DNA of 64,000 nt, taken from Bremerella volcania. GTDB lineage: Bacteria; Planctomycetota; Planctomycetia; Pirellulales; Pirellulaceae. The stretch lies in contig NZ_CP036289.1 in NCBI RefSeq assembly GCF_007748115.1, forward strand, positions 1,860,001-1,924,000. Reading direction: 5' to 3'. Every line of letters begins with the position of its first letter. The stretch's first letter is position 1. The position numbers were made by a program, and so were the translations under genes. Shown piece after piece: positions 1 through 64,000 of the stretch. The notes beneath the pieces were generated by a model. That model ran no database searches, was not told the DNA's origin, and saw only the letters and a program-made list of their open reading frames with translations.

Positions 1-884
1 CACCTTTTTGCTTGGCAACCGCCACCGTGACGGCCGGGAATTCACGGTCGCGGCTCGGCTTCTCCCCGTCGTGCGTATCATGTCCTGGGCCGAAGCCGAT
101 CTTCGTGTAGGTCTTCGCTTCTTCCGGATCGTCTTCGATTCGGGCGACGTCACTCAGGTAAACCGGGCGGCCCTGATGGGCTACGACGACGAGCTTGCCA
201 ATCTCGGTGGCGTTCTCAAGATACGGACCGCTCTCAACAAGCTGCTCACGGTTGTCGCGGACAAAGCTGCCGGACGCCATGTTCACGTTGGCGCCGCGTA
301 GCACGTTCGAGATCTCCAGCGGCGTCACGTTGTGGCCCGCCATCGCTTCGGCGTCCAACCACACAGAAATCTTCCGACGCCGACCGCCGACGATCTCGGT
401 GCGGCCGGTGTTCTTGATGGACTTCAAAGCGATCTCAACTTGCTCGCTAATGCGTCTTAGTTCGTGGTCGTCGTATTTGTCGCTCCACAGCGTCACGTTG
501 ACGATCGGCACGTCGTCGATCTCGATCGGTTTGACGACCCAGCCGGTGACACCGGGCGGGACGAGATCCGTGTGCATCGCGATCTTGTTGTACAGCTTGA
601 TCAAGCTGTCTTCGCGATCCTGGCCGACGTAGAACCGCACCGTTACGATGGCCATGCCGGGACGCGACATTGAATAGACGTATTCCACACCATCGATTTG
701 ATAAAGAAGCCGTTCCAGCCGCGTCGAGACCTGCTTTTCCACTTCCTTGGCGCTGGCACCAGGCATTTGCACGAGAACGTCTGGGTGGTGGCGTTTTACA
801 AGGTGCCGATGTTCGACAACCAGCCAGTCCGAGGAGCGAAACAGCGGCTACAGGGAGTAAGAGGATCAAGCGTGACAGGAACAT
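1..884 (-). pseudogene. RND efflux pump permease, broken 5' end and cut by window edge
   Basis: Reading the minus strand, an open frame from about 842 down to base 2 encodes an AcrB/MdtB-type RND pump porter domain. It contains QMPGASAKEVEKQ, then MSRPGMAIVTVRFYVGQ, then GGRRRKISVWLD and later PVYLSDVARIED, all typical of the periplasmic porter region. The first pump transmembrane helix is missing. Instead a second frame starts at 884 with a lipoprotein signal (MFLSRLILLLPVAAVSLLGLAGC, lipobox LAGC), followed by a proline stretch (KTPPP). It runs into the pump coding sequence out of frame near 780-790. Such a lipoprotein start is typical of the periplasmic adaptor gene that normally precedes the pump. 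I infer an adaptor-pump deletion fusion plus a frameshift, so the gene is probably dead. The C-terminal half lies outside the window. Confidence 0.75.
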
Positions 885-1027
885 CAGATCTATCTCTACA
901 AGCGCGCATGGCTATACATTCGTCCTTTGTGAAATAATCGACACGACCGTCACAGCCGATTGAATAACTTCGATTCAGCCGTCAAACTCGTGTCAAACTT
1001 TAGCGATCACAACGATTATGGCGCACG

Positions 1028-1100
1028 TAGCCCTCAGAACTCCTCAGTCGGAAGAGCCACGCCGCCGAGTTGAGCGTGACTGCGGCGATGACGGCCATCG
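1028..1100 (-). pseudogene. Remnant of the 3' end of an ABC-2 permease gene
   Basis: On the minus strand this reads PMAVIAAVTLNSAAWLFR, nearly identical to the last residues of the intact ABC-2 permease at 40432-41538 (MAVIAAVTLSSAAWLFRRR). The bases after the stop (TGAGGGCTA) are also shared. A one-base deletion alters the last codons. Only about 70 bp survive. The homology ends at the bases GCCATCGG, where the sequence switches to the CsrA-operon leader copy. It is a scar with no coding capacity of its own. Confidence 0.6.
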
Positions 1101-1422
1101 GCGTGAATCGAATGGCTGACCAATACGCGATGGCGAAAATCACCAGTGGCAGCGAGGCTCCACAGCGGTGCGAAATGCCAGTTTTGGCCGAGACGACAGC
1201 GCGGTCTCAGGCATAGTGGATTCCGCCATTTTAGATTACGTTTCCACGCGATTTAAGACCCATCCCACTGGCCGTCATAATAACGGCCCTTTGCCTTTGC
1301 GAGTGCCTTTTCCTCGTAGCAAGGATGTTGGACACAGCGAATCCGTTGAAGTTGAAACCAACGACCTGCGTCGGACGGAAACACGATGATCGAAATCCTC
1401 GTCGAGCGACCTGCGGATACCA
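1093..1422. repeat. Third, inverted and diverged copy of the CsrA-operon leader
   Basis: About 330 bp match, in reverse complement and with only a few substitutions, the leader region upstream of the CsrA operons at 37280-37572 and 58332-58662. The match to the 58-kb copy also includes the segment beyond the 1325-bp repeat (GCGTATTGGTCAGCC and onward), so this copy derives from that arrangement. It carries a 73-codon frame at 1168-1389, and then the first 12 codons of the downstream BON-like gene before the homology stops at 1422. Nothing else in 885-1499 was recognised as a gene. Confidence 0.8.
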
Positions 1423-1499
1423 TAGGAGATTTTGATGGTTAGCATCCGATTTCGACACAGCAGCTTTCAGTGTCCCTAACCAACGAAGGAGTGATCCAA

Positions 1500-2024
1500 A
1501 TGGGGAATCCATCAAACAGTTGTGTCGCGGTATTCAAGAGTCATGTTGAGGCGGACGAAGCGGTCAAGCACCTTCAGCAAGCGGGCTTCGATATGAAAAA
1601 GCTTTCCGTGGTCGGCCAGGAGTATCACACGGATGAGCACGTCGTCGGCTACTACAATGCCGGTGATCGGATGAAATACTGGGGCAAGCTGGGTGCGTTT
1701 TGGGGTGGGCTTTGGGGGTTCTTGTTCGGAGCAGCGTTCTTTTGGGTTCCCGGTATCGGCCCCATCGCCGTCGCGGGGCCGTTGGCCAGTTGGATCGTCG
1801 GGGCACTGGAAGGGGCCGTGGTCACCGGCGGACTGACCGCCTTGGGCGCGGGGTTGTTCAGCATCGGCATCCCCAAAGACAGCATTATCAAATACGAAAC
1901 GGCGCTCAAAGCAGGCAAATTCATGCTGGTCGCGCACGGCACGGCTAACGAGGTGGCCCAGGCCAAAGAACTGCTCGGCTCGACTCAGGCCGAGGAAGTC
2001 GACGAACACGCGCCGCGTAGCTAG
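1500..2024 (+). CDS. YflT-like general stress membrane protein 1
   Basis: This 174-residue protein has an N-terminal alpha/beta domain (CVAVFKSHVEADEAVKHLQQAGF), resembling the heat-induced stress protein YflT domain. A glycine-rich hydrophobic middle follows (WGKLGAFWGGLWGFLFGAAFF, then a second hydrophobic stretch), and then a short soluble tail. The start at 1500 is preferred over 1470 because GAAGGAG lies just upstream of it. The biochemical role of the family is unknown; members are often stress induced. A clear paralogue is at 2878-3393, with a coiled-coil protein between the two, which suggests one functional set. Confidence 0.75.
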   Translation: MGNPSNSCVAVFKSHVEADEAVKHLQQAGFDMKKLSVVGQEYHTDEHVVGYYNAGDRMKYWGKLGAFWGGLWGFLFGAAFFWVPGIGPIAVAGPLASWIVGALEGAVVTGGLTALGAGLFSIGIPKDSIIKYETALKAGKFMLVAHGTANEVAQAKELLGSTQAEEVDEHAPRS

Positions 2025-2073
2025 CAAGAGCAATGCGTAGCGCATTTCCCAATTTGCAGAAGGAGTAAGGACG

Positions 2074-2841
2074 ATGGCTAAGTTGAACAGTGTTACGTTA
2101 GTCCTGGCGATTCTCGCGCTGCTGCTCGGTGGTGTCGCGTATTGGCGGTCCGGCGGAAAGCAGGACGTGGCGCAGGTCGACGAGCAAGTGAAGCAGGATA
2201 TCGATACTCTTCGAGAGAAGCAGCAGGCATTGGAAACTCACGCCGCGGATTCAATACGAGCCGGTTACAAACGCAGCCAGGCGGCATTGAAACGCGCTCG
2301 CCAGCGGTTGGGCGAGTTGGAAACCGCGGCAGCCGAAGGTATCAAGGCCGAAGTCGAGCAGGCGAAGAAGGACTTGGACACACTCGAAAGAGATACGGCG
2401 GACGGTGCGAAGGCGATTGAGAAATCAGTCGTGGACAAGGCCCGCGAAGCCGAACAAGCGGTGACCAGTCGTGTGCATCGGCTCGAGGCTCGAGTCGATG
2501 TCATTGAGGCCCGGCACGAGATCAGCCGCGCAAAAGCGAATGCAGACAGCCAGGAGTTTGATAAGGCCGAGCAACAGTTCCACGAAGCGATTTCCCACAT
2601 CAAGGGAGCGAAGGAGAAAATGGCTGACGGCACCGCCCTCGACGCCCAAATTGACGCAGCGCGCAGCTCACTCGTTGATGCAGCCAAAGCGGTGGAAGCC
2701 AAAGCGGTGGAAGCCAAAGCGGTGGAAGCCAAGGCTGAACAAGCCGGCAACAAAATTGAGAAAGCAGAAAGCGATGCTCGGGCACTTGTTAAATCGCTGG
2801 TAGGCGACGATCATCCACCGGAGATCAGTGCCGCCAAGTGA
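2074..2841 (+). CDS. Membrane-anchored coiled-coil protein
   Basis: The 255-residue protein has one N-terminal membrane segment (about residues 6-24, SVTLVLAILALLLGGVAYW). Almost the whole remainder is charged alpha-helix rich in Lys, Glu, Ala and Gln, as expected for a coiled coil. Residues 204-218 contain KAVEA repeats encoded by a perfect 15-bp tandem repeat. AGGAG precedes the ATG (GAAGGAGTAAGGACG). It sits between two YflT-like paralogues on the same strand with short gaps, suggesting co-expression. I do not recognise a named family. An envelope-tethering or scaffold role is only a guess from architecture. Confidence 0.7.
   Translation: MAKLNSVTLVLAILALLLGGVAYWRSGGKQDVAQVDEQVKQDIDTLREKQQALETHAADSIRAGYKRSQAALKRARQRLGELETAAAEGIKAEVEQAKKDLDTLERDTADGAKAIEKSVVDKAREAEQAVTSRVHRLEARVDVIEARHEISRAKANADSQEFDKAEQQFHEAISHIKGAKEKMADGTALDAQIDAARSSLVDAAKAVEAKAVEAKAVEAKAEQAGNKIEKAESDARALVKSLVGDDHPPEISAAK
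2683..2727 (+). repeat. 15-bp in-frame tandem repeat, three copies
   Basis: The unit GCCAAAGCGGTGGAA occurs three times in a row without mismatch, followed by a degenerate partial unit. It encodes AKAVE repeats in the coiled-coil protein. The length is a multiple of three, so copy-number change would lengthen or shorten the helix without breaking the frame. Confidence 0.95.
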
Positions 2842-2877
2842 CACCAAACTAACCCTTCCCACGACGCGGAGACTGTC

Positions 2878-3393
2878 ATGCGTGACCGCAGTGTTTGCAT
2901 CGCCATTGTCGAGGACCACCGGCAGGTTCAATCAGTGCTGGATTCGTTGCTCGATGCCGGGTTTGACGCCTCTCACATCTCAGTAATTGGCAAAGACCAC
3001 CCGGAGGACAGGCACGTTCACGGCTACTTGACCACTGGCGAGCAAATGGGGTTCTGGGGCGGGCAAGGCGCCGTTTGGGGTGGGATTATGGGCGCGCTGG
3101 CTGGGGCCGGCTTCCTGTTTGTGCCGGGGATCGGGCCGCTGATGCTTGGAGGCCCGTTGTTGAGCATGATCGTGGGCGGCCTCGAAGGTTCCGTCGGATT
3201 GGCCGGCATCGAAGCCGTGTTTGCTGGCCTGCTGCATCTGGCATTTTCCAAAGAGCACCTGGCGACTTACGAGAAGGAGTTGAAGGCCGGCAAGTCGCTC
3301 GTGCTTGTGCATGGCAACTCCGGCGAGGTGATCCGGGCCAAGGATGTGCTGACCGACGCCGGGATCGGAGTTATCGCTGTCCACGCGCAATGA
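2878..3393 (+). CDS. YflT-like general stress membrane protein 2
   Basis: The 171-residue protein is a paralogue of the one at 1500-2024 over its full length: N-terminal domain (CIAIVEDHRQVQSVLDSLLDAGF), the G-x-W-G-G-rich membrane section (GFWGGQGAVWGGIMGAL), PGIGPL, and the YEKELKAGKSLVLVHG tail, where the first copy has YETALKAGKFMLVAHG. The pair probably arose by duplication. Function is unknown beyond a likely membrane stress role. Confidence 0.75.
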   Translation: MRDRSVCIAIVEDHRQVQSVLDSLLDAGFDASHISVIGKDHPEDRHVHGYLTTGEQMGFWGGQGAVWGGIMGALAGAGFLFVPGIGPLMLGGPLLSMIVGGLEGSVGLAGIEAVFAGLLHLAFSKEHLATYEKELKAGKSLVLVHGNSGEVIRAKDVLTDAGIGVIAVHAQ

Positions 3394-3427
3394 ATCTCGT
3401 TGAAAATGTCAAAGGGAAGGAAGACCG

Positions 3428-3766
3428 ATGCGGATCAAGCCAACCCACGGGGTGATTGTCGCTGTGGCGGTGCTCATCGGAGTCGGTCTGTTCTTCATCC
3501 CCGATCGAATGGCCGACGACGACGAGCTCCGGGAGCAAGTGGTCGAGACGCTCCGAGCGATTGTCGATGTAGATACTGGCAAGATTGAGGTTTCGGTCGA
3601 AGACGGCGTCGTGACACTCAGCGGACCCGTTTCAGAACACGAAGCGCGACGTATTGTCATCGAGGAAGTGAAGAAGATTGACGGCGTGGAGCAAGTCATC
3701 GACGAGATTGTTGTGGACGTACCATCCTACCAAAATGACGAAGCGAGTCCCGATGCCACGCAGTGA
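3428..3766 (+). CDS. BON-domain protein with N-terminal membrane anchor
   Basis: The 112-residue protein has a hydrophobic N-terminus (about residues 8-23, GVIVAVAVLIGVGLFF). A single BON domain (about 35-100) follows, with the usual pattern IEVSVEDGVVTLSGPVSEHE and then IDGVEQVIDEI. BON domains bind phospholipid or other surfaces and occur in envelope-stress proteins such as OsmY. AAGGAAG lies upstream of the ATG. It is in line with the stress genes before it and is likely a periplasm-facing envelope-stress protein. Confidence 0.85.
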   Translation: MRIKPTHGVIVAVAVLIGVGLFFIPDRMADDDELREQVVETLRAIVDVDTGKIEVSVEDGVVTLSGPVSEHEARRIVIEEVKKIDGVEQVIDEIVVDVPSYQNDEASPDATQ

Positions 3767-3802
3767 CCGGGATGCGTGCTTTCAAAGCGAGGTGTTCTTC
3801 AG

Positions 3803-4012
3803 ATGAACTCGAATCATAAACATGACCATGCGCACCATGAGCGCAACAAGAAGCATCAGAAAGCAGCCAGAGGATTGCACAAGGATTGGCGAACGTGGAC
3901 CGTCGTGCTGCTGATGCTACTGGGCATGGCCGTCTATTTGTTGACAATGGACGAGTCGCTGGGGCCCGCGACCGGCCCCGAACCGTCAGACGTGGAAGCT
4001 CCGGCCGAATAA
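3803..4012 (+). CDS. Small His-rich single-pass membrane protein
   Basis: The 69-residue product begins MNSNHKHDHAHHERNKKHQK, a cytosolic His/Lys-rich head. It has one membrane segment (about residues 32-51, WTVVLLMLLGMAVYLLTM) and an acidic, Pro-rich tail. An in-frame ATG exists at 3776, but the GAGGTG motif is better placed for 3803. The histidine cluster could bind metal, but this is inference. No family recognised. Confidence 0.6.
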   Translation: MNSNHKHDHAHHERNKKHQKAARGLHKDWRTWTVVLLMLLGMAVYLLTMDESLGPATGPEPSDVEAPAE

Positions 4013-4040
4013 CCAAAGCAAACCGTAAAGGGAATTTATC

Positions 4041-4403
4041 ATGTACAAAGAAATCGACATCACCATCGTCGGCAAGGTCATGGAAGTCGATGTGACCGGC
4101 AAGTTGACCAAGGAAGACTACGGACAGTTGGTGCCGGCGACGGACAAGCTGATCAAGGAGCACGGCAAGATCCGAATCCTGTTCGTAATGCACGATTTCC
4201 ATGGCTGGTCGGCAGGCGCCATGTGGGAAGATACCAAGTTTGGTCTAAAGCACTTCACCCACATCGAACGTCTGGGAATCGTCGGCGAGACGAAGTGGGA
4301 ACACGGCATGGCCGTTTTCTGCCGTCCCTTCACGATGGCGAAAATGCACTACTTCGACGCTTCAAAGATCGACGAGGCCCGCAAATGGATCACCGAGGAT
4401 TGA
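4041..4403 (+). CDS. SpoIIAA-like (STAS-fold) protein
   Basis: The 120-residue protein resembles the SpoIIAA-like (STAS/CRAL-TRIO-type) family: VMEVDVTGKLTKEDYGQLVP, then a core strand IRILFVMHDFHGWS, then WEHGMAVFCRPFT and the terminal DEARKWI. Family members are small soluble alpha/beta proteins that often lie next to stress genes; their ligand is mostly unknown. The length is normal for the family. Confidence 0.8.
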   Translation: MYKEIDITIVGKVMEVDVTGKLTKEDYGQLVPATDKLIKEHGKIRILFVMHDFHGWSAGAMWEDTKFGLKHFTHIERLGIVGETKWEHGMAVFCRPFTMAKMHYFDASKIDEARKWITED

Positions 4404-4482
4404 ATCACTGAAAGAATCGTACCCTCGAACTTACGCTCACAAACCCGCACGCCGGAAGGCCTGCAAATTGAAAGGATCCGAC

Positions 4483-4908
4483 ATGGACAAGCAAGAACTT
4501 ATCGATCGATTGAATGAAGATTTGGCTGGCGAGTTGAGCGCCATCATTCAGTACATTACCTATGCGGCCAAAGCCACCGGTCCCTATCGCCCGCAGTTGG
4601 CGCAGTTTTTTCTGACGGAGGTGGCCGACGAGCAATTGCACGCTCAATTCCTGGCGAACAAAATCGTTGCCCTGGGTGGCGAACCGACGACCACGCCGCG
4701 CCCCGTGAAGAAAGCCGCGTCCGACCGCGAAATGCTCGAAGCCATTGTTGCCGACGAGGGCAAAGCCGCGGCCGACTACACGCAGCGGGCAAAAGACGCC
4801 GAGGCGTTCGGCGACAAGGGCCTGGCCGTCCAACTGGAAGACATGATCCGCGACGAGTCCGGGCACCTGGAAGAAACCGAACGCATGCTGCGCGATTGGC
4901 CGCTCTAA
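4483..4908 (+). CDS. Ferritin-like (bacterioferritin/Dps-type) protein
   Basis: The 141-residue four-helix protein has ferritin-like iron-site residues: E in GELSAIIQY, E..H in VADEQLHAQF, E in DEGKAAADY, and E..H in RDESGHLEE. It probably binds a di-iron centre and limits iron/peroxide stress. The start at 4483 follows AAAGGA; an upstream ATG at 4468 is possible. The next gene is a transporter in the acid-resistance pair, so the neighbourhood is stress-related. Confidence 0.85.
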   Translation: MDKQELIDRLNEDLAGELSAIIQYITYAAKATGPYRPQLAQFFLTEVADEQLHAQFLANKIVALGGEPTTTPRPVKKAASDREMLEAIVADEGKAAADYTQRAKDAEAFGDKGLAVQLEDMIRDESGHLEETERMLRDWPL

Positions 4909-4939
4909 CGAGACGCTGTCCAGCAGCTAAGATGCGATC

Positions 4940-6381
4940 ATGCCCGATCCAAGCCGAGCACCTCGGACGCCACACAAGTTGGGTGTGTTCGCCTTGTCGA
5001 TGCTCAATGTCGCGGCCATCGCGACGCTCCGCGATCTGCCGGCGATGGCCGAGTACGGCCTGTCTTCGATTACGTACTGCCTGTTTGTCGCGGCCGTCTT
5101 CATGATTCCCATCTCCTTGGTTTCGGCCGAGTTGGCGACCGGTTTCCCCCAGGCAGGCGGAGTCCATAACTGGGTGCGGCAGGCATTCGGACCGAGATGG
5201 GGATTCGTGGCAATCTGGCTGCAGTGGATTCAAAACGTCGTTTGGTATCCGGTCGTACTTTCGTTTGCAGCCTCCACGTTGGCTTACGCGCTGCACCCCG
5301 AATTGGCACAAAACTGCCTCTACATCGTGGCGGTGGTGCTGGCGGCGTATTGGACCAGCACGCTGGTGAACTTTCGCGGTTTGAAGGCATCCAGTCTCAT
5401 CAGTACGTTGGGCGTCATTGTCGGAACGCTGTTGCCGGCGATCGTCTTGATCGGTTTCGGAGCGGTCTGGTGGCTTAAGGCTTTGCCACGTAGCGACGGG
5501 ACGCAGCTTGTCCTCTCGGCCCATTCGCTGTTGCCTGACGTTAGCCACCCCTCGCGGATGGTTTTGGCGCTTTCGATGCTGCTGACTTCTTTTGTCGGCA
5601 TGGAAATGCCGGCCAGCCACGCCCAGGAAGTCCGCAATCCACAACGGGATTATCCGCGCGCGATTTTGATCGCGACGGTGGTCATCTTGGGGCTGGCGAT
5701 CGTCGGAACGACGGCACTGATCATCGTGATACCGCCCGCGGGAATTGACGCCGAGACGGGCGTGATGCGGATGGTGCAGATCGTTCAGCAGCAACACGAT
5801 CTTCCCGGCCTCGTTCACTTGGCCGCCGTCCTGATCGCCTTCGGTCTGTTTGGACAAGTGACGACCTGGGTTCCGGGCCCCAGCAAAGGACTGCTGGCAG
5901 TCGGTCGCCACGGCTTCTTGCCTCGCTTTTTTCAACAGACGAATCGCAGCGGTATGCAAACGCATATCTTGTTGGTGCAAGCTGCGATCGTAACCGTGCT
6001 GTCGCTGGTATTTATGGTGATTCCGTCAGTGGAGACCGCGTATACGCTGCTCATGGCGGCGACCGCTCAAATCTATCTGCTGATGTACATCATGATGTTT
6101 GCCGCCGCGATTCGATTGCGATATTCACAACCGGACACGCCGCGCGCCTATCGCGTCCCGGGAGGCAACTCGGGAATGTGGTGCGTTGCCGGCACGGCGA
6201 TCGCCGGAGCGGTCTTTACCATTTGCGTCTTTTACGCTCCGCAGGCGGGCGTCTCAGCGATCGTCTGGATGGGCCTCTTACACTGGGCGCCCTGATTTTG
6301 ATGGGCACTCCTCCGTTTATTATCTATGGGCTGCGCAAGTCCGAGTGGGCGACCGACACAGATTCCGCAATGCAGAGATAG
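4940..6381 (+). pseudogene. GadC-like amino acid antiporter (APC family), frameshifted near C-terminus
   Basis: The frame from 4940 encodes about 450 residues of an APC transporter with about twelve membrane segments; it starts KLGVFALSMLNVAAIATLRD. The frame ends at 6295 just after IVWMG, but the next frame continues the last helix as LTLGALILMGTPPFIIYGL and reaches a stop at 6381. A single-base indel near 6266-6275 explains this. It lies directly upstream of glutamate decarboxylase, so a glutamate/GABA exchanger of the GadC type is the most likely role. Whether the frameshift is real or a sequence error cannot be told here; loss of only the last helix might leave partial function. Confidence 0.75.
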
Positions 6382-6391
6382 GGTATTCAGC

Positions 6392-7802
6392 ATGCTCAAG
6401 CACCCGAAGAACTTGACTAACTTGACTAACTTGAAAGACGACGATGCGGTATTGCAACCGCTCTACGGGCGCCGCGCGTTAACAGAACCGATTCCGAAAT
6501 ACAAGTTGCCGGAAAACGAAATGGCGGTCCGCACGGCCTACGAGCTGATTCACGACGAATTGATGTTGGACGGCAATGCGCGGTTGAATCTGGCGACCTT
6601 CGTCACAACGTGGATGGAGCCGGAGGCCGAGCAACTGATGGCCGAGTCGTTTTCCAAAAACATGATCGACAAGGACGAGTATCCGCAAACCGCGATGATC
6701 GAGGAGCGATGCATCAACATGGTCGCTCGACTCTTTCACGCACCGGAAGAAGGCCAGGCGATTGGGGCATCCGCAATCGGATCGAGCGAAGCGATCATGC
6801 TGGCCGGCATGGCGTTGAAGTGGAAGTGGCGTCAGCGCCGAGAGCGTCAGGGGAAATCAAGCGACCGGCCGAACATGGTGATGGGTGCCAACGTGCAGGT
6901 CGTCTGGGAAAAGTTTTGCCGTTACTGGGAAGTCGAACCGCGATATGTGCCCATGCAGCGAGGGCATTACACCATCACACCAGAAGGTGTGGTTGACCTC
7001 ATTGACGAGAACACGATCGGTGTCGTGGCGATCCTGGGGACGACCTTTACCGGTGAGTTCGAACCGGTCGAACAAATCCACGAAGCGTTGATGAAACGAA
7101 ATGCCGAAACTGGGTGGGAGATCCCGCTTCACGTGGATGCCGCCAGTGGTGGATTCGTCGCTCCGTTCCTTGATCCCGATCTAAAATGGGACTTCCGCTT
7201 ACCACTCGTGAAATCGACCAACGTCTCGGGGCATAAATACGGCTTGGTCTACCCGGGCGTCTGCTGGGTAGTGTGGCGGGACGAGGCGGAACTGCCGCGG
7301 GAACTGATCTTCCACGTCAACTACCTGGGCGGCGACATGCCGACGTTCACGCTCAATTTTTCGCGGCCAGGAAATCAGGTTGTGGCCCAATACTATAACT
7401 TTCTGCGACTGGGACGCCGGCTATACGCGCATCATGCAAGCGATGCGAGACACGGCGATGTATCTTTCCGAAGAGATTGGCAAACTAGGACCGTTCGAAT
7501 TGGCCAGCGATGGCAGTGCGATTCCCGTGTTCGCATTCGAGATGAAAGGCCGCACACATTACACGGTGTTCGATCTATCGGAAAAACTACGCGAACGCGG
7601 CTGGCAGGTGCCCGCCTATACCATGCCGCCCGATGCCGAGGACATCGCCGTGTTGCGCGTCTGCATTCGCGAAGGTTTCAGCCGCGACATGGCGGACATG
7701 TTCCTGGGCGATATTCGTGACGCTGTCGAACGTTTTGAAAAGCAACCGGGGCACAATCCAACAAAGCCCACCACGAACACAAAGGTACACAAGCACTGTT
7801 AG
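6392..7802 (+). pseudogene. gadB: Glutamate decarboxylase, frameshifted
   Basis: This PLP enzyme converts glutamate to GABA and CO2 and consumes a proton. The N-terminal part shows LARFHAPEEG-like and GASAIGSSEAIMLAG motifs, HVDAASGGFVAPF and the PLP lysine in STNVSGHKYG. The frame is lost near 7410-7425 after YYNFLRLGR. The other frame then continues with GYTRIMQAMRDTAMYLSEEI through AYTMPPDAEDIAVLRVCIRE to the stop at 7802. One extra or two missing bases would restore one gene of about 470 residues. Start at 6392; a 9-bp repeat encodes TNLTNL near the N-terminus. With the upstream GadC-like antiporter it would form a glutamate-dependent acid-resistance pair. Confidence 0.85.
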
Positions 7803-7891
7803 ACGACAATCAACGTTGAGGTCGATTGCGGTGTAGTATTCGACCTGAATTGCGGCGGCGTTTGAAAACCGAGTGCTTTGAAGGTTGAAAC

Positions 7892-9490
7892 ATGACCGCT
7901 GAAACTGAAACCGTCGTGGTCCTGCTCTTTGTTGTCGCATCTTTGGTCGCGATCGGTGCACGTAAGTTTCGTTTGCCGTATACCGTGGCGCTGATTCTTG
8001 TGGGCCTTGCGTTGGGCGGATTACAGTTGCTCGATGCACCACAACTTACTCAGAATGTCTTGTTCCTGGTTTTCCTGCCCGGCCTAATCTTCGAGGCCGC
8101 CTTCCACATTGATTTCGAACGACTGTGGCGCGATCACCTGGCAGTCCTGGGTCTGGCAATCCCCGGTGTCGCGGCGTCGATCGGCATCACTGCTGCATTG
8201 CTGGTTTTTGCCAGCGCGGAAGTCCCTCAACTGCACGGGATCGGCTGGGCACTTTCCCTGGTGTTCGGCGCGGCGGTCGCGGCAACCGATCCGATTTCGG
8301 TCGTTTCGTTGTTCAAAGAAGTTGGTGCTCCCCGCAGACTGCGTTTGCTGATTGAAGGAGAAAGCCTGCTGAACGACGGCACGTCGATCGTGTTCTTTAC
8401 TCTGGTCCTTGCACTGGCGACCGGCGCGCCCACGTCGGCGAGCCGGATGGTTGTCGATTTCGGCCTCGTCGTGGGTGGCGGCGTCGCCGTCGGCGGCGTC
8501 ATCGGCTTGCTTGTTTCGCTCATGACAAGGAGGATTGATGATGCGATGGTCGAGATTACGCTCACCACGGTCGCGGCCTACGGATCATTCCTGGCGGCGG
8601 AGAAACTCGGATTTTCGGGTGTGATCAGTGCCGTCGCGGCGGGTCTGATCTGCGGAAACTATGGCGCGCGCACGGGAATGACTCCTTCCACACGGGTCGC
8701 CGTAGAAACCTTTTGGGAATACGCCGGTTTTGCCCTGAATTCATTGGTGTTCCTGCTGATGGGATTCCAGATCCGCATCGATACACTTTTGGCGGCTTGG
8801 CCGATTATCCTGATCGCCTATCTTGTCGTCACGCTCGCTCGCGGACTGGTTGTCTTTGGAACAACGGGGCTGCTCACAATGACTCGCGCCCGAATACCCC
8901 TATCGTGGAGCGTCATTCTCACTTGGGGCGGCTTGCGTGGCGCACTCTCGATGGTGCTGGCCCTGAGCCTGCCAGTGGACTTGCCGTTGCGCGACGTAAT
9001 CGTGAATGCAGTGTTCGGCGTGGTACTTCTCACCATCCTCGTGCAAGGCTTGACAATGACGCCGCTCGCCCGCTGGCTCGGCGTGATTGGCGGACGCGAA
9101 AAAATTGTCGCATATGAAGTCTCCCGCACCCGCATTCAATTAGCCAATGACGTGCTTTCCAGGATCGGCCAACTACGGCACAGCAGCCGGGTTGATTCCC
9201 AAGCACTTGATGCGATCGAAGCCGAATATCGCCAACGATTGGATGAGGCACACGCCGAGCTCGACCAGGCGGAGTTCGACGAAGTAGATCGTCTCCGCGA
9301 GGACGTTGCCCAGTTGAGGCGTCGTATGCTCTTAATCGAGAAAAAAGAGGCGATCGAATCGCGACGACATGGATCGATCGGCGATGAGGCCTTTAACCAA
9401 CTGCTTGCCGACATCAACGCCCGTTTCCTGGAATTGGAATCCGCCGGATTGCCAGGCGGCAACCCAATCCAGGATAATGCGACCAATTGA
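7892..9490 (+). CDS. Na+/H+ antiporter, NhaP/CPA1 family
   Basis: The 532-residue protein has about twelve membrane segments over residues 1-400, including the CPA1 signature region GAAVAATDPISVVSLF and EGESLLNDGTSIVFF, where the acidic residues bind the ion. A hydrophilic C-terminal domain of about 130 residues is rich in Glu and Arg and probably cytosolic and regulatory. It exchanges Na+ (or K+) for H+ and would help pH homeostasis next to the GAD pair. Intact, with normal length. Confidence 0.9.
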   Translation: MTAETETVVVLLFVVASLVAIGARKFRLPYTVALILVGLALGGLQLLDAPQLTQNVLFLVFLPGLIFEAAFHIDFERLWRDHLAVLGLAIPGVAASIGITAALLVFASAEVPQLHGIGWALSLVFGAAVAATDPISVVSLFKEVGAPRRLRLLIEGESLLNDGTSIVFFTLVLALATGAPTSASRMVVDFGLVVGGGVAVGGVIGLLVSLMTRRIDDAMVEITLTTVAAYGSFLAAEKLGFSGVISAVAAGLICGNYGARTGMTPSTRVAVETFWEYAGFALNSLVFLLMGFQIRIDTLLAAWPIILIAYLVVTLARGLVVFGTTGLLTMTRARIPLSWSVILTWGGLRGALSMVLALSLPVDLPLRDVIVNAVFGVVLLTILVQGLTMTPLARWLGVIGGREKIVAYEVSRTRIQLANDVLSRIGQLRHSSRVDSQALDAIEAEYRQRLDEAHAELDQAEFDEVDRLREDVAQLRRRMLLIEKKEAIESRRHGSIGDEAFNQLLADINARFLELESAGLPGGNPIQDNATN

Positions 9491-9564
9491 GTTTGAAGGC
9501 CACGAGCGGCCGCGGATGAAGACCGTCCTTCGCTCATACAAAATCTGGCAATAGGATGAACGCG

Positions 9565-10650
9565 ATGAAATGGTCCTTGAAAGTGGCGCAGATCGCCGGC
9601 ATTGGGATTTATATCCACTGGACGTTTTTCCTGTTGCTGGGCTGGATTGCCTTGATTCACCTCAATGATCCAACCGGACCGCTGGGAGTCGCGGAAAGCG
9701 TCGGCTTCGTGCTGGCGATTTTCGGCTGTATCGTGTTACACGAGTTGGGGCACGCTCTGACAGCGCAACGATTTCGCATCAAGACGCGCGACATCACGCT
9801 GTTGCCGATTGGCGGCGTGGCGCGCCTGGAGCACATGCCCAAGGAACCTCGTAAAGAGTTGCTGGTGGCCGTGGCCGGTCCCGCAGTCAACTTTGTCATC
9901 GCAGGCGTTCTTTACGGCGTGGCGATGAGTCGCGGCAGTATTGCGCCGTTGAGTGCGATGTGGGCGACGGATGCACCCTTCTTGGACCGCTTGATGTGGA
10001 TCAACCTGGTTTTGGGATTGTTCAACTTGTTGCCAGGATTCCCGATGGATGGCGGACGTGTGCTGCGGGCGCTGCTGGGCTTTCGTATGAGTTTCGAGCA
10101 GGCCACAGACATTGCCGCCCAAGTCGGCCAAATGACCGCGATCATGTTCGCCATGATCGGCTTTTTCTCAAACTGGTTTTTGCTGTTCATTGCCCTCTTC
10201 GTCTATATGGGCGCGCAGGCTGAGGCCCAGATGGTGCATGTCCGTTCGATGATCCGGGGCGTGCCGGTGCGTGATGCCATGCTGCGGCAGTTTACGGTGC
10301 TGTCGGGCAACGACACACTGGGGCATGCCGTCGACCACATCCTGGCGGGATCCCAGCAGGGCTTTCCGGTCACCGAGGACGGCCAATTGCTAGGAATCCT
10401 GCCACGCAACGATCTGTTGAAATCGGTCGCCTTGCACGGCCGCGACAAACACGTGGACGAGATCATGCGGCAGCAATGCGAAACGATCGAGGACGATGAG
10501 CCGTTGGACAAGACGCTCGAACGCATGCAGCAAGGCGACTGTGCGATGTTTCCCGTCGTAAACGAAGGCCAACTTGTCGGTGTCATCACCGCAGATAATA
10601 TCGGCGAGTGGCTGATGACGCGAGCCAAACAACGGGATGCTAACAGGTAA
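9565..10650 (+). CDS. M50 site-2-type zinc metalloprotease with paired CBS domains
   Basis: About 361 residues. The zinc motif HELGH is at about residue 60, and the third-ligand motif [12 protein letters not shown] at about 157, both inside a membrane region of six or so helices. The C-terminal part (about 230-360) holds two CBS modules (VRDAMLRQF and VDEIMRQQ), which usually bind adenine nucleotides. It is a candidate intramembrane protease that responds to energy charge. ATG 9565 is preferred to 9556 because AGGA is eight bases upstream. Its substrate is unknown; anti-sigma factors are typical in this family. Confidence 0.88.
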
Positions 10651-10681
10651 GATCGCTCCATATCATGAAAGGGACAATGCC

Positions 10682-10891
10682 ATGACAGACCATGTCTACA
10701 AGAAAATCGAAATCACGGGCACATCAACTTCGTCCATCGAAGAAGCCGTTCAGATCGCCATCGCGCGAGCCGCTAAGACCGTGCAGAACATGAGGTGGTT
10801 CGAGGTTGTCGATACGCGGGGCACGATCGAAGATGGCAGCGTTTTGCACTGGCAGGTGACGGTCAAGATTGGGTTCACCCTGAACGAGTGA
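10682..10891 (+). CDS. Dodecin
   Basis: The 69-residue protein [15 protein letters not shown]... matches dodecin: [18 protein letters not shown] helix followed by WFEVVDTRG, then [12 protein letters not shown]. Dodecins form dodecamers that bind flavins or coenzyme A and buffer free flavin. The conserved Trp in RWFEV stacks on flavin in characterised members. The next gene starts 30 bp downstream. Confidence 0.92.
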
Positions 10892-10921
10892 GCGTTAGCC
10901 CCGTCACGATGGAGAATGAAC

Positions 10922-12318
10922 ATGCAGTCACTGTCGTCAATAACGAACGCGGAACGGATCTTTGGGGCCTACGACATTCGCGGCGTAGTCGGTCAGAACC
11001 TGGACAGTCGTAATGTACGGGCGATCGCCGGCTCGTTCGGAAACTACTTGTGCCCGGAAGAGTCTGGACGTTTTCTGATCGGCCACGATACTCGTTTGAG
11101 TTCTCCGGCGCTGGCCGAGGCGGTGAGCGTCGGTCTCCGAGAGGAAGGCCACCAAGTCGTCGAGATCGGCCTGGCCCCGACGCCCATGGTTTATTGGTAC
11201 GGGGCGGCCGGCGAGTTTGACGGTTCTGTCGTGGTGACGGCCAGCCATTTACACCCGGAATACAACGGTCTGAAGCTCTGCGAGCGAGATGCCAAACCTT
11301 TGAGTGGTGTCCATGGACTGCCAGAAATCGCGGCCGCCATAGCGAATCCACCCAGCGTGTCGAGGCGACCCATCAGCCACGTCGTCGAATACCGCTCGCC
11401 ACTGGCCTTGTATGTTGCCAATCTCCAGCAATGGCTCAAGCCTGGGCGGCCCTTAAAGGTGGCCGTGGATGCGGGCAACGGAGCTGGTAGCGTCGACACG
11501 CAGAGCGTCTTTTCACCGCTGCAGCCAATCCAACTATGGCGACTTGGTCTGACCCTGATGGAATGTTCCCAAGCCGCTCTTCCAATCCGTTCGAAGAAGG
11601 AGCGTTGGATCGGCTAGCGAACATCGTAACTGCACGCAACCTCGATTTCGGTATTGCATTTGACGGAGACGCCGACCGGGCTGTGGCAGTCGACGAACGT
11701 GGTGAGGTAGTTCCACCGGATCTGCTGGGTGGACTGATCGCTGTGCGTCTCCTCGAAGACCATCCTGGAGCGACCATTCTTTATGATCTTCGCGCTTCAC
11801 GGGCCTTGCCGGAACTGATCAGGCAGGCGGGTGGAAACCCGATCCGTACTCGCGTGGGCCACGCATTCATCAAGCTGGCTATGCGCAAGCAACAGGCGCT
11901 CTTCGCGGCCGAACTCTCAGGTCATTACTACTATTCCGACCTGTACTTTACCGATAACGGTCTCCGCACGCTGATTGAGCTGATCAGCCTAGTGTCGGCC
12001 AGTGACGCGCCATTGTCCGAAATGCTGGCGCGCTTCCAGACGTATTACACGAGTGGCGAGATCAATCAACAGGTTCCCGATCGCGACCGAGTCCTTGACG
12101 GGCTTGAAGTTGCTTATCACGACGGGCAGATCGACCATCTCGACGGACTGTCCGTCGACTATCCCGATTGGTGGTTTAACGTTCGCAGTTCGCACACGGA
12201 GCCTCTGTTGCGGATCAACCTTGGCGCCAGCCGCCAAGATCGCCTGGAAAAAGAACGCAAGATGTTATTCTCACGAATTGACCGTATCAGCGACGAAGTC
12301 GAAAAAGCCGCTGACTAA
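10922..12318 (+). pseudogene. Phosphohexomutase (phosphomannomutase/phosphoglucomutase), frameshifted
   Basis: An alpha-D-phosphohexomutase that would link sugar 1- and 6-phosphates. The first frame (to 11617) has FGAYDIRGVVG, the phosphoserine loop and AGNGAG. A missing base near 11530 shifts the frame, and the second frame continues SDPDGMFPSRSSNPFEEGAL, the metal loop DGDADR, ELSGHYYYSD and the phosphate-binding loop to 12318. Two motif deviations are seen: the serine loop reads TASHLHPEYNG instead of the usual TASHNPxxYNG, and the phosphate loop reads RSSHTEP instead of R-x-SNTEP. The start at 10922 follows GGAGAATGAAC. Together these signs suggest decay or an altered specificity. Confidence 0.8.
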
Positions 12319-12406
12319 AAAAAGAAACGTGACACGCACCAATTTTGGGTACGGGATTTGCAGCCACGATGTCGAAACGGTCTCCGTCCGCCACAGGCCA
12401 AAATTC

Positions 12407-14296
12407 ATGACATCGACAGGACAGCCTCAAAACGAAGACGCGGCGTGCCCAATCCTGGCCGAATTCACCGATGGAACGGGGCACCACCATTCCGTATCAC
12501 AGGGCACGCGTGAGGCCTTGCTGGAGGCGATGGGTGGGTCGGCTTGCGAAGAAGCTAATACGAGGTTGTCTGGTCCGCTGGTCATTCGCCGCGGGACGGT
12601 GTCCGGATTGAACGGACCGGGGCGGTTGATTTTGGAAGATGTCGCGACCGTCCGTGTCGACAAGTCGCTGCCGCCTGATCTGCCGTTGGGCTACCACCGC
12701 TTCGAACCAACAAGTGGAGCTGCCCCACGGCTTGCCATCATATGCCCCAGGAACTGTTTTGTAGATGAATCGCTGCATACCTGGGGCTGGGCGATTCAGC
12801 TCTACTCTGTGCGGTCGCAAAAAAGCTGGGGAATCGGAGACCTCGCAGACTTGAGGCACTTGGCGCGCTGGGCACGTGACACTGGAGCCGGATTGTTGTC
12901 GATCGGACCGTTAGATGCCGTCGCACCGGTTACACCACAACAGTCCAGTCCATACTATCCGAGCAGCCGGCGCTTTCGAAATCCGATCTACCTTCGCGTG
13001 GAACTCGTGCCCGGCGCGGCCGAGATTAGCGACACACTGAAACGACTGGCTGCCAAAGCTACGCTGAGAAACAACGAGCAGCGGATCGATCGCAATGCGG
13101 TGTTTCGCGACAAGATGGCAGCTCTCCAATGCGTCTGGTCCCGGGGGTTCGACCAGTCGCGATTTAGGGCTTACTGCGACGAACAATCTTCGTCGTTCGA
13201 ACAATTCGGCGCTTATTGCGCGCTGGCCGAAGTGTTCCATGGGGATTGGCGTTCCTGGCCAGCGGAATTTCGACGCTCCGACAGCGCGGCAGTCGATCGT
13301 TTTGCGGAAAAACATCGGCCGCGAGTTCAATTTCACAAGTGGCTTCAGTGGCTGCTTGACTGCCAGTTAGAGGTGGCAGCGTCCGAGCTACCTCTGATTC
13401 ACGACTTGCCGGTCGGATTCGGCCCCGGAGGATTTGATGCCTGGACTTGGCAAGACCTGCTGGCCGACGGTGTTTCAATCGGAGCGCCGCCGGACGACTT
13501 CAATCCCGACGGCCAGGACTGGGGTTTGCCGCCGTTGGTGCCGCACAAGCTGCAAGCCGCCAATTACCAGCCTTTCATCGAGACCGTCCGGGCAGCGCTA
13601 CGACACGCCGCAGGATTGCGAATCGATCATGTCATGGGCTTGTTTCGCCAGTACTGGATCCCTGGCGAGTGCGACCCGGCCCACGGAGCCTATGTCCGTT
13701 TTCCAGCCGATGACCTGATGTCCATTTTGGCGTTGGAAAGCCATCGTGCCGGCACATGGGTGTTGGGCGAAGACTTGGGAACCGTGCCAACGGGAATGCG
13801 CGAGCAACTCGCGTTGCGGTCTGCCCTTACGTATCGGCTATTGTGGTTCGACCCCAATCCGCCCGCGCAATATCCCACCCGCTCGGTGGCCGCGGCGACC
13901 ACACACGACCTGCCAACGGTTGCCGGATTATGGAGCGGCGAAGACGCCAGTGAACTTGGTTCGCTGGGAATGGATGCCGCTGCGGCTGAATTGGGTGAGG
14001 TCCGTGTACGGTTTGCAGATTTAGCGGGCCTTCGCGACGACGCTTCGATTGATGAGGCGATCGAAGCTGCTTATCGCTTGCTTGGCCAAGCGCCATCGGC
14101 CCTGTTGTTGGCAACGCTGGAAGATGCACTGAGCGTCGAACAACGCCCCAACCTGCCCGGTACAGCGGATCAACGTCCCAATTGGTCATTGGCACTGCCT
14201 GCAACTCTTGATGAATTGACATTGTTACCTCTGGCCCAAACTATCGCCAACATGCTGACAAAAGACCGAAGAGAAACGAGGAGGGTCGAAATGTAA
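12407..14296 (+). CDS. malQ: 4-alpha-glucanotransferase (amylomaltase, GH77)
   Basis: The 629-residue enzyme transfers alpha-1,4-glucan chains and releases glucose from maltodextrins. The N-terminal third is an accessory region. The GH77 barrel starts at about WAIQLYSVRSQKSWGIGD. Catalytic motifs are visible: nucleophile Asp in LRIDHVMG (about residue 405), acid/base Glu in GEDLGTVP (about 453) and Asp in TTHDLPT (about 498). The frame is open upstream to 12002 but that part overlaps the mutase gene; the ATG at 12407 begins the family-like sequence. It works with GlgX (45590-47656) in glycogen breakdown. Confidence 0.9.
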   Translation: MTSTGQPQNEDAACPILAEFTDGTGHHHSVSQGTREALLEAMGGSACEEANTRLSGPLVIRRGTVSGLNGPGRLILEDVATVRVDKSLPPDLPLGYHRFEPTSGAAPRLAIICPRNCFVDESLHTWGWAIQLYSVRSQKSWGIGDLADLRHLARWARDTGAGLLSIGPLDAVAPVTPQQSSPYYPSSRRFRNPIYLRVELVPGAAEISDTLKRLAAKATLRNNEQRIDRNAVFRDKMAALQCVWSRGFDQSRFRAYCDEQSSSFEQFGAYCALAEVFHGDWRSWPAEFRRSDSAAVDRFAEKHRPRVQFHKWLQWLLDCQLEVAASELPLIHDLPVGFGPGGFDAWTWQDLLADGVSIGAPPDDFNPDGQDWGLPPLVPHKLQAANYQPFIETVRAALRHAAGLRIDHVMGLFRQYWIPGECDPAHGAYVRFPADDLMSILALESHRAGTWVLGEDLGTVPTGMREQLALRSALTYRLLWFDPNPPAQYPTRSVAAATTHDLPTVAGLWSGEDASELGSLGMDAAAAELGEVRVRFADLAGLRDDASIDEAIEAAYRLLGQAPSALLLATLEDALSVEQRPNLPGTADQRPNWSLALPATLDELTLLPLAQTIANMLTKDRRETRRVEM

Positions 14297-14381
14297 GCGA
14301 CTGAGTTTCTCATTGGAACTCTGACTTGATCGGCGGACAATTTTCCGCGTATACAAAAAATACAGGCTGGTAATAAAGATC

Positions 14382-15131
14382 ATGCACCAACTCGTGTTGC
14401 TACGCCACGGACAGAGTCAGTGGAATCTGGAGAATCGATTTACCGGCTGGACCGACGTGGATCTGAGCGAGCAGGGCGCCGATGAGGCACGCCAAGCAGG
14501 CCGTTTGCTAAATGAAGGAGGCTACGAATTTGACGCTGTATTCACGTCGGTCCTGAAGCGTGCGATTCGCACGCTGTGGATCGTGCTAGACCAAACCGAC
14601 CAGATGTGGTTGCCGGTCGTCCGGCATTGGCGATTGAACGAACGGCACTACGGTGCACTGCAGGGATTGAATAAGGCGGACACGGCGAAAAAGGAAGGGG
14701 CGGAACAGGTCCACCTCTGGCGGCGTTCTTATAAAGTGCGGCCGCCGGCGTTGGCCGAAGACGACCCGCGCTTTCCCGCGCACGATCGCCGCTACGCCCA
14801 TCTCTCGCCGGCGGAGATTCCACAGACCGAATGCCTGCAAGATGTGCTCGACCGGTTTCTGCCATATTGGCGCGAAACGATCGCACCGCAAGTTCTGCAA
14901 AGTAAGCGAATCTTGATCGTGGCACACGGCAACAGCCTCCGCGCCCTGGTTAAATACTTGGATGACCTGTCTGAAGAGGAAATTGTGGCGCAGAATATCC
15001 CCACGGGAATCCCTTTGGTGTACCGGCTGGATAGCCAATTGACGCCAATTGAAAAATTCTACCTGGGCGACCCGGAAGCAGCCCGAAAGGCCGCGCAAGG
15101 CGTCGCGAATCAAACCTTGCTCGAAAGGTAG
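14382..15131 (+). CDS. gpmA: 2,3-bisphosphoglycerate-dependent phosphoglycerate mutase
   Basis: A 249-residue enzyme interconverting 3- and 2-phosphoglycerate. The phosphohistidine motif [10 protein letters not shown] is at the N-terminus, [12 protein letters not shown] follows, [11 protein letters not shown] is central and [14 protein letters not shown] carries the second histidine. Length is typical of GpmA. The stop is 3 bp before the kinase gene, so the two are co-translated. About 85 bp separate it from malQ. Confidence 0.95.
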
Positions 15132-15133
15132 TC

Positions 15134-16084
15134 ATGTTCCCACCAGTTGCATCGATTGCCACGCTCACGCTTAATCCATGTTTGGACGTGAGTTACGAGT
15201 TTCCCGGTTTGGTGCGTGATGAGAAGGTGCGGGCCGACCACACCCGGTTCGATCCTGGTGGCAACGGGATTAACGTCGGCAGGGCACTGAAGCAACTGGG
15301 CGCGCCGGCAACCAACTGCTGTATTCTGGCTGGCGAGATTGGCGAGCTGGTCGCACAGCTCGTCGGAGACCAACTGGACAACCTCGTTGCAGCGCGGATG
15401 CCTGGTGAAACTCGAATCAACTGCACGATTCTGGAAACTAATCCGCGTGCTCAATACGAGGTCGATGGCATCGGCCCGACCGTATCGGCAGAGGTCCTTG
15501 ACGAAGTAACCGACAGGTTCTTGGCCGCCAACCAGGCAGGGTTTGGCGTTCTGACTGGATCGCTCCCGGCCGGAGTGCCGGAAACCGTGTACGGCGATCT
15601 CGTCGAAAGGCTGCGCCAACAGGGTACTCAAGCGATTGTGGACACGAAGGGGCCGATGCTTGCCAGTGCGATCGAACATGGTCCTTACCTGATCAAACCG
15701 AATCGGCATGAGTTGGAACGACATTGTGGCCGCCCACTGCCGAAGCTCGAAGCCGTGGTTGAGGAAGCTCGCAAATTGCAGCGCAAGGGTGTGACATATG
15801 TCTGCGTTTCGTTGGGCGGCGAAGGGGCCGTCCTAGTGGGCCCGGAAAATGCATATCATGCGACTGCGCCGCAAGTCCAAATTCGCTCGACGGTCGGAGC
15901 CGGGGATTCGCTGGTCGTCGGGCTGGTGGCCGCATTCGCGCAGGGGCACGACACCGCCGCCGCGCTACGTTTAGGCATCGCCTGCGGCAGCGGCACGGCG
16001 AAACACCCGGGCACGAGCCTGTTCACTCGGGATGACGTCGAGCGACTGGAGCCCGAGGTAGAATTGACACCGCTAAATTCTTAG
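15134..16084 (+). CDS. PfkB-family 6-phosphofructokinase
   Basis: A 316-residue ribokinase-fold kinase. The N-terminus TLTLNPCLDVSYEF and the GGNGINVGRALKQLG glycine pair match the PfkB/1-phosphofructokinase branch. GAGDSLVVG near the C-terminus carries the catalytic Asp and anion hole. 6-phosphofructokinase (PfkB type) fits the surrounding glycolytic genes; 1-phosphofructokinase or tagatose-6-phosphate kinase are alternatives. GAAAGG precedes the start. Confidence 0.85.
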   Translation: MFPPVASIATLTLNPCLDVSYEFPGLVRDEKVRADHTRFDPGGNGINVGRALKQLGAPATNCCILAGEIGELVAQLVGDQLDNLVAARMPGETRINCTILETNPRAQYEVDGIGPTVSAEVLDEVTDRFLAANQAGFGVLTGSLPAGVPETVYGDLVERLRQQGTQAIVDTKGPMLASAIEHGPYLIKPNRHELERHCGRPLPKLEAVVEEARKLQRKGVTYVCVSLGGEGAVLVGPENAYHATAPQVQIRSTVGAGDSLVVGLVAAFAQGHDTAAALRLGIACGSGTAKHPGTSLFTRDDVERLEPEVELTPLNS

Positions 16085-16120
16085 CCACCTAATCATGGGC
16101 CAAGTCGTAAGGAAGATTTG

Positions 16121-17044
16121 ATGAAAAACGAACTAGAAGTGAATATACCGCTGGATGTCGCGCCCTCGGCGCGAGAGACCTACGTAGATAACTACCGCAC
16201 ATTGACCAGCGACGTCGGACGCGTGATGCTGATGGCAGGCGATCAAAAGGTCGAGCATCTGAACGACGACTTCGTTGGGCCGGACATCTCGCCCGAAGAC
16301 GCCGACCCGGAGCATCTGTTCCAGGTCGCCGCCAAAGCTCGCATCGGCGCGTTTGCAACGCACCTGGGGCTGATCGCACGCTACGGTGCCGACTATTCCA
16401 GCATCCCTTATCTGGTCAAGCTGAACGGCAAGACCAATCTCATGAAAACCGATCAACGCGATCCTGCCAGCCGCCAATGGCACACATTGGAACAACTGGC
16501 TCGCATTCGAAATGAGTCAGGTCTCAAGATTGTTGGAGTCGGCTTCACGATCTATCCCGGCAGCCAATTCGAGCACGAAATGCTGACCGAGGCGACGCGG
16601 CTGATCTTCGAGGCGCATCAAATGGGACTCGTCACGATCCTGTGGGCGTACCCTCGCGGGAAAGCGGTCAAGAATGAGTTGGACCCGCATTTGATCGCCG
16701 GCATTACTGGGTTGGCTGGCAGTTTGGGCACGGATTTTGTCAAAGTAAATTACCCACACGTGGAGGATGGTAAACCGGCAGAGCGTTTCAAAGAAGCGGT
16801 CCTGGCGGCGGGACGGACCAAAGTAATCTGTGCCGGCGGCAAGGGGACCAAAGCCAAAAAGTTTCTGGCGCGCCTGCACGACCAAATCCACATCAGAGGC
16901 GCCATCGGAAATGCAACCGGACGCAACATCCACCAACTTCCCCTGGACGAGGCTGTCCGTTTCTGCAACGCCATCTATGCCGTTTCCGTCGAGAACAAAA
17001 GTATCGAACAAGCGCTGGCGATTTATCGTGAGAACAAAGGTTGA
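16121..17044 (+). CDS. Class I fructose-bisphosphate aldolase, DhnA/FbaB type
   Basis: The 307-residue protein belongs to the FbaB/DhnA Schiff-base aldolases: AGDQKVEHLNDDF near the N-terminus, LWAYPRGKAV, the likely Schiff-base lysine in DFVKVNYPHV, then CAGGKGTKAKKFL and GNATGRNIHQ, which form the phosphate site. It splits fructose 1,6-bisphosphate into triose phosphates. AAGGAAG lies upstream of the ATG at 16121. It lies between PfkB and GAPDH in pathway order. Confidence 0.88.
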   Translation: MKNELEVNIPLDVAPSARETYVDNYRTLTSDVGRVMLMAGDQKVEHLNDDFVGPDISPEDADPEHLFQVAAKARIGAFATHLGLIARYGADYSSIPYLVKLNGKTNLMKTDQRDPASRQWHTLEQLARIRNESGLKIVGVGFTIYPGSQFEHEMLTEATRLIFEAHQMGLVTILWAYPRGKAVKNELDPHLIAGITGLAGSLGTDFVKVNYPHVEDGKPAERFKEAVLAAGRTKVICAGGKGTKAKKFLARLHDQIHIRGAIGNATGRNIHQLPLDEAVRFCNAIYAVSVENKSIEQALAIYRENKG

Positions 17045-17134
17045 CGTATCTCGTCCGGCGGATCCCGCAGGGTGAGTGGCAGCAATATTGTGTACTGGGC
17101 AAACATCCCAGCACCGGCACATAGGAGCACAGTT

Positions 17135-18139
17135 ATGAAAAGAGTAGCCATCAACGGATTAGGACGTATTGGGCGAATGGTGTTGCGACATTTCATGGAG
17201 GTGCAACCCAAAGACGTGGAATTCGTCGCGGCTAATGACCTTGTGCCTTCCGACAATCTGGCTTACCTGATCAAGTACGATTCCGTGCATGGGCGCGCAC
17301 CCTACCCAGTGGAATCCACACCGGATTCTCTGCGGTTGGGAGAGCACCTGATCAAAGTTTCCGCTGAACGGGACCCGGCGCAGCTTCCCTGGAAGGAGCT
17401 GGGGGTGGACGTAGTGATTGAGAGTACTGGCTTGTTCACCAAACGGGACCTGGCCGTTAAACACATTTCTGCCGGAGCGCGGCGCGTGCTGATCAGCGCG
17501 CCTGCCAAAGATGCCGATTTTACGTTAATTCTTGGGGTCAACGATCAGGGTTTCGATCCGGCACAACAACAAGTCATCTCCGCTGGCTCTTGTACCACCA
17601 ACTCCCTCGTGCCGCCACTCAAGGTGCTCATCGATAACTTTGGAATTGAGCGGGCCCTTGTCACGACCATCCATGCTTATACCGCCACCCAGGCTCTGGT
17701 TGACCGAGCGGCCAAGAAGAAAATTCGTGGACGAACCGCCGCGACCTCGCTCATCCCCACCACGACCGGGTCCGACGTGGCAACTGCGCTGGTTCTGCCG
17801 GAACTCGACGGCCGGATTCGTGCATTGGCCGTGCGTGTCCCCATTCCGGACGGCGCGCTGACCGATATTTGCGTAGACCTCAAGCAGTCCGTCACCGAGA
17901 AAGAAGTAAACGCCTCCTTCGCCAAAGCTGCCACGGAAGAGCCGTTACGTGGCATCCTGGGTTACACCGAGGAGGAATTGGTTTCCGCCGATATCATCGG
18001 TGATCCTCGCTCCGGCATCGTCCATGGTCTTTCCACCATCGTCGTACAGGGCAGCATGGTCAAGGTACAGGTTTGGTATGACAACGAATACGGTTACTCG
18101 CGCCGCTTGCTCGATATTGTCGAGCGATTGTCGCTGTAA
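17135..18139 (+). CDS. gap: Glyceraldehyde-3-phosphate dehydrogenase
   Basis: A 334-residue enzyme with the NAD-binding start MKRVAINGLGRIGRMVLRH, the catalytic cysteine in SAGSCTTNSL, the catalytic His in TTIHAYTATQ and the terminal WYDNEYGYSRRL. It makes 1,3-bisphosphoglycerate and NADH. AGGAG lies seven bases before the ATG at 17135. Intact, normal length. Confidence 0.97.
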   Translation: MKRVAINGLGRIGRMVLRHFMEVQPKDVEFVAANDLVPSDNLAYLIKYDSVHGRAPYPVESTPDSLRLGEHLIKVSAERDPAQLPWKELGVDVVIESTGLFTKRDLAVKHISAGARRVLISAPAKDADFTLILGVNDQGFDPAQQQVISAGSCTTNSLVPPLKVLIDNFGIERALVTTIHAYTATQALVDRAAKKKIRGRTAATSLIPTTTGSDVATALVLPELDGRIRALAVRVPIPDGALTDICVDLKQSVTEKEVNASFAKAATEEPLRGILGYTEEELVSADIIGDPRSGIVHGLSTIVVQGSMVKVQVWYDNEYGYSRRLLDIVERLSL

Positions 18140-18193
18140 GCAGGTGCTGTGGTTTCGCCGTACAGGCATGTCGATTCATTGCTGGAGCCGAGC

Positions 18194-19393
18194 ATGAAGT
18201 TTTTGGATCAGATCGATCTCAAAGGAAAGAAGCTCCTGATTCGCGTGGACTACAATGTGCCGCTCAAAGATAGCGTGATCCAGGATGACAACCGAATCCG
18301 GGCAAGCGTTCCAACGTTGCACTATGCGATTGCGCACGAGGCAGCCGTCATCATTTGCTCGCACCTGGGGAGACCCAAAGGTACGCGAGTGGCGGAACTT
18401 TCGCTGGCACCGGCCGCGAAGAGCTTGTCAGAGATTCTGCAGACACAGGTGCGAATGGCTTCTGATTGCATTGGCCCGGAAGTGGCCGCTCAAGCCGCTG
18501 CGATCCAGCCGGGCCAATTGTTAATGCTTGAAAACCTCCGCTTTCACGCAGAAGAGGAGCAGAACGACCCCGCGTTTAGTCAACATCTAGCCGAACTGGC
18601 CGACGTTTATGTAAATGACGCCTTTGCCGTCGCGCACCGAACCCACGCATCCGTTGTCGGGGTGACGAGTTACGCCAACGTTTGTTGTGCCGGGTTCCTG
18701 GTAAAGAAGGAACGACAGTACCTGGGTGACGCCCTGGAGAATCCAGAACGACCGTATGTCGCTATCTCCGGCGGAGCCAAGGTGTCAACGAAATTGGGTG
18801 TCTTGAACCATCTGCTGGACAAGGCTGACGCGTTGATTATCGGAGGTGCAATGGCAAACACTTTTCTGTTTGCGCAGGGTTTCGCGGTTGGGAAATCCCG
18901 GGTGGAAAAAGACCTCGCAGAAGATGCCAGGAGCATTCTTGAAAAGGCCGACTCAAAAGGTGTCGCGCTGCACTTGCCTGTTGATTTTGTGCTGGGAGAA
19001 AGCCCCGACTGCCAAACAGCGGCGGGCACATGTAACACAGGGAACATTCCAGACGACTTAATGGTTCTCGATGTTGGGCCCAAATCTTTGACACGGTTCG
19101 AGCAGGTTCTCAAGCCGGCAAGGACCGTCATGTGGAACGGGCCGTTGGGCGTGTTCGAGAATCGGGCGTTTGCGAACGGCTCCCAGTCAATTGCGAAAAG
19201 CGTAGCGAGTCTGAGCGATGCGGTAACGATTGTTGGTGGCGGTGAGACGGGCGCTTTGATCCACATGCTAGATCTCGCCGCTGACTTCAGTTTTGTTTCC
19301 ACTGGCGGTGGCTCCTTTCTTCGGTTTCTTGAGGGAAACAAGTTACCTGCGTTCGACGCGTTGGATAATTGGGATAACCGATCTTCAGGCTGA
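18194..19393 (+). CDS. pgk: Phosphoglycerate kinase
   Basis: A 399-residue enzyme with LLIRVDYNVPL, CSHLGRPKG, NDAFAVAHRTHAS and the C-terminal nucleotide site (MWNGPLGVFEN, then VGGGETGAL and STGGGSFL). It yields ATP from 1,3-bisphosphoglycerate. The start at 18194 gives the normal N-terminus. Gap and pgk are 54 bp apart. Confidence 0.97.
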   Translation: MKFLDQIDLKGKKLLIRVDYNVPLKDSVIQDDNRIRASVPTLHYAIAHEAAVIICSHLGRPKGTRVAELSLAPAAKSLSEILQTQVRMASDCIGPEVAAQAAAIQPGQLLMLENLRFHAEEEQNDPAFSQHLAELADVYVNDAFAVAHRTHASVVGVTSYANVCCAGFLVKKERQYLGDALENPERPYVAISGGAKVSTKLGVLNHLLDKADALIIGGAMANTFLFAQGFAVGKSRVEKDLAEDARSILEKADSKGVALHLPVDFVLGESPDCQTAAGTCNTGNIPDDLMVLDVGPKSLTRFEQVLKPARTVMWNGPLGVFENRAFANGSQSIAKSVASLSDAVTIVGGGETGALIHMLDLAADFSFVSTGGGSFLRFLEGNKLPAFDALDNWDNRSSG

Positions 19394-19434
19394 CGGCAGT
19401 TTAACGGTATCACGTACGAACGGAGACGAGAATC

Positions 19435-19956
19435 TTGTCTAAACTCACTGAATCGCCGGTCTGGCAAGCGCTGTCTCAGCATCATGGCGAGATCGGCGAC
19501 TTGCACATGCGGGACCTATTTGCTCAAGACGCGGACCGTTTCGATCGATTTTCGTTGCGTCTTGGCGATATCCTTTTCGATTTTTCCAAGAATCGCATCA
19601 CGGAAAAATCCCTTGCTCTACTCGTCGATCTCGCCCATCAAGCGGGCCTGGCCGAGAGCATCAGAGCGATGTTCGCCGGCGAGAAAATCAATACAACGGA
19701 GCAGCGAGCCGCATTGCACGTGGCCCTGCGCAACCGGTCCAACCGACCCATTCGCGTGGATGGCCAGGACGTCATGCCTGAGGTCCACCGAGTTCTGGAA
19801 AAGATGCGTGGCTTCGGCCAGTCCATAGCCCAGAGCAAAGATCATCACTGTCTGAATAAACAAAGGAATGGCGATCCAGAGAATCGTGAGTGGATTCTGG
19901 ATAATAGTCTCACCCTTGAACGAAAACAACAGAACAAGCGTCGCAAAAGTGCCTAA
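19435..19956 (+). pseudogene. pgi: Glucose-6-phosphate isomerase, N-terminal quarter only
   Basis: The frame starts with TTG at 19435 (GGAGACGAG upstream). Residues 1-130 match the N-terminus of Pgi: [58 protein letters not shown] and VLEKMRGFG. From about 19827 the homology stops and the frame runs through antisense acr3 sequence to a chance stop. The catalytic part of the enzyme is absent, so this copy cannot work. It is the one broken step in the gene cluster, unless another pgi exists elsewhere. Confidence 0.9.
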
Positions 19957-20045
19957 TTGTGACCGGCGTGAGGAAATGCAGAAACTTGTCTTTGAACCAT
20001 GTCTCGCCGTTCTTGGCGACCGCCGTTAATTCTGTCGGTCAGGCA
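19827..20045 (-). pseudogene. Fragment of an acr3 arsenite efflux gene
   Basis: The minus strand reads [20 protein letters not shown], then after a shift [18 protein letters not shown] and [18 protein letters not shown]. This resembles the middle of ACR3-family transporters and aligns with residues in the intact acr3 just beyond it ([12 protein letters not shown] and [14 protein letters not shown]), but from a different subfamily. It abuts the truncated pgi with no intervening sequence. It is probably a leftover from the event that brought in the arsenic genes. Confidence 0.75.
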
Positions 20046-20082
20046 AACGTGCAGTCACCGGGATATTGGGCTTCGATCTACA

Positions 20083-21240
20083 TCAGTCGCGCTCGTGCCC
20101 CTGGTTCTGTGTTGCTTTCCCCACTGGATTGACTCGTGGGCCGTGGTCCACGTCGATACCACGGTCTGCATGTTCCAGGTCAGTATTTGCAAAGTACTTC
20201 CGCTGAAACCGTAAGGCCACATTGACCAGAGCAATTAGTACGGGGACTTCAACCAGTGGCCCCACGACTGCGGCAAACGCTGCACCTGAATTGATGCCGA
20301 ATACTGCTACCGCGACAGCGATGGCGAGTTCGAAGTTGTTGCTGGCCGCCGTAAAAGCGATCGTAGTCGTTTTGGGATAATCCGCCCCCGCGACCTTGCC
20401 CATCCAAAACGACACCAGAAACATGACCACGAAATAGATGCACAAAGGAATAGCGATTCGGACGACATCCATCGGCAACTGCACGATGTACTCGCCCTTC
20501 AGGGAGAACATGACGACAATCGTGAAGAGCAAAGCGATCAACGTCAGTGGCGAGATCCGGGGAATGAACTTCTGCTCGTACCAATCCCGACCCTTTGCCC
20601 GCAACAGAACCAGTCGCGTTATCATTCCGCCGAAGAACGGTATGCCCAAGTAGATGAGCACGCTTTTGGCGATTTCCAACATGGAGACTTCAACAATCGC
20701 ACCTTGCAGGCCGATCAATGGCGGCAGGTACGTGATGAAGAACCACGCATAGACCGAATAGAACAGCACTTGAAAAATGGAATTCAACGCCACCAGGCCT
20801 GCCGCGTACTCACTGTCTCCCTTGGCAAGTTCGTTCCAGACAATGACCATCGCAATGCAGCGAGCGAGTCCAATCATGATCAGTCCGACCATGTAATCCG
20901 GATATCCACGCAGAAACACGATCGCCAACAAAAACATCAGCGCGGGGCCAATCACCCAGTTTTGAACCAGCGATATTCCAAGGATCTTCGTGTTACGAAA
21001 CACATCACCCAATTCTTCGTACTTCACCTTTGCCAACGGCGGGTACATCATCAGGATCAATCCGATGGCGATCGGAATGTTCGTCGTGCCAACCTGAAAC
21101 CGGTTGATGAACGATTCAACGCCCGGAATGAGGTAGCCTGCCGCGACGCCAACCGCCATTGCCAGAAAGATCCATAGCGTGAGAAAGCGATCAACGAACG
21201 ATAGTCTTTTGAGTCCTGCGTTTTCCATCTCTGCTTCCAT
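20083..21240 (-). CDS. acr3: ACR3-family arsenite efflux transporter
   Basis: A 385-residue membrane protein with ten or so helices. The conserved cysteine is in [14 protein letters not shown], and [20 protein letters not shown] is the second family signature. It exports As(III) using the proton gradient. The ATG at 21240 is chosen; ATG 21228 is also possible. It is divergent from arsR, with less than 100 bp between. Confidence 0.93.
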
Positions 21241-21313
21241 CAAAGTAGGTGGTTTTTGTCGTTCTCGCTCGAAAGTGTTGGACTTCGAAATTTGGGGTTG
21301 TCAGCACAAAACG

Positions 21314-21338
21314 TTTCGATATTTTTAATAATATGAAA
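21314..21338. promoter_or_regulatory. Likely ArsR operator
   Basis: An imperfect inverted repeat, TTTCGATATT then AATATGAAA, with one bulged base, lies in the acr3-arsR divergent region and overlaps the arsR start codon. Its AT-richness contrasts with the flanking DNA. An ArsR operator for autoregulation is the simplest reading; not tested. Confidence 0.5.
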
Positions 21339-21701
21339 TCAAAAGAAGCAGTGCAAGCTCTGTCCGCATTAGCGCAGGAATCCCGTCTGGAGGTGTTCCG
21401 ACTGCTGGTTCGTTGCGGGGAAGAAGGTTTGGCGGCCGGTCAGATTGCTGAACAACTTGATGTGCCCCCGGCTACGATGTCCTTTCACCTGAAGGAACTG
21501 ACACGCGCCGGCCTGATTGAACAAAGGCGAGAGGGTCGCTCGCTCATCTACACACTGGACTTCAAAGGCATGCGGTCATTGCTGGCGTATTTGACGGAGG
21601 ACTGCTGCCAAGGCCACCCAGAACTGTGCCCACCGGACTACTCGAAGTCGGATTGCCGTGGTTCGGCACGCTCAAGAGGCCGCAAACAGAAGAGAATGTG
21701 A
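21333..21701 (+). CDS. arsR: ArsR-family repressor
   Basis: A 122-residue winged-helix protein. The helix-turn-helix is QIAEQLDVPPATMSFHLKELTRAGL and the wing is EQRREGRSLIYTLD. The C-terminal DCCQGHPELC gives three cysteines as a likely As(III) site, rather than the classical ELCVCDL. The start at 21333 is chosen because the family sequence begins there. Divergent from acr3, which it probably represses. Confidence 0.92.
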   Translation: MKSKEAVQALSALAQESRLEVFRLLVRCGEEGLAAGQIAEQLDVPPATMSFHLKELTRAGLIEQRREGRSLIYTLDFKGMRSLLAYLTEDCCQGHPELCPPDYSKSDCRGSARSRGRKQKRM

Positions 21702-22068
21702 AGCCACCACGACCCCAGAGACAAACGAGATTGCATTCAAGCTGAGCGCGGTCGCTGACTAGGGTCCCAGGAAAGTGGTTTACCCACTATCGCTCAGCTT
21801 GGCGAAGGCCATGAACTCGGTAGTGCAGACCGGCATGAAATCCGCCGGATGTGAAATCAGGATCAGCTATTTCCTTTGTAATCTGACAACTTGCGCATCC
21901 CGTGGGTGGTCTTTGTCTCGAAATCGGGAGCCGGTTCGTTCAAGCGGGGCAGTTAGGTTGCATTTTCCATTGCAGCTTTCCTTCAATTGCCTGGCGGCGA
22001 TTTGGGATTCACCGGAGATCCTTCGCCAGCAGGTCTCCGGGCAGTTCGATGAAGCAACGGCCATCCTC
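21702..22068. other. Gene-free stretch after arsR
   Basis: Apart from the 24-bp repeat, I see no coding sequence in this 367-bp stretch in any frame. It probably holds the left junction of the inserted VIT/CDF segment; the sequence becomes GC-rich at about 22060. Confidence 0.6.
21774..21797 (+). repeat. 24-bp direct repeat, copy 1
   Basis: AGTGGTTTACCCACTATCGC followed by TCAG is identical to 23821-23844. The core GTGG-TTTAC-CCAC is palindromic. The two copies bracket the foreign-looking VIT/CDF pair and the lactate dehydrogenase stub. Possibly a terminal scrap of an insertion sequence or a recombination site; its identity is unknown. Confidence 0.9.
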
Positions 22069-22770
22069 TCAGACAGCCGTGCCGACCAGTGCTCCGATCC
22101 CGGCAGTTAGCGCCATGGCGAGTGTGCCCCAGAATGTCACGCGCAGCGTTGCACGCCAGATGGGGGCTCCGCCGGCATAGGCCCCGACCGCGCCCAGCAG
22201 TGCGAGAAACAGCAGCGAGGCGATGGAGACCGTCCAAGGCAACAGATCGGCGGGCGAGACCAGTACCATCGCCAGCGGCATCGCCGCCCCGACCGAAAAG
22301 GTGGCCGCCGAGGTCAGCGCGGCCTGGATGGGGCGCGCCGTCGTAACCTCGGAAATCCCCAACTCGTCGCGCAGATGGGTGCCGAGCGCGTCCTTGGCCA
22401 TCATCTGGCCGGCAACCCGCCGGGCAAGGTCGGGTTCGACTCCGCGATTGACGTAGATTTTCGCAAGCTCGTCCAGCTCGAAGTCCGGCTGGTCGACCTG
22501 CTCGGCACGCTCGCGTTCGAGGTCGGCGTTTTCCGTATCGGCCTGCGAACTGACCGAAACATATTCGCCCGCAGCCATCGACATGGCCCCTGCGACCAGC
22601 CCGGCGACTCCCGCGACCAGAACCTCGGACCCCGAAGTCGCCGCTGCCGCAACGCCGACGATCAGGCTGGCAGTCGAGACGATGCCGTCATTGGCGCCGA
22701 GCACCGCAGCTCTCAGCCAGCCGACGCGCGAGACGAAATGGTTTTCATTAGTCGACGCTACAGTGGTCAT
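22069..22770 (-). CDS. VIT1/CCC1-family metal transporter
   Basis: A 233-residue protein with five membrane segments. The family signature ANDGIVSTASLIVGVAAA lies near the N-terminus, then the cytosolic metal-binding loop rich in Glu and Asp (ERERAEQVDQPDFELDELAK), then the C-terminal helices. It would move Fe2+ or Mn2+ out of the cytosol. By eye the base composition is more GC-rich than its neighbours, and the sequence looks like alphaproteobacterial homologues; transfer is inferred. Confidence 0.9.
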   Translation of the reverse strand: MTTVASTNENHFVSRVGWLRAAVLGANDGIVSTASLIVGVAAAATSGSEVLVAGVAGLVAGAMSMAAGEYVSVSSQADTENADLERERAEQVDQPDFELDELAKIYVNRGVEPDLARRVAGQMMAKDALGTHLRDELGISEVTTARPIQAALTSAATFSVGAAMPLAMVLVSPADLLPWTVSIASLLFLALLGAVGAYAGGAPIWRATLRVTFWGTLAMALTAGIGALVGTAV

Positions 22771-22790
22771 GGAAACGGTCCTTTCCCGTG

Positions 22791-23684
22791 TTATGTTACA
22801 AGGCAGCTGCCGGCCCGCTCGCAGGCAACCTGCTCCAATTGCACGGTGGCGTGTGCGATTCCGAAGCCGTGCTCCAGCTCATCAGCAACATGATCGAGGA
22901 AACCGTCAGGATCGGCCCCGTCCCAGACCAGATGCACGGCCATCGCGGTGCGGGTGGTGGAAAGCGCCCAGATATGCAGGTCGTGCACGTTGCTCACGCC
23001 CTCTTGCCCGCCCAGCCAGTCGGCCACGGCTTGTCGGTCGATTGCTTCGGGCACCCCGTCCAGTTCCAGCCGCAGCGAGTCACGGAGCAGCCCCCACGCC
23101 GTCCAGGCGATGAGGACGCTGACCGCGATGGCGACGGCCGGGTCGAGCCATTGCCAGCCGGTCAGCATGATCCCCGCCGCGGCCAGCACCACCGCCCCCG
23201 ACACCGCCGCATCGGCGGCCATGTGCAGATAGGCGCCCTTGGCGTTCAGATCCTCCTTTTGCGACTTGATGAACAACAAGGCAGATCCGGTATTCACCCC
23301 GATACCGACCATCGCCACCAGCAGGATCGTCAGCCCCGGCACCTCGACCACGGCCTGAAAGCGGTGCGCGGCCTCCCAGATCACCAGGACGACGCCGATC
23401 AGAATGGCGACGGCGTTCAGCATCGCGGCCAGGATCGTGGCGCGGCCATAGCCGAAGGTATAAGCGACGGTGCCTGCGCGCTTGGCAAGCACGGCCGCGC
23501 CCCAAGCGGTCAGCAGGCCGGCGACATCGGTCAGGTTATGCGCCGCATCGGCGATCAGCGCCAGTGAGCCGGTCAGGAACCCCGCCGTCGCCTCGACCAG
23601 CACATAGGCGGTATTAAGTCCGACAGCCCAGCGAAAGGCGGGGCCAAGGTCGGCCGGGGTTGCATGGATGTGATCATGTGCCAT
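22791..23684 (-). CDS. Cation diffusion facilitator (CzcD/ZitB-like)
   Basis: A 297-residue CDF protein with six helices. Metal-site residues are visible in DAAHNLTDVAGLL and HMAADAAVSGAVVLAAAG. The cytosolic C-terminal domain contains NVHDLHIWALSTTR. It exports Zn2+, Cd2+ or similar in exchange for protons. The true start is the ATG at 23684 (MAHDHIHATPADLG). Only 20 bp separate it from the VIT gene, so the two form a metal-efflux pair, GC-rich and probably acquired by transfer. Confidence 0.93.
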   Translation of the reverse strand: MAHDHIHATPADLGPAFRWAVGLNTAYVLVEATAGFLTGSLALIADAAHNLTDVAGLLTAWGAAVLAKRAGTVAYTFGYGRATILAAMLNAVAILIGVVLVIWEAAHRFQAVVEVPGLTILLVAMVGIGVNTGSALLFIKSQKEDLNAKGAYLHMAADAAVSGAVVLAAAGIMLTGWQWLDPAVAIAVSVLIAWTAWGLLRDSLRLELDGVPEAIDRQAVADWLGGQEGVSNVHDLHIWALSTTRTAMAVHLVWDGADPDGFLDHVADELEHGFGIAHATVQLEQVACERAGSCLVT

Positions 23685-23688
23685 GGTC

Positions 23689-23778
23689 TCAGACTTTCCG
23701 CCGTATCGTGCCGGAACGCACCATCGCGTACGCCGCCGTCGATCCAACCAGTCCGCTACCAACAATTCCAACCTTCAT
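23689..23778 (-). pseudogene. ldh: 5' stub of L-lactate/malate dehydrogenase gene
   Basis: After a strong GGAGG site, the minus strand encodes MKVGIVGSGLVGSTAAYAMV, the NAD-binding start of L-lactate dehydrogenases (GxGxxG fold). It then changes to RSGTIRRKV and stops. The rest of the gene is missing and the CDF gene begins 4 bp later. Lactate dehydrogenase would suit the last place in the fermentative operon. A malate dehydrogenase is the alternative. Confidence 0.8.
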
Positions 23779-23820
23779 CGTTTGCCTCCGCTCCGTGTGT
23801 TGTTCGGGTGTCCCGAGTCC

Positions 23821-23844
23821 AGTGGTTTACCCACTATCGCTCAG
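23821..23844 (+). repeat. 24-bp direct repeat, copy 2
   Basis: Identical to 21774-21797 and in the same orientation, 2047 bp away. It lies about 40 bp upstream of the ldh stub start, so it could also be a regulatory site in the ldh leader. Which reading holds cannot be decided from two copies. Confidence 0.9.
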
Positions 23845-23895
23845 TGTTTTCGCTGAACGGACTCGATGTCGTGAAGCAGCGCCAAAAATTCCCTC

Positions 23896-24681
23896 CTATT
23901 TGAGGAAAGCCTTCACCAACATGAGTACGGCGATCGCGAGCAAGAACCACCCAAAGTATCGTTTCAGTTTCTCTTTGTCGGTTTTGACGGAAATCCGACT
24001 CCCAATCTGGCCCCCGATAAACACAGCAATTGCGAGGAAGAGCGATAACTTCCAATTCCAGTGCCCGTTGATCATGTGTCCGGCAAATCCTCCGGTGGCG
24101 GTCATGCCGACCATGAACGCGCTCGAGCCAACCGCAATTTCCATGGGCACGCCGAACAGCAACACCATCATGGGAACTTTCAGTATTCCGCCACCGACTC
24201 CAACCATACCGCTGACCAGTCCCGCAGCGAAAGATACTGGTAACGCGACCGGCATGTTGACAGCATAGGATTGGTCTCCCACCGTTCGCTGCCAAACGCC
24301 GAACGCTTCGGTGCGAGCCGGGCCAAGCGCTCGAAACGACTTGACCATGAAAAAGCCGGCCACTGCCACAAATCCACTGAACAGCACGGACAACAGCGAA
24401 CCCGAGAAGTAAGACGAAGAGAATCCCCCGATGAATCCTCCGAGCGTTGTCGCGATTTCCAAGACAATGGCCAACGGCCAGTCGATCCGTTTTGCTTTGC
24501 GGAACACAATCGACGACGACAAAGACATCGTCATGATTAGAAAGAGGCTGTTCGCCGCTGCCGTATGGAAGTCGATTCCGGACCAGACCTGCACAGGCGT
24601 GTAGAGCACACCGCCGCCTTGACCCAGCATCGAAAACACAACGGCCACTGCAAAGAACAAGATTGCCAGGACGGCGAACAT
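23896..24681 (-). CDS. TSUP/TauE-SafE family anion exporter
   Basis: A 261-residue membrane protein with eight or so helices and the two repeat signatures of the family (SMLGQGGGVLYTP and SGMVGVGGGILKVPMM). TSUP proteins carry sulfite, sulfoacetate or other organic anions; substrate unknown here. ATG 24681 is preferred, with AAGG upstream; a TTG at 24687 is the alternative. Gap of 34 bp to the FmdE-like gene. Confidence 0.85.
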   Translation of the reverse strand: MFAVLAILFFAVAVVFSMLGQGGGVLYTPVQVWSGIDFHTAAANSLFLIMTMSLSSSIVFRKAKRIDWPLAIVLEIATTLGGFIGGFSSSYFSGSLLSVLFSGFVAVAGFFMVKSFRALGPARTEAFGVWQRTVGDQSYAVNMPVALPVSFAAGLVSGMVGVGGGILKVPMMVLLFGVPMEIAVGSSAFMVGMTATGGFAGHMINGHWNWKLSLFLAIAVFIGGQIGSRISVKTDKEKLKRYFGWFLLAIAVLMLVKAFLK

Positions 24682-24715
24682 AGCCAAGCCTTTTCGTAAG
24701 CGCGATTACAGCAGG

Positions 24716-25324
24716 CTACGAGTCGTAGCCTGAGCAAGGCACACAAGCCAGTCGCTTGTCTGCCAGGACACGGAGCTTGTCCACGAAAACGACTTCGCCA
24801 CACCGCGCGCATCGCGCGGTGTCGAACAGCCCCTTGCGCACGGGCGGCACTTCGTCTGGAAGTGATTCGACCGCCAGAAATTCCGAGGCATCCAGTCCCA
24901 TGATTCGCTCGATCAGCAGGTCGACCACTTCAGCGGGAATGTCTTGTGGCGGCACGCCGGCCTTGCGTTGTTGGACGAACCGAGATTGCAAAGCGTTCTC
25001 GAAGAAATCCGGCTTCAATGCGAGTCTCACACGGTGTCCCGACGCAACATCGATCAGCGTGAAGGCCATCTTGTTGTAGTAGAGCTTCTCAATGTTCGAT
25101 TTCCCGTAGGTGCAACCAGTCGCAATCATCACGCCGTCGAGACAGCATCCAGCGGCATGACCTTTGCCGGTCTCAGCGATCACATGCAGTTTCTTGTTTC
25201 GCGATCGCGGCACGTTCAAATTTGCGCAGGCTTCCAAGCCAGCGCGAATACCAAGTGGCATGGCGGGACATTTGTGACCATGAAATTGAATTCCCCATTC
25301 GAGGAGTCCTGTTGGATCAGTCAT
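24716..25324 (-). CDS. FmdE-like protein with C-terminal zinc ribbon
   Basis: 202 residues. The N-terminal FmdE domain has FHGHKCPAMPLGIRAGLEA, with His and Cys as metal ligands, then GKGHAAGCCLDGVMIATGCTYGK. The C-terminus has a zinc ribbon, CARC and CVPC. In methanogens FmdE is tied to formylmethanofuran dehydrogenase, but bacterial stand-alone copies have no fixed role, and a formyl-transfer or molybdopterin link is only a guess. Overlaps the PPK2 gene by 8 bp, so co-translated. Confidence 0.85.
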   Translation of the reverse strand: MTDPTGLLEWGIQFHGHKCPAMPLGIRAGLEACANLNVPRSRNKKLHVIAETGKGHAAGCCLDGVMIATGCTYGKSNIEKLYYNKMAFTLIDVASGHRVRLALKPDFFENALQSRFVQQRKAGVPPQDIPAEVVDLLIERIMGLDASEFLAVESLPDEVPPVRKGLFDTARCARCGEVVFVDKLRVLADKRLACVPCSGYDS

Positions 25325-26156
25325 TGTCTTTCTCCTTTGAGGAGGTGACTGCCGCGTGATATTTCGCGGCGATGTCGGTCAAATCAACCGTGGGCTTGGG
25401 AAACTGCATGTCCAAGGACTCGAGGTATTTGACCACGATCCGAGACACAATCAGGTTGCGTGACCATTTGTGATTGGCCGGCACAACGAACCACGGCGCG
25501 TGATCGGTGCTGCATCGGCTTAGCGCGTCCTCGAATGCTTTTGTATAGTCGTCCCAGTAAGGACGTTCTGCGTAATCCGCCTCGCTGATCTTCCATTGTC
25601 GTGTCGGATCGTCCAATCGCTTCTTGAACCTGCGTAGTTGTTCCTCGGGACTGATATGCAGGAAGAACTTGAGAATATGGGTGCCACTATCGGACAAGTG
25701 TTTCTCGAAAGCGTTGATGACGTCATACCGCTCCGACCAAACGCTCTTCGGCACCAGTTCCTGAACGCGAGCAATCAACACATCCTCGTAGTGCGAACGG
25801 TTGAAGATCACAACCTCGCCAACCCTGGGAACGACCTTGTAGATTCTCCAGAGGAAATCGTGTTCTGCCTCTTCAGGCGTCGGTGCCTTGAAAGCCTGAA
25901 CGCGGCAACTCTGCGGATTCATGTAACCCAATACATGGCGAATCGTGCCATCTTTGCCACCGGCATCCAGCGCCTGCAGGCAAATCAGCAATGACCGGCG
26001 GTGTTCGGCGTACAAGAGATACTGCAATTCACGCAGACGCTCAGCGTAGTGGCTTATCTCATCAGCCGCCGCCTCCTTGTCCCTGGCAGCCTTGTAGTGC
26101 GGATCGATATCGTCCAGCCGCATTCGCTCGCCGGGCTTCACGCGAAAGTGTTTCAT
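25317..26156 (-). CDS. ppk2: Polyphosphate kinase 2
   Basis: 279 residues, PPK2 family. Walker A-like DAGGKDGTIRH, then NRSHYEDVLIARVQ and the lid region RRFKKRLDDPTRQWKIS are seen. It makes nucleotide triphosphates or diphosphates from polyphosphate (or the reverse). Start at 26156 (MKHFRVKPGERMR). It lies between PEP synthase and FmdE and fits an energy-stress operon. Single-domain class I PPK2 by length. Confidence 0.93.
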   Translation of the reverse strand: MKHFRVKPGERMRLDDIDPHYKAARDKEAAADEISHYAERLRELQYLLYAEHRRSLLICLQALDAGGKDGTIRHVLGYMNPQSCRVQAFKAPTPEEAEHDFLWRIYKVVPRVGEVVIFNRSHYEDVLIARVQELVPKSVWSERYDVINAFEKHLSDSGTHILKFFLHISPEEQLRRFKKRLDDPTRQWKISEADYAERPYWDDYTKAFEDALSRCSTDHAPWFVVPANHKWSRNLIVSRIVVKYLESLDMQFPKPTVDLTDIAAKYHAAVTSSKEKDND

Positions 26157-26181
26157 CTGGTTCTTTTCTTTACTTGCTGAC

Positions 26182-28611
26182 TCAATCGGAACGCGGCCCA
26201 CGGCCGAGACGCCGTTCAACTTCCAGGACGTACTGTGTCGTCTTCAGCACCGTGTCCGGGTTGAGACTCATCGAGTCGACGCCAAGCTCGACCAGGAACT
26301 CGGCCATCTCGGGGTAATCGGACGGTGCCTGGCCACACAGGCCGCTGTGGCGTTCATTGCGGCGGCAGCCTTCCACCGCCAGGCGGATCATTTCTTTGAC
26401 GCCCGCGTCTCGCTCGTCGAAATCGAAAGCAACGATTTCCGAATCGCGGTCGACCCCCAACGTCAATTGGGTCAGATCGTTGGAGCCAATGGAGAACCCG
26501 TCGAACAGTTGGGCAAAGGCATCGATCTGAATAACGTTGTTGGGAATTTCGCACATCACGTAGATTTCCAGGCCATTCTCACCGCGCACTAAGCCGTGCG
26601 CCGCCATTGTGGCCAGCACTTTTTCGCCTTCGTTTACACGACGACAGAAGGGGATCATAAGCTTCACGTTGGTCAGGCCCATCTCGTCACGCACGCGCTG
26701 CATGGCGGCGCATTCCAGGGCAAAACCCTCGGCGTAGGCCGGATGTGCATAGCGCGACGCGCCGCGAAAGCCCAACATCGGATTGTCCTCTTCGGCTTCA
26801 AACCAGCGGCCGCCGAGCAACGAGGCGTATTCATTCGTTTTGAAGTCAGACATCCGCACCACGACCGGCTTGGGATAGAAAGCCGCGGCAATGGTGCCGA
26901 CTCCTTCAGAAAGTCTTTGAATGAAGAATTCAGCTGGACTGTCGTAGTAGCGAGTCAGGTGTTCGATCTCCGCTCGCTCACCCGCCTCTTCGATACGCTC
27001 GGGGTGCAGCAGCGCCATGGGATGGGCCTTGATGAATTCGTTGATAATGAACTCCATCCGGGCAAGACCCACACCGTCGTTGGGCAGGAACCTGGTTTTG
27101 AAGGCGAGCTCCGGGTTGCCCAGGTTGATCATGATTTCGGTCGCCGGGCGCTGCATGCCGGCCAGCTCGGTTTCAATCACCTCAAAGGACACCTCGCCAG
27201 CATAGACACGGCCGACATCGCCCTCGGCACAGGACACCGTGACCGTATCACCGGTATGTATCTGGACTGTTGCGTCGCCGGCACCGACCACGGCGGCAAT
27301 GCCCAACTCGCGCGAGATGATCGCCGCGTGGCAAGTTCGACCGCCGCGATTCGTAACGATGGCTGCCGCGGTTTTCATCACCGGTTCCCAGTCAGGCGTC
27401 GTCGTGTCCGCAACCAGCACTTCGCCTTCCTGGAAATCCGCCAGATGTGCGACGCCGGCAATCACGCGTGCCTGGCCGGTGGCGATCTTGGCGCGGACGG
27501 CCCGGCCTTCGGCCAGCGTGCTGTCGGGCTTGCCGGTCAATTCATACTCCTGGAGTACGGTGCCTTTCTTTTGCGAAGCGACCGTTTCGGGCCGAGCCTG
27601 CACCATGTACAGTTGGCCGTCCAGACCGTCCCTGGCCCATTCCATGTCCATGGGCTTGTGGTAACCCGCCTGTTGGCTGTAATGCTGCTCGACCTTGATT
27701 GCGTACTCGGCCAACTTCAGCACCTCGTCGTCGCTGATGCAGAACCGTGCTCGTTCCTCGGCCGACGTCGGCACGTTGCGCGTCGGTTCGCGAGTACGAC
27801 CTTTGGCGTAGATCATTTTGATCTTTTTGCGGCCGAGCGTGCGTCGCAGCACAGTGCGATGGCCTTGTTCGAACGTCGGCTTGTGTACGTAGAATTCGTC
27901 CGGATCGACGGCACCTTGTACGACGTTTTCTCCCAATCCGTAGGCGCCCGTAATGAATGCGACGTCGCGAAAGCCGGTTTCTGTGTCCAACGAGAACATG
28001 ACGCCCGAGGCGGACAGGTCCGACCGGATCATCTTCATCACGCCGACCGAGAGGGCCACTTTGAAATGGTCGAAGCCCTGATCGATGCGGTAGTGGATCG
28101 CGCGGTCGGTGAACAAGCTGGCGAAACAGCGCTTGCAGGCGTCCAGGTATTCGGCTTCGCCTTTGATGTTTAGATACGTGTCCTGTTGGCCGGCAAAGCT
28201 GGCAGTGGGCAAATCTTCCGCGGTCGCCGAGCTGCGAATGGCCAGGCTCATGTCCTCGCCGTATTCGCCACGAAGCGTGCGGTAGGCAGCGAGCATCTCG
28301 TCCCGCAGATCGTCCGGCAGCTGTGCGGCGTAGATGATCGAACGCGCGCGGGCTCCGCGGCGGGCCAGGTCCGTAACGTCGTCCGGATCGAGATCATCCA
28401 GCGCGTCGTGCAGTGCATCCCACGCACCGGCCTCGGTCAACACGTAGCGATAGGCTTCGGCCGTAATGGCGAACCCGTTGGGCACTTTCACGCCCTGCGG
28501 CGTCAATTCGCGATACATCTCACCCAGTGACGCGTTCTTACCGCCCACCAACGGCACATCATCGATCGTCAAGTCCTTGAAAAAACGAATGTATTGTTGG
28601 CTGTCGCTCAT
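26182..28611 (-). CDS. ppsA: Phosphoenolpyruvate synthase
   Basis: 809 residues with the standard three parts: N-terminal ATP-grasp (VGGKNASLGEM, then RSSATAEDLPTASFAGQQDT), the swivelling phosphohistidine domain (GGRTCHAAIISRE at about 427) and the C-terminal PEP/pyruvate barrel (EIPNNVI, SIGSNDLTQLTLG, and LCGQAPSDYPE with the catalytic cysteine). It converts pyruvate, ATP and water to PEP, AMP and phosphate. In a fermentative island lacking pyruvate kinase it could run toward pyruvate; that is inference. Confidence 0.96.
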   Translation of the reverse strand: MSDSQQYIRFFKDLTIDDVPLVGGKNASLGEMYRELTPQGVKVPNGFAITAEAYRYVLTEAGAWDALHDALDDLDPDDVTDLARRGARARSIIYAAQLPDDLRDEMLAAYRTLRGEYGEDMSLAIRSSATAEDLPTASFAGQQDTYLNIKGEAEYLDACKRCFASLFTDRAIHYRIDQGFDHFKVALSVGVMKMIRSDLSASGVMFSLDTETGFRDVAFITGAYGLGENVVQGAVDPDEFYVHKPTFEQGHRTVLRRTLGRKKIKMIYAKGRTREPTRNVPTSAEERARFCISDDEVLKLAEYAIKVEQHYSQQAGYHKPMDMEWARDGLDGQLYMVQARPETVASQKKGTVLQEYELTGKPDSTLAEGRAVRAKIATGQARVIAGVAHLADFQEGEVLVADTTTPDWEPVMKTAAAIVTNRGGRTCHAAIISRELGIAAVVGAGDATVQIHTGDTVTVSCAEGDVGRVYAGEVSFEVIETELAGMQRPATEIMINLGNPELAFKTRFLPNDGVGLARMEFIINEFIKAHPMALLHPERIEEAGERAEIEHLTRYYDSPAEFFIQRLSEGVGTIAAAFYPKPVVVRMSDFKTNEYASLLGGRWFEAEEDNPMLGFRGASRYAHPAYAEGFALECAAMQRVRDEMGLTNVKLMIPFCRRVNEGEKVLATMAAHGLVRGENGLEIYVMCEIPNNVIQIDAFAQLFDGFSIGSNDLTQLTLGVDRDSEIVAFDFDERDAGVKEMIRLAVEGCRRNERHSGLCGQAPSDYPEMAEFLVELGVDSMSLNPDTVLKTTQYVLEVERRLGRGPRSD

Positions 28612-28644
28612 CTTTCCGTCTCCTTAAATCCGTCTCGTAGTTTG

Positions 28645-29946
28645 TTATTGGTCGAACGTCGGCCGACGCACATAAGCTTCGCAACCCGCGTAGTGGGCGG
28701 CATCGCCCAGTTGCTCTTCGATGCGTAACAACTGGTTATATTTTTCCACCCGTTCACCGCGCGCCGGCGCGCCGGATTTCAGGTGGCCGGCATTCATCGC
28801 CACGGTCAAGTCGGCGATAAAGCTGTCCACCGTTTCGCCACTGCGATGAGATACGAATGTCCCCCAGCCGTGATCCTGGGCCAAGCGCACCGCGGAGATC
28901 GTCTCGGTGACGGTGCCGATCTGATTGAGCTTGATCAGCACGGCATTGGCGATTTGCTCTTCAATGCCGCGCGCAATCAGCTTCGGGTTGGTGCAGAAGA
29001 CATCGTCGCCGACCAGTTCGATACGCTCGCCCAGGGCGGCATTGAGTTGTTTCCAACCCGGCCAGTCGTCCTGTCCCATGCCGTCTTCGAGCAACACAAG
29101 TGGATACGCCGTGGTCAGTTTTTCGTAATAGGCCACCATCTCTTCCGGTTCCAGGTGGCGCTCTTCGCGACGCAAGTGATAACAGCCGTTCTCGAAGAAC
29201 TCGCTGGACGCCGGATCACAAGCGATTCCCATATCCTTGCCCGGTTGCAGGCCAGCTCGCGAGATCGCCTCGACAATCAGCTCGAACGGTTCTTCGTTGG
29301 ATGTTACGTGTGGCGCGAATCCGCCTTCATCACCGACTCCCACCGACATGCCCTTTTCTTCCAACAAGTCGAGCAGGCAATGGTAGACCTCGCTTCCCCA
29401 CTCGAGCGCCTGCCGAAAACTTGCGGCGCCGTAGGGAGCGATCATGAATTCCTGAAAGTCCGCGCCTTGCCAATGAGCATGCACGCCGCCGTTCAGAATG
29501 TTCATATGGGGGACTGGCAAGCGCATGGTCGAATCGCCACCCAGGGACCGATAGAGCGGCTCGTTTTTCGCCACGGCGGCAGCGCGGGCCACCACCAGAG
29601 AAACGCCGAGGATCGCATTCGCTCCCAATCGAGACTTATTCTCGGTCCCGTCCAACTCGATCATCCGTTGGTCGATCGCTGCCTGATCGGCGGCGTTCAT
29701 CCCAATGACGGCCGGTGCAATCGAATCGTTAACACCGGCGACCGCGCGCAAAACGCCTTTCCCACGATACCGCTGCGAGTCGGCGTCGCGTAGCTCGATC
29801 GCTTCTCGACTGCCGGTCGATGCGCCTGACGGGACGGCCGCCCTGGCCCACGCGCCACCAGCGAGCTGGCATTCCACTTCTACCGTCGGATTGCCGCGCG
29901 AGTCGAGAATCTCGCGGGCGAGTAACGTGCTGATGGTACTGCTCAT
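28645..29946 (-). CDS. eno: Enolase
   Basis: 433 residues, start at 29946 (MSSTISTLLAREILDSRGNPT). Motifs include SGASTGSREAIELRD, the metal ligands in EGGFAPHV and LLEDGMGQDDW, the catalytic lysine in IKLNQIGTVTET and the enolase signature SHRSGETVDSFIADL. Converts 2-phosphoglycerate to PEP. The ATG overlaps the ackA stop by 4 bp. Confidence 0.97.
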   Translation of the reverse strand: MSSTISTLLAREILDSRGNPTVEVECQLAGGAWARAAVPSGASTGSREAIELRDADSQRYRGKGVLRAVAGVNDSIAPAVIGMNAADQAAIDQRMIELDGTENKSRLGANAILGVSLVVARAAAVAKNEPLYRSLGGDSTMRLPVPHMNILNGGVHAHWQGADFQEFMIAPYGAASFRQALEWGSEVYHCLLDLLEEKGMSVGVGDEGGFAPHVTSNEEPFELIVEAISRAGLQPGKDMGIACDPASSEFFENGCYHLRREERHLEPEEMVAYYEKLTTAYPLVLLEDGMGQDDWPGWKQLNAALGERIELVGDDVFCTNPKLIARGIEEQIANAVLIKLNQIGTVTETISAVRLAQDHGWGTFVSHRSGETVDSFIADLTVAMNAGHLKSGAPARGERVEKYNQLLRIEEQLGDAAHYAGCEAYVRRPTFDQ

Positions 29947-31166
29947 ATCTTTTCCGCTTTCGGTTGAGTCCGATTTTCTTGCGCCGCTTGTTCCAGCACG
30001 GACTTGGTGTGACGGGCGATCATCAGATGCTCGTTTGTCGGGACCACCAATACACGGCACTCGGCATTGGCTACCGAAATACAATGCTCGTGTCGTCGAT
30101 TGCATGCCGGGTCGAAACGCACGCCAAGATGTTTCAATCCTTCACAGATCATGGCTCGCACGGGCGCAGCATGCTCGCCGATGCCGCCGGTAAAGACCAG
30201 TGTGTCGAGCCCGCTCAAGACAGCCGCCAATCCTCCAATGGCCTTGTGAATCTGGTAAACAAATAATTCAACGGCCTCCCTACACCGCAAGTCTTGTGCC
30301 GAGTCGAGGAGAATTTCCATGTTCGAAGTCACGCCCGAAACACCCTGCAATCCGGCTTCGTGATTGACCAGGCGTTCGATGGCGTCGGCGTCGTACCCGT
30401 ACTCGCGCATCAGATAAACCAGCACGCCGGGATCGAGGTCGCCGCTGCGCGAACCCATCATCACTCCGCCGGTCGGCGTAAAGCCCATCGTGGTATCGAG
30501 CGGCATGCCATCGCGGATTGCGGCCAAACTGGCGCCATTGCCGAGGTGTGCAATGATTGTCCGCCCGATCTCCCCGTCGGTTAACTCGCCAAGCACATAT
30601 TCGTAGGAAAGTCCGTGAAAGCCGTAGCGACGCAGCCCCTGGTCCCAAAATGTATCGGGCAGCGGCAATTGCTTGGCAACATCAGGCATCCGGCTGTGGA
30701 AGGCCGTATCGAAACAGGCGACCTGCGGCAAGTTTGGCAGACGAGCCGACAGGGCGTTGATGCCCGCGAGGTTGGCGGGCAGGTGCAAGGGCGCCAAGTG
30801 AGTCAGCTTGCGAATCCGCTCCAACACCGTGGGGGTGATCAGCACCGGGCCTTGATAGTCGGAGCCACCGTGAACCACGCGATGGCCGGCGGCATCGGGT
30901 TGCGGCATATTGTGTTCGGCAAATCGTTTTAACAGAACATCGAGAGCCAGTTCATGGTTCGGGAATTGCCCCAACTCGACTTGTTCCGGCCGGTCCGCAG
31001 CGTGTAACCGCAATCGCCCTTGGGCGGCGGAGATTTCTTCGACCGTGCCGTCAATCAGCGATCGTTCCTCTCCGTCTCCCAGTGCGTACTGTGCCAGCTT
31101 CAACGACGAGGAACCCGCGTTGACGCAAAGCACGGTTCGCTGCGCCGCGATCGTTTGATCATTCAT
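29943..31166 (-). CDS. ackA: Acetate kinase
   Basis: 407 residues with the ASKHA-fold motifs LCVNAGSSSLKLAQY, HRVVHGGSDY, CFDTAFHSRMPD, RYGFHGLSYEYV and AHLGNGASLAA. Makes ATP and acetate from acetyl phosphate. Start at 31166 (MNDQTIAAQ), overlapping the phosphotransacetylase gene by 8 bp and the enolase start by 4 bp, so translation of all three is coupled. Confidence 0.97.
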   Translation of the reverse strand: MNDQTIAAQRTVLCVNAGSSSLKLAQYALGDGEERSLIDGTVEEISAAQGRLRLHAADRPEQVELGQFPNHELALDVLLKRFAEHNMPQPDAAGHRVVHGGSDYQGPVLITPTVLERIRKLTHLAPLHLPANLAGINALSARLPNLPQVACFDTAFHSRMPDVAKQLPLPDTFWDQGLRRYGFHGLSYEYVLGELTDGEIGRTIIAHLGNGASLAAIRDGMPLDTTMGFTPTGGVMMGSRSGDLDPGVLVYLMREYGYDADAIERLVNHEAGLQGVSGVTSNMEILLDSAQDLRCREAVELFVYQIHKAIGGLAAVLSGLDTLVFTGGIGEHAAPVRAMICEGLKHLGVRFDPACNRRHEHCISVANAECRVLVVPTNEHLMIARHTKSVLEQAAQENRTQPKAEKI

Positions 31167-32073
31167 CGCCGACCTCCGTCCAACACTGGTGCATGATCGA
31201 CGCAATCGCCACCGACGCCAACCTTGCGGCGGGCGGATCGGATCGGGATGGCAAGACGATCGGCACTTTGGCTCCTATCACGACACCGGCCATCACGCCA
31301 CCGGTCAAGTACTCCAGATCCTTGGCCAGAATGTTGCCGGAGTTCAGGTCGGGCGCGAGCAGAATGTCGACGTCGCCTGCCACGTCGCTGTCGATCTCCT
31401 TGGTCTGGGCGGCCTCCAGCGAAATCGCATTGTCGAATGCCAGCGGGCCATCGACCAGCGCATGACGGATCTGCTGCCGCTGGGCCATTTTGCTGAGACA
31501 TGCCGCGTCGATGGTTGAGCCGATTTCCGGCTTGACCACTTCGACCGCGGACAAGGCAGCGACCTTCGGTGTCTCGATCCCTAAAACACGGGCCAGGTCC
31601 ACGGCATTTTGTACGATCGCCAACTTTTGGATCAAATCGGGCGCGATGTTGATGGCCGCGTCGGTTACGAACAACAGCTTGTGATACGACGCCAATTCAA
31701 CGACAAACACGTGGCTCAGCCGACGCTCGGTGCGGAGCCGAGCCAGTACCGGGTGCATTAGCACGTCCGTGTGCAGCCAGCCCTTCATCAGACCGGTGAC
31801 CTCGCCTGCAGCGGCCAGTTCCGCTCCCTGCCGCGCCGCATCTTCTTCATGGATCGCTTCGACGATGCGATGCCCATCCAGCCGTACACCCGCCTGCTCG
31901 GCGGTCTGTTCGATCCGTTGCCGAACGCCAACGAACACCGGATCGATCAATCCCCGCTCCAGCGCTTGAGCCACCCCCTCCATGACATGCCGCTCGCCCA
32001 CATCCACCACCGCCATCGTCAACGGCGGAAACTGCGTTGTTCGCTCAATCAGCTTTTGGAGTTTGTCGCTCAT
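31159..32073 (-). CDS. Phosphate acetyl/butyryltransferase
   Basis: 304 residues of the PTA_PTB family, with VVDVGERHVMEGVAQAL, FVTDAAINIAPDL and the glycine-rich C-terminus (TGGVMAGVVIGAKVPIVLPSRSD). The length matches short phosphotransacetylases and phosphate butyryltransferases. It makes acetyl phosphate from acetyl-CoA for the adjacent acetate kinase; a butyryl role is the alternative but the PDH genes favour acetyl. Confidence 0.9.
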   Translation of the reverse strand: MSDKLQKLIERTTQFPPLTMAVVDVGERHVMEGVAQALERGLIDPVFVGVRQRIEQTAEQAGVRLDGHRIVEAIHEEDAARQGAELAAAGEVTGLMKGWLHTDVLMHPVLARLRTERRLSHVFVVELASYHKLLFVTDAAINIAPDLIQKLAIVQNAVDLARVLGIETPKVAALSAVEVVKPEIGSTIDAACLSKMAQRQQIRHALVDGPLAFDNAISLEAAQTKEIDSDVAGDVDILLAPDLNSGNILAKDLEYLTGGVMAGVVIGAKVPIVLPSRSDPPAARLASVAIASIMHQCWTEVGDE

Positions 32074-32129
32074 TATCTGAGGTCATTTGTATTCTAGCCG
32101 GTGGGTTGCGCCGGCATTGCGTCTCGATT

Positions 32130-33320
32130 TCAACCCAACCAACTACCTGGATTTCTCAGTCGCCCAGCTAATGCCTCAAGAAAACGCGCGGCATCGGCTC
32201 CGAAAACGACACGGTGATCACAACTCAAAGTGAATGTGGTTGCTGTTCGATCGTCCGCGCCGATGGCGAGGATCGCCGCGGCGCCCAAAGGTACAATTGC
32301 CTCGAAACTGTGGACGATAGAAAAGGTGCCCAGATTGGAGACGTAAAAGGTTGCACCCTGGTAGTCCTCTGGCACGACGCGGCGGCTTCTCACTTTGCCA
32401 CGCAGAATTCTCCAATCTTCGGCGAGTTCCTCCAACGGCCGGTCGGCCGCGTCTCGCAACACCGGGGTGAGCAGTCCAGCTTCGAAGTCAACTGCGATAC
32501 CCACGTCGACCCTGTCGCGAATCGCCAAACCACTGGGAGTATGGCAGGCATTAAACCGCGGAAATTGCTTCACGGTCAGGGCACAGGCCCGTGCCAATAG
32601 AAGCGTGAGTGAGGTGTTCGTTTCTTTGGAAGTGGCCTGTAGCGCGTCCAGCGGAATGCGGGCGGTTACCCTGAAAGTCGGTGTGCCCTGTGTCGCGGTC
32701 ATGTTGTCCGCAACGGCGCGGTGCATCGGGGAAAGCGGCTCGATCTGATAGGGCGGGCCAAAATGCAGATCCGGTGACCGAGGTTGGAGTGCAGTCGCTA
32801 ACACCTCAGCTGCATGGATCATTCCACCAGCACCCGGGACCACATCCGCCAGATCGATGCCAAGATCAGCGGCGAGCGTGCGGGCATATGGAGATGCGGG
32901 CCGGCGGTTCGGATCGGTAAGTGTTCTTGGCGTGTTGCTCGGGGAAGTGGCTGCACGGGGAGCAGTTGTTGAAGGGGTTGCCGGATGCTTCGCAGGCCGC
33001 GCCCTTTCGACAGCAGGCTCAACCGCTGGTGCCTTTGGCTCGGTTTCCTCTTCGGAAGCGGATGGCGCAACCACCTCCTCGGCTGAATCGACCAGGTAGG
33101 CAATCGTTTGTCGCACCGGGATGTCCGTATCGATGGGCGCCAGCGGACCGGCAAGGAACCCGTCGGCAAATGACTCGACTTCAAGCACGGCTTTGTCCGT
33201 TTCGACTTCGGCCAGCACGTCACCACGCTTGACGGGGTCGCCTGGTTGCTTGAGCCACCGAACCAGACGGCCGGTGGCCATTGTGTCCGACAATGCCGGC
33301 ATGGGGACGGTTTGCTTCAT
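32130..33320 (-). CDS. pdhC: Pyruvate dehydrogenase E2 (dihydrolipoamide acetyltransferase)
   Basis: 396 residues: one lipoyl domain at 1-75 with the lipoylated lysine in ETDKAVLEVES, a Pro/Ala linker, a peripheral subunit-binding domain at about 135-170 (RRPASPYARTLAADLGIDL), and a catalytic domain to the end. The active-site motif reads DHRVVFGADAARF, with Phe where HRVVDG usually has Asp; the histidine is present. Start at 33320, overlapping the E1-beta stop by 4 bp. A gene for E3 (lipoamide dehydrogenase) is not in this window. Confidence 0.93.
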   Translation of the reverse strand: MKQTVPMPALSDTMATGRLVRWLKQPGDPVKRGDVLAEVETDKAVLEVESFADGFLAGPLAPIDTDIPVRQTIAYLVDSAEEVVAPSASEEETEPKAPAVEPAVERARPAKHPATPSTTAPRAATSPSNTPRTLTDPNRRPASPYARTLAADLGIDLADVVPGAGGMIHAAEVLATALQPRSPDLHFGPPYQIEPLSPMHRAVADNMTATQGTPTFRVTARIPLDALQATSKETNTSLTLLLARACALTVKQFPRFNACHTPSGLAIRDRVDVGIAVDFEAGLLTPVLRDAADRPLEELAEDWRILRGKVRSRRVVPEDYQGATFYVSNLGTFSIVHSFEAIVPLGAAAILAIGADDRTATTFTLSCDHRVVFGADAARFLEALAGRLRNPGSWLG

Positions 33321-34321
33321 GGCTTGACTCCTGGATCCGCCACTGAACATAACTGTTGTGCCTGGCTGATGACGTCTTCCACTGTAGGTATGCTGGCCGA
33401 CTCAAGCGAACCGTTGAACGGCGTCGGGATATCGAGCGCGGCCACTCGCTTTGCGGGAGCGTCGAGACTGAAGAAACAGCGTTCGCTTAACGTCGCCGCG
33501 ACTTCGGCGCCGGCTCCAGCGAATCGGCAGTCCTCTTCAACCACGATGAACCGGTGCGTCTTTTCGACCGACGTTATGCAGGTCTCCCAGTCGATGGGGC
33601 TCAGGCTACGCAGATCGATGACTTCCGCCTCAATTCCCACATCCGCCAATTGCCGCGCGGCGCGCAAGCATAGTTCGACGCTGCGCGAGTAACCGACCAG
33701 CGTGACGTCTCGGCCGGCTCGGCGAACCGCGGCGCGATGCATTGGCAGAGGAACGGCTTCAACGTCCAGTAGTCCCTTGCTGAAGTACAACAGATCGTGT
33801 TCAAGTAAGATGATCGGATCGTCACTGGCAATCGCCTGCCGGAGTTGCCAGTAGGCGTCCTGCGGAGTTGCGGGAACTGCGATGCGCAGGCCCGGTACGT
33901 TCATCAACGTATGCTCCAATCGCTGCGAATGCTGGGCGCCAAGTTGTTTGGCAACGCCACCAGGCATCCGGACCACTAGCGGCATGGGGAATTGGCCGCC
34001 CGACATGAAAGGGATCTTGGCGGCCATGTTGACCAACGGATCCAGCGCGAGCAAAGCGAAGTTGATGGTCATGATCTCCACAACAGGCCGCATGCCCGTC
34101 ATCGCGGCGCCAACGCCCAGTCCTGTAAAGCTGGCTTCGGAGATTGGCGTATCGCGCACTCTCCACGATCCATACTTGGCGTATAACCCTTCGGTCACCC
34201 GGTAAGATCCGCCGTAGAGACCGACGTCTTCTCCCAATATGAACACGGAGTCATCCTCCGCCAACTCGGCGTCCAAAGCCCGATTGAGGGCCTGCCAGTA
34301 GGTGATGTCTTCCGTCGCCAT
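33317..34321 (-). CDS. pdhB: Pyruvate dehydrogenase E1 component, beta subunit
   Basis: 334 residues with EDITYWQALNRALDAELAED, the E59-type motif FILGEDVGLYGGSYRVT, then SEASFTGLGVGAAMTG and the C-terminal domain (VTLVGYSRSVELCLRA, IDLRSLSPID). With the alpha subunit it decarboxylates pyruvate using thiamine diphosphate. Gap of 14 bp to pdhA. Confidence 0.95.
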   Translation of the reverse strand: MATEDITYWQALNRALDAELAEDDSVFILGEDVGLYGGSYRVTEGLYAKYGSWRVRDTPISEASFTGLGVGAAMTGMRPVVEIMTINFALLALDPLVNMAAKIPFMSGGQFPMPLVVRMPGGVAKQLGAQHSQRLEHTLMNVPGLRIAVPATPQDAYWQLRQAIASDDPIILLEHDLLYFSKGLLDVEAVPLPMHRAAVRRAGRDVTLVGYSRSVELCLRAARQLADVGIEAEVIDLRSLSPIDWETCITSVEKTHRFIVVEEDCRFAGAGAEVAATLSERCFFSLDAPAKRVAALDIPTPFNGSLESASIPTVEDVISQAQQLCSVADPGVKP

Positions 34322-34335
34322 GCGCTCCCCTCGCT

Positions 34336-35388
34336 CTATATCAGAGACTCATTTCGTCGATTAACGTGCAAACATCGCCAAGCCTCAGCCATTTCCGGAT
34401 CTGGACTCTGCTTTGCGAATTCGACCGCCTCCTGTACCAACTGCTGGACCTCGCTCTTGATGCCGTCCACCTCCGCGGGATCTAGGTGTCCGGCACCCAA
34501 TCCGTGTTCGGTAACGTGGTCAATCGCGTCTCGTCCAACACCTGCCAGCTGCTCGCGACTGGGATACGCTGGCACGGCTTCGCTGATCGCCGCTGAGACG
34601 GGATCAGTCGAGGCGTAGGCCCTCACCTCGATTTGGGGACGATAGCTTCCGGGGTCGGCCATCGAGTGGCCGCGCAAACGGTAAGTTTCGCATTCAACGA
34701 AGCGCGGCCCACCACCACTACGAATCTCTCGCAGCATCCTGCTCGTTACTTCGTGCACCTTAAACACATCCATGCCGTCTACGCGCTCAGCGGGGATGTT
34801 ATACGCCGCGGCGCGCCTAAAGACTTCAGTCACTGCCGAATGACGATGTATTTCCGTACCGATCTGGTAATGATTATTCTCACAGACAAATAGCACAGGC
34901 AATCGCCACAGTGCGGCCATGTTCAGCGACTCGTGGAAGGTACCTTGATTCACCGCGCCATCGCCGAAGAAGCAGATCGCCACCTCGGGCAGGTCGCGCA
35001 TCGCGATCGCGTAGCCGACGCCGATGGCCACAGGGTAGGTTTCACCCACAATCGCATAGCCGCCCATGAACCGACGCTCGCGATCGAACAAATGCATCGA
35101 TCCGCCCATTCCCCGACTAATCCCGTCACGACGGCCAAACAATTCGGCCATCACTTGTCGGGGCGGCGTGCCGCGAACGAGGGCATGAACGTGTTCGCGA
35201 TAAGTGCTAACGACATAGTCAGCTGGTTCCGTCGCATGGATCACTCCCACGGCCACCGCTTCCTCGCCGGGGTACAAATGCAGAAAGCCCGCGATGTTGC
35301 CCTTCGTGTACTGTTCCGCGGCTGCCTCCTCGAAGGCACGGGCCAGCAGCATATCGCGCAGAAATGCTCGCAGGGTGTCGCGATCCAT
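34336..35388 (-). CDS. pdhA: Pyruvate dehydrogenase E1 component, alpha subunit
   Basis: 350 residues. The thiamine diphosphate motif is FFGDGAVNQGTFHESLNMA followed by PVLFVCENN. The phospho-loop-like sequence RLRGHSMADPGSYR is present. Works with PdhB and PdhC. The ATG is one base after the stop of the AhpD-like gene, so translation is probably coupled. Confidence 0.95.
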   Translation of the reverse strand: MDRDTLRAFLRDMLLARAFEEAAAEQYTKGNIAGFLHLYPGEEAVAVGVIHATEPADYVVSTYREHVHALVRGTPPRQVMAELFGRRDGISRGMGGSMHLFDRERRFMGGYAIVGETYPVAIGVGYAIAMRDLPEVAICFFGDGAVNQGTFHESLNMAALWRLPVLFVCENNHYQIGTEIHRHSAVTEVFRRAAAYNIPAERVDGMDVFKVHEVTSRMLREIRSGGGPRFVECETYRLRGHSMADPGSYRPQIEVRAYASTDPVSAAISEAVPAYPSREQLAGVGRDAIDHVTEHGLGAGHLDPAEVDGIKSEVQQLVQEAVEFAKQSPDPEMAEAWRCLHVNRRNESLI

Positions 35389-35389
35389 G

Positions 35390-35740
35390 TCAGGCGTCCT
35401 CTTCCGGCAGGAACTCGTCTAAAGCTTTCATCAACGGAACGAGATACATCAACGCGGGCCCGCCGTGCATCACCACGGCCATGAAGCCGGCTTCGACAAT
35501 TTCATCGCGACTTGCCCCGGCCTTGATCGCATGCTTCACGTGCACGGCAATACACCATTCACACTGTCCGGCCACCGATATCCCGATGTTGATCAACTCC
35601 TTCTCCCGACTACTGAGCGCCGGGCCGGCCTCTGCCTTACTCACAAAAGACATAAAGGCATTGATTTCGGTCGGGTACTTCTCCTTGAGCCGATGTGTAA
35701 GTTCGGCAACTTCCTTCAGCTTGTCTCTCATTTCACCCAT
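35390..35740 (-). CDS. Carboxymuconolactone decarboxylase/AhpD-like protein
   Basis: 116 residues with the AhpD CxxC pair in GQCEWCIAVHVKHAIKAGA and the EIVEAGFMAVVMHGGPALMY segment. Such proteins are thiol peroxidase or disulfide-reductase helpers, and in AhpD itself accept electrons from lipoylated E2. Its position as the gene next to pdhA makes a link to the lipoyl-E2 plausible. AGGAG is eight bases before the ATG at 35740. Confidence 0.88.
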   Translation of the reverse strand: MGEMRDKLKEVAELTHRLKEKYPTEINAFMSFVSKAEAGPALSSREKELINIGISVAGQCEWCIAVHVKHAIKAGASRDEIVEAGFMAVVMHGGPALMYLVPLMKALDEFLPEEDA

Positions 35741-35889
35741 TCTGTCTTTCTCCTACCAAGCCTATCCTGGTTTGTTAATCCTGTTCGCAGCACGTCGTTC
35801 CGCAGCGCGAAACCAATGGCTCGCAATAGAGTTTCTTCGATCACTCCCACGGCGAACCCGCGTAGACCTTTACGTGGTTGTTTGCTCAT
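35728..35889 (-). CDS. Small basic protein, 53 residues, overlapping both neighbours
   Basis: A frame from the ATG at 35889 encodes MSKQPRKGLRGFAVGVIEET and then LLRAIGFALRNDVLRTGLTNQ, ending in WVK. It overlaps the AhpD-like start by 13 bp and the upstream chimeric ORF end by 20 bp, a pattern typical of coupled genes. It fills the gap exactly. No family recognised; coding status rests on position and length alone. Confidence 0.45.
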   Translation of the reverse strand: MSKQPRKGLRGFAVGVIEETLLRAIGFALRNDVLRTGLTNQDRLGRRKTEWVK

Positions 35890-36364
35890 GCGATTGAGCG
35901 CCTCCCAACAACCAATGCGATCGATTCATAATCCGATAGACGGCGACCTTGAGAAAATCATTGAAAACGAACCAGGCCAGTGCGTAAGCCCAAATGATGC
36001 CCGCGTACTTCCAACCAATGGGTTCCATGAAGACGCCGTAGACCGCGACCAAGGTTCCAACAATCATGGTCGCGATCGTGGCCCACATCAGCGCCGCCGA
36101 TGGCCAGGGTTGTTGCCAGAAATGTCTTTCGCCGGTCCTCGCCACGTACAGAGTCGAATGGCCTGCCACATCCAGCTTCAAGAAAATGAGAGATTGAATC
36201 AGTGGCCTGGGCAGTCCGAGCTGTTCGAAGATGAAAAAGAGCAAGAATGAAAGCTTTTGCCGAACCGCGTCTGCGATGGCGTCATCCAATGTACGTCGGT
36301 CGTCGGCGAGTCTCGTTCTACGTACACGGGCGGCTGGCGCAGCTTCTTGTGTCGTTGCGCTCAT
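35870..36364 (-). pseudogene. Chimera: BON-gene N-terminus fused to C-terminus of a H+-ATPase
   Basis: One open frame of 164 residues joins two unrelated pieces. Residues 1-39 are identical to the N-terminus of the BON-like protein at 57114-57416 (MSATTQEAAPAARVRRTRLA...). From FLLFFIFEQLG onward it matches the last 120 residues of plasma-membrane P-type H+-ATPases, including LDVAGHSTLYVARTGERHFW and WFVFNDFLKVAVYRIM. It is not a copy of the intact ATPase at 52969-55602 but a diverged paralogue. The join is at 36247/36248, exactly the edge of the 1325-bp repeat. Neither half can work alone. Confidence 0.85.
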
Positions 36365-36633
36365 GCGACATCCTCCTTCGTTTGTCTGATTTCTGCCAGC
36401 AGCAATTCAGCTTCGGCGAGCGCTGCGGCTGTGGGCAAAGCATCCCGCTGATAATCATCGCTGGCCGTTCCACAATCGTCGCCCCCAGCGATCCCGTTTG
36501 CCTCCGTCAGTGGCAGTTGCCGTCGGTTATCGTTGATCCCATGCCGTGGCGACCTCGATCGGCCGGCAGAAAGTTTAGAAAGCATGACCCTTCGTGCTTG
36601 GGCATCCGCCGGTAAGGGAAAAGCTGGCGACAT
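36361..36633 (-). CDS. Hypothetical protein, 90 residues, csrA operon copy 1
   Basis: Start at 36633 with AAGGAG seven bases upstream (MSPAFPLPADAQARRVMLSK). The C-terminal half is helical, with ALAEAELLLAEIRQTKEDVA. The stop overlaps the next ATG by 4 bp. No family recognised. It lies downstream of csrA, so co-transcription is likely. Identical to 57413-57685. Confidence 0.6.
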   Translation of the reverse strand: MSPAFPLPADAQARRVMLSKLSAGRSRSPRHGINDNRRQLPLTEANGIAGGDDCGTASDDYQRDALPTAAALAEAELLLAEIRQTKEDVA

Positions 36634-36674
36634 TGCGACTCCTTGAAAAATTGATCTTAGGTTTGTGAAACAGG

Positions 36675-36914
36675 CTACACGGGTTCGGTTGTTTGGGATT
36701 GCAGTACCATCGTTTGGCGGTTGCACCGATCGGCAACAAAGAGACCACCTTGTTCAGTCTGGATGCGTCGATGGACTTCTTCGCGGTAGATCGGCACATC
36801 GCTGGGCGCGTTGAAGCCGAGTCTTACGCGGTCGCCGTTTACGGCAATCACGACCAGTTCAATGTTCTCGCCAATCACGATTCGTTGTTTGGCTTTGCGA
36901 CTGAGAACGAGCAT
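36675..36914 (-). CDS. csrA: CsrA carbon storage regulator, copy 1
   Basis: 79 residues. The N-terminus MLVLSRKAKQRIVIGENIEL and the RNA-binding segment FNAPSDVPIYREEV match CsrA, with Arg in the YREEV position that contacts RNA in characterised members. CsrA dimers bind GGA motifs in mRNA leaders and control carbon storage and motility. AGGAGAAAACC precedes the ATG. The neighbours are small BON-like proteins, not flagellar genes. Identical to 57727-57966. Confidence 0.95.
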   Translation of the reverse strand: MLVLSRKAKQRIVIGENIELVVIAVNGDRVRLGFNAPSDVPIYREEVHRRIQTEQGGLFVADRCNRQTMVLQSQTTEPV

Positions 36915-36941
36915 GGTTTTCTCCTTCCATGAGATGGGCGA

Positions 36942-37316
36942 TTACGCCCGGTCAACTTCCATTTCCAATTGGTTATCGATGACCAAGTTGCCGTCCAGCA
37001 GGTGCCGCACGACGGTTTGGGCGATTTGTTTCATGTAGAAGCTTGGTACGCGGCCCCGCAGGATAAGCACGCATTCGCACACTTCACAGGAAACGTTACG
37101 GACGGCGTGATACGACGACGTGCGCAGCTCAGCACTCGCCTGGGCTTCAATAACTTGCTCATGTTCCCGCTGAACCGCGGCCACGGAAGCCGTTGTTTGC
37201 GGCGTGCCGTTCCGTTCAATCGATTTCGTTTGTTTCCGGCGCGACGTTCCCGCCCGGCGTTGGATTTTGGCAGAGCCATTGGTATCCGCAGGTCGCTCGA
37301 CGAGGATTTCGATCAT
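36942..37316 (-). CDS. BON-like small protein with CxxC motif, copy 1
   Basis: 124 residues. The first 70 are low-complexity, basic and polar. Residues 75-120 resemble a single BON fold: VSCEVCECVLILRGRVPSFY, then VVRHLLDG and VIDNQLEMEVD, with CEVCEC at the first strand. The cysteines could bind metal or form a disulfide. The ATG overlaps the stop of the 73-codon ORF by 4 bp. Identical to 57994-58368. Confidence 0.75.
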   Translation of the reverse strand: MIEILVERPADTNGSAKIQRRAGTSRRKQTKSIERNGTPQTTASVAAVQREHEQVIEAQASAELRTSSYHAVRNVSCEVCECVLILRGRVPSFYMKQIAQTVVRHLLDGNLVIDNQLEMEVDRA

Positions 37317-37534
37317 CGTGTTTCCGTCCGACGCAGGTCGTTGGTTTCAACTTCAACGGATTCGCTGTGTCCAGCATCCTTGCTACGAGGAGCAGGCACT
37401 CGCAAAGGCAAAGGGCCGTTATTATGACGGCCAGTGGGATGGGTCTTAAATCGCGTGGAAACGTAATCTCGAATGGCGGAATCCACTATGCCTGAGACCG
37501 CGCTGTCGTCTCGGCCAAAACTGGCATTTCGCAC
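37313..37534 (-). CDS. Possible 73-residue leader ORF, copy 1
   Basis: A frame of 73 codons (MRNASFGRDDSAVSGIVDSA...) ends in ATGA that overlaps the BON-like start, as coupled genes do. It is basic and has no recognisable fold. It recurs at 58365-58586 (identical) and, with three amino-acid changes, at 1168-1389 on the plus strand. Three changes out of three aligned substitutions are non-synonymous, so it may be a leader rather than a protein. Confidence 0.35.
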   Translation of the reverse strand: MRNASFGRDDSAVSGIVDSAIRDYVSTRFKTHPTGRHNNGPLPLRVPAPRSKDAGHSESVEVETNDLRRTETR

Positions 37535-37556
37535 CGCTGTGGGGCCTCGCTGCCAC

Positions 37557-38175
37557 TGGTGATTTCCGCCATTGAAGATTCCTGGATTTGCCGATTTCGT
37601 GCTTCTACGCCACCGGCGACAATTGCGGTGCGTCCGTGATCGACGTTTGTAATGCCTGTCTTGGAAACCAGTGTAAACGTCGATCAGGACAAGTGCCTGG
37701 CTGTGCTGAATTCATCCAATAACGACCACGCCATCGTGCTGTTGAACGAATGACGCTTGGCAATTGAACCTGCGCGCAGGAGAACAGCGATGTCGAAAAT
37801 GATTGCTTATGACCAAGACGCCCTGGAGGCCATCAAACGCGGTGTGGGCACGCTGTCGCGCGCGGTCACCAAAACCCTCGGTCCGCGCGGTCGAAATGTT
37901 CTGCTGCAAAAGAGCTTCGGTCCTCCGGTGGTTACCAAGGACGGCGTCACCGTGGCCAAAGAGATCGACTTGGAAGATCCCTTCGAGAACATCGGTGCTC
38001 GCATAGTCCGCGAAGTGGCTTCAAAAACGAACGATGTGGCGGGCGACGGAACTACGACCGCCACCGTGCTGGCCGAGGCTATCTTCAACGAAGGCTTGCG
38101 GGCCGTTATTGGTGGGATTCGGCCCGTTCACATGAAACAGGGCATCGAGCAGGCGGTCGACGACATCGTCGCGAA
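37557..38175. repeat. Perfect direct repeat of at least 619 bp, copy 1 (groEL 5' region)
   Basis: Identical to 63382-64000 (offset 25825), where the window ends, so the full length is unknown. It shares bases 37557-37572 (TGGTGATTTCCGCCAT) with the end of the 1325-bp repeat. The copied part covers 217 bp upstream of groEL and its first 129 codons. No CIRCE element is visible upstream. Confidence 0.93.
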
Positions 38176-39889
38176 GCTCAAAGCGAACTCCGTGCCTGTC
38201 AAGGGTAAAGACGACCTGACCAAAGTCGCTTCCATCGCCGCCAACAACGATCCCACCATCGGCCAACACGTGGCCGACGCGCTCGACAGAGTCGGCAAGG
38301 ACGGGGTCGTAACACTGGACGAAGGAAAGACGATGCGAACCGAGATCGAAGTTGTCGAAGGAATGCAGTTCGACAAAGGTTACCTGTCGCCGTACTTCGT
38401 CACCGACGCGTCCAAGATGGAGTGCGTGCTGGAAGAGCCGTACATTCTGGTCCACGAAAAGAAGATCACCAGCATCAAGGACATCGTGCCGCTGTTGGAG
38501 AAGGTGGTTCAGGCCGGCAGGTCGCTGTTGATCGTCGCCGAGGACGTGGAACGCGAGGCGCTGGCCACGCTGGTGGTGAACCGTCTGCGCGGGACGTTCC
38601 AGTGCTGTGCGGTCAAGGCTCCCGCCTACGGAGATCGCCGCAAAGCGATGATGGAAGACCTTGCGATTCTGACTGGCGGCACAGCGATCTTCGAGAGCCT
38701 AGGGATCAAGCTTGAATCGCTGCCGCTGACCGATCTCGGACAAGCGAAACAGGTGATTGTCGACAAAGACAACACCAAGGTCATCCAGGGTGGAGGAAAG
38801 AAAGCCGACATTCAGGCCCGGATCGCGCAGATCCAGCATGAGCTTGAAAAGTCCACCAGCGATTATGACCGCGAGAAACTCGAGGAGCGGATGCCGGACG
38901 GCGGTTCGCTGTCTGTTCGCTGCACCAGCGACGATGGCCAAGCGATCGTCGAAGTGACGGACTCGGGTGAGGGTATCGCGGCCGCGGATTTGGAGAGAGT
39001 TTTCGAACCGCTTTATACCCGCAAGACCAAGGGCATCGGCCTGGGACTCGCGGTTTCAAAACGATACGCAGAAATGAACCGAGGTCAGTTAGACGTCGAA
39101 AGCGAACTGGCGTGCGGCTGTTCCTTCCGCTGGAGCCCGAGTGAAGGGAGACAACCGATGGTCGAAACGAGTGGTTTGAATCTGTTGGTCGTCGATGACG
39201 AGCCAGATATGCGATCGAGCTTGTGGCGCATCTTGCGCGTGCAGGGTCATCAAGTGGCCGTGGCTGAGAGCGGTGAACAGGCCGTGGATTACGTCCGCGA
39301 CAACGAACCGGACGGTGTCCTCATGGACATCCGTATGCCCGGCATCGGCGGCGTGGAAGCATTCAGGAAAATTCGCGAAGCCTCGCCCGACACGTTCGTC
39401 ATCTTTATGACGGCGTACTCCGAAGCGGCCGAAGAAGCCCGCGATGAAGGAGCTAACGTACTTCCCAAGCCGCTCGACGTCGAAGGCATCTGCGAACTGA
39501 TCGAAGAGACCGCGGCGACTCGCCCCATCCTGGTCGTGGACGACGATACGGACTTCTGCTCGTCACTGGAGCGAGTCCTCGCCGGCAAGGGATACGACGT
39601 GCAGATAGCCAACACGCCGGCGCAGGCGATCGGATTCTTTCAGAAGCAGCCGCGGGCTTTGGTGTTGCTGGACATGAAGCTGAACGGGGCTGCCGGCCTG
39701 GAAGTGCTCCACGAGCTAAAGCAGCTCAACGCCGCGGCGGTGGTCGTGCAGATGTCCGGTTACTCCGAGCTGGAAGAGGACATGCGCCAAGGCCTGGAAA
39801 TGAATGCCTACGGCTATCTGACCAAGCCGTTCGATGGCGACCAGATGCTGGCCATGTTGCAGCAAGCCATGCGCGAACCGAAGAAATGA
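37790..39889 (+). pseudogene. GroEL N-terminal two thirds fused to kinase HATPase and two REC domains
   Basis: A single open frame of 699 residues. Residues 1-367 are Gro[18 protein letters not shown], then [50 protein letters not shown] and [19 protein letters not shown], up to [12 protein letters not shown]. It lacks the last 180 residues, so the equatorial ATP domain is incomplete. At about 38891 it switches to [11 protein letters not shown], the middle of a histidine kinase ATPase domain, with G1 box TDSGEGI and G2 box [12 protein letters not shown] but no N box. Two REC domains follow ([13 protein letters not shown] with Asp in MDIRMPG, and [13 protein letters not shown] with Asp in LLDMKLNG). 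The DNA before the junction is a perfect copy of the second groEL start at 63615. I regard it as a rearrangement product. The GroEL and HATPase parts should be inactive. Confidence 0.8.
39158..39889 (+). CDS. Tandem-REC response regulator, from internal start
   Basis: Inside the fused frame, ATG 39158 follows AAGGGAG by eight bases, so a protein of 243 residues with two REC domains ([18 protein letters not shown]...) could be made independently. Both REC domains keep the acidic pair, the phosphoacceptor Asp, Thr (FMTAYS) or Ser (QMSGYS), and Lys (PKPLD, TKPFD). No DNA-binding domain follows. This is probably the original gene start before the fusion. Confidence 0.55.
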
Positions 39890-40428
39890 ACACTGAAGGC
39901 GGACGAATCATAGCCGAACAACTGACCGCCGTGCTGATCGTGGACGACGATGAGGATTTTTGCGCCAGCGTGCGCCGATTCCTGAAGCGTGACGGCCACC
40001 GAGTCGACATCGCCAATACGGCGACCGAAGCCCTCGACCGCCATAACTGGTCAGACTACTTTGCCATCCTGGTCGATCGCCGCTTGCCCGACGGTTCGGA
40101 AGAAGACCTGCTTCCACAACTCAAGCAACTCGCCCCCCACGCCTCGCTGGTCGTCATCACCGGCCATGCCGATATAGACAGCGTGATCGTGGGCGTACGG
40201 TTAGGCGCTGAAGATTATTTGACTAAACCGATCGAACCGGATGCTCTTCGCGCATGGGTGCGTCGCACAGCGGAACTGAAACAAACCCAGTTGAAATTGC
40301 AAGAATCCGAAAAGCGAGCGCGGCAAGCGGAGCGGTTGGCGGCGGTCGGTCAAATGCTGACCGCGGTATCGCACGAAAGCCGCAATGCGCTGCAACGCGG
40401 CCTAGCCTGTTTGGAGATGTTGCGTTAG
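39886..40428 (+). pseudogene. REC-HisKA hybrid kinase, truncated before its ATPase domain
   Basis: 180 residues. N-terminal REC (VLIVDDDEDFCASV, phosphoacceptor Asp in LVDRRLPDG, TGHAD, TKPIEP), then a coiled linker (KLQESEKRARQAERLAAVG) and the H-box AVSHESRNALQR, where it stops at CLEMLR. The HATPase domain is absent; the stop lies 3 bp from the end of the converging ABC permease gene. The ATG overlaps the preceding stop by 4 bp. The homologous kinase at 55870-57047 shows the full layout. It may still be phosphorylated by another kinase. Confidence 0.8.
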
Positions 40429-40431
40429 CCC

Positions 40432-41538
40432 TCAGTACATCCGCCGACGGAACAGCCATGCGGCCGAGCTGAGCGTGACCGCGGCGATAACCGCCATCGG
40501 CCAGAATTGGTCGAGCAGCAAGCTGAATGATGCACCTTCGAGGAACACGCCGCGCAGCACGACCAGAAAGTATCGCAGCGGATCACCGTACGTAATGGCC
40601 TGGACCGCGGGAGGCATATTGGCGATGGGGGTCGAGAATCCGGAGAGAATGATCGCCGGCACTAGAAAGAGAAAGGCGCCGAGCAACGCTTGCTGCTGCG
40701 TCACGGCTAGCGACGAGATCATCAGTCCCACGCCAATGGCGGCGAGCACGAACAACACAACTCCGAAATACAGCGTGAGCAGGGACCCGACAAACGGGAC
40801 GCGGAACCAGAAGACGGCGGCTGCAATGATGACCGTCGCTTCGGCAACGCCGATGATGAAACCTGGAGTTGCCTTACCAACCAGGATCTCCCAGGGACGA
40901 TACGGCGTCACCAGCAACTGATCGAAGGTGCCCTGTTCCCGTTCGCGAGCCACCGACAGCGCAGTGACCAGCATCGTCACGACCAGCGTCAAAATGCCGA
41001 CGATGCCGGGCACAATGAACCAGCGGCTCTGTTGGTTCGGGTTGAACCACGAGCGGACTTCCAAGCGCGCGGGTGCCGCAGCGAGCCCGCGATCAGACGA
41101 CCACTCGGCGTTAAAGTCATTGACGATGCGACGGGCGTAGCCGAGCGTGATCAGTGCCGTGTTGGAATCGCGGCCGTCCAAAATGACTTGCACGTCAGTT
41201 CGCCCGTCGCGATGCAAATCGCGAGTGAAGGTGGGGCCTATGTGCAGCACGACCAGCGCCTTGCGACTGTAAACCAACGGCGCAATTTCGCCGTCGTGAG
41301 TAATCGTGGCGACGCGGCGGAAGTTGCGCGAACCGTCGAACCGTGCTACCAGGTCGCGCGAGGCCTCGCTGGGACTCTCGTTGTATACCGCCAGCGGAAC
41401 ATCCGTCACGTCGAACGTCGCCGCATAACCGAACACCAGCAATTGAATGATCGGCGGGCCAATAATCACAAACCGGCTCTTCGGGTCCTTCAGCAGGGCC
41501 AGAAATTCCTTGTGAATCAGTGCGAGTAGTCGTGACAC
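40432..41538 (-). CDS. ABC-2 type export permease (YbhR/YhhJ-like) 2
   Basis: 368 residues. An N-terminal helix precedes a large extracytoplasmic loop (DVPLAVYNESPSEASRDLV and following), then five helices with AREREQGTFDQLLVTPYRP, the usual ABC-2 coupling motif. Works with the second permease, the tandem ATPase and HlyD as a multisubunit exporter. Last gene of the twelve-gene array; its end converges with the truncated kinase. Confidence 0.9.
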   Translation of the reverse strand: MSRLLALIHKEFLALLKDPKSRFVIIGPPIIQLLVFGYAATFDVTDVPLAVYNESPSEASRDLVARFDGSRNFRRVATITHDGEIAPLVYSRKALVVLHIGPTFTRDLHRDGRTDVQVILDGRDSNTALITLGYARRIVNDFNAEWSSDRGLAAAPARLEVRSWFNPNQQSRWFIVPGIVGILTLVVTMLVTALSVAREREQGTFDQLLVTPYRPWEILVGKATPGFIIGVAEATVIIAAAVFWFRVPFVGSLLTLYFGVVLFVLAAIGVGLMISSLAVTQQQALLGAFLFLVPAIILSGFSTPIANMPPAVQAITYGDPLRYFLVVLRGVFLEGASFSLLLDQFWPMAVIAAVTLSSAAWLFRRRMY

Positions 41539-41548
41539 CGGCGATCTC

Positions 41549-42682
41549 CTAGTCCAGCCGCTTGCGTGAAAGTCGCCGCGTGAGGCCCAGGAAGATCGTT
41601 GCCATCACGGCCAAGGCGGCGCAGTTGGGCAAGATTACCGACCAGACGTCGCCCGCCAGGAATGTGGTCTTCAGAATTGCGACGTAGTATCGGGCCGGGA
41701 TGACGTGGGTGATCCACTGGATCGGCCGGGGCATGCTGCCAATGTCGAAGATGAAACCGGACAGGATGAACGCTGGCAGGAACGTCGTGATAATGGCTAC
41801 CTGGGCCGCGACGAACTGCACACGTGTTACCGTCGAGATAAACAGACCCATGCCCAGCGCCGTCAACAGAAACAGCGACGAACCAAGCAGCAACACCCAG
41901 ATCGAGCCGCGCAGAGGCACTTCGAACAACCACACGCCCATCACGACCGACAGCGCAAGCCCGCCCATACCCAGGATGAAATAGGGCAGAATCTTTCCCA
42001 GTAGCACTTCCAACATCGAAACCGGCGTGACCATCAATGCTTCCATGGTCCCGCGTTCCCATTCGCGGGCCATCAACAGTGCAGTCAGCAGCGATCCGAT
42101 GAGCGTCATGACGACAGCCACGACACCGGGCACCAGATAGTTGCGGCTGCGGACATTGGCGTTGAACCAAATGCGGTGTTCGACGTTGACCGGCGCGGCA
42201 AGAGTCTGGCCGAGTTCGATGGCCCGATGTTCCAGCCACTTCGCATATGCTCCCTCGACATAGCCGTTGATGATTCGTGCTGTGTTCGCGTCCACACCGT
42301 TAACGATCAATTGGACCGAGGCGCCGCCTGGCCGCCGCAGCTTCTCGGAAAAATCATGCCGCAAGTGCAGGATTGCGTCGACTCGCCGCTCCATCAGTGC
42401 CTGGCGAGCGGCCGGCATGCCGTGCAGGTACGTCGGCTCGAAATAGAGCGAGTGTTCCAGTTCGCTGCAGAAGCTGGTTGTGTCCGGCGTCGGCTGCTCG
42501 ACCACGATCGCAATTGGCACATGCTCGGCATCGAGCGATACGCCATACCCAAACAGCAGCAGCAACACGACCGGCAGCACAAATGCGATCGCCAGCGCGC
42601 TGGGATCGCGCAGCACCTGCAAGAACTCTTTGCGGACGAGCCCGCGCATTCGCATCAATGTTCCGCCGCGTTGGCTGCTCAT
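41549..42682 (-). CDS. ABC-2 type export permease (YbhS-like) 1
   Basis: 377 residues, start at 42682 (MSSQRGGTLMRMRGLVRKEF) overlapping the ATPase stop by 4 bp. Same layout as its neighbour: N-terminal helix, extracytoplasmic loop (VPIAIVVEQPTPDTTSF), then MAREWERGTMEALMVTPVS and four further helices. The two permeases probably form a heterodimer in the membrane. Confidence 0.9.
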   Translation of the reverse strand: MSSQRGGTLMRMRGLVRKEFLQVLRDPSALAIAFVLPVVLLLLFGYGVSLDAEHVPIAIVVEQPTPDTTSFCSELEHSLYFEPTYLHGMPAARQALMERRVDAILHLRHDFSEKLRRPGGASVQLIVNGVDANTARIINGYVEGAYAKWLEHRAIELGQTLAAPVNVEHRIWFNANVRSRNYLVPGVVAVVMTLIGSLLTALLMAREWERGTMEALMVTPVSMLEVLLGKILPYFILGMGGLALSVVMGVWLFEVPLRGSIWVLLLGSSLFLLTALGMGLFISTVTRVQFVAAQVAIITTFLPAFILSGFIFDIGSMPRPIQWITHVIPARYYVAILKTTFLAGDVWSVILPNCAALAVMATIFLGLTRRLSRKRLD

Positions 42683-44469
42683 TCGTTTGGCCTCGGCGGT
42701 GTTGGGGACTCTTCCTGGGTTTCGATCAAGTGAATAAAGGCTTCTTCCATGGTTGGTTCGGGGTTGTCTTCGGAGCGGGCGCGTTGTTTGATCTCCTGTG
42801 GTGTGCCGAAGGCGAGAACTTCGCCGGCCATCATGATGGCCATGCGGTCGCAGTATTCGGCTTCTTCCATGAAGTGCGTTGTGACTAGCACCGTGACTCC
42901 GGCCGAGGCCAGCGCGTTGATGCGGTGCCAAAACTCGCGGCGGGCCAGCGGATCGACTCCCGAAGTGGGTTCGTCGAGGAAGATGATCTCCGGTTTGTGC
43001 ATCAACGCGCAGGCCAGCGCCAACCGCTGTTTGTAACCCAACGGCAAGGCACCGCTGGTATCGTCCAGCACCGGTTTCAGTTCGAACTCGTCCGTGGCCC
43101 AGTCGATGCGGTCACGGCGTCGGCGGCCGGAAAGTCCATAGGCGCTGCCGAAGAACTGTAAGTTATCGGCGACGCTAAGCGTTCCGTACAGCGAGAACTT
43201 CTGCGACATATAACCGATGCGAGCCCGCGCTGTGGCGGCCGTCTTGCGGACGTCGATGCCGGCCACCTGTAGCTTGCCGTCGCTGGCCGGCAGCAATCCG
43301 CAGAGCATGCGGAACATGGTCGTCTTGCCCGCCCCGTTGGCTCCCAGCAGCCCAAACACTTCGCCGTGCGTGACGTCGAACGAGATGCCTTTGACCGCGT
43401 AAAAGTCGCCGAACCGCCGCTTGACGTCGCGCACGATGATGACGGTGCCGTCGGTATCGCTCGTCTTGCCGTTTGAATCCGCCGCCGTCCGTTCCGGCGG
43501 CTTCATGCCGTCGCCGCGGCGCTCGCGGAGCGTGGTGATAAAGCCGTCTTCAAAACGGGGCGGCACAGCATCAACCGTGGCGGACTTCTCGTCGGGCAGC
43601 AGTGTCTCGACGGACGGTTCGGCATCGCGGGCCAACACTAAACGGACCGCGTCGCCCTGAATCACCGCATCCACCACGCCCGGCCGACCGGCCAACAACT
43701 CCTGCACATCGCGGTTCTTGCGGTCGGGAATGCGGACTTTGAACGTGTGGCCGGCCAGCGGATCGCTGAACTGGCTGGGCGGGCCCTGGCCGATCAACTG
43801 GCCTTCGTCCAGCATGATGACTTCGTCACACCGTTCAGCTTCGTCCAGATACGCCGTGCTCAGCAGCACCGTCGTTCCTTCCTCTTTGACAAAGCGCGCG
43901 ACGATCGCCCACAACTCGCGGCGCGAGACCGGATCGACGCCCACGGTCGGTTCATCCAACAGCAGCAGCCGCGGCGGATGGACCAGCGTGCAAGCCAGGC
44001 CGAGCTTTTGTTTCATCCCGCCCGACAACTTGCCGGCCAAACGCTTCGTGAAAGGAGCCAGCCCGGTCATGTGCATCAATTCGTCGTACCGCGTTTTCCT
44101 CGCACTGACTGGGACGCCTTGCAAATCAGCATACAAATCAAGGTTCTCCTGCACGCTCAGGTCTTCATAGAGTCCGAACCGCTGCGGCATGTAACCGACG
44201 CTGGCTTGCACCTTCAGCGCTTCGCGAGCCGCGTCAAGGCCCAGCACGTTGACCGTTCCCCTGTCTGCTCGCAAGAGCCCGGCCGCCAGTCGCATCAATG
44301 TCGTCTTGCCCGCGCCGTCGGGACCGATCAAACCGGTAATCTTGCCGACATGGACCTCGACATCCAGATCCTTGACGGCCGTCACAATCCGACTGCCAGC
44401 ACGAAACGACTTCGTGACGTTTTGGCAGTTCAACGCGGTCTGATCGTCGGCGGTCATGCGGGCTGTCAT
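42679..44469 (-). CDS. Tandem ABC transporter ATPase (YbhF-like)
   Basis: 596 residues with two complete nucleotide-binding domains. First: Walker A GPDGAGKTT, signature LSGGMKQKLGL, Walker B LLLLDEPTVGVDP. Second: GANGAGKTT, a shortened signature region (LPLGYKQRLALACAL) and IIFLDEPTSGVDP. Such double ATPases power YbhFSR-like drug or lipid exporters. ATG 44469 is taken, with ATG 44457 as alternative; neither has a strong ribosome site. 83 bp after HlyD. Confidence 0.92.
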   Translation of the reverse strand: MTARMTADDQTALNCQNVTKSFRAGSRIVTAVKDLDVEVHVGKITGLIGPDGAGKTTLMRLAAGLLRADRGTVNVLGLDAAREALKVQASVGYMPQRFGLYEDLSVQENLDLYADLQGVPVSARKTRYDELMHMTGLAPFTKRLAGKLSGGMKQKLGLACTLVHPPRLLLLDEPTVGVDPVSRRELWAIVARFVKEEGTTVLLSTAYLDEAERCDEVIMLDEGQLIGQGPPSQFSDPLAGHTFKVRIPDRKNRDVQELLAGRPGVVDAVIQGDAVRLVLARDAEPSVETLLPDEKSATVDAVPPRFEDGFITTLRERRGDGMKPPERTAADSNGKTSDTDGTVIIVRDVKRRFGDFYAVKGISFDVTHGEVFGLLGANGAGKTTMFRMLCGLLPASDGKLQVAGIDVRKTAATARARIGYMSQKFSLYGTLSVADNLQFFGSAYGLSGRRRRDRIDWATDEFELKPVLDDTSGALPLGYKQRLALACALMHKPEIIFLDEPTSGVDPLARREFWHRINALASAGVTVLVTTHFMEEAEYCDRMAIMMAGEVLAFGTPQEIKQRARSEDNPEPTMEEAFIHLIETQEESPTPPRPNE

Positions 44470-44552
44470 CTGTTGAGGATCGGGAGATGGATTAGGTGCA
44501 TGGCCACGGATCCGATCAGCGCTGATCGGCCAAATCCGTGTTTCTCCGCGTT

Positions 44553-45572
44553 CTATTTTTTCTCCGAAGACGGTCGGGATTGATCGAGGGGAATCTTCAC
44601 GGTCGCTGGCATCCCCAGCCGCAGTTCGTTGTTCGGATTCTTGACGAACACGCGAATCTGGTACACCAACTTGGTGCGCAGCTCGCGCGTTTCGACCGGC
44701 TTGGGCGTGAACTCGGCGGTCGGCGAGATGAATCCGATCCAGCCTTCGTACTCTTTGTCCGGAAAGCTGTCGGTGATGACCCTCGCTTTCATGCCTTCGT
44801 GGATTTTTCCCAAGTCCGGCTCGGAGACGTAAGCCCGCACCCACACCGGATCGGTAAGCGCCACGGTAAACACCGTTTTCTGTGGTGAAGCCATGTCGCC
44901 GACTTCCAGAATGCGATCTTGGATGATGCCATCCGACGGTGCGTAGAGAAAGGAATCCTTCAGGTCGTGCTCCGCTTGAGCCAGTTCGGCTTCGTATCGT
45001 TTGAGCAAGGCCTTCGCCTCTTCCTTGTCCTCTTTTCTCGGCCCGGCCACGGCCAAGTCCAGTTCCGCCTGGCGAGCGTTCACCTGTGCCTCAGCCGATT
45101 CATAGGCGGCCAAGTTGTCATCGAACTCCTCTTGTGTTACTGCTCCCGTGCCGACGAGAGACCGGATTCGTTCCAAATTGCGTTTCTTGTCGAGGGCCGT
45201 GGCCTTCGCCGCGGTTACATCTGCTCTGGCTATGGCGATCTCCTCAGGGCGGGACCCCGCTTCGAGTCGTGCGACGACCTGACGCTGCGATTCCACGATC
45301 GCCTTCGCCCGCTCAACCGCATACTCCAACCGCTCGGTGTTCAACTTTCCAAGCAAGTTGCCTTTGGTGATGCGATCTCCTTCTTCAACGAGCAGTTCGC
45401 CGATACGTTCGTTGCCATTGATCGCCAATTCGACTTGTCGCACATCAACGTTGCCGTAGATCACAAGCTCATCGGCGTCGCCGCCGTTCTGCTGATTTTG
45501 CCAATACCAAATTCCGAAACCCGCGCCGCCAAGGAGACAGACCACAAGAAGGACGCGGATAACTTTTTTCAT
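44553..45572 (-). CDS. HlyD/YbhG-family membrane fusion protein
   Basis: 339 residues, start at ATG 45572 with AGGTGG before it (a GTG at 45581 is the alternative). One N-terminal membrane segment (VIRVLLVVCLLGGAGFGIWYW), a biotinyl-lipoyl-like half domain (GNERIGELLVEEGDRITKG), an alpha-helical hairpin (about 85-200) rich in Ala, Glu and Arg, the second half (YAPSDGIIQDRILEVG) and a beta-barrel domain. Periplasmic adaptor for the exporter encoded after it. Confidence 0.92.
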   Translation of the reverse strand: MKKVIRVLLVVCLLGGAGFGIWYWQNQQNGGDADELVIYGNVDVRQVELAINGNERIGELLVEEGDRITKGNLLGKLNTERLEYAVERAKAIVESQRQVVARLEAGSRPEEIAIARADVTAAKATALDKKRNLERIRSLVGTGAVTQEEFDDNLAAYESAEAQVNARQAELDLAVAGPRKEDKEEAKALLKRYEAELAQAEHDLKDSFLYAPSDGIIQDRILEVGDMASPQKTVFTVALTDPVWVRAYVSEPDLGKIHEGMKARVITDSFPDKEYEGWIGFISPTAEFTPKPVETRELRTKLVYQIRVFVKNPNNELRLGMPATVKIPLDQSRPSSEKK

Positions 45573-45589
45573 TTCGTCCACCTAATTGT

Positions 45590-47656
45590 TCAAGAGTTAT
45601 TGTGGTCTCTCACCAGGACGGCGACCGTTCGAGCGGCAACGTCGTAAAAGTGATCTTCCAATGCTCCACCGGGTGTCTCGCGAATATCGTCCGGTGACTC
45701 GTGCGAGGTGTCGATAACACATTGCCACTGGTCCGGTCGGCCTTCATGCAAACCGAATCGTACCACCTCCGAACTCGCGTTGACCATAACATATAAGTCA
45801 TCGTCCCGCTGCGAGCTCCCATGTAGACAGTACGCCAGTGTTCGTGACTCCGCCGTCATATCGACGTGACGACTCGGGCCAAACCAATGGATGTCATCGC
45901 GCCAAAAACGCGAGCGGGCGATCGACGGATGGCTCCGCCGAAATCGAATCATTCGCTTGAAGAAGCGAAAGATGTCTTGATGAAGGTCCAGCCGCCGCCA
46001 GTTGAGCCATGTCGTTTCGTTATCTTGGTTGTATGGGTTGTTGTTGCCACGCTGCGTCTGCAGGAACTCGTCCCCCATGCGAAACATCGGGGTGCCGGCG
46101 GACAGCATCAGCAGACAGAAAAAGTTCTTCACCTGCTGCTTTCGAAGTCGCATCACATCAGCAGGGACCTGGTCATCGCCTTCCCAACCACAATTCCAAC
46201 TGAAGTCATTGTACCCATCTGCGTTCTCGTGGCCGTTTGCCCAGTTGTTTTTGTAGTTAAACGAGACGAGATCGTAGAGAGTGAAACCATCATGCGACGA
46301 TACGTAGTTGACGCTCTGATACGGATGGTAGGCGTGCGAAAGGTCATCCGGAAACAAGTCAGAACTGCCATAGATCCGCGTCATGAGTTCGGGGACCATT
46401 GAGCTGTCGCCGCGGACAACTTGCTGCAGGGCATCCCGGTACGCACCATTCCATTGCATCCATTTTGTTCCCGGAAAATTGCGGCCAAGTTGATACGCTC
46501 CACCGGCATCCCACGGTTCGGCAATCAATCGAACGTGAGCTAAGTCGTCATCGGCCGCAATTTGCCCGAAGATTGGCGGATCCGTTGTGTTGATCGAACC
46601 ATCCGAGTTGCGCGCGAACGCCGACGCCAAATCAAAGCGAAAGCCGTCGACTTGCAATTCGTGAGCCCAGTAACGCAAGCTTTCCAGCACCATGCGTCGA
46701 ACGGCGCGATTGGCCGTGTGCATCGAGTTGCCGGTCCCACTAAAGTTGCAATAAGGCTTGTTCGGGTCGCCCGAGACCATATAGTACGTCGTGTTGTCGA
46801 TGCCTTTGAAGCTGTAGGTCGGGCCACGTTCATCTCCTTCACAGGTGTGGTTGTAGACGACGTCGAGGATGACTTCGATGCCGGCAGCATGCAGCGCCTC
46901 GACCATTTCGCGAAATTCATCGAGTTGGCAGCAGGGTGCGGATCGACTTGAGTAGCCGTCTTGGGGCGAGAACAGATTCAGCGGCATGTAGCCCCAGTAA
47001 TTGCCGTCTTGGGGATCGAACTGCTGGACCGGCATGAGTTCGACCGCCGTGACCCCCAGTTCGCGCAAGTAGGGTATTTTTTCGATCACACCGCGGAATG
47101 TGCCGCGTTCTGCTTCGGCGACGCTCGAACTCGCATGCCGCGTGAAGCCACCGACATGCATCTCATAAATCACCAGGTCCGACTGATGATGCGGTTGCTC
47201 AGATGACCTTGCCTCGGCGATAGTTGGCGTGGACTGGGGTAGAAGGCCCAGAGGCGCTCGACCGGCGTTCGAGCCAGGCTCGATCGCGGCTTGACGGTCG
47301 AAGTGCGGAGGAAAGAAAACGGCTCGCGCGTACGGATCGAGCAGAATCTTTTCCGCGTCAAACGAATGCCAATTGAATCCGGACGCAGGTGGTGGACCGT
47401 CAATTTGGTAGGCATAAAACCTGGCATCTCCGGCGTCATCTGCCCGGACGCGGCAATGCCAGATCGACCCGGACTTGTTTTTCAAATAATCAAGTGCTTG
47501 GCGATAGATGGGTTGAACGCAGTCGTCCTGTTTGTAGAGCAGCAAACTCACTCGCTCGGCGTGCTTCGAGTAGATCGCAAAGTTATAGGCCTGTTCGCAT
47601 TCGACCCACGACACGCCCAGCGGATAAGGGCAGCCTTCGCTGCTTTCCCAGTTCAT
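45590..47656 (-). CDS. glgX: Glycogen debranching enzyme, GlgX type
   Basis: 688 residues, start at 47656. N-terminal CBM48-like region (YPLGVSWVECEQAYNFAIYS), then the GH13 barrel: DVVYNHTCEGDE, nucleophile Asp in DGFRFDLASAF (about residue 340), acid/base Glu in LIAEPWD (about 376), and YVSSHDGFTLYDLV. It hydrolyses alpha-1,6 branches of glycogen or limit dextrin and feeds MalQ. 46 bp after rpiB. Confidence 0.93.
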   Translation of the reverse strand: MNWESSEGCPYPLGVSWVECEQAYNFAIYSKHAERVSLLLYKQDDCVQPIYRQALDYLKNKSGSIWHCRVRADDAGDARFYAYQIDGPPPASGFNWHSFDAEKILLDPYARAVFFPPHFDRQAAIEPGSNAGRAPLGLLPQSTPTIAEARSSEQPHHQSDLVIYEMHVGGFTRHASSSVAEAERGTFRGVIEKIPYLRELGVTAVELMPVQQFDPQDGNYWGYMPLNLFSPQDGYSSRSAPCCQLDEFREMVEALHAAGIEVILDVVYNHTCEGDERGPTYSFKGIDNTTYYMVSGDPNKPYCNFSGTGNSMHTANRAVRRMVLESLRYWAHELQVDGFRFDLASAFARNSDGSINTTDPPIFGQIAADDDLAHVRLIAEPWDAGGAYQLGRNFPGTKWMQWNGAYRDALQQVVRGDSSMVPELMTRIYGSSDLFPDDLSHAYHPYQSVNYVSSHDGFTLYDLVSFNYKNNWANGHENADGYNDFSWNCGWEGDDQVPADVMRLRKQQVKNFFCLLMLSAGTPMFRMGDEFLQTQRGNNNPYNQDNETTWLNWRRLDLHQDIFRFFKRMIRFRRSHPSIARSRFWRDDIHWFGPSRHVDMTAESRTLAYCLHGSSQRDDDLYVMVNASSEVVRFGLHEGRPDQWQCVIDTSHESPDDIRETPGGALEDHFYDVAARTVAVLVRDHNNS

Positions 47657-47702
47657 TGTATGGGTCTCCCCAGGCGGCGGTCGAGCGGCGCGTCGAGCCG
47701 TT

Positions 47703-48140
47703 TCACTTCGCGCCCTCATCGATCTTGCGAATCCGCAACACGTGCCGGCCATTTTCGAAGGGCGTGGTTAACCAGACTTCCACAATCTGCAATGCCAATT
47801 CCAAATCGATCAGCCGCTCTCCCAGCGACAGCAAATTCGCATCGTTGTGCTGCCGCGAAAGCCGAGCCGACTCGAAGCTCCAGCATAACGCGCAGCGGAT
47901 TCCGGGATGTCGATTCGCTGTCATCGCCTCACCATTACCCGAACCGCCCAACACAATGCCCCGATCGAATTCTCCCTTCGCCACGGCCGCGGTCGCCGGA
48001 TGAATAAAGTCCGGGTAGTCAACCAGATCGGTGCAATGTGCGCCAAAATCGCGCGGTTGATGGTTCAACGCGACAAGCCGCTGCTTGATCTTCTCCTTGT
48101 AGGCGAATCCAGCATGATCCGATGCGATTGCAATTCTCAT
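47703..48140 (-). CDS. rpiB: Ribose-5-phosphate isomerase B
   Basis: 145 residues: MRIAIASDHAGFAYKEKI, then VDYPDFIHPATAAVAKGEFD and the GGSGNGEAMTANRHPGIRCAL loop. Interconverts ribose and ribulose 5-phosphates. The motif at the active-site cysteine position reads GEAMTAN, with the cysteines found later (RCALCW), so allose-6-phosphate or another isomerase is possible. Tight spacing on both sides. Confidence 0.88.
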   Translation of the reverse strand: MRIAIASDHAGFAYKEKIKQRLVALNHQPRDFGAHCTDLVDYPDFIHPATAAVAKGEFDRGIVLGGSGNGEAMTANRHPGIRCALCWSFESARLSRQHNDANLLSLGERLIDLELALQIVEVWLTTPFENGRHVLRIRKIDEGAK

Positions 48141-48176
48141 ATCTGTACCCCCGCCGGTCGCAAAAAGCCTGATCTT

Positions 48177-48866
48177 CTAAGCGATCTTGACGATGATGTT
48201 GTGCAGCGTCTCGGCGGCAACTTCGATCTTGTCTGCGGCATTGGACATGTGCCGATAAACTTCGCGGCGACGCAACATCTCGACGAACGTTGAAATCTCG
48301 GCATGGACATCCCCGGACTCAGCCATCTGTCTGATTCGTTGTTCGTCAAACAGCTTGGCCACGGCGTGTCGATAAACGTCTTCTGTTTCGCGCTCCGTCT
48401 TATGGGCCTTTCTGGCATCCGCTTCGGCATCTAGCGGCTTGCTTCGCAATTTGGCATATCCTTGGTGCAGCGACTGCATGCCTTCCAGTAATAGAGCAGC
48501 CATTTCCTGCATGGGTTCATCTGGAGTGACTTGCAAGATCTCGAGTTCGCGCACGGTGGTTTTCGCATAACCGACAACATCGTCGATGGTGCTAATAGCT
48601 CGGTAAATGTCATCGCGATCCATCGGCGTGGAGAACGATCGATTGAGCTGATCCATGTTTTGATGTTTTAAATCGTCGCACCGATGCTCCAGTTCTCGTA
48701 CCTGAACGCCTTTGTTACGATCGCCGTCCTTCATAAACTGGGCAAAAACCGTCATCGCTTCGAGACTTAAATCGCATTGCCCATTCAGCAGGAGATAGAA
48801 GTCCGGAGCGCGAGGGAAAGCTCGGTCCAGTAACCGTCGGAGTAGTGATTTCTTTTTCCCAATCAT
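48177..48866 (-). CDS. DUF47/PhoU-like regulator of phosphate uptake
   Basis: 229 residues, mostly alpha-helical, with LEHRCDDLKHQNMDQLNRSFSTP and DRDDIYRAISTIDDVVGYAK, the family signature with metal-binding acidic residues. DUF47 proteins accompany PiT permeases, as here (28 bp downstream of the PiT gene), and probably adjust transport. Start ATG 48866. Confidence 0.9.
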   Translation of the reverse strand: MIGKKKSLLRRLLDRAFPRAPDFYLLLNGQCDLSLEAMTVFAQFMKDGDRNKGVQVRELEHRCDDLKHQNMDQLNRSFSTPMDRDDIYRAISTIDDVVGYAKTTVRELEILQVTPDEPMQEMAALLLEGMQSLHQGYAKLRSKPLDAEADARKAHKTERETEDVYRHAVAKLFDEQRIRQMAESGDVHAEISTFVEMLRRREVYRHMSNAADKIEVAAETLHNIIVKIA

Positions 48867-48893
48867 GTCAGGACGTACCAGAAGCAAGTGGAT

Positions 48894-49937
48894 TTAATTC
48901 ACGCTGGAAATCAGCCAGGAGGCAACTGTGTAGATCAGGATCGCAACAGTTGCGGCAGCTGGGATCGTGACGACCCATGCGGCAACAATCTCCTTCCCCT
49001 TCTGCCAACGCACGGCCCTAGGACGTTCGGACGCGCCAATGCCCATAATCGACGAAGTCACGACGTGGGTTGTTGACACGGGTGCTCCAAACAAGGCCGC
49101 ACCAAGGATGACGCTGCCTGCGGTCAGTTGGGCATCGACAGCGTGCAATGGTCGCAGCTTGTAAATGCCGAATCCTACCGTGCGAACGATTCTCCAGCCG
49201 CCGGAAAGAATGCCGGCGGTGACGGCCGTGGCACAAAGCACGATCACCCACAGCGGCACCTCAAATCGCGGCAGATAACCGCCCAGAACCAGCAACATTG
49301 TGATCACGCCCATACTCTTTTGCGCGTCGTTTGCTCCGTGAGAAAACGCCAGTCCGGCCGCCGTCACAAATTGCACCCGCCGCAACGACCGATTTACCGT
49401 CGGTCGTGCGGCGCGCAAGAGCAGTCGCATCAGACGATGGATCACAAACCCGACCACGAAGCCGACCAGCGGCGACAGCAAAAGCGCCAGGATCACCTTC
49501 GTAACACCGACAAGCTTGCCGCCAGCCAGTTCGCCCACGCCCCACACAACATGATCGGGGCCCGCCGCGATGACAACCACGCCCACCAGCCCGCCGACCA
49601 GCGCGTGCGACGACGATGACGGAATGGCCAGCCACCACGTCAGCAAATTCCAGCAGATAGCTCCGAGCACACCACAAAGCACAATCGCAACCGACGGCGC
49701 GGCGGGCAAGTCGCGAACGTTGACAAAGTTTCCGATGGTGTCCGCCACAGCGGTCCCGGCGAGTAGCGGCCCCAGGAATTCGAAGACGGCTACCAGTATC
49801 ACCGCCTGGATGGGCGTCGCCGCTCGCGAGGCGACTATCGTTGCGACTATGTTCGACGCGTCGTGAAACCCGTTCGTATAATCGAACAGCACGACCACGA
49901 TCACCGTCACTACAGTCAGTGTGAGTAGCCAGTTCAT
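48894..49937 (-). CDS. PiT-family inorganic phosphate transporter
   Basis: 347 residues with ten or so helices and the two inverted family signatures: FDYTNGFHDASNIVATIVAS near the N-terminus and FSHGANDAQKSMGVIT in the second half. Moves phosphate with H+ or metal. Paired with DUF47. Phosphate uptake suits polyphosphate metabolism by PPK2 in this island. Confidence 0.94.
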   Translation of the reverse strand: MNWLLTLTVVTVIVVVLFDYTNGFHDASNIVATIVASRAATPIQAVILVAVFEFLGPLLAGTAVADTIGNFVNVRDLPAAPSVAIVLCGVLGAICWNLLTWWLAIPSSSSHALVGGLVGVVVIAAGPDHVVWGVGELAGGKLVGVTKVILALLLSPLVGFVVGFVIHRLMRLLLRAARPTVNRSLRRVQFVTAAGLAFSHGANDAQKSMGVITMLLVLGGYLPRFEVPLWVIVLCATAVTAGILSGGWRIVRTVGFGIYKLRPLHAVDAQLTAGSVILGAALFGAPVSTTHVVTSSIMGIGASERPRAVRWQKGKEIVAAWVVTIPAAATVAILIYTVASWLISSVN

Positions 49938-49986
49938 CTCGCGGGCGAGACCTTGTTGTCGGTGTTCACATTGTCGGCGGCGCGGC

Positions 49987-50952
49987 TCATTTGAACCATC
50001 CCGCGCGGTAAAATCTCCACAACATGGCCAGCGTGATCGTCACCATAACGCCCAGAACGCAGAAGTAAGCATAGTCCCACTGCAACTCGGGCATGCGGCG
50101 AAAGTTCATTCCGTAAATCCCTGTGATCAACGTGAGCGGGATAAAGATCGTCGAGATGATGGTCAACAACCTCAGCCGGTCATTTGTTTTGCTCTGCAGT
50201 TGTAATTGGTATTCCTGATGGATGGCATTCAGGTGCGCAAGCTGCCGGCCAATCGAGCGGGAAGCGTGCTCCAAGTGCGAGAACGCGTCGCGGAAATAGT
50301 CTTGCAAACCTTCGATGCGGAACGATTCGGATTCGATCGTCTGTAGAGAACCCACACAGTAAAGCTGATCTTCGAAGGTCGCAGCTAGTCGTGTGAGCTG
50401 TCGCTTTAGCAGTAAAGATTGTTCCGTCAGCTCTTCGTCGTCCACATCGTCGAGCATCTCATCGAGACGATCGATGGCGTCGCGAGTCCGCAGGGTGAAG
50501 GCCATGTCGTCATCGATGAGGTGGTCGAGAATCTGATACAGAATCGCCGACGTGTCCGCGGTATGAAAACGCATGCCGTCGCTGTACTGATCGGAGATCG
50601 TCTCCAGTGCGGGAATCGCATACTCATGGATCGTGATCAGCATGCCCGGGGTACAGACAATCCACAGAAACGTCCGATGCTCGGCCTCCCAACTCGCGTG
50701 CGTCGGAATGCCAAGAAAGAGCGACTTGCCGTAGGCGACCAAGCGTGAGGCCGGTGTGGGATCAAGGCACGCCTCGATCGCCAGCGGATGCAGCTCCAAC
50801 GCAGTGAGAAACTCCGTCAGCGATTCTGGTTCGCCACGCTCCAGATCGATCCAACAGGGGCCGCCCACGCTGGATGCACCGGCCGGCGAACGCTCCGGCG
50901 GACATCGTTCGAGGTAACGGTCTTGAGTGAGGCGGTATGTTTGTTGCTTCAC
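49987..50952 (-). CDS. corA: CorA-family Mg2+ channel
   Basis: 321 residues: soluble N-terminal domain, long stalk helix (HLEHASRSIGRQLAHLNAIH), then two membrane helices with the selectivity motif GIYGMNF at about residue 285. Carries Mg2+, Co2+ or Ni2+ passively. 21 bp after the methyltransferase gene. Normal length. Confidence 0.94.
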   Translation of the reverse strand: MKQQTYRLTQDRYLERCPPERSPAGASSVGGPCWIDLERGEPESLTEFLTALELHPLAIEACLDPTPASRLVAYGKSLFLGIPTHASWEAEHRTFLWIVCTPGMLITIHEYAIPALETISDQYSDGMRFHTADTSAILYQILDHLIDDDMAFTLRTRDAIDRLDEMLDDVDDEELTEQSLLLKRQLTRLAATFEDQLYCVGSLQTIESESFRIEGLQDYFRDAFSHLEHASRSIGRQLAHLNAIHQEYQLQLQSKTNDRLRLLTIISTIFIPLTLITGIYGMNFRRMPELQWDYAYFCVLGVMVTITLAMLWRFYRAGWFK

Positions 50953-50973
50953 GGTACGTCTGCTTTCGAGGGC

Positions 50974-51666
50974 CTACGGCTTGACTGCCAGCACGATTTC
51001 GACAGCGACCCACATGTGCTCGATGTCCGTTTCCTTGACGTCAAAGCCCGCTGCCTCAATTGCTCGTCGTGCGTAGATGGGGCGGCAGTCCATCAAGTTG
51101 GGAAAGTGTTTGTGCGTCCATTCGTAGGCCTTCATGATTACGCCTTGCTTTCCTTCCTTGGAAAGCGCGACCACCACCAGCCGTCCTCCCGTTGTGAGCA
51201 CTCGCTTCCATTCGGCCAACACCTTGGGGATTTCGGGCGTGTCGAACAGCTCGAAAGTGAAGCTCGTGAAGATCCCGTCGAGCGAATTGTCTTCGTAGGG
51301 CAGTGCTTCGGCATCGCTGCAGGTCAATTCAACCTGATCCCGCAAGCCCTCACGCTGTAGCAGTTCATTGGTCAGGGCGACCATCTCGTCCGAGATATCG
51401 ACGCCGAAGACTTTGCCGGTTGGCCCGACGGCTTGAGCCAGTTCGACGACGCTGTGTCCCGTGCCGAAGCCGACTTCCAGGATTCGCTCACCAGGCTGGG
51501 CAGCCAACTTCTGCAAACCTCTCTCACGCATCGGCTGCTCGGAGTGTTCCGCCAGCAAGTCGTACACTTTGGCGATCTTGTTGTAATACGCCTTCGTCTC
51601 GTCCTTGGTCTGAAAGATGCGCAGGACGCCTGGTTCGTATTTATTCACGTTGGTTTCAGGTGGCAT
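50974..51666 (-). CDS. Class I SAM-dependent methyltransferase (UbiE-like)
   Basis: 230 residues, start at 51666 (MPPETNVNKYEPG), overlapping the APC permease stop by 11 bp. Motif I ILEVGFGTGHSVVELA, then FGVDISDEMVALTNELL and CSDAEALPYEDNSLDGI follow a UbiE/COQ5-like pattern. Substrate unknown; the neighbours are transporters, so quinone methylation is not supported by context. Confidence 0.85.
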   Translation of the reverse strand: MPPETNVNKYEPGVLRIFQTKDETKAYYNKIAKVYDLLAEHSEQPMRERGLQKLAAQPGERILEVGFGTGHSVVELAQAVGPTGKVFGVDISDEMVALTNELLQREGLRDQVELTCSDAEALPYEDNSLDGIFTSFTFELFDTPEIPKVLAEWKRVLTTGGRLVVVALSKEGKQGVIMKAYEWTHKHFPNLMDCRPIYARRAIEAAGFDVKETDIEHMWVAVEIVLAVKP

Positions 51667-52972
51667 CAACGTCGTCCTTTTCAGTGGGAGTTGGGCATTC
51701 GCGTTGACAGAATATGATTTCGACAATCGCGATGGCGGCAAAGAATCCAATCAACCAGAACAAGGTTGTTGGCTCGTTGGCTGCCAAGTGCGTTATCAAC
51801 AGGCTGAGCGTCGTCAACATCAAACCGATGCCCAGCAATATGAGCGATAGTTTGCTATTGGTGCGAGATCTCAATCGCAGATTCGCGACCGAAACACCAA
51901 GCGACACTAGCAGAAAAGTTGCGCTGGAGAAGGTCGCGATCGTTTCCAGTCCGCCGAGTATTGTGAAGACCATCGCCAAGCCCGTTAACGCGACCACCGC
52001 CACCCAGGGAACGTCGGCTCGGCTGCGAAACGAAAAAGCCGCTGGCATTCTTTTTCCAGTTGCCATTTCGGCCATCATCCGCGACGCGCCGAATGCGGTC
52101 GCATTGATGGCAGAGGAAGTCGCCAACAGCGCGGCGATGTCGACGAGGATTTGACCGGCGTTTCCGAGCGCCGGTTTCGCGGCGACCGACAGTGCGTATT
52201 CTTCAGCAGCGGTCAACTCTTCAACCGTCAGGTTGCCGACCGCGACTAGCGCCACTCCAATGTAAATCAGCGAAGTCACCACAATCGAACCGTAAATCCC
52301 TCGCGGAATGTTGCGGGTCGGGTTCTCCGTTTCCAGAACGGCGTTCGTAATCAACTGAAATCCCTCAAACGCCACAAAGATCATTGCACCTGCCACAAAA
52401 ACCGACGACACGCCTTTCTCAAACACGGGCACGAGATGATCTTGCTTGATGTAGAACGCTCCGGCGATGGCGAACAGCCCCAGCAAGATGACCTTCGTCG
52501 CGACGATGAGGTCCTCGGTGACTCCGCTCGCATGAACGCCTCGCAGGTTGACGACCATGAAGAAGAGCAACACGCCGGCGGACAACACCATGCGGACCGC
52601 CGGAGATTCGGCACTTCCGAGCAGGTGAGCCCCGTAGGCCCCAAATGTGTACGCGTACAACGCAAGCGTGCCGACATATCCGACCACTACCGCCCATCCG
52701 GTGATGCCAGCGACGTTGGGGTGCTTGGGAAACGCGCGTTCCAGGTACGTAAAGCTAGCTCCGTCACTATGGAATCCGAGTGCCAACTTTACGTAAGAGT
52801 ACCCTGCTGCGAGCGCCACCAGGCTGCCAATCGCGAACGCCAACGGCGCAGCATGCCCTGCGATCTCAACGGTCATGCCCAGCACCGAAAAGATGCCGCC
52901 ACCAATCATCCCCCCGATGCCCATCGCCAGGAGTTCGGGAATCCCGAGTTTTTGGGTACCGGTCGCGTTCAC
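51656..52972 (-). CDS. APC-family amino acid permease
   Basis: 438 residues with twelve helices. N-terminal signature LAMGIGGMIGGGIFSVLGM, then VAFEGFQLITNAVLETENPTRNIPRGI. A cationic or neutral amino acid carrier; the substrate cannot be told. It overlaps the H+-ATPase stop by 4 bp, so a proton-coupled partner is plausible. Confidence 0.88.
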   Translation of the reverse strand: MNATGTQKLGIPELLAMGIGGMIGGGIFSVLGMTVEIAGHAAPLAFAIGSLVALAAGYSYVKLALGFHSDGASFTYLERAFPKHPNVAGITGWAVVVGYVGTLALYAYTFGAYGAHLLGSAESPAVRMVLSAGVLLFFMVVNLRGVHASGVTEDLIVATKVILLGLFAIAGAFYIKQDHLVPVFEKGVSSVFVAGAMIFVAFEGFQLITNAVLETENPTRNIPRGIYGSIVVTSLIYIGVALVAVGNLTVEELTAAEEYALSVAAKPALGNAGQILVDIAALLATSSAINATAFGASRMMAEMATGKRMPAAFSFRSRADVPWVAVVALTGLAMVFTILGGLETIATFSSATFLLVSLGVSVANLRLRSRTNSKLSLILLGIGLMLTTLSLLITHLAANEPTTLFWLIGFFAAIAIVEIIFCQRECPTPTEKDDVDAT

Positions 52973-55602
52973 TCAACCACCTCGTGCATGTGCTCGCGGC
53001 CCAACAGCCACTTGGTTCTGTGCAGCATACGATAGACGGACACCTTGAGGAAGTCGTTGAAGACAAACCACACGGTGGCGTAGATATAGATGTACAAGGC
53101 GTATTTCCAACCGACCGGCTCCATGAACAAACCATAGACGGCGATCAGCGTGCCGATAATGCGAGTCGTCATCGCGGGAATGAACAACTTGAGGGAGGGG
53201 TACGGTCGATGCCAGAAGTGTCGCTCGCCGGTGCGGGTCACGTAGATCGTGGAATGCCCCGCCACGTCCAGCTTGAGGAAGATAATGGCCTGAATCAACG
53301 CGTGAGAGAACTTCAATTCCTGAAGGACAAAGAAGAGCAAAAAGGACGACGCCACGCCCGCCAGACCAAGGACGGTAGCGATCGTCAATACTTCACGCAT
53401 GTTCCAGCGAACTGGCTTCGGTTCTATCTTGGCGTTGTCATACGCGATGGCCATGATCGGAATGTCGTTCAGCAGCGCGAGAATGATGATCATGAGCGCC
53501 GTCACGGGATAAAAGTTGAACGCCACGATCGCGAGTGTCATGAATAAGATCACGCGCAGCGTTTCCGCAATGCGGAAGATGGCATAGCTTTTCATCCGCC
53601 CAAAGATCATGCGCGCTTCCTCCAAAGCGCGGATGATCACTGAAAGTCCGGGTTGGAGCAGCACGACGTCGGCGGCGGCTCGCGCCGCATCGGTCGCGCC
53701 CGACACCGCGATCCCAGCATCGGCTTTCTTGAGAGCCGGTGCGTCGTTCACACCGTCGCCCGTCATGGCCACGATGTGATCGTGCTTCTGGAGGCGATCG
53801 ACGATCTTGTATTTGTCCTCCGGGAAGACCTGGGCGAAGCCGCCCGTTTCTTCGATCAGGCGAATGATCTCCGATTCGTGTCGACGGACGAAACCGTCAT
53901 GCGGGCGAAGCTGCCGCAACCTCTCTTCCAGTTTCTCGACGACTTCCTCCGCGACCGCGTGGACCTCGTCGGGAGAAGCTTCGGGCTTGAGCCGGCCGTA
54001 TAACGACTCCGTCACGACGTCAGCGATCAGGAGCAACTCGACCGGCTTGTCTTCCTTCAGCTCGGTGTGGTCGCGAATCTCGCCTTCGATCCCCAACACT
54101 TCGGCAATCTGGCGAGCGATCGCCAGGTTGTCACCCGTGATCATCTTGATGTCGAGGCCGAGGTTCTTCGCCTCTGCGATGGTGTCCGCGGAGTCATCGC
54201 GCGGTGGATCAAAGAACGGCAACAAGCCCACGAACCGAAAGGCCGAATCTGTCGGCTGCTTGAACGCTACGCCCAGCGTGCGATAGCCCTTTTTGGCAAA
54301 GAGTTCGACCTGTTGAGTGGCTTGCTCTTCAACCGCCGGATCGTCGCAGAGGGCGAGGATAGCTTGGGGTGCGCCTTTCGAGACAACGAGCTCGCCGTCA
54401 TTGCCGGTGAGCGAGGCTTCGGTTCGTTTGCGTACGGGGTCGAAAGGGACAAACTCCTTCAATTGATAGGCACCAAGACGGCTATGTCCGCCCGACTTGT
54501 TGAGAGCATCGAAGATGGGCATCTCGAGGGGATCGTTGTTTTCTTCGCGACTAGCTAGGGCCGCGTAAAACACGGTATCGTCCGGCGAATAGCCGTTGAA
54601 CGTGACCGGATCGCCAAGCTGCATTTTGTTTTTGGTCAACGTCCCGGTTTTGTCGCTACACAGGATGTCGACTCCCGCGAGTTCTTCGATCGCGACCAGC
54701 CGGCTAACGATCGCCTGGTGCTTGGCCAACCGCACGGCACCCACCGCCATCGTGACCGACAACACGGCGGGTAGGGCAACGGGAATCGAAGCCACGGTCA
54801 ATACCAGCGAAAACCGCAGAATCTCCATCAGAGAATCGTGCCGGTAGAGGCCCGTAAAGATGATCAACACAACCATCACTGCCGATATCAGAATCAAGTA
54901 GTTGCCGACATTGACGACGGCTTTCTGGAAGTGGCTTCGCTGCTGCTTCTCGGCCTGCGCCACCAAGGCCACGGTGTTGCCGAAGAACGTGTTCAAGCCG
55001 GTCGCGGTTACGACCGCCGTCATCTCGCCCATTTTCACGACCGAATTCGCATAGGCGACGTCACCCGCGGACTTGTCCGCTGGCATCGATTCACCGGTTA
55101 ACGCGGATTGATCGGCTTGCAGGTAGCCGCCCTCGACCAGCTTGACGTCGGCCGGAACGATATTGCCGATTCGCAATTTGACAATGTCGCCGGGTACGAG
55201 CTGCCGCGCCGGGATTTCCTGCCATTTGCCGTTACGGAGCGCAAGCGCCGTCCGGGCGAGCTTTTCCTTCAGCAGTTTGAGTGCTTTGAGAGCCGATGCT
55301 TCCTGCCGAAAGTCGATCACGACGTTTACCAGCAGCAAGATGATAATAATCGTGAAGTCTTCCCACTTCTGCACGGCGGCCGAGAGAATCGCCGCCGCCT
55401 CGATCATCCAGGGAATCGGGCCCCAGAACCGTTTCAGAATCCGTTTAAACGTTGATTCCTCTTTTTCCGGAATCTCGTTCAATCCGTATCGCTGTTGCCG
55501 CCGCTGTACCTCGTCGCTGGCGAGTCCTGTAGACGCATTGCCTGCGAGGCGATCAAGGGCTTCTTCCACCGACAGCTTTTGGAAATCAGCGTTCTCTGGC
55601 AT
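52969..55602 (-). CDS. Plasma-membrane type H+-exporting P-type ATPase
   Basis: 877 residues, the P3A type. Phosphorylation site CSDKTGTLTKNKM at about residue 319, TGDGVNDAPALKKADAGIAVS at about 615, ten helices, and a long C-terminal region (LDVAGHSTIYVTRTGERHFW). Pumps protons out at the cost of ATP. First gene of the twelve-gene array. Only the last helix region has a second, diverged copy, fused at 35870-36364. Confidence 0.95.
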   Translation of the reverse strand: MPENADFQKLSVEEALDRLAGNASTGLASDEVQRRQQRYGLNEIPEKEESTFKRILKRFWGPIPWMIEAAAILSAAVQKWEDFTIIIILLLVNVVIDFRQEASALKALKLLKEKLARTALALRNGKWQEIPARQLVPGDIVKLRIGNIVPADVKLVEGGYLQADQSALTGESMPADKSAGDVAYANSVVKMGEMTAVVTATGLNTFFGNTVALVAQAEKQQRSHFQKAVVNVGNYLILISAVMVVLIIFTGLYRHDSLMEILRFSLVLTVASIPVALPAVLSVTMAVGAVRLAKHQAIVSRLVAIEELAGVDILCSDKTGTLTKNKMQLGDPVTFNGYSPDDTVFYAALASREENNDPLEMPIFDALNKSGGHSRLGAYQLKEFVPFDPVRKRTEASLTGNDGELVVSKGAPQAILALCDDPAVEEQATQQVELFAKKGYRTLGVAFKQPTDSAFRFVGLLPFFDPPRDDSADTIAEAKNLGLDIKMITGDNLAIARQIAEVLGIEGEIRDHTELKEDKPVELLLIADVVTESLYGRLKPEASPDEVHAVAEEVVEKLEERLRQLRPHDGFVRRHESEIIRLIEETGGFAQVFPEDKYKIVDRLQKHDHIVAMTGDGVNDAPALKKADAGIAVSGATDAARAAADVVLLQPGLSVIIRALEEARMIFGRMKSYAIFRIAETLRVILFMTLAIVAFNFYPVTALMIIILALLNDIPIMAIAYDNAKIEPKPVRWNMREVLTIATVLGLAGVASSFLLFFVLQELKFSHALIQAIIFLKLDVAGHSTIYVTRTGERHFWHRPYPSLKLFIPAMTTRIIGTLIAVYGLFMEPVGWKYALYIYIYATVWFVFNDFLKVSVYRMLHRTKWLLGREHMHEVVE

Positions 55603-55748
55603 AGTCTTGTCCTTTGTTGCCTGCGCTGACAGGAACGTGGTTCGACCGCTTCGGTCGTGGTTGCGACAATTGGACTGCGCTCATTCTACCCTTTCTCAAA
55701 ATCAACTCGACCCCTCGCGCTTCATGCGTACCGTTGGTTCCCAAGTTC

Positions 55749-55910
55749 ACGAACGCCTGCACGTCCGACGTTGACGCCGTGATCAGTTTGCGGCCATTGA
55801 ACGTGGCAAACTGGATGGCACCAGGATGGTCGGTTAGGTATTTGACAAACTACTTGTAGTCGATGGCGGCTAACTCCAAATTCGACTCGGTCCACTTAAC
55901 CAGATAGATT
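55749..55910 (-). pseudogene. Decayed 160-bp copy of the secreted-protein gene at 59289-59840
   Basis: About 162 bp align with 59341-59502 (offset 3592) with several substitutions; a TAG and other changes break the frame. It lies at the 3' end of the kinase gene, which reads into it and stops at 55870. I see nothing else coding in 55603-55748. Confidence 0.8.
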
Positions 55911-57047
55911 TGCAGTGACGCCGTCTAAGTCTAAGCTCTGGATCAGCGACAAGAGAACTTCCTTCTGCCCCCGCTTTCTCAGCCGTTTGACGCGGCAGCG
56001 TGATCAGGAACTCCGCTCCCACGGTCGCGGTGCGGCCAGCGACTATCTGGCCACCGTGCGCTTCGACGATGCGCTTGGCGATGGCCATTCCTAAGCCTGT
56101 ACCCTTCGTTTTGGTCGTGAAAAACGGCTCAACGAGCCTTTCTCGCGCCTCGGGTTGAAGTCCGGGCCCGTTATCCGCGATGACAATCTTGAGTGTGCCA
56201 TCGCCGTTTCGACAATACACCTTGATACGCGGTTTCTCGCCACAAGCAGCGAGTGAATTTTCGAACAAATTGCGAAACACTTGCCCCAAGCGAAAGGCAT
56301 CGATGTGGCATGTGTCGTCGGACACGTCCGTTGTATCCTCAAGCGAAGCGTTGGTCGCCTCGTCGGTCCTGGTAACATCCGACCAAGCCTGTCGCCATAG
56401 AGACCGCACTGAGCATTGATCCTTTTCGAGCTTTAACGGGGATGCAAACTGGCGGAGGTCTTCTAACAAATGTTCAAGCCCCTTTCGTGCCCACTGGAGC
56501 CGCGTGATTTCCTCCATGGCGGATTGGTTGTTTGGGTCGATTTCCTCCGCGAGCAGTTGCGACGACAACGAAATCTGCTGAATGAAATTCCCGCTCTCGT
56601 GAGTCAGATCGGTCACGACCTGGCCAATGGCCGCCAGCTGCTCGGCACGCCCCGCCCCGCCTGCTCTTCAGCCTCTCGGCAACGATTGATCTGAGCGATC
56701 TTGGCTCGCAAATCGTCCGGATTAACCGGCTTGAGAATGTAGTCTTCGGCGCCCTGGCGAAGGGCGGCGATGCTACTGTCCAGGTCGCCATAGCCGGTGA
56801 TGATGATGACGGCGGCCTGTGCTGCCCGCTCCTTGATGCCGGAAAGTAGCTCCTCGGCCAGGCCGTCGGGAAGCCTACGGTCGAGATCGATTCCAAAGTA
56901 TTCTGCCCATTCTCTTGGCTGGAACAATTCCTTTGCGGTGTGAGCGACATCCGCATAGTAGCCATTCCCACGAATGATGCGACACAGGCTACTGCAAGAA
57001 TCTGGTTCGTCATCCACAATGAGGATTCTTTTGGTCGCTCCGAACAT
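55870..57047 (-). pseudogene. REC-HisKA-HATPase hybrid histidine kinase, frameshifted
   Basis: Frame one (57047 to about 56650) has REC: RILIVDDEPDSCSSL, phosphoacceptor Asp in IDLDRRLPDG, TGYGD, KPVNPD, then a linker (RCREAEEQAG). A G-rich run (GCGGGGCGGGGCG) near 56650 shifts the frame, and frame two continues AEQLAAIGQVVTDLTHESGN (H-box His), N box FRNLFENSLAACGE, G1 IADNGPGLQP and G2 GTGLGMAIAKRI. A missing base restores one protein of about 385 residues. The last residues run into the decayed fragment at 55749. Follows the CsrA operon by 63 bp. Confidence 0.82.
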
Positions 57048-57113
57048 CACACCACCTCGCTCAGCGCTCGGCTGACCACGCGCCGCGGCATCGTTGACTT
57101 CCGTGGACGAACG

Positions 57114-57416
57114 CTACTCAGTCCGGTCGCATTCTACCCGGTCGTCAATTTCCTGGATGCCATCCAGGTTTTCAATCAGCGACAACAGCAGCCGCTTCAA
57201 TCGATACGTGGGGACGCGTCCTTCGAGCTTCACAATACCGTTGCAACATTCGCACCGCACATCATTGAAATAAAACCTGCTGGGCCCCCGCTCGTCTACT
57301 GAAAGCTTTTGCCGAACCGCGTCTGCGATGGCGTCATCCAATGTACGTCGGTCGTCGGCGAGTCTCGTTCTACGTACACGGGCGGCTGGCGCAGCTTCTT
57401 GTGTCGTTGCGCTCAT
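57114..57416 (-). CDS. BON-like small protein with CxCC motif
   Basis: 100 residues. Basic N-terminal 40 residues (MSATTQEAAPAARVRRTRLA), then a BON-like fold with DVRCECCNGIVKLEGRVPTY, LLLSLIENLDGIQEIDDRV. Three cysteines cluster in the first strand. The second of two such proteins in this operon. The intact form of the gene whose first 39 codons are also found fused at 35870-36364. Confidence 0.75.
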   Translation of the reverse strand: MSATTQEAAPAARVRRTRLADDRRTLDDAIADAVRQKLSVDERGPSRFYFNDVRCECCNGIVKLEGRVPTYRLKRLLLSLIENLDGIQEIDDRVECDRTE

Positions 57417-57685
57417 GCGACATCCTCCTTCGTTTGTCTGATTTCTGCCAGCAGCAATTCAGCTTCGGCGAGCGCTGCGGCTGTGGGCAAAGCATCCCGC
57501 TGATAATCATCGCTGGCCGTTCCACAATCGTCGCCCCCAGCGATCCCGTTTGCCTCCGTCAGTGGCAGTTGCCGTCGGTTATCGTTGATCCCATGCCGTG
57601 GCGACCTCGATCGGCCGGCAGAAAGTTTAGAAAGCATGACCCTTCGTGCTTGGGCATCCGCCGGTAAGGGAAAAGCTGGCGACAT
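57413..57685 (-). CDS. Hypothetical protein, 90 residues, csrA operon copy 2
   Basis: Identical to 36361-36633. Start at 57685 with AAGGAG upstream; overlaps the BON-like start by 4 bp. Polar first half, helical second half (AEAELLLAEIRQTKED). No known family. Confidence 0.6.
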   Translation of the reverse strand: MSPAFPLPADAQARRVMLSKLSAGRSRSPRHGINDNRRQLPLTEANGIAGGDDCGTASDDYQRDALPTAAALAEAELLLAEIRQTKEDVA

Positions 57686-57726
57686 TGCGACTCCTTGAAA
57701 AATTGATCTTAGGTTTGTGAAACAGG

Positions 57727-57966
57727 CTACACGGGTTCGGTTGTTTGGGATTGCAGTACCATCGTTTGGCGGTTGCACCGATCGGCAACAAAGAGACCAC
57801 CTTGTTCAGTCTGGATGCGTCGATGGACTTCTTCGCGGTAGATCGGCACATCGCTGGGCGCGTTGAAGCCGAGTCTTACGCGGTCGCCGTTTACGGCAAT
57901 CACGACCAGTTCAATGTTCTCGCCAATCACGATTCGTTGTTTGGCTTTGCGACTGAGAACGAGCAT
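57727..57966 (-). CDS. csrA: CsrA carbon storage regulator, copy 2
   Basis: 79 residues, identical to 36675-36914, with the same AGGAG site. CsrA features: MLVLSRKAKQRIVIGENIEL and APSDVPIYREEV. The operon here also has the two-component kinase after it, so its expression or activity may be linked to a phosphorelay; this is inference. Confidence 0.95.
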   Translation of the reverse strand: MLVLSRKAKQRIVIGENIELVVIAVNGDRVRLGFNAPSDVPIYREEVHRRIQTEQGGLFVADRCNRQTMVLQSQTTEPV

Positions 57967-57993
57967 GGTTTTCTCCTTCCATGAGATGGGCGA

Positions 57994-58368
57994 TTACGCC
58001 CGGTCAACTTCCATTTCCAATTGGTTATCGATGACCAAGTTGCCGTCCAGCAGGTGCCGCACGACGGTTTGGGCGATTTGTTTCATGTAGAAGCTTGGTA
58101 CGCGGCCCCGCAGGATAAGCACGCATTCGCACACTTCACAGGAAACGTTACGGACGGCGTGATACGACGACGTGCGCAGCTCAGCACTCGCCTGGGCTTC
58201 AATAACTTGCTCATGTTCCCGCTGAACCGCGGCCACGGAAGCCGTTGTTTGCGGCGTGCCGTTCCGTTCAATCGATTTCGTTTGTTTCCGGCGCGACGTT
58301 CCCGCCCGGCGTTGGATTTTGGCAGAGCCATTGGTATCCGCAGGTCGCTCGACGAGGATTTCGATCAT
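57994..58368 (-). CDS. BON-like small protein with CxxC motif, copy 2
   Basis: 124 residues, identical to 36942-37316. Motif CEVCEC, then a BON-like strand-helix pattern. Overlaps the 73-codon ORF stop by 4 bp and precedes csrA by 27 bp. Confidence 0.75.
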   Translation of the reverse strand: MIEILVERPADTNGSAKIQRRAGTSRRKQTKSIERNGTPQTTASVAAVQREHEQVIEAQASAELRTSSYHAVRNVSCEVCECVLILRGRVPSFYMKQIAQTVVRHLLDGNLVIDNQLEMEVDRA

Positions 58369-58586
58369 CGTGTTTCCGTCCGACGCAGGTCGTTGGTTTC
58401 AACTTCAACGGATTCGCTGTGTCCAGCATCCTTGCTACGAGGAGCAGGCACTCGCAAAGGCAAAGGGCCGTTATTATGACGGCCAGTGGGATGGGTCTTA
58501 AATCGCGTGGAAACGTAATCTCGAATGGCGGAATCCACTATGCCTGAGACCGCGCTGTCGTCTCGGCCAAAACTGGCATTTCGCAC
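58365..58586 (-). CDS. Possible 73-residue leader ORF, copy 2
   Basis: Identical to 37313-37534. Ends in ATGA, overlapping the BON-like start. Basic, without known fold. May be a leader rather than a protein. Confidence 0.35.
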   Translation of the reverse strand: MRNASFGRDDSAVSGIVDSAIRDYVSTRFKTHPTGRHNNGPLPLRVPAPRSKDAGHSESVEVETNDLRRTETR

Positions 58587-58837
58587 CGCTGTGGGGCCTC
58601 GCTGCCACTGGTGATTTCCGCCATCGCGTATTGGTCAGCCATTCGATTCACGCCGATGGCCACCAGAGGACAGAATGCCCTTATGCAAACACAATCATTG
58701 CACCACACTGGCGGCCCATTTCTGATTCGGACGAGCATCAACGATGGCGATCCGGTCGATCGTCGTGAGCTCTGCCGCTCGATTCGTCGTCTCGGCGGCA
58801 TACAAACCGACGGCGGTTTCGCATCTCCCCCACGGCG

Positions 58838-59277
58838 GTGCAGCGGGCGGTGGCTTGGGAAATCCTCGGTGAGAAGTATGGCACGAGGTACATCGCCGCA
58901 GCGCGTCACCAGGGGATGGAAATGGCGGGGTTGCGTAAGAGTGGTTACGTGCGGTGCCGGCATTACAGCGTCGAATTCATCGGCGGCCCGTTCGATGGTC
59001 ATGTCGAAATGTTCCCGTTCCGGCAGAGCAGTTGCCCCAAGATCTGATGTGGTTCGTCGGCGCAAACGTCTTTCACATCCTGGACGGGAAGGGCGAGCGA
59101 CCGAAGGAGCCGATTACGAGCATTGCAGTTTATGAACGCAAACGGCGACGGGCTGTATGGTGTTACTTGTTCGTCGGTGCAATGTCACCCCAGGAATTAT
59201 GCGAGCAGCTCGCTCACGGCGATTTCTTTGTCGGGCCGGCGCCGCGTTCAACTTTGCGTTGCAAGACGAAGCACTGA
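58838..59277 (+). pseudogene. Broken hypothetical protein gene
   Basis: Two frames joined near 59020-59040 give one protein-like sequence: VAWEILGEKYGTRYIAAARH, then YSVEFIGGPFDGHVEMFPF, shift, then LPQDLMWFVGANVFHILDG and AVWCYLFVGAMSPQEL. The FIGGPFDGH pattern recalls small hypothetical proteins I have seen in planctomycetes; function unknown. The 58625-58837 stretch upstream has no clean frame. Confidence 0.5.
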
Positions 59278-59288
59278 TACCAGTGCGA

Positions 59289-59840
59289 CTAACGCCGCTT
59301 TAAGCTAAAGTCGCCGGTGAACATCTCCTGATGTTCAAGGACGAACGCTTGCACGTCCGTTGTTGACGCCGTGATCAGTTTGCGGCCATTGAACGTCGCA
59401 AACTGGATGGCGCCAGGATGGTCGGTCAAGTATTTGTCAAACCACTTGTAGTCGATGGCGGCTAACTCCAATTTCAGCTCGGTCCGCTTCACCCGATAGA
59501 TCGTATGGATCGGCACCAGGTGGAACTTGTAGAAGCCGGCGGTATCGTCCTCGGTTTTTTGCTCTGGGAATAAATCGAGGAACAGCGTTCCGTTCAAATC
59601 GGCAAGACGGGCGACAAAGCGTCCCTGGTGGCCATCCTTGTCGGTGTACACCAGCCGATACGACTTCGCATCTCGTTTGGTGAATTCCCACGTGTCTTGT
59701 CCATTGGCCTGTACCCACGTCCCCAGCACGTTCGCATCAAAGACCAACTGCTGGTCCGTGTAGACCGGATTCAACGACGGGATATATCCCGCCAGCAACG
59801 TCAGCGCGACGAGCGCCCAACAACGCAGTTTCGTCTTCAT
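59289..59840 (-). CDS. Secreted hypothetical protein
   Basis: 183 residues with a Sec-type signal (KLRCWALVALTLLAGYIPSL). The mature part has a lipocalin-like or beta-rich pattern: LGTWVQANGQDTWEFTKRD, LVYTDKDGHQGRFVARLADL, FLDLFPEQK, ending in QEMFTGDFSLKRR. At the cleavage site LLAG is followed by Tyr; a Cys there would make a lipobox. Overlaps the nicotinamidase fusion stop by 4 bp. Function not known. Confidence 0.7.
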   Translation of the reverse strand: MKTKLRCWALVALTLLAGYIPSLNPVYTDQQLVFDANVLGTWVQANGQDTWEFTKRDAKSYRLVYTDKDGHQGRFVARLADLNGTLFLDLFPEQKTEDDTAGFYKFHLVPIHTIYRVKRTELKLELAAIDYKWFDKYLTDHPGAIQFATFNGRKLITASTTDVQAFVLEHQEMFTGDFSLKRR

Positions 59841-61795
59841 GGCAAGCTCCTTTCGTATGCGGACTGGTCAATTGAACGAGCCAGCTCGCGGACCGCTCGC
59901 GAGATCGTAACCGAATAGGGTGCGTCGCCTTCAATCTGCTTCAGACGCGGCGGCAGTTGGGAAAGATTCTCGGCGGCGTACTGGCGCAACTCAAGCAACG
60001 GCTTCGCGGTCCCAACTCGCTGTCCGTTGTTCATTACTTCGCACAATAACGGCTGGCCGGGGTGCGGATCGCCCTGCAATGTCACGACGTCGCCCGCCAT
60101 CACTCCTTCCACGAAAGCTCGATAAACCTGCTTGCGCCCTGGCCAAGTGGCCTTTCCCTCCGAGCGCTTGCGTCGGGGACGGCCGGCGTACTCTTGCAGC
60201 TTGTAGGCACAATCCAAGTACGGTGCGTCGGCCGAGACGTCCAGGCGACTGCCGATCCCGAAGCCATCAATCGGCGCGCCGGAGGCGAGCAAGTCATGCA
60301 GTTTGCACTCGTCCAGGTTGCCGCTGGCAAAGATCGTAACGTTCGGCAACCCACCGTCATCGAAGATGCGGCGCACGCGGCGCGCGTGCTCGGCCAGGTC
60401 ACCGCTATCGAGGCGGACTCCTTTGACTTCGATTCCCTGCGCATTCAATCGCCGTGCCAATTCGACCGTCTTCTCGGCCGCGGACTCGGTGTCGTAGTTG
60501 TCAAGCAGCAGGACAACATTGTCCGGATTGGCCAGCGCGAAATGCTCGAACGCTTCGACCTCATCGTCATGTGCCTGAACGAACGAGTGGGCCATCGTGC
60601 CGTAAACGGGTACACCGAAGCGTTGACTGGCCTGTACGGTCGCCGTGCCGGAGAAACCCGCCAGATAAGCTGCACGCGCCGCCAGCAGCCCGGCCTCAGC
60701 GCCGTGAGCCCGACGCATGCCAAAATCGACCAGCAGCTTGTCGGGCGCCACCAGCACGGATCGCGCTGCTTTCGACGCGATGAGTGTTTGGAAGTGCAAG
60801 ATGTTGATCAGGCGGGATTCGATGAGTTGCGCTTCGGGAAGCGGCGCGGTTACGTGGAGGATTGGTTCGTGAGCAAAGAAAATCGTGCGCTCCGGCATCG
60901 CGTGGACATCGCCTGCAAATCGCAGTTGTTCGAGGTAGGAGATGAAGTCCTTCCGAAAGTGACCGCACGACGCAAGCCAATCAAGTTCATCCGGCTAAAA
61001 TCGCAGGCTTTCCAGATACTCCAGCGCTTGTTCCAGGCCCGCCGCTATGAGAAAGTTTCGAGCAGGCGGCAGCTTGCAAATGAAGAACTCGAAGACAGCC
61101 GTCTCTTCCATGCCCTGCTCGAAGTAACCTTGCAGCATGGTCAGTTGATACATGTCGGTAAGTAGCGCACCCGTGTCCGGGAGCGGGAGGTCGAGATAGG
61201 CAGTGCCAAGCACAAACACGCCCATTGCCCGTAGCCTGGCAATGGCGTCGCGACCTTGCTGCGGATTGAGAGACGCAATGCAATCGTCGAGTAAAACAAC
61301 TTCGGAACCAGCGAGCATGGCATCTTGAGCTGATTCGAAGATGCAGTATTCGGTCGCAACACCACACAAGAACAGGCGCTGTATGCCATGTTGCCGCAGC
61401 CAGTCAGCTTAGCCCGTTTCTGAATAAGCGGAATACGCTTCCCGGTCGCGGTTCGTGCCCTTGGATACAACGAGCGCATCGCTAGGAAGCTTTAGTCCCG
61501 CAGCGAATTCAGCTCCCGACGTGTCTTGCACACAATGCGGCTCCCAGCGTCCGCCAAATCCGGTGAACGAACAATGGTCGCGAGGGTGCCAGTCGCGCGT
61601 TGCCACGACAGGGCAACCAAGGCGATGGAATTCGTGAAGAACTTGGTTCACCTTGGGCAACACGATGTCGGCTCCCTGAACCGGTAGCGAGCCGCTCGAC
61701 AAGATATCACGTTGTAGGTCGACGACGAGAAACGCGTCGCCCGTGCGCGGTGAGAAGACGTGCGTGTTATCTGTGTCTGACATTCGCTTACTCAT
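59837..61795 (-). pseudogene. Nicotinamidase-nicotinate phosphoribosyltransferase fusion with two in-frame stops
   Basis: One frame of 652 codons covers both NAD-salvage activities. The N-terminal part (from ATG 61795 or 61783) is a nicotinamidase: FLVVDLQRDIL, RDWHPRDHCSF, GTNRDREAYSAY, then LCGVATEYCIFESAQDAMLAG with the catalytic Cys. The C-terminal part, from LLTDMYQLTMLQGYFEQ, is nicotinate phosphoribosyltransferase: FDDGGLPNVTIFASGNLDE, GFGIGSRLDVS. A TAA at 61409-61411 (context ETG-stop-ADWLRQ) and a TAG at 60995-60997 (SLRF-stop-PDELDW) interrupt it with no shift of frame. Each is one base from a sense codon (TTA, TCG). Either two nonsense mutations or errors. Confidence 0.85.
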
Positions 61796-61947
61796 CTAAC
61801 TGCAATTTTGAATTTCGACGTGCCCTTCTGACAGGACGACGGAATCGTTCGGTGGCGCCGGCTGGCTGGTCCAGGAAGCTGAACTCGTCCTCCTGCGCAA
61901 AAGGAAAGAAGCGGTTTCTATCTTACAAGCGTGATGTTGAACGTCGG

Positions 61948-63153
61948 TCAACAAACTGATAATTCTCCTTGAGTCAATCGCTTCGTGAACTGAGAGATTC
62001 CAGACAGCTCCTGGTTGACGATGTCATTCACTTCGTGCTGGACATCGCCAAGTGTCGCGCCGGCGCTCAAGGCCAACTGAATCGACGTGGACCAAGGATT
62101 GTCGAGCGGCTGGCCGATGCGGCTGCAGAGCCACACGTAGACTTCTTCGATCGCATCCGACGAGTGGTAGATTCGGTCAGCCGTTTGATGAGCGAGCAAG
62201 TTGTAGATCTTGCCGACGTGGCTCACCGGGTTCTTGCCCGCGGCGGCTTCCAGCGTCATGGGACGGCTGAGGCTGATCAGGCCATTCACTCGATTGCCAC
62301 GACCGACTTGACCGCCATCCCCGCTTTCGGCGCTTGTACCAAGGACGGTCAGGTAGAGTCCGTCTTGGCCACGAGAGGGATCGTCGAGAGCGTTGACGAC
62401 GACTTCGACAGCGTCCAAGTCGTGGAGCTTCGATCGCAAATACGAGAGCAACGACTCTTTCACGGCGGCCTTGCGATGCAGATAGGTCTCTTCCTCCCAG
62501 ATAAACTGGTCGATGAAAGCAATGGCCACGGTTAAGTGCAGCTTTCGCCCGTACCGGGCACCCATCACCTTCACGTCTTCGCCCGTCTCCGGAAAGTCGT
62601 GTTTGAAGGACTTCGAATTGAGAAAATGCTCGGCGGACAGCACCAGGTGCTCCGTCTCGCTGAGCGGAGCGAATCCGACGCCGACTGATGTGTCGTTGGC
62701 CGTGATCTTGTCACGGTCGAAGATGCCGACCAGCTCGGCCGACCCTGGCCGCAACTCGTTCTGAATATCCAAGTGCACGTCCGGCTTAACGTGCCGCAGA
62801 TGTGTTTGGAGCCAATGCTCGGCCGCCGCCTCCACAATGTCACCGACAGGAAGCTTCTTGCCTTCAAAGGTGTCCGTAGCCCGGTCGCCGACGAACAGAC
62901 GCATCGGTGCCAAGACTTTGCCGCCGCCAAACTTTGGTTCGGTTTGGCCGGCGACCAGAAGTCCCTTATCGACGTTGAAGTGCAAAACGCGCCCCGCGGT
63001 TTCGAGATACGCTCCCGACAACGCTACCGCAATGGATTCCATTACCGAGTCGCAGACGGTGTCCGGGTGCCCTATCCCTTTCCGTTCGACGTATTCGGCC
63101 GCCTGACGGGACATCGGCGTTTGAGAAGTCGCGGCAATCTGAGTTGCGTCCAT
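61948..63153 (-). CDS. S-adenosylmethionine synthetase, archaeal type
   Basis: 401 residues of the archaeal MAT family (COG1812 type), not the common bacterial MetK: ERKGIGHPDTVCDSVMESIA, GGGKVLAPMRLFVGDRATD, NDTSVGVGFAPLSETE and GQVGRGNRVNGLISLSRPMT, then GKNPVSHVGKIYN. Makes SAM from methionine and ATP. Divergent from the second groEL. The 61800-61947 stretch before the fusion gene has no gene. Confidence 0.93.
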   Translation of the reverse strand: MDATQIAATSQTPMSRQAAEYVERKGIGHPDTVCDSVMESIAVALSGAYLETAGRVLHFNVDKGLLVAGQTEPKFGGGKVLAPMRLFVGDRATDTFEGKKLPVGDIVEAAAEHWLQTHLRHVKPDVHLDIQNELRPGSAELVGIFDRDKITANDTSVGVGFAPLSETEHLVLSAEHFLNSKSFKHDFPETGEDVKVMGARYGRKLHLTVAIAFIDQFIWEEETYLHRKAAVKESLLSYLRSKLHDLDAVEVVVNALDDPSRGQDGLYLTVLGTSAESGDGGQVGRGNRVNGLISLSRPMTLEAAAGKNPVSHVGKIYNLLAHQTADRIYHSSDAIEEVYVWLCSRIGQPLDNPWSTSIQLALSAGATLGDVQHEVNDIVNQELSGISQFTKRLTQGELSVC

Positions 63154-63614
63154 TGTTGCCTTTCAAGAAACCGACGTGTTCTCCAACAGATTATGGCAAG
63201 AGTGTTGAGCAGGCATGTATCGGCAAAGGAATGAGTTTGTTGTGGCGGAAACCACCAATGGCAAGGTCGCATGCGACGTACCCAACAGTCTGGCCCGCTA
63301 TGAGCGGGGAACAAACCTCTTTTCTGGTTCGTTCCTGCCCGCCTATGGGAACACGAGCTGTGGCGATTTGCAACTCCGTCGTGGTGATTTCCGCCATTGA
63401 AGATTCCTGGATTTGCCGATTTCGTGCTTCTACGCCACCGGCGACAATTGCGGTGCGTCCGTGATCGACGTTTGTAATGCCTGTCTTGGAAACCAGTGTA
63501 AACGTCGATCAGGACAAGTGCCTGGCTGTGCTGAATTCATCCAATAACGACCACGCCATCGTGCTGTTGAACGAATGACGCTTGGCAATTGAACCTGCGC
63601 GCAGGAGAACAGCG
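63154..63614. other. Intergenic region between MAT and groEL
   Basis: No gene recognised in 63154-63381. A 6-bp stem (CCCGCT-ATG-AGCGGG) at about 63294-63308 precedes a short pyrimidine run and could be a weak terminator on the plus strand. The last 230 bp (63382 on) are the groEL upstream region, identical to 37557-37789, with a frame of 33 codons (MPVLETSVNVDQDK...) of doubtful coding value. Confidence 0.5.
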
Positions 63615-64000
63615 ATGTCGAAAATGATTGCTTATGACCAAGACGCCCTGGAGGCCATCAAACGCGGTGTGGGCACGCTGTCGCGCGCGGTCACCAAAAC
63701 CCTCGGTCCGCGCGGTCGAAATGTTCTGCTGCAAAAGAGCTTCGGTCCTCCGGTGGTTACCAAGGACGGCGTCACCGTGGCCAAAGAGATCGACTTGGAA
63801 GATCCCTTCGAGAACATCGGTGCTCGCATAGTCCGCGAAGTGGCTTCAAAAACGAACGATGTGGCGGGCGACGGAACTACGACCGCCACCGTGCTGGCCG
63901 AGGCTATCTTCAACGAAGGCTTGCGGGCCGTTATTGGTGGGATTCGGCCCGTTCACATGAAACAGGGCATCGAGCAGGCGGTCGACGACATCGTCGCGAA
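63382..64000. repeat. Perfect direct repeat of at least 619 bp, copy 2 (groEL 5' region)
   Basis: Identical to 37557-38175 up to the window end. Its left flank (GCAACTCCGTCG) differs from copy 1. Here the sequence is probably native, and copy 1 derived. Confidence 0.93.
63615..64000 (+). CDS. groEL: GroEL chaperonin, N-terminal part (cut by window edge)
   Basis: The first 128 residues of GroEL, identical to those of the fused frame at 37790: [49 protein letters not shown] and [20 protein letters not shown] lies ten bases before the ATG. It probably continues as a full chaperonin outside the window. No groES or CIRCE element seen upstream. Confidence 0.9.

Follow-up and report, generated by a model that had tools for sequence, protein, structure and literature searches.

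A probable recombination scar in a genomic island of Bremerella volcania: a shortened copy of a stress-gene segment with a 16-bp join

How did one of two otherwise identical stretches of DNA in the same genome come to lack 4773 bp, and what kind of event placed it where it now stands? The question is raised by a window of 64,000 nucleotides (the whole stretch of DNA that was analysed, bases 1860001–1924000 of the 6,496,182-bp single-contig genome of Bremerella volcania), in which a segment, here called R, and the beginning of a groEL gene occur together as copy A at 36 kb and, further apart, in the parent locus at 57.3–64 kb, where R is present as copy B.

The shortened copy and its 16-bp join

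Comparison of the window with itself showed that 36248–37572 is the same as 57300–58624 over 1325 bp, and that 37557–38175 is the same as 63382–64000, the window end, over 619 bp, with 0 mismatches in both cases. When the DNA past the window was included, the identity on the groEL side of copy A was found to extend over 1135 bp and to stop at 38691/64516. Copies A and B thus show 0 differences over 2444 bp, which suggests that the event was recent. The features concerned are collected in Table 1; the second BON-like gene of segment R has no Pfam match of its own, and its putative name comes from a reading of its sequence and from a homologue at 72.5–72.9 kb.

The 16-mer TGGTGATTTCCGCCAT is present on the forward strand at 37557, 58609 and 63382, with no other site on either strand of the whole window, and the distance between the last two positions (63382 − 58609) is 4773, the amount missing from copy A. 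Because the base preceding 37557 is unlike that preceding 63382, and the base following 37572 is unlike that following 58624, the overlap of the two matches is exactly 16 bp; by our own estimate, an overlap of this length has a chance of ~4e-9 at one given join. A search of 57.3–64.0 kb for direct repeats with copies more than 300 bp apart returned the same 16-mer as the longest, the next best being 12 bp, i.e., the join of copy A sits at the best direct repeat available in that interval. One repeat is retained at the join, and the parent locus has two, separated by a spacer that contains hypothetical and secreted-looking ORFs, a broken nicotinamidase–NAPRTase gene and an archaeal-type MAT gene.

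These results bear out the preliminary description in the 1325-bp match, now seen to be free of mismatches, and in the joint 16-mer and the 4773-bp difference, on which the counts and the flanking bases agree. Its equation of the copy with the other locus less 4773 bp is exact over 36248–38691, but does not hold for 38692–38893, where there are 29 mismatches; the end of the identical segment that it placed near 38890 had to be given up, since identity already ends at 38691 and diverged groEL follows.

Table 1. Positions in the window of the two loci, their joins and the related features
Feature	Position	Strand	Basis or remark
Copy A of segment R: BON-domain gene start, CsrA, second BON-like gene	36248..37572		Self-comparison; CsrA PF02599
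Copy B of segment R, intact context, complete BON gene 57114-57416	57300..58624		Self-comparison, Pfam
16-bp overlap TGGTGATTTCCGCCAT at the deletion join	37557..37572		Self-comparison, flanking bases, repeat search
16-mer, left repeat of the undeleted locus	58609..58624
16-mer, right repeat of the undeleted locus	63382..63397
Spacer between the copy B 16-mers, without counterpart in copy A	58625..63381		4757 bp; plus one 16-mer = 4773 bp
groEL leader and groEL 5' part, identical to 63398-64516	37573..38691	+	Alignment
Intact groEL start; continues past the window to 65234, 550 aa	63582..64000	+
Stretch of diverged groEL allele; homology ends at 38893	38692..38893	+	29 mismatches to intact groEL
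Open chimeric frame, 710 aa: truncated GroEL, HATPase_c remnant, two receiver domains	37757..39889	+
Chimeric ORF: 39 aa of BON gene and last ~125 aa of P-type ATPase, in frame	35870..36364	-	Join 36247/36248
Third, older partial copy	1093..1422	-	97.9% to 58332-58661, 7 mismatches in 330

Gene fusions at the two ends of copy A

Copy A has a gene fusion at each end. On the right, homology to the second locus continues beyond the identity limit of 38691/64516 as far as 38893/64718, and the last 202 bp (38692–38893) are 86% identical to the groEL of copy B, the other matches to this stretch, among the 30 that scored best, lying at 72–76%. Its mismatches are unevenly spread (24 of them lie between 38775 and 38881 and the other 5 no further than 38746, with 0 gaps), fall on codon positions 1, 2 and 3 in 1, 4 and 24 cases, respectively, and lead to 5 amino-acid changes. 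Because 24 of the 29 are at third codon positions, the stretch bears the signature of a separate, once functional groEL rather than of an error, and sequencing error as the source of the differences was rejected on this count and on the lack of gaps. One end of copy A is therefore a homologous crossover, with groEL identity to 38691 and the diverged allele beyond, a pattern that points to recombination of the segment into a resident groEL paralogue. Past 38893 the frame goes on to the last part of a histidine-kinase ATPase domain, followed by two receiver domains; this kinase–receiver part has two relatives besides itself, at 35% identity, in 296 genomes (E 1e-40). The resident gene may already have been a groEL–kinase fusion, or may have become one, with the recent segment recombining into its groEL part.

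On the left, the chimeric ORF joins the start of the BON gene to an ATPase tail; along 121 aa, this tail and that of the ATPase at 52969–55602 have 63% amino-acid identity. This homologue has a firm Pfam identification, and in the chimeric ORF itself Cation_ATPase_C falls below the Pfam cut-off (E 2.8e-4). At the join 36247/36248 no long match is visible in a comparison made without the lost part of the resident ATPase. Copy A is a recombinant, spliced into diverged groEL on the right and into a P-type ATPase tail on the left, and no plain duplicate. Two in-frame joins are expected by chance in about 1 of 9 cases and call for no selection, and the groEL–kinase and BON–ATPase fusions are probably by-products without function.

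A third copy and the surrounding island

The polarity of the change can be read from a third, partial copy at the beginning of the window. It has one mismatch inside the 16-mer and then 37 bp, free of mismatches, into the side that is deleted from copy A. Since this copy (97.9%) is more diverged from B than A is from B and has the undeleted order, that order predates the separation of A and B. The undeleted order thus looks ancestral and the deletion derived, as judged from one short partial copy whose relative age could be blurred by gene conversion between A and B. At its 1093 end the third copy itself passes into an ABC-2 permease gene tail; a permease paralogue at 40432–41538 and the segment have GCCGATGGC (9 bp) in common at this join, which, with the paralogue as a stand-in for the resident permease gene, would suggest a homology of ~9 bp there. 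Pieces of the same cluster would accordingly have been joined to other genes at least twice.

All of these features lie in an extra 138,109 bp (1836638–1974746 on the genome scale, the edges being the ends of BLAST matches), in place of which 1017 bp are found at the same site in a closed genome of the same genus (G006) with a backbone 85–86% identical. The island is missing at this site in both closed same-genus genomes that were read (G006 and G008). Its right edge adjoins a tRNA-Arg gene (1974757–1974832) and holds two serine recombinases, in which Resolvase, Recombinase and zinc-ribbon domains are present; a search for attachment-site repeats gave nothing longer than 12 bp. We regard the island as foreign, horizontally acquired DNA. 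In the other same-genus genomes searched with 36.0–39.2 kb as the query, eight in all and one of these just 68% complete, matches were confined to the groEL part, and segment R had none in any of the eight. The region contains three related BON/CsrA clusters: besides A and B there is one at ~70.4–73 kb that is more diverged (77% and 71% DNA identity in pieces; 49% and 52% for the BON proteins). In the 316 kb examined, no repeats of at least 300 bp and at least 97% identity were found beyond those of copies A, B and the third copy.

The same gene order was also sought elsewhere. A search for the MAT gene gave 531 confirmed genes, from which 80 loci were kept; seven of the 80, together with four other loci, were compared with the ORFs of the window. 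The window gene order was present in none of these 11, which otherwise had single common genes or an efflux gene, nor did any of 11 groEL loci show this order, or the resident locus as it stood before the event. Among the nearest resemblances was a locus (L077) with groEL 6.6 kb from its MAT gene. In another (L180), a csrA-like gene lies 1.8 kb upstream of groEL, oriented relative to it as in the window, and an ORF that, on reading its sequence, seems groES-like stands between the two; BON, NAPRTase and MAT genes are absent. The interval 33000–41000 had no match in a plasmid collection searched in near mode, and one 25-mer had 0 matches in viral contigs.

How the scar may have arisen

The stretch 36248–38893 is, in our judgement, probably a recombination scar in a horizontally acquired island, in which a short-repeat deletion was combined with a transfer that had one homologous and one illegitimate end. 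A second related cluster would recently have received, by copying or re-import, a stretch of the stress-gene cluster at 57.3–64.5 kb. The sequence itself shows, on the right, a groEL that switches to the diverged groEL between 38692 and 38775, as in homeologous recombination; on the left, a segment that cuts into the P-type ATPase gene with no long match visible at the join; 4773 bp missing at the longest available direct repeat, 16 bp, with one repeat retained; and the undeleted order in the older third copy. Single-strand annealing or slipped replication at the 16-mers may have produced the deletion, whether ahead of the transfer, in its course or shortly afterwards; for the transfer itself, one-ended repair synthesis or homology-facilitated illegitimate recombination may be responsible. 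The earlier proposal of a deletion between short direct repeats after duplication was right in that there is a recent duplicate without the 4773 bp, with a polarity given by the third copy. It requires amendment in that there is no plain copied segment, the right end being diverged groEL fused to a kinase gene, and in that its order of steps is indistinguishable from a single copying event.

Each half of this reading resembles a known process. In RecA-independent deletion between short direct repeats (slipped misalignment or single-strand annealing), one repeat is likewise retained while the other is lost with the spacer, and the longest available repeat was used in copy A as well; the difference is that the deletion is here combined with transfer to another site. 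PMC4627823 describes RecA-independent recombination between repeats as distance-dependent in E. coli, for which a spacer of 4.8 kb is long, and as showing no such distance dependence in Deinococcus, where single-strand annealing was proposed. Homology-facilitated illegitimate recombination, as described in PMC3240628, likewise has one end in a homologous gene (here groEL), and at its other end, where the process lacks long homology, copy A shows no long match in the comparison made; here, by contrast, an identical source is present in the same genome, and the event is known from sequence alone.

The number of steps is the sole difference between this reading and a rival one. A broken end could have invaded the 57.3 kb locus, jumped 4773 bp via the 16-bp match and entered groEL, to be closed by recombination with the resident groEL, i.e., one event of microhomology-mediated break-induced replication. 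A deletion made once copying was over and a jump made in its course would leave the same sequence, and a template switch at a microhomology is still a serious contender. Such a single event would fit the placing of the copy A joins within 2.65 kb, the equal identity of both parts of copy A to B, and the second, separate copy that is also joined via ~9 bp; a join at the longest direct repeat is, however, equally expected of an ordinary later deletion, so that one step is not required, and we consider the single event possible but somewhat doubtful. Microhomology-mediated break-induced replication gives copied segments with short-homology joins, in which copy A is alike, whereas one of its ends resolves in homeologous groEL and not at a microhomology.

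The preliminary description had also left room for an assembly artefact beside a recent event. The absence of differences in 2444 bp upholds the recent event. A chimeric copy, or misphasing of the 1.1–1.3 kb repeats such that the deletion truly lies at 57–64 kb and the full order at 36 kb, is on our assessment unlikely. Two perfect direct-repeat pairs do exceed the length of short reads, and with the repeat order R, groEL, R, groEL both paths would, by reasoning rather than computation, fit one short-read graph. Overlap or k-mer assemblers are, however, not known to join at 16 bp, and no second, near-identical copy of the diverged groEL of 38692–38893 was found in the genome; for these two reasons the artefact is weakened, though the deletion may still have been assigned to the wrong one of the two loci. 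The genome is moreover a single contig, and the reading frames of the backbone beside the island look clean: 36 of 41 ORFs of G006 (at least 150 aa) were matched at >70% identity, and each of these 36 aligned without a break, in a count from which weaker pieces had first been removed.

Insertion of a 4757-bp element into the 57–64 kb locus, with a 16-bp duplication, would explain the exact 16-bp direct repeats that flank the segment, but is very unlikely: target duplications of 16 bp are unusual, the sequence to the right of the 16-mer is already present in the older third copy, and no transposase or recombinase domain was found in five of the larger ORFs or ORF pieces of 58.6–63.4 kb (a nicotinamidase piece, a piece with the nicotinamidase end and NAPRTase start, a NAPRTase piece, the MAT gene and one ORF in which no domain was recognised). 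A mobile-element insertion was disfavoured on the grounds of this third copy and of the lack of a recombinase among the ORFs tested. It is scarcely credible, lastly, that the related stress-gene clusters of the island repeatedly swap short pieces via short homologies and so make in-frame chimeras, with a GroEL–kinase–receiver fusion that is expressed and useful.

Read as a short-repeat deletion combined with a transfer, copy A is a recombination scar of an ordinary kind that is unusually easy to read; the processes are known and no new mechanism is called for, the new points being the switch to a diverged groEL, the polarity obtained from a third copy and the island context. It offers a clear natural example of the decay and reshuffling of a gene-rich island, in which the polarity, the repeat length and the homeologous switch point are all readable from one sequence. 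With 21,052 bp enclosed by its two perfect 1.3-kb direct repeats, it also leads to the prediction that this interval is open to loss or amplification.

The island and its genes

The 138-kb island adjoins a tRNA-Arg gene and contains two large serine recombinases, and it was not found at the corresponding site in two closed genomes of the same genus. Matches to the Wadjet proteins JetA3, JetB3, JetC3 and JetD3, that to JetB3 being weak (E 2.4e-4), lie to the right of the window and are adjoined by AAA genes, one of them RuvB-like. This planctomycete island also carries an S-adenosylmethionine synthetase (MAT) of archaeal type (PF01941), whose closest relatives among the matches listed are 71% and 65% identical and come from planctomycete MAGs. 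Three ORFs share one split nicotinamidase-NAPRTase fusion gene, which reads as interrupted by one stop codon in frame and by one break of the frame and is therefore probably a pseudogene.

Coordinates of the features (window scale unless stated)
Feature	Position
Island	-23362 to 114746 (own contig, G000 C1:1836638-1974746)
Wadjet matches	89207-97085 (island stretch L020:9207-17085)
Fusion gene	59837-61795
MAT	61948-63153
161-bp repeat	55749-55909; 59341-59501
ORF around second copy	59289-59840
24-bp repeat	21774; 23821
Interval between 1325-bp repeat starts	36248-57299

Direct repeats in the window

Self-comparison of the window revealed a 161-bp direct repeat (90.7% identity), with one copy between the P-type ATPase and kinase genes and the other within an ORF. 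An exact 24-bp direct repeat begins AGTGGTTTACCCACTA. The perfect 1325-bp direct repeats are separated by 21,052 bp, start to start, and this interval is a candidate for excision or amplification.
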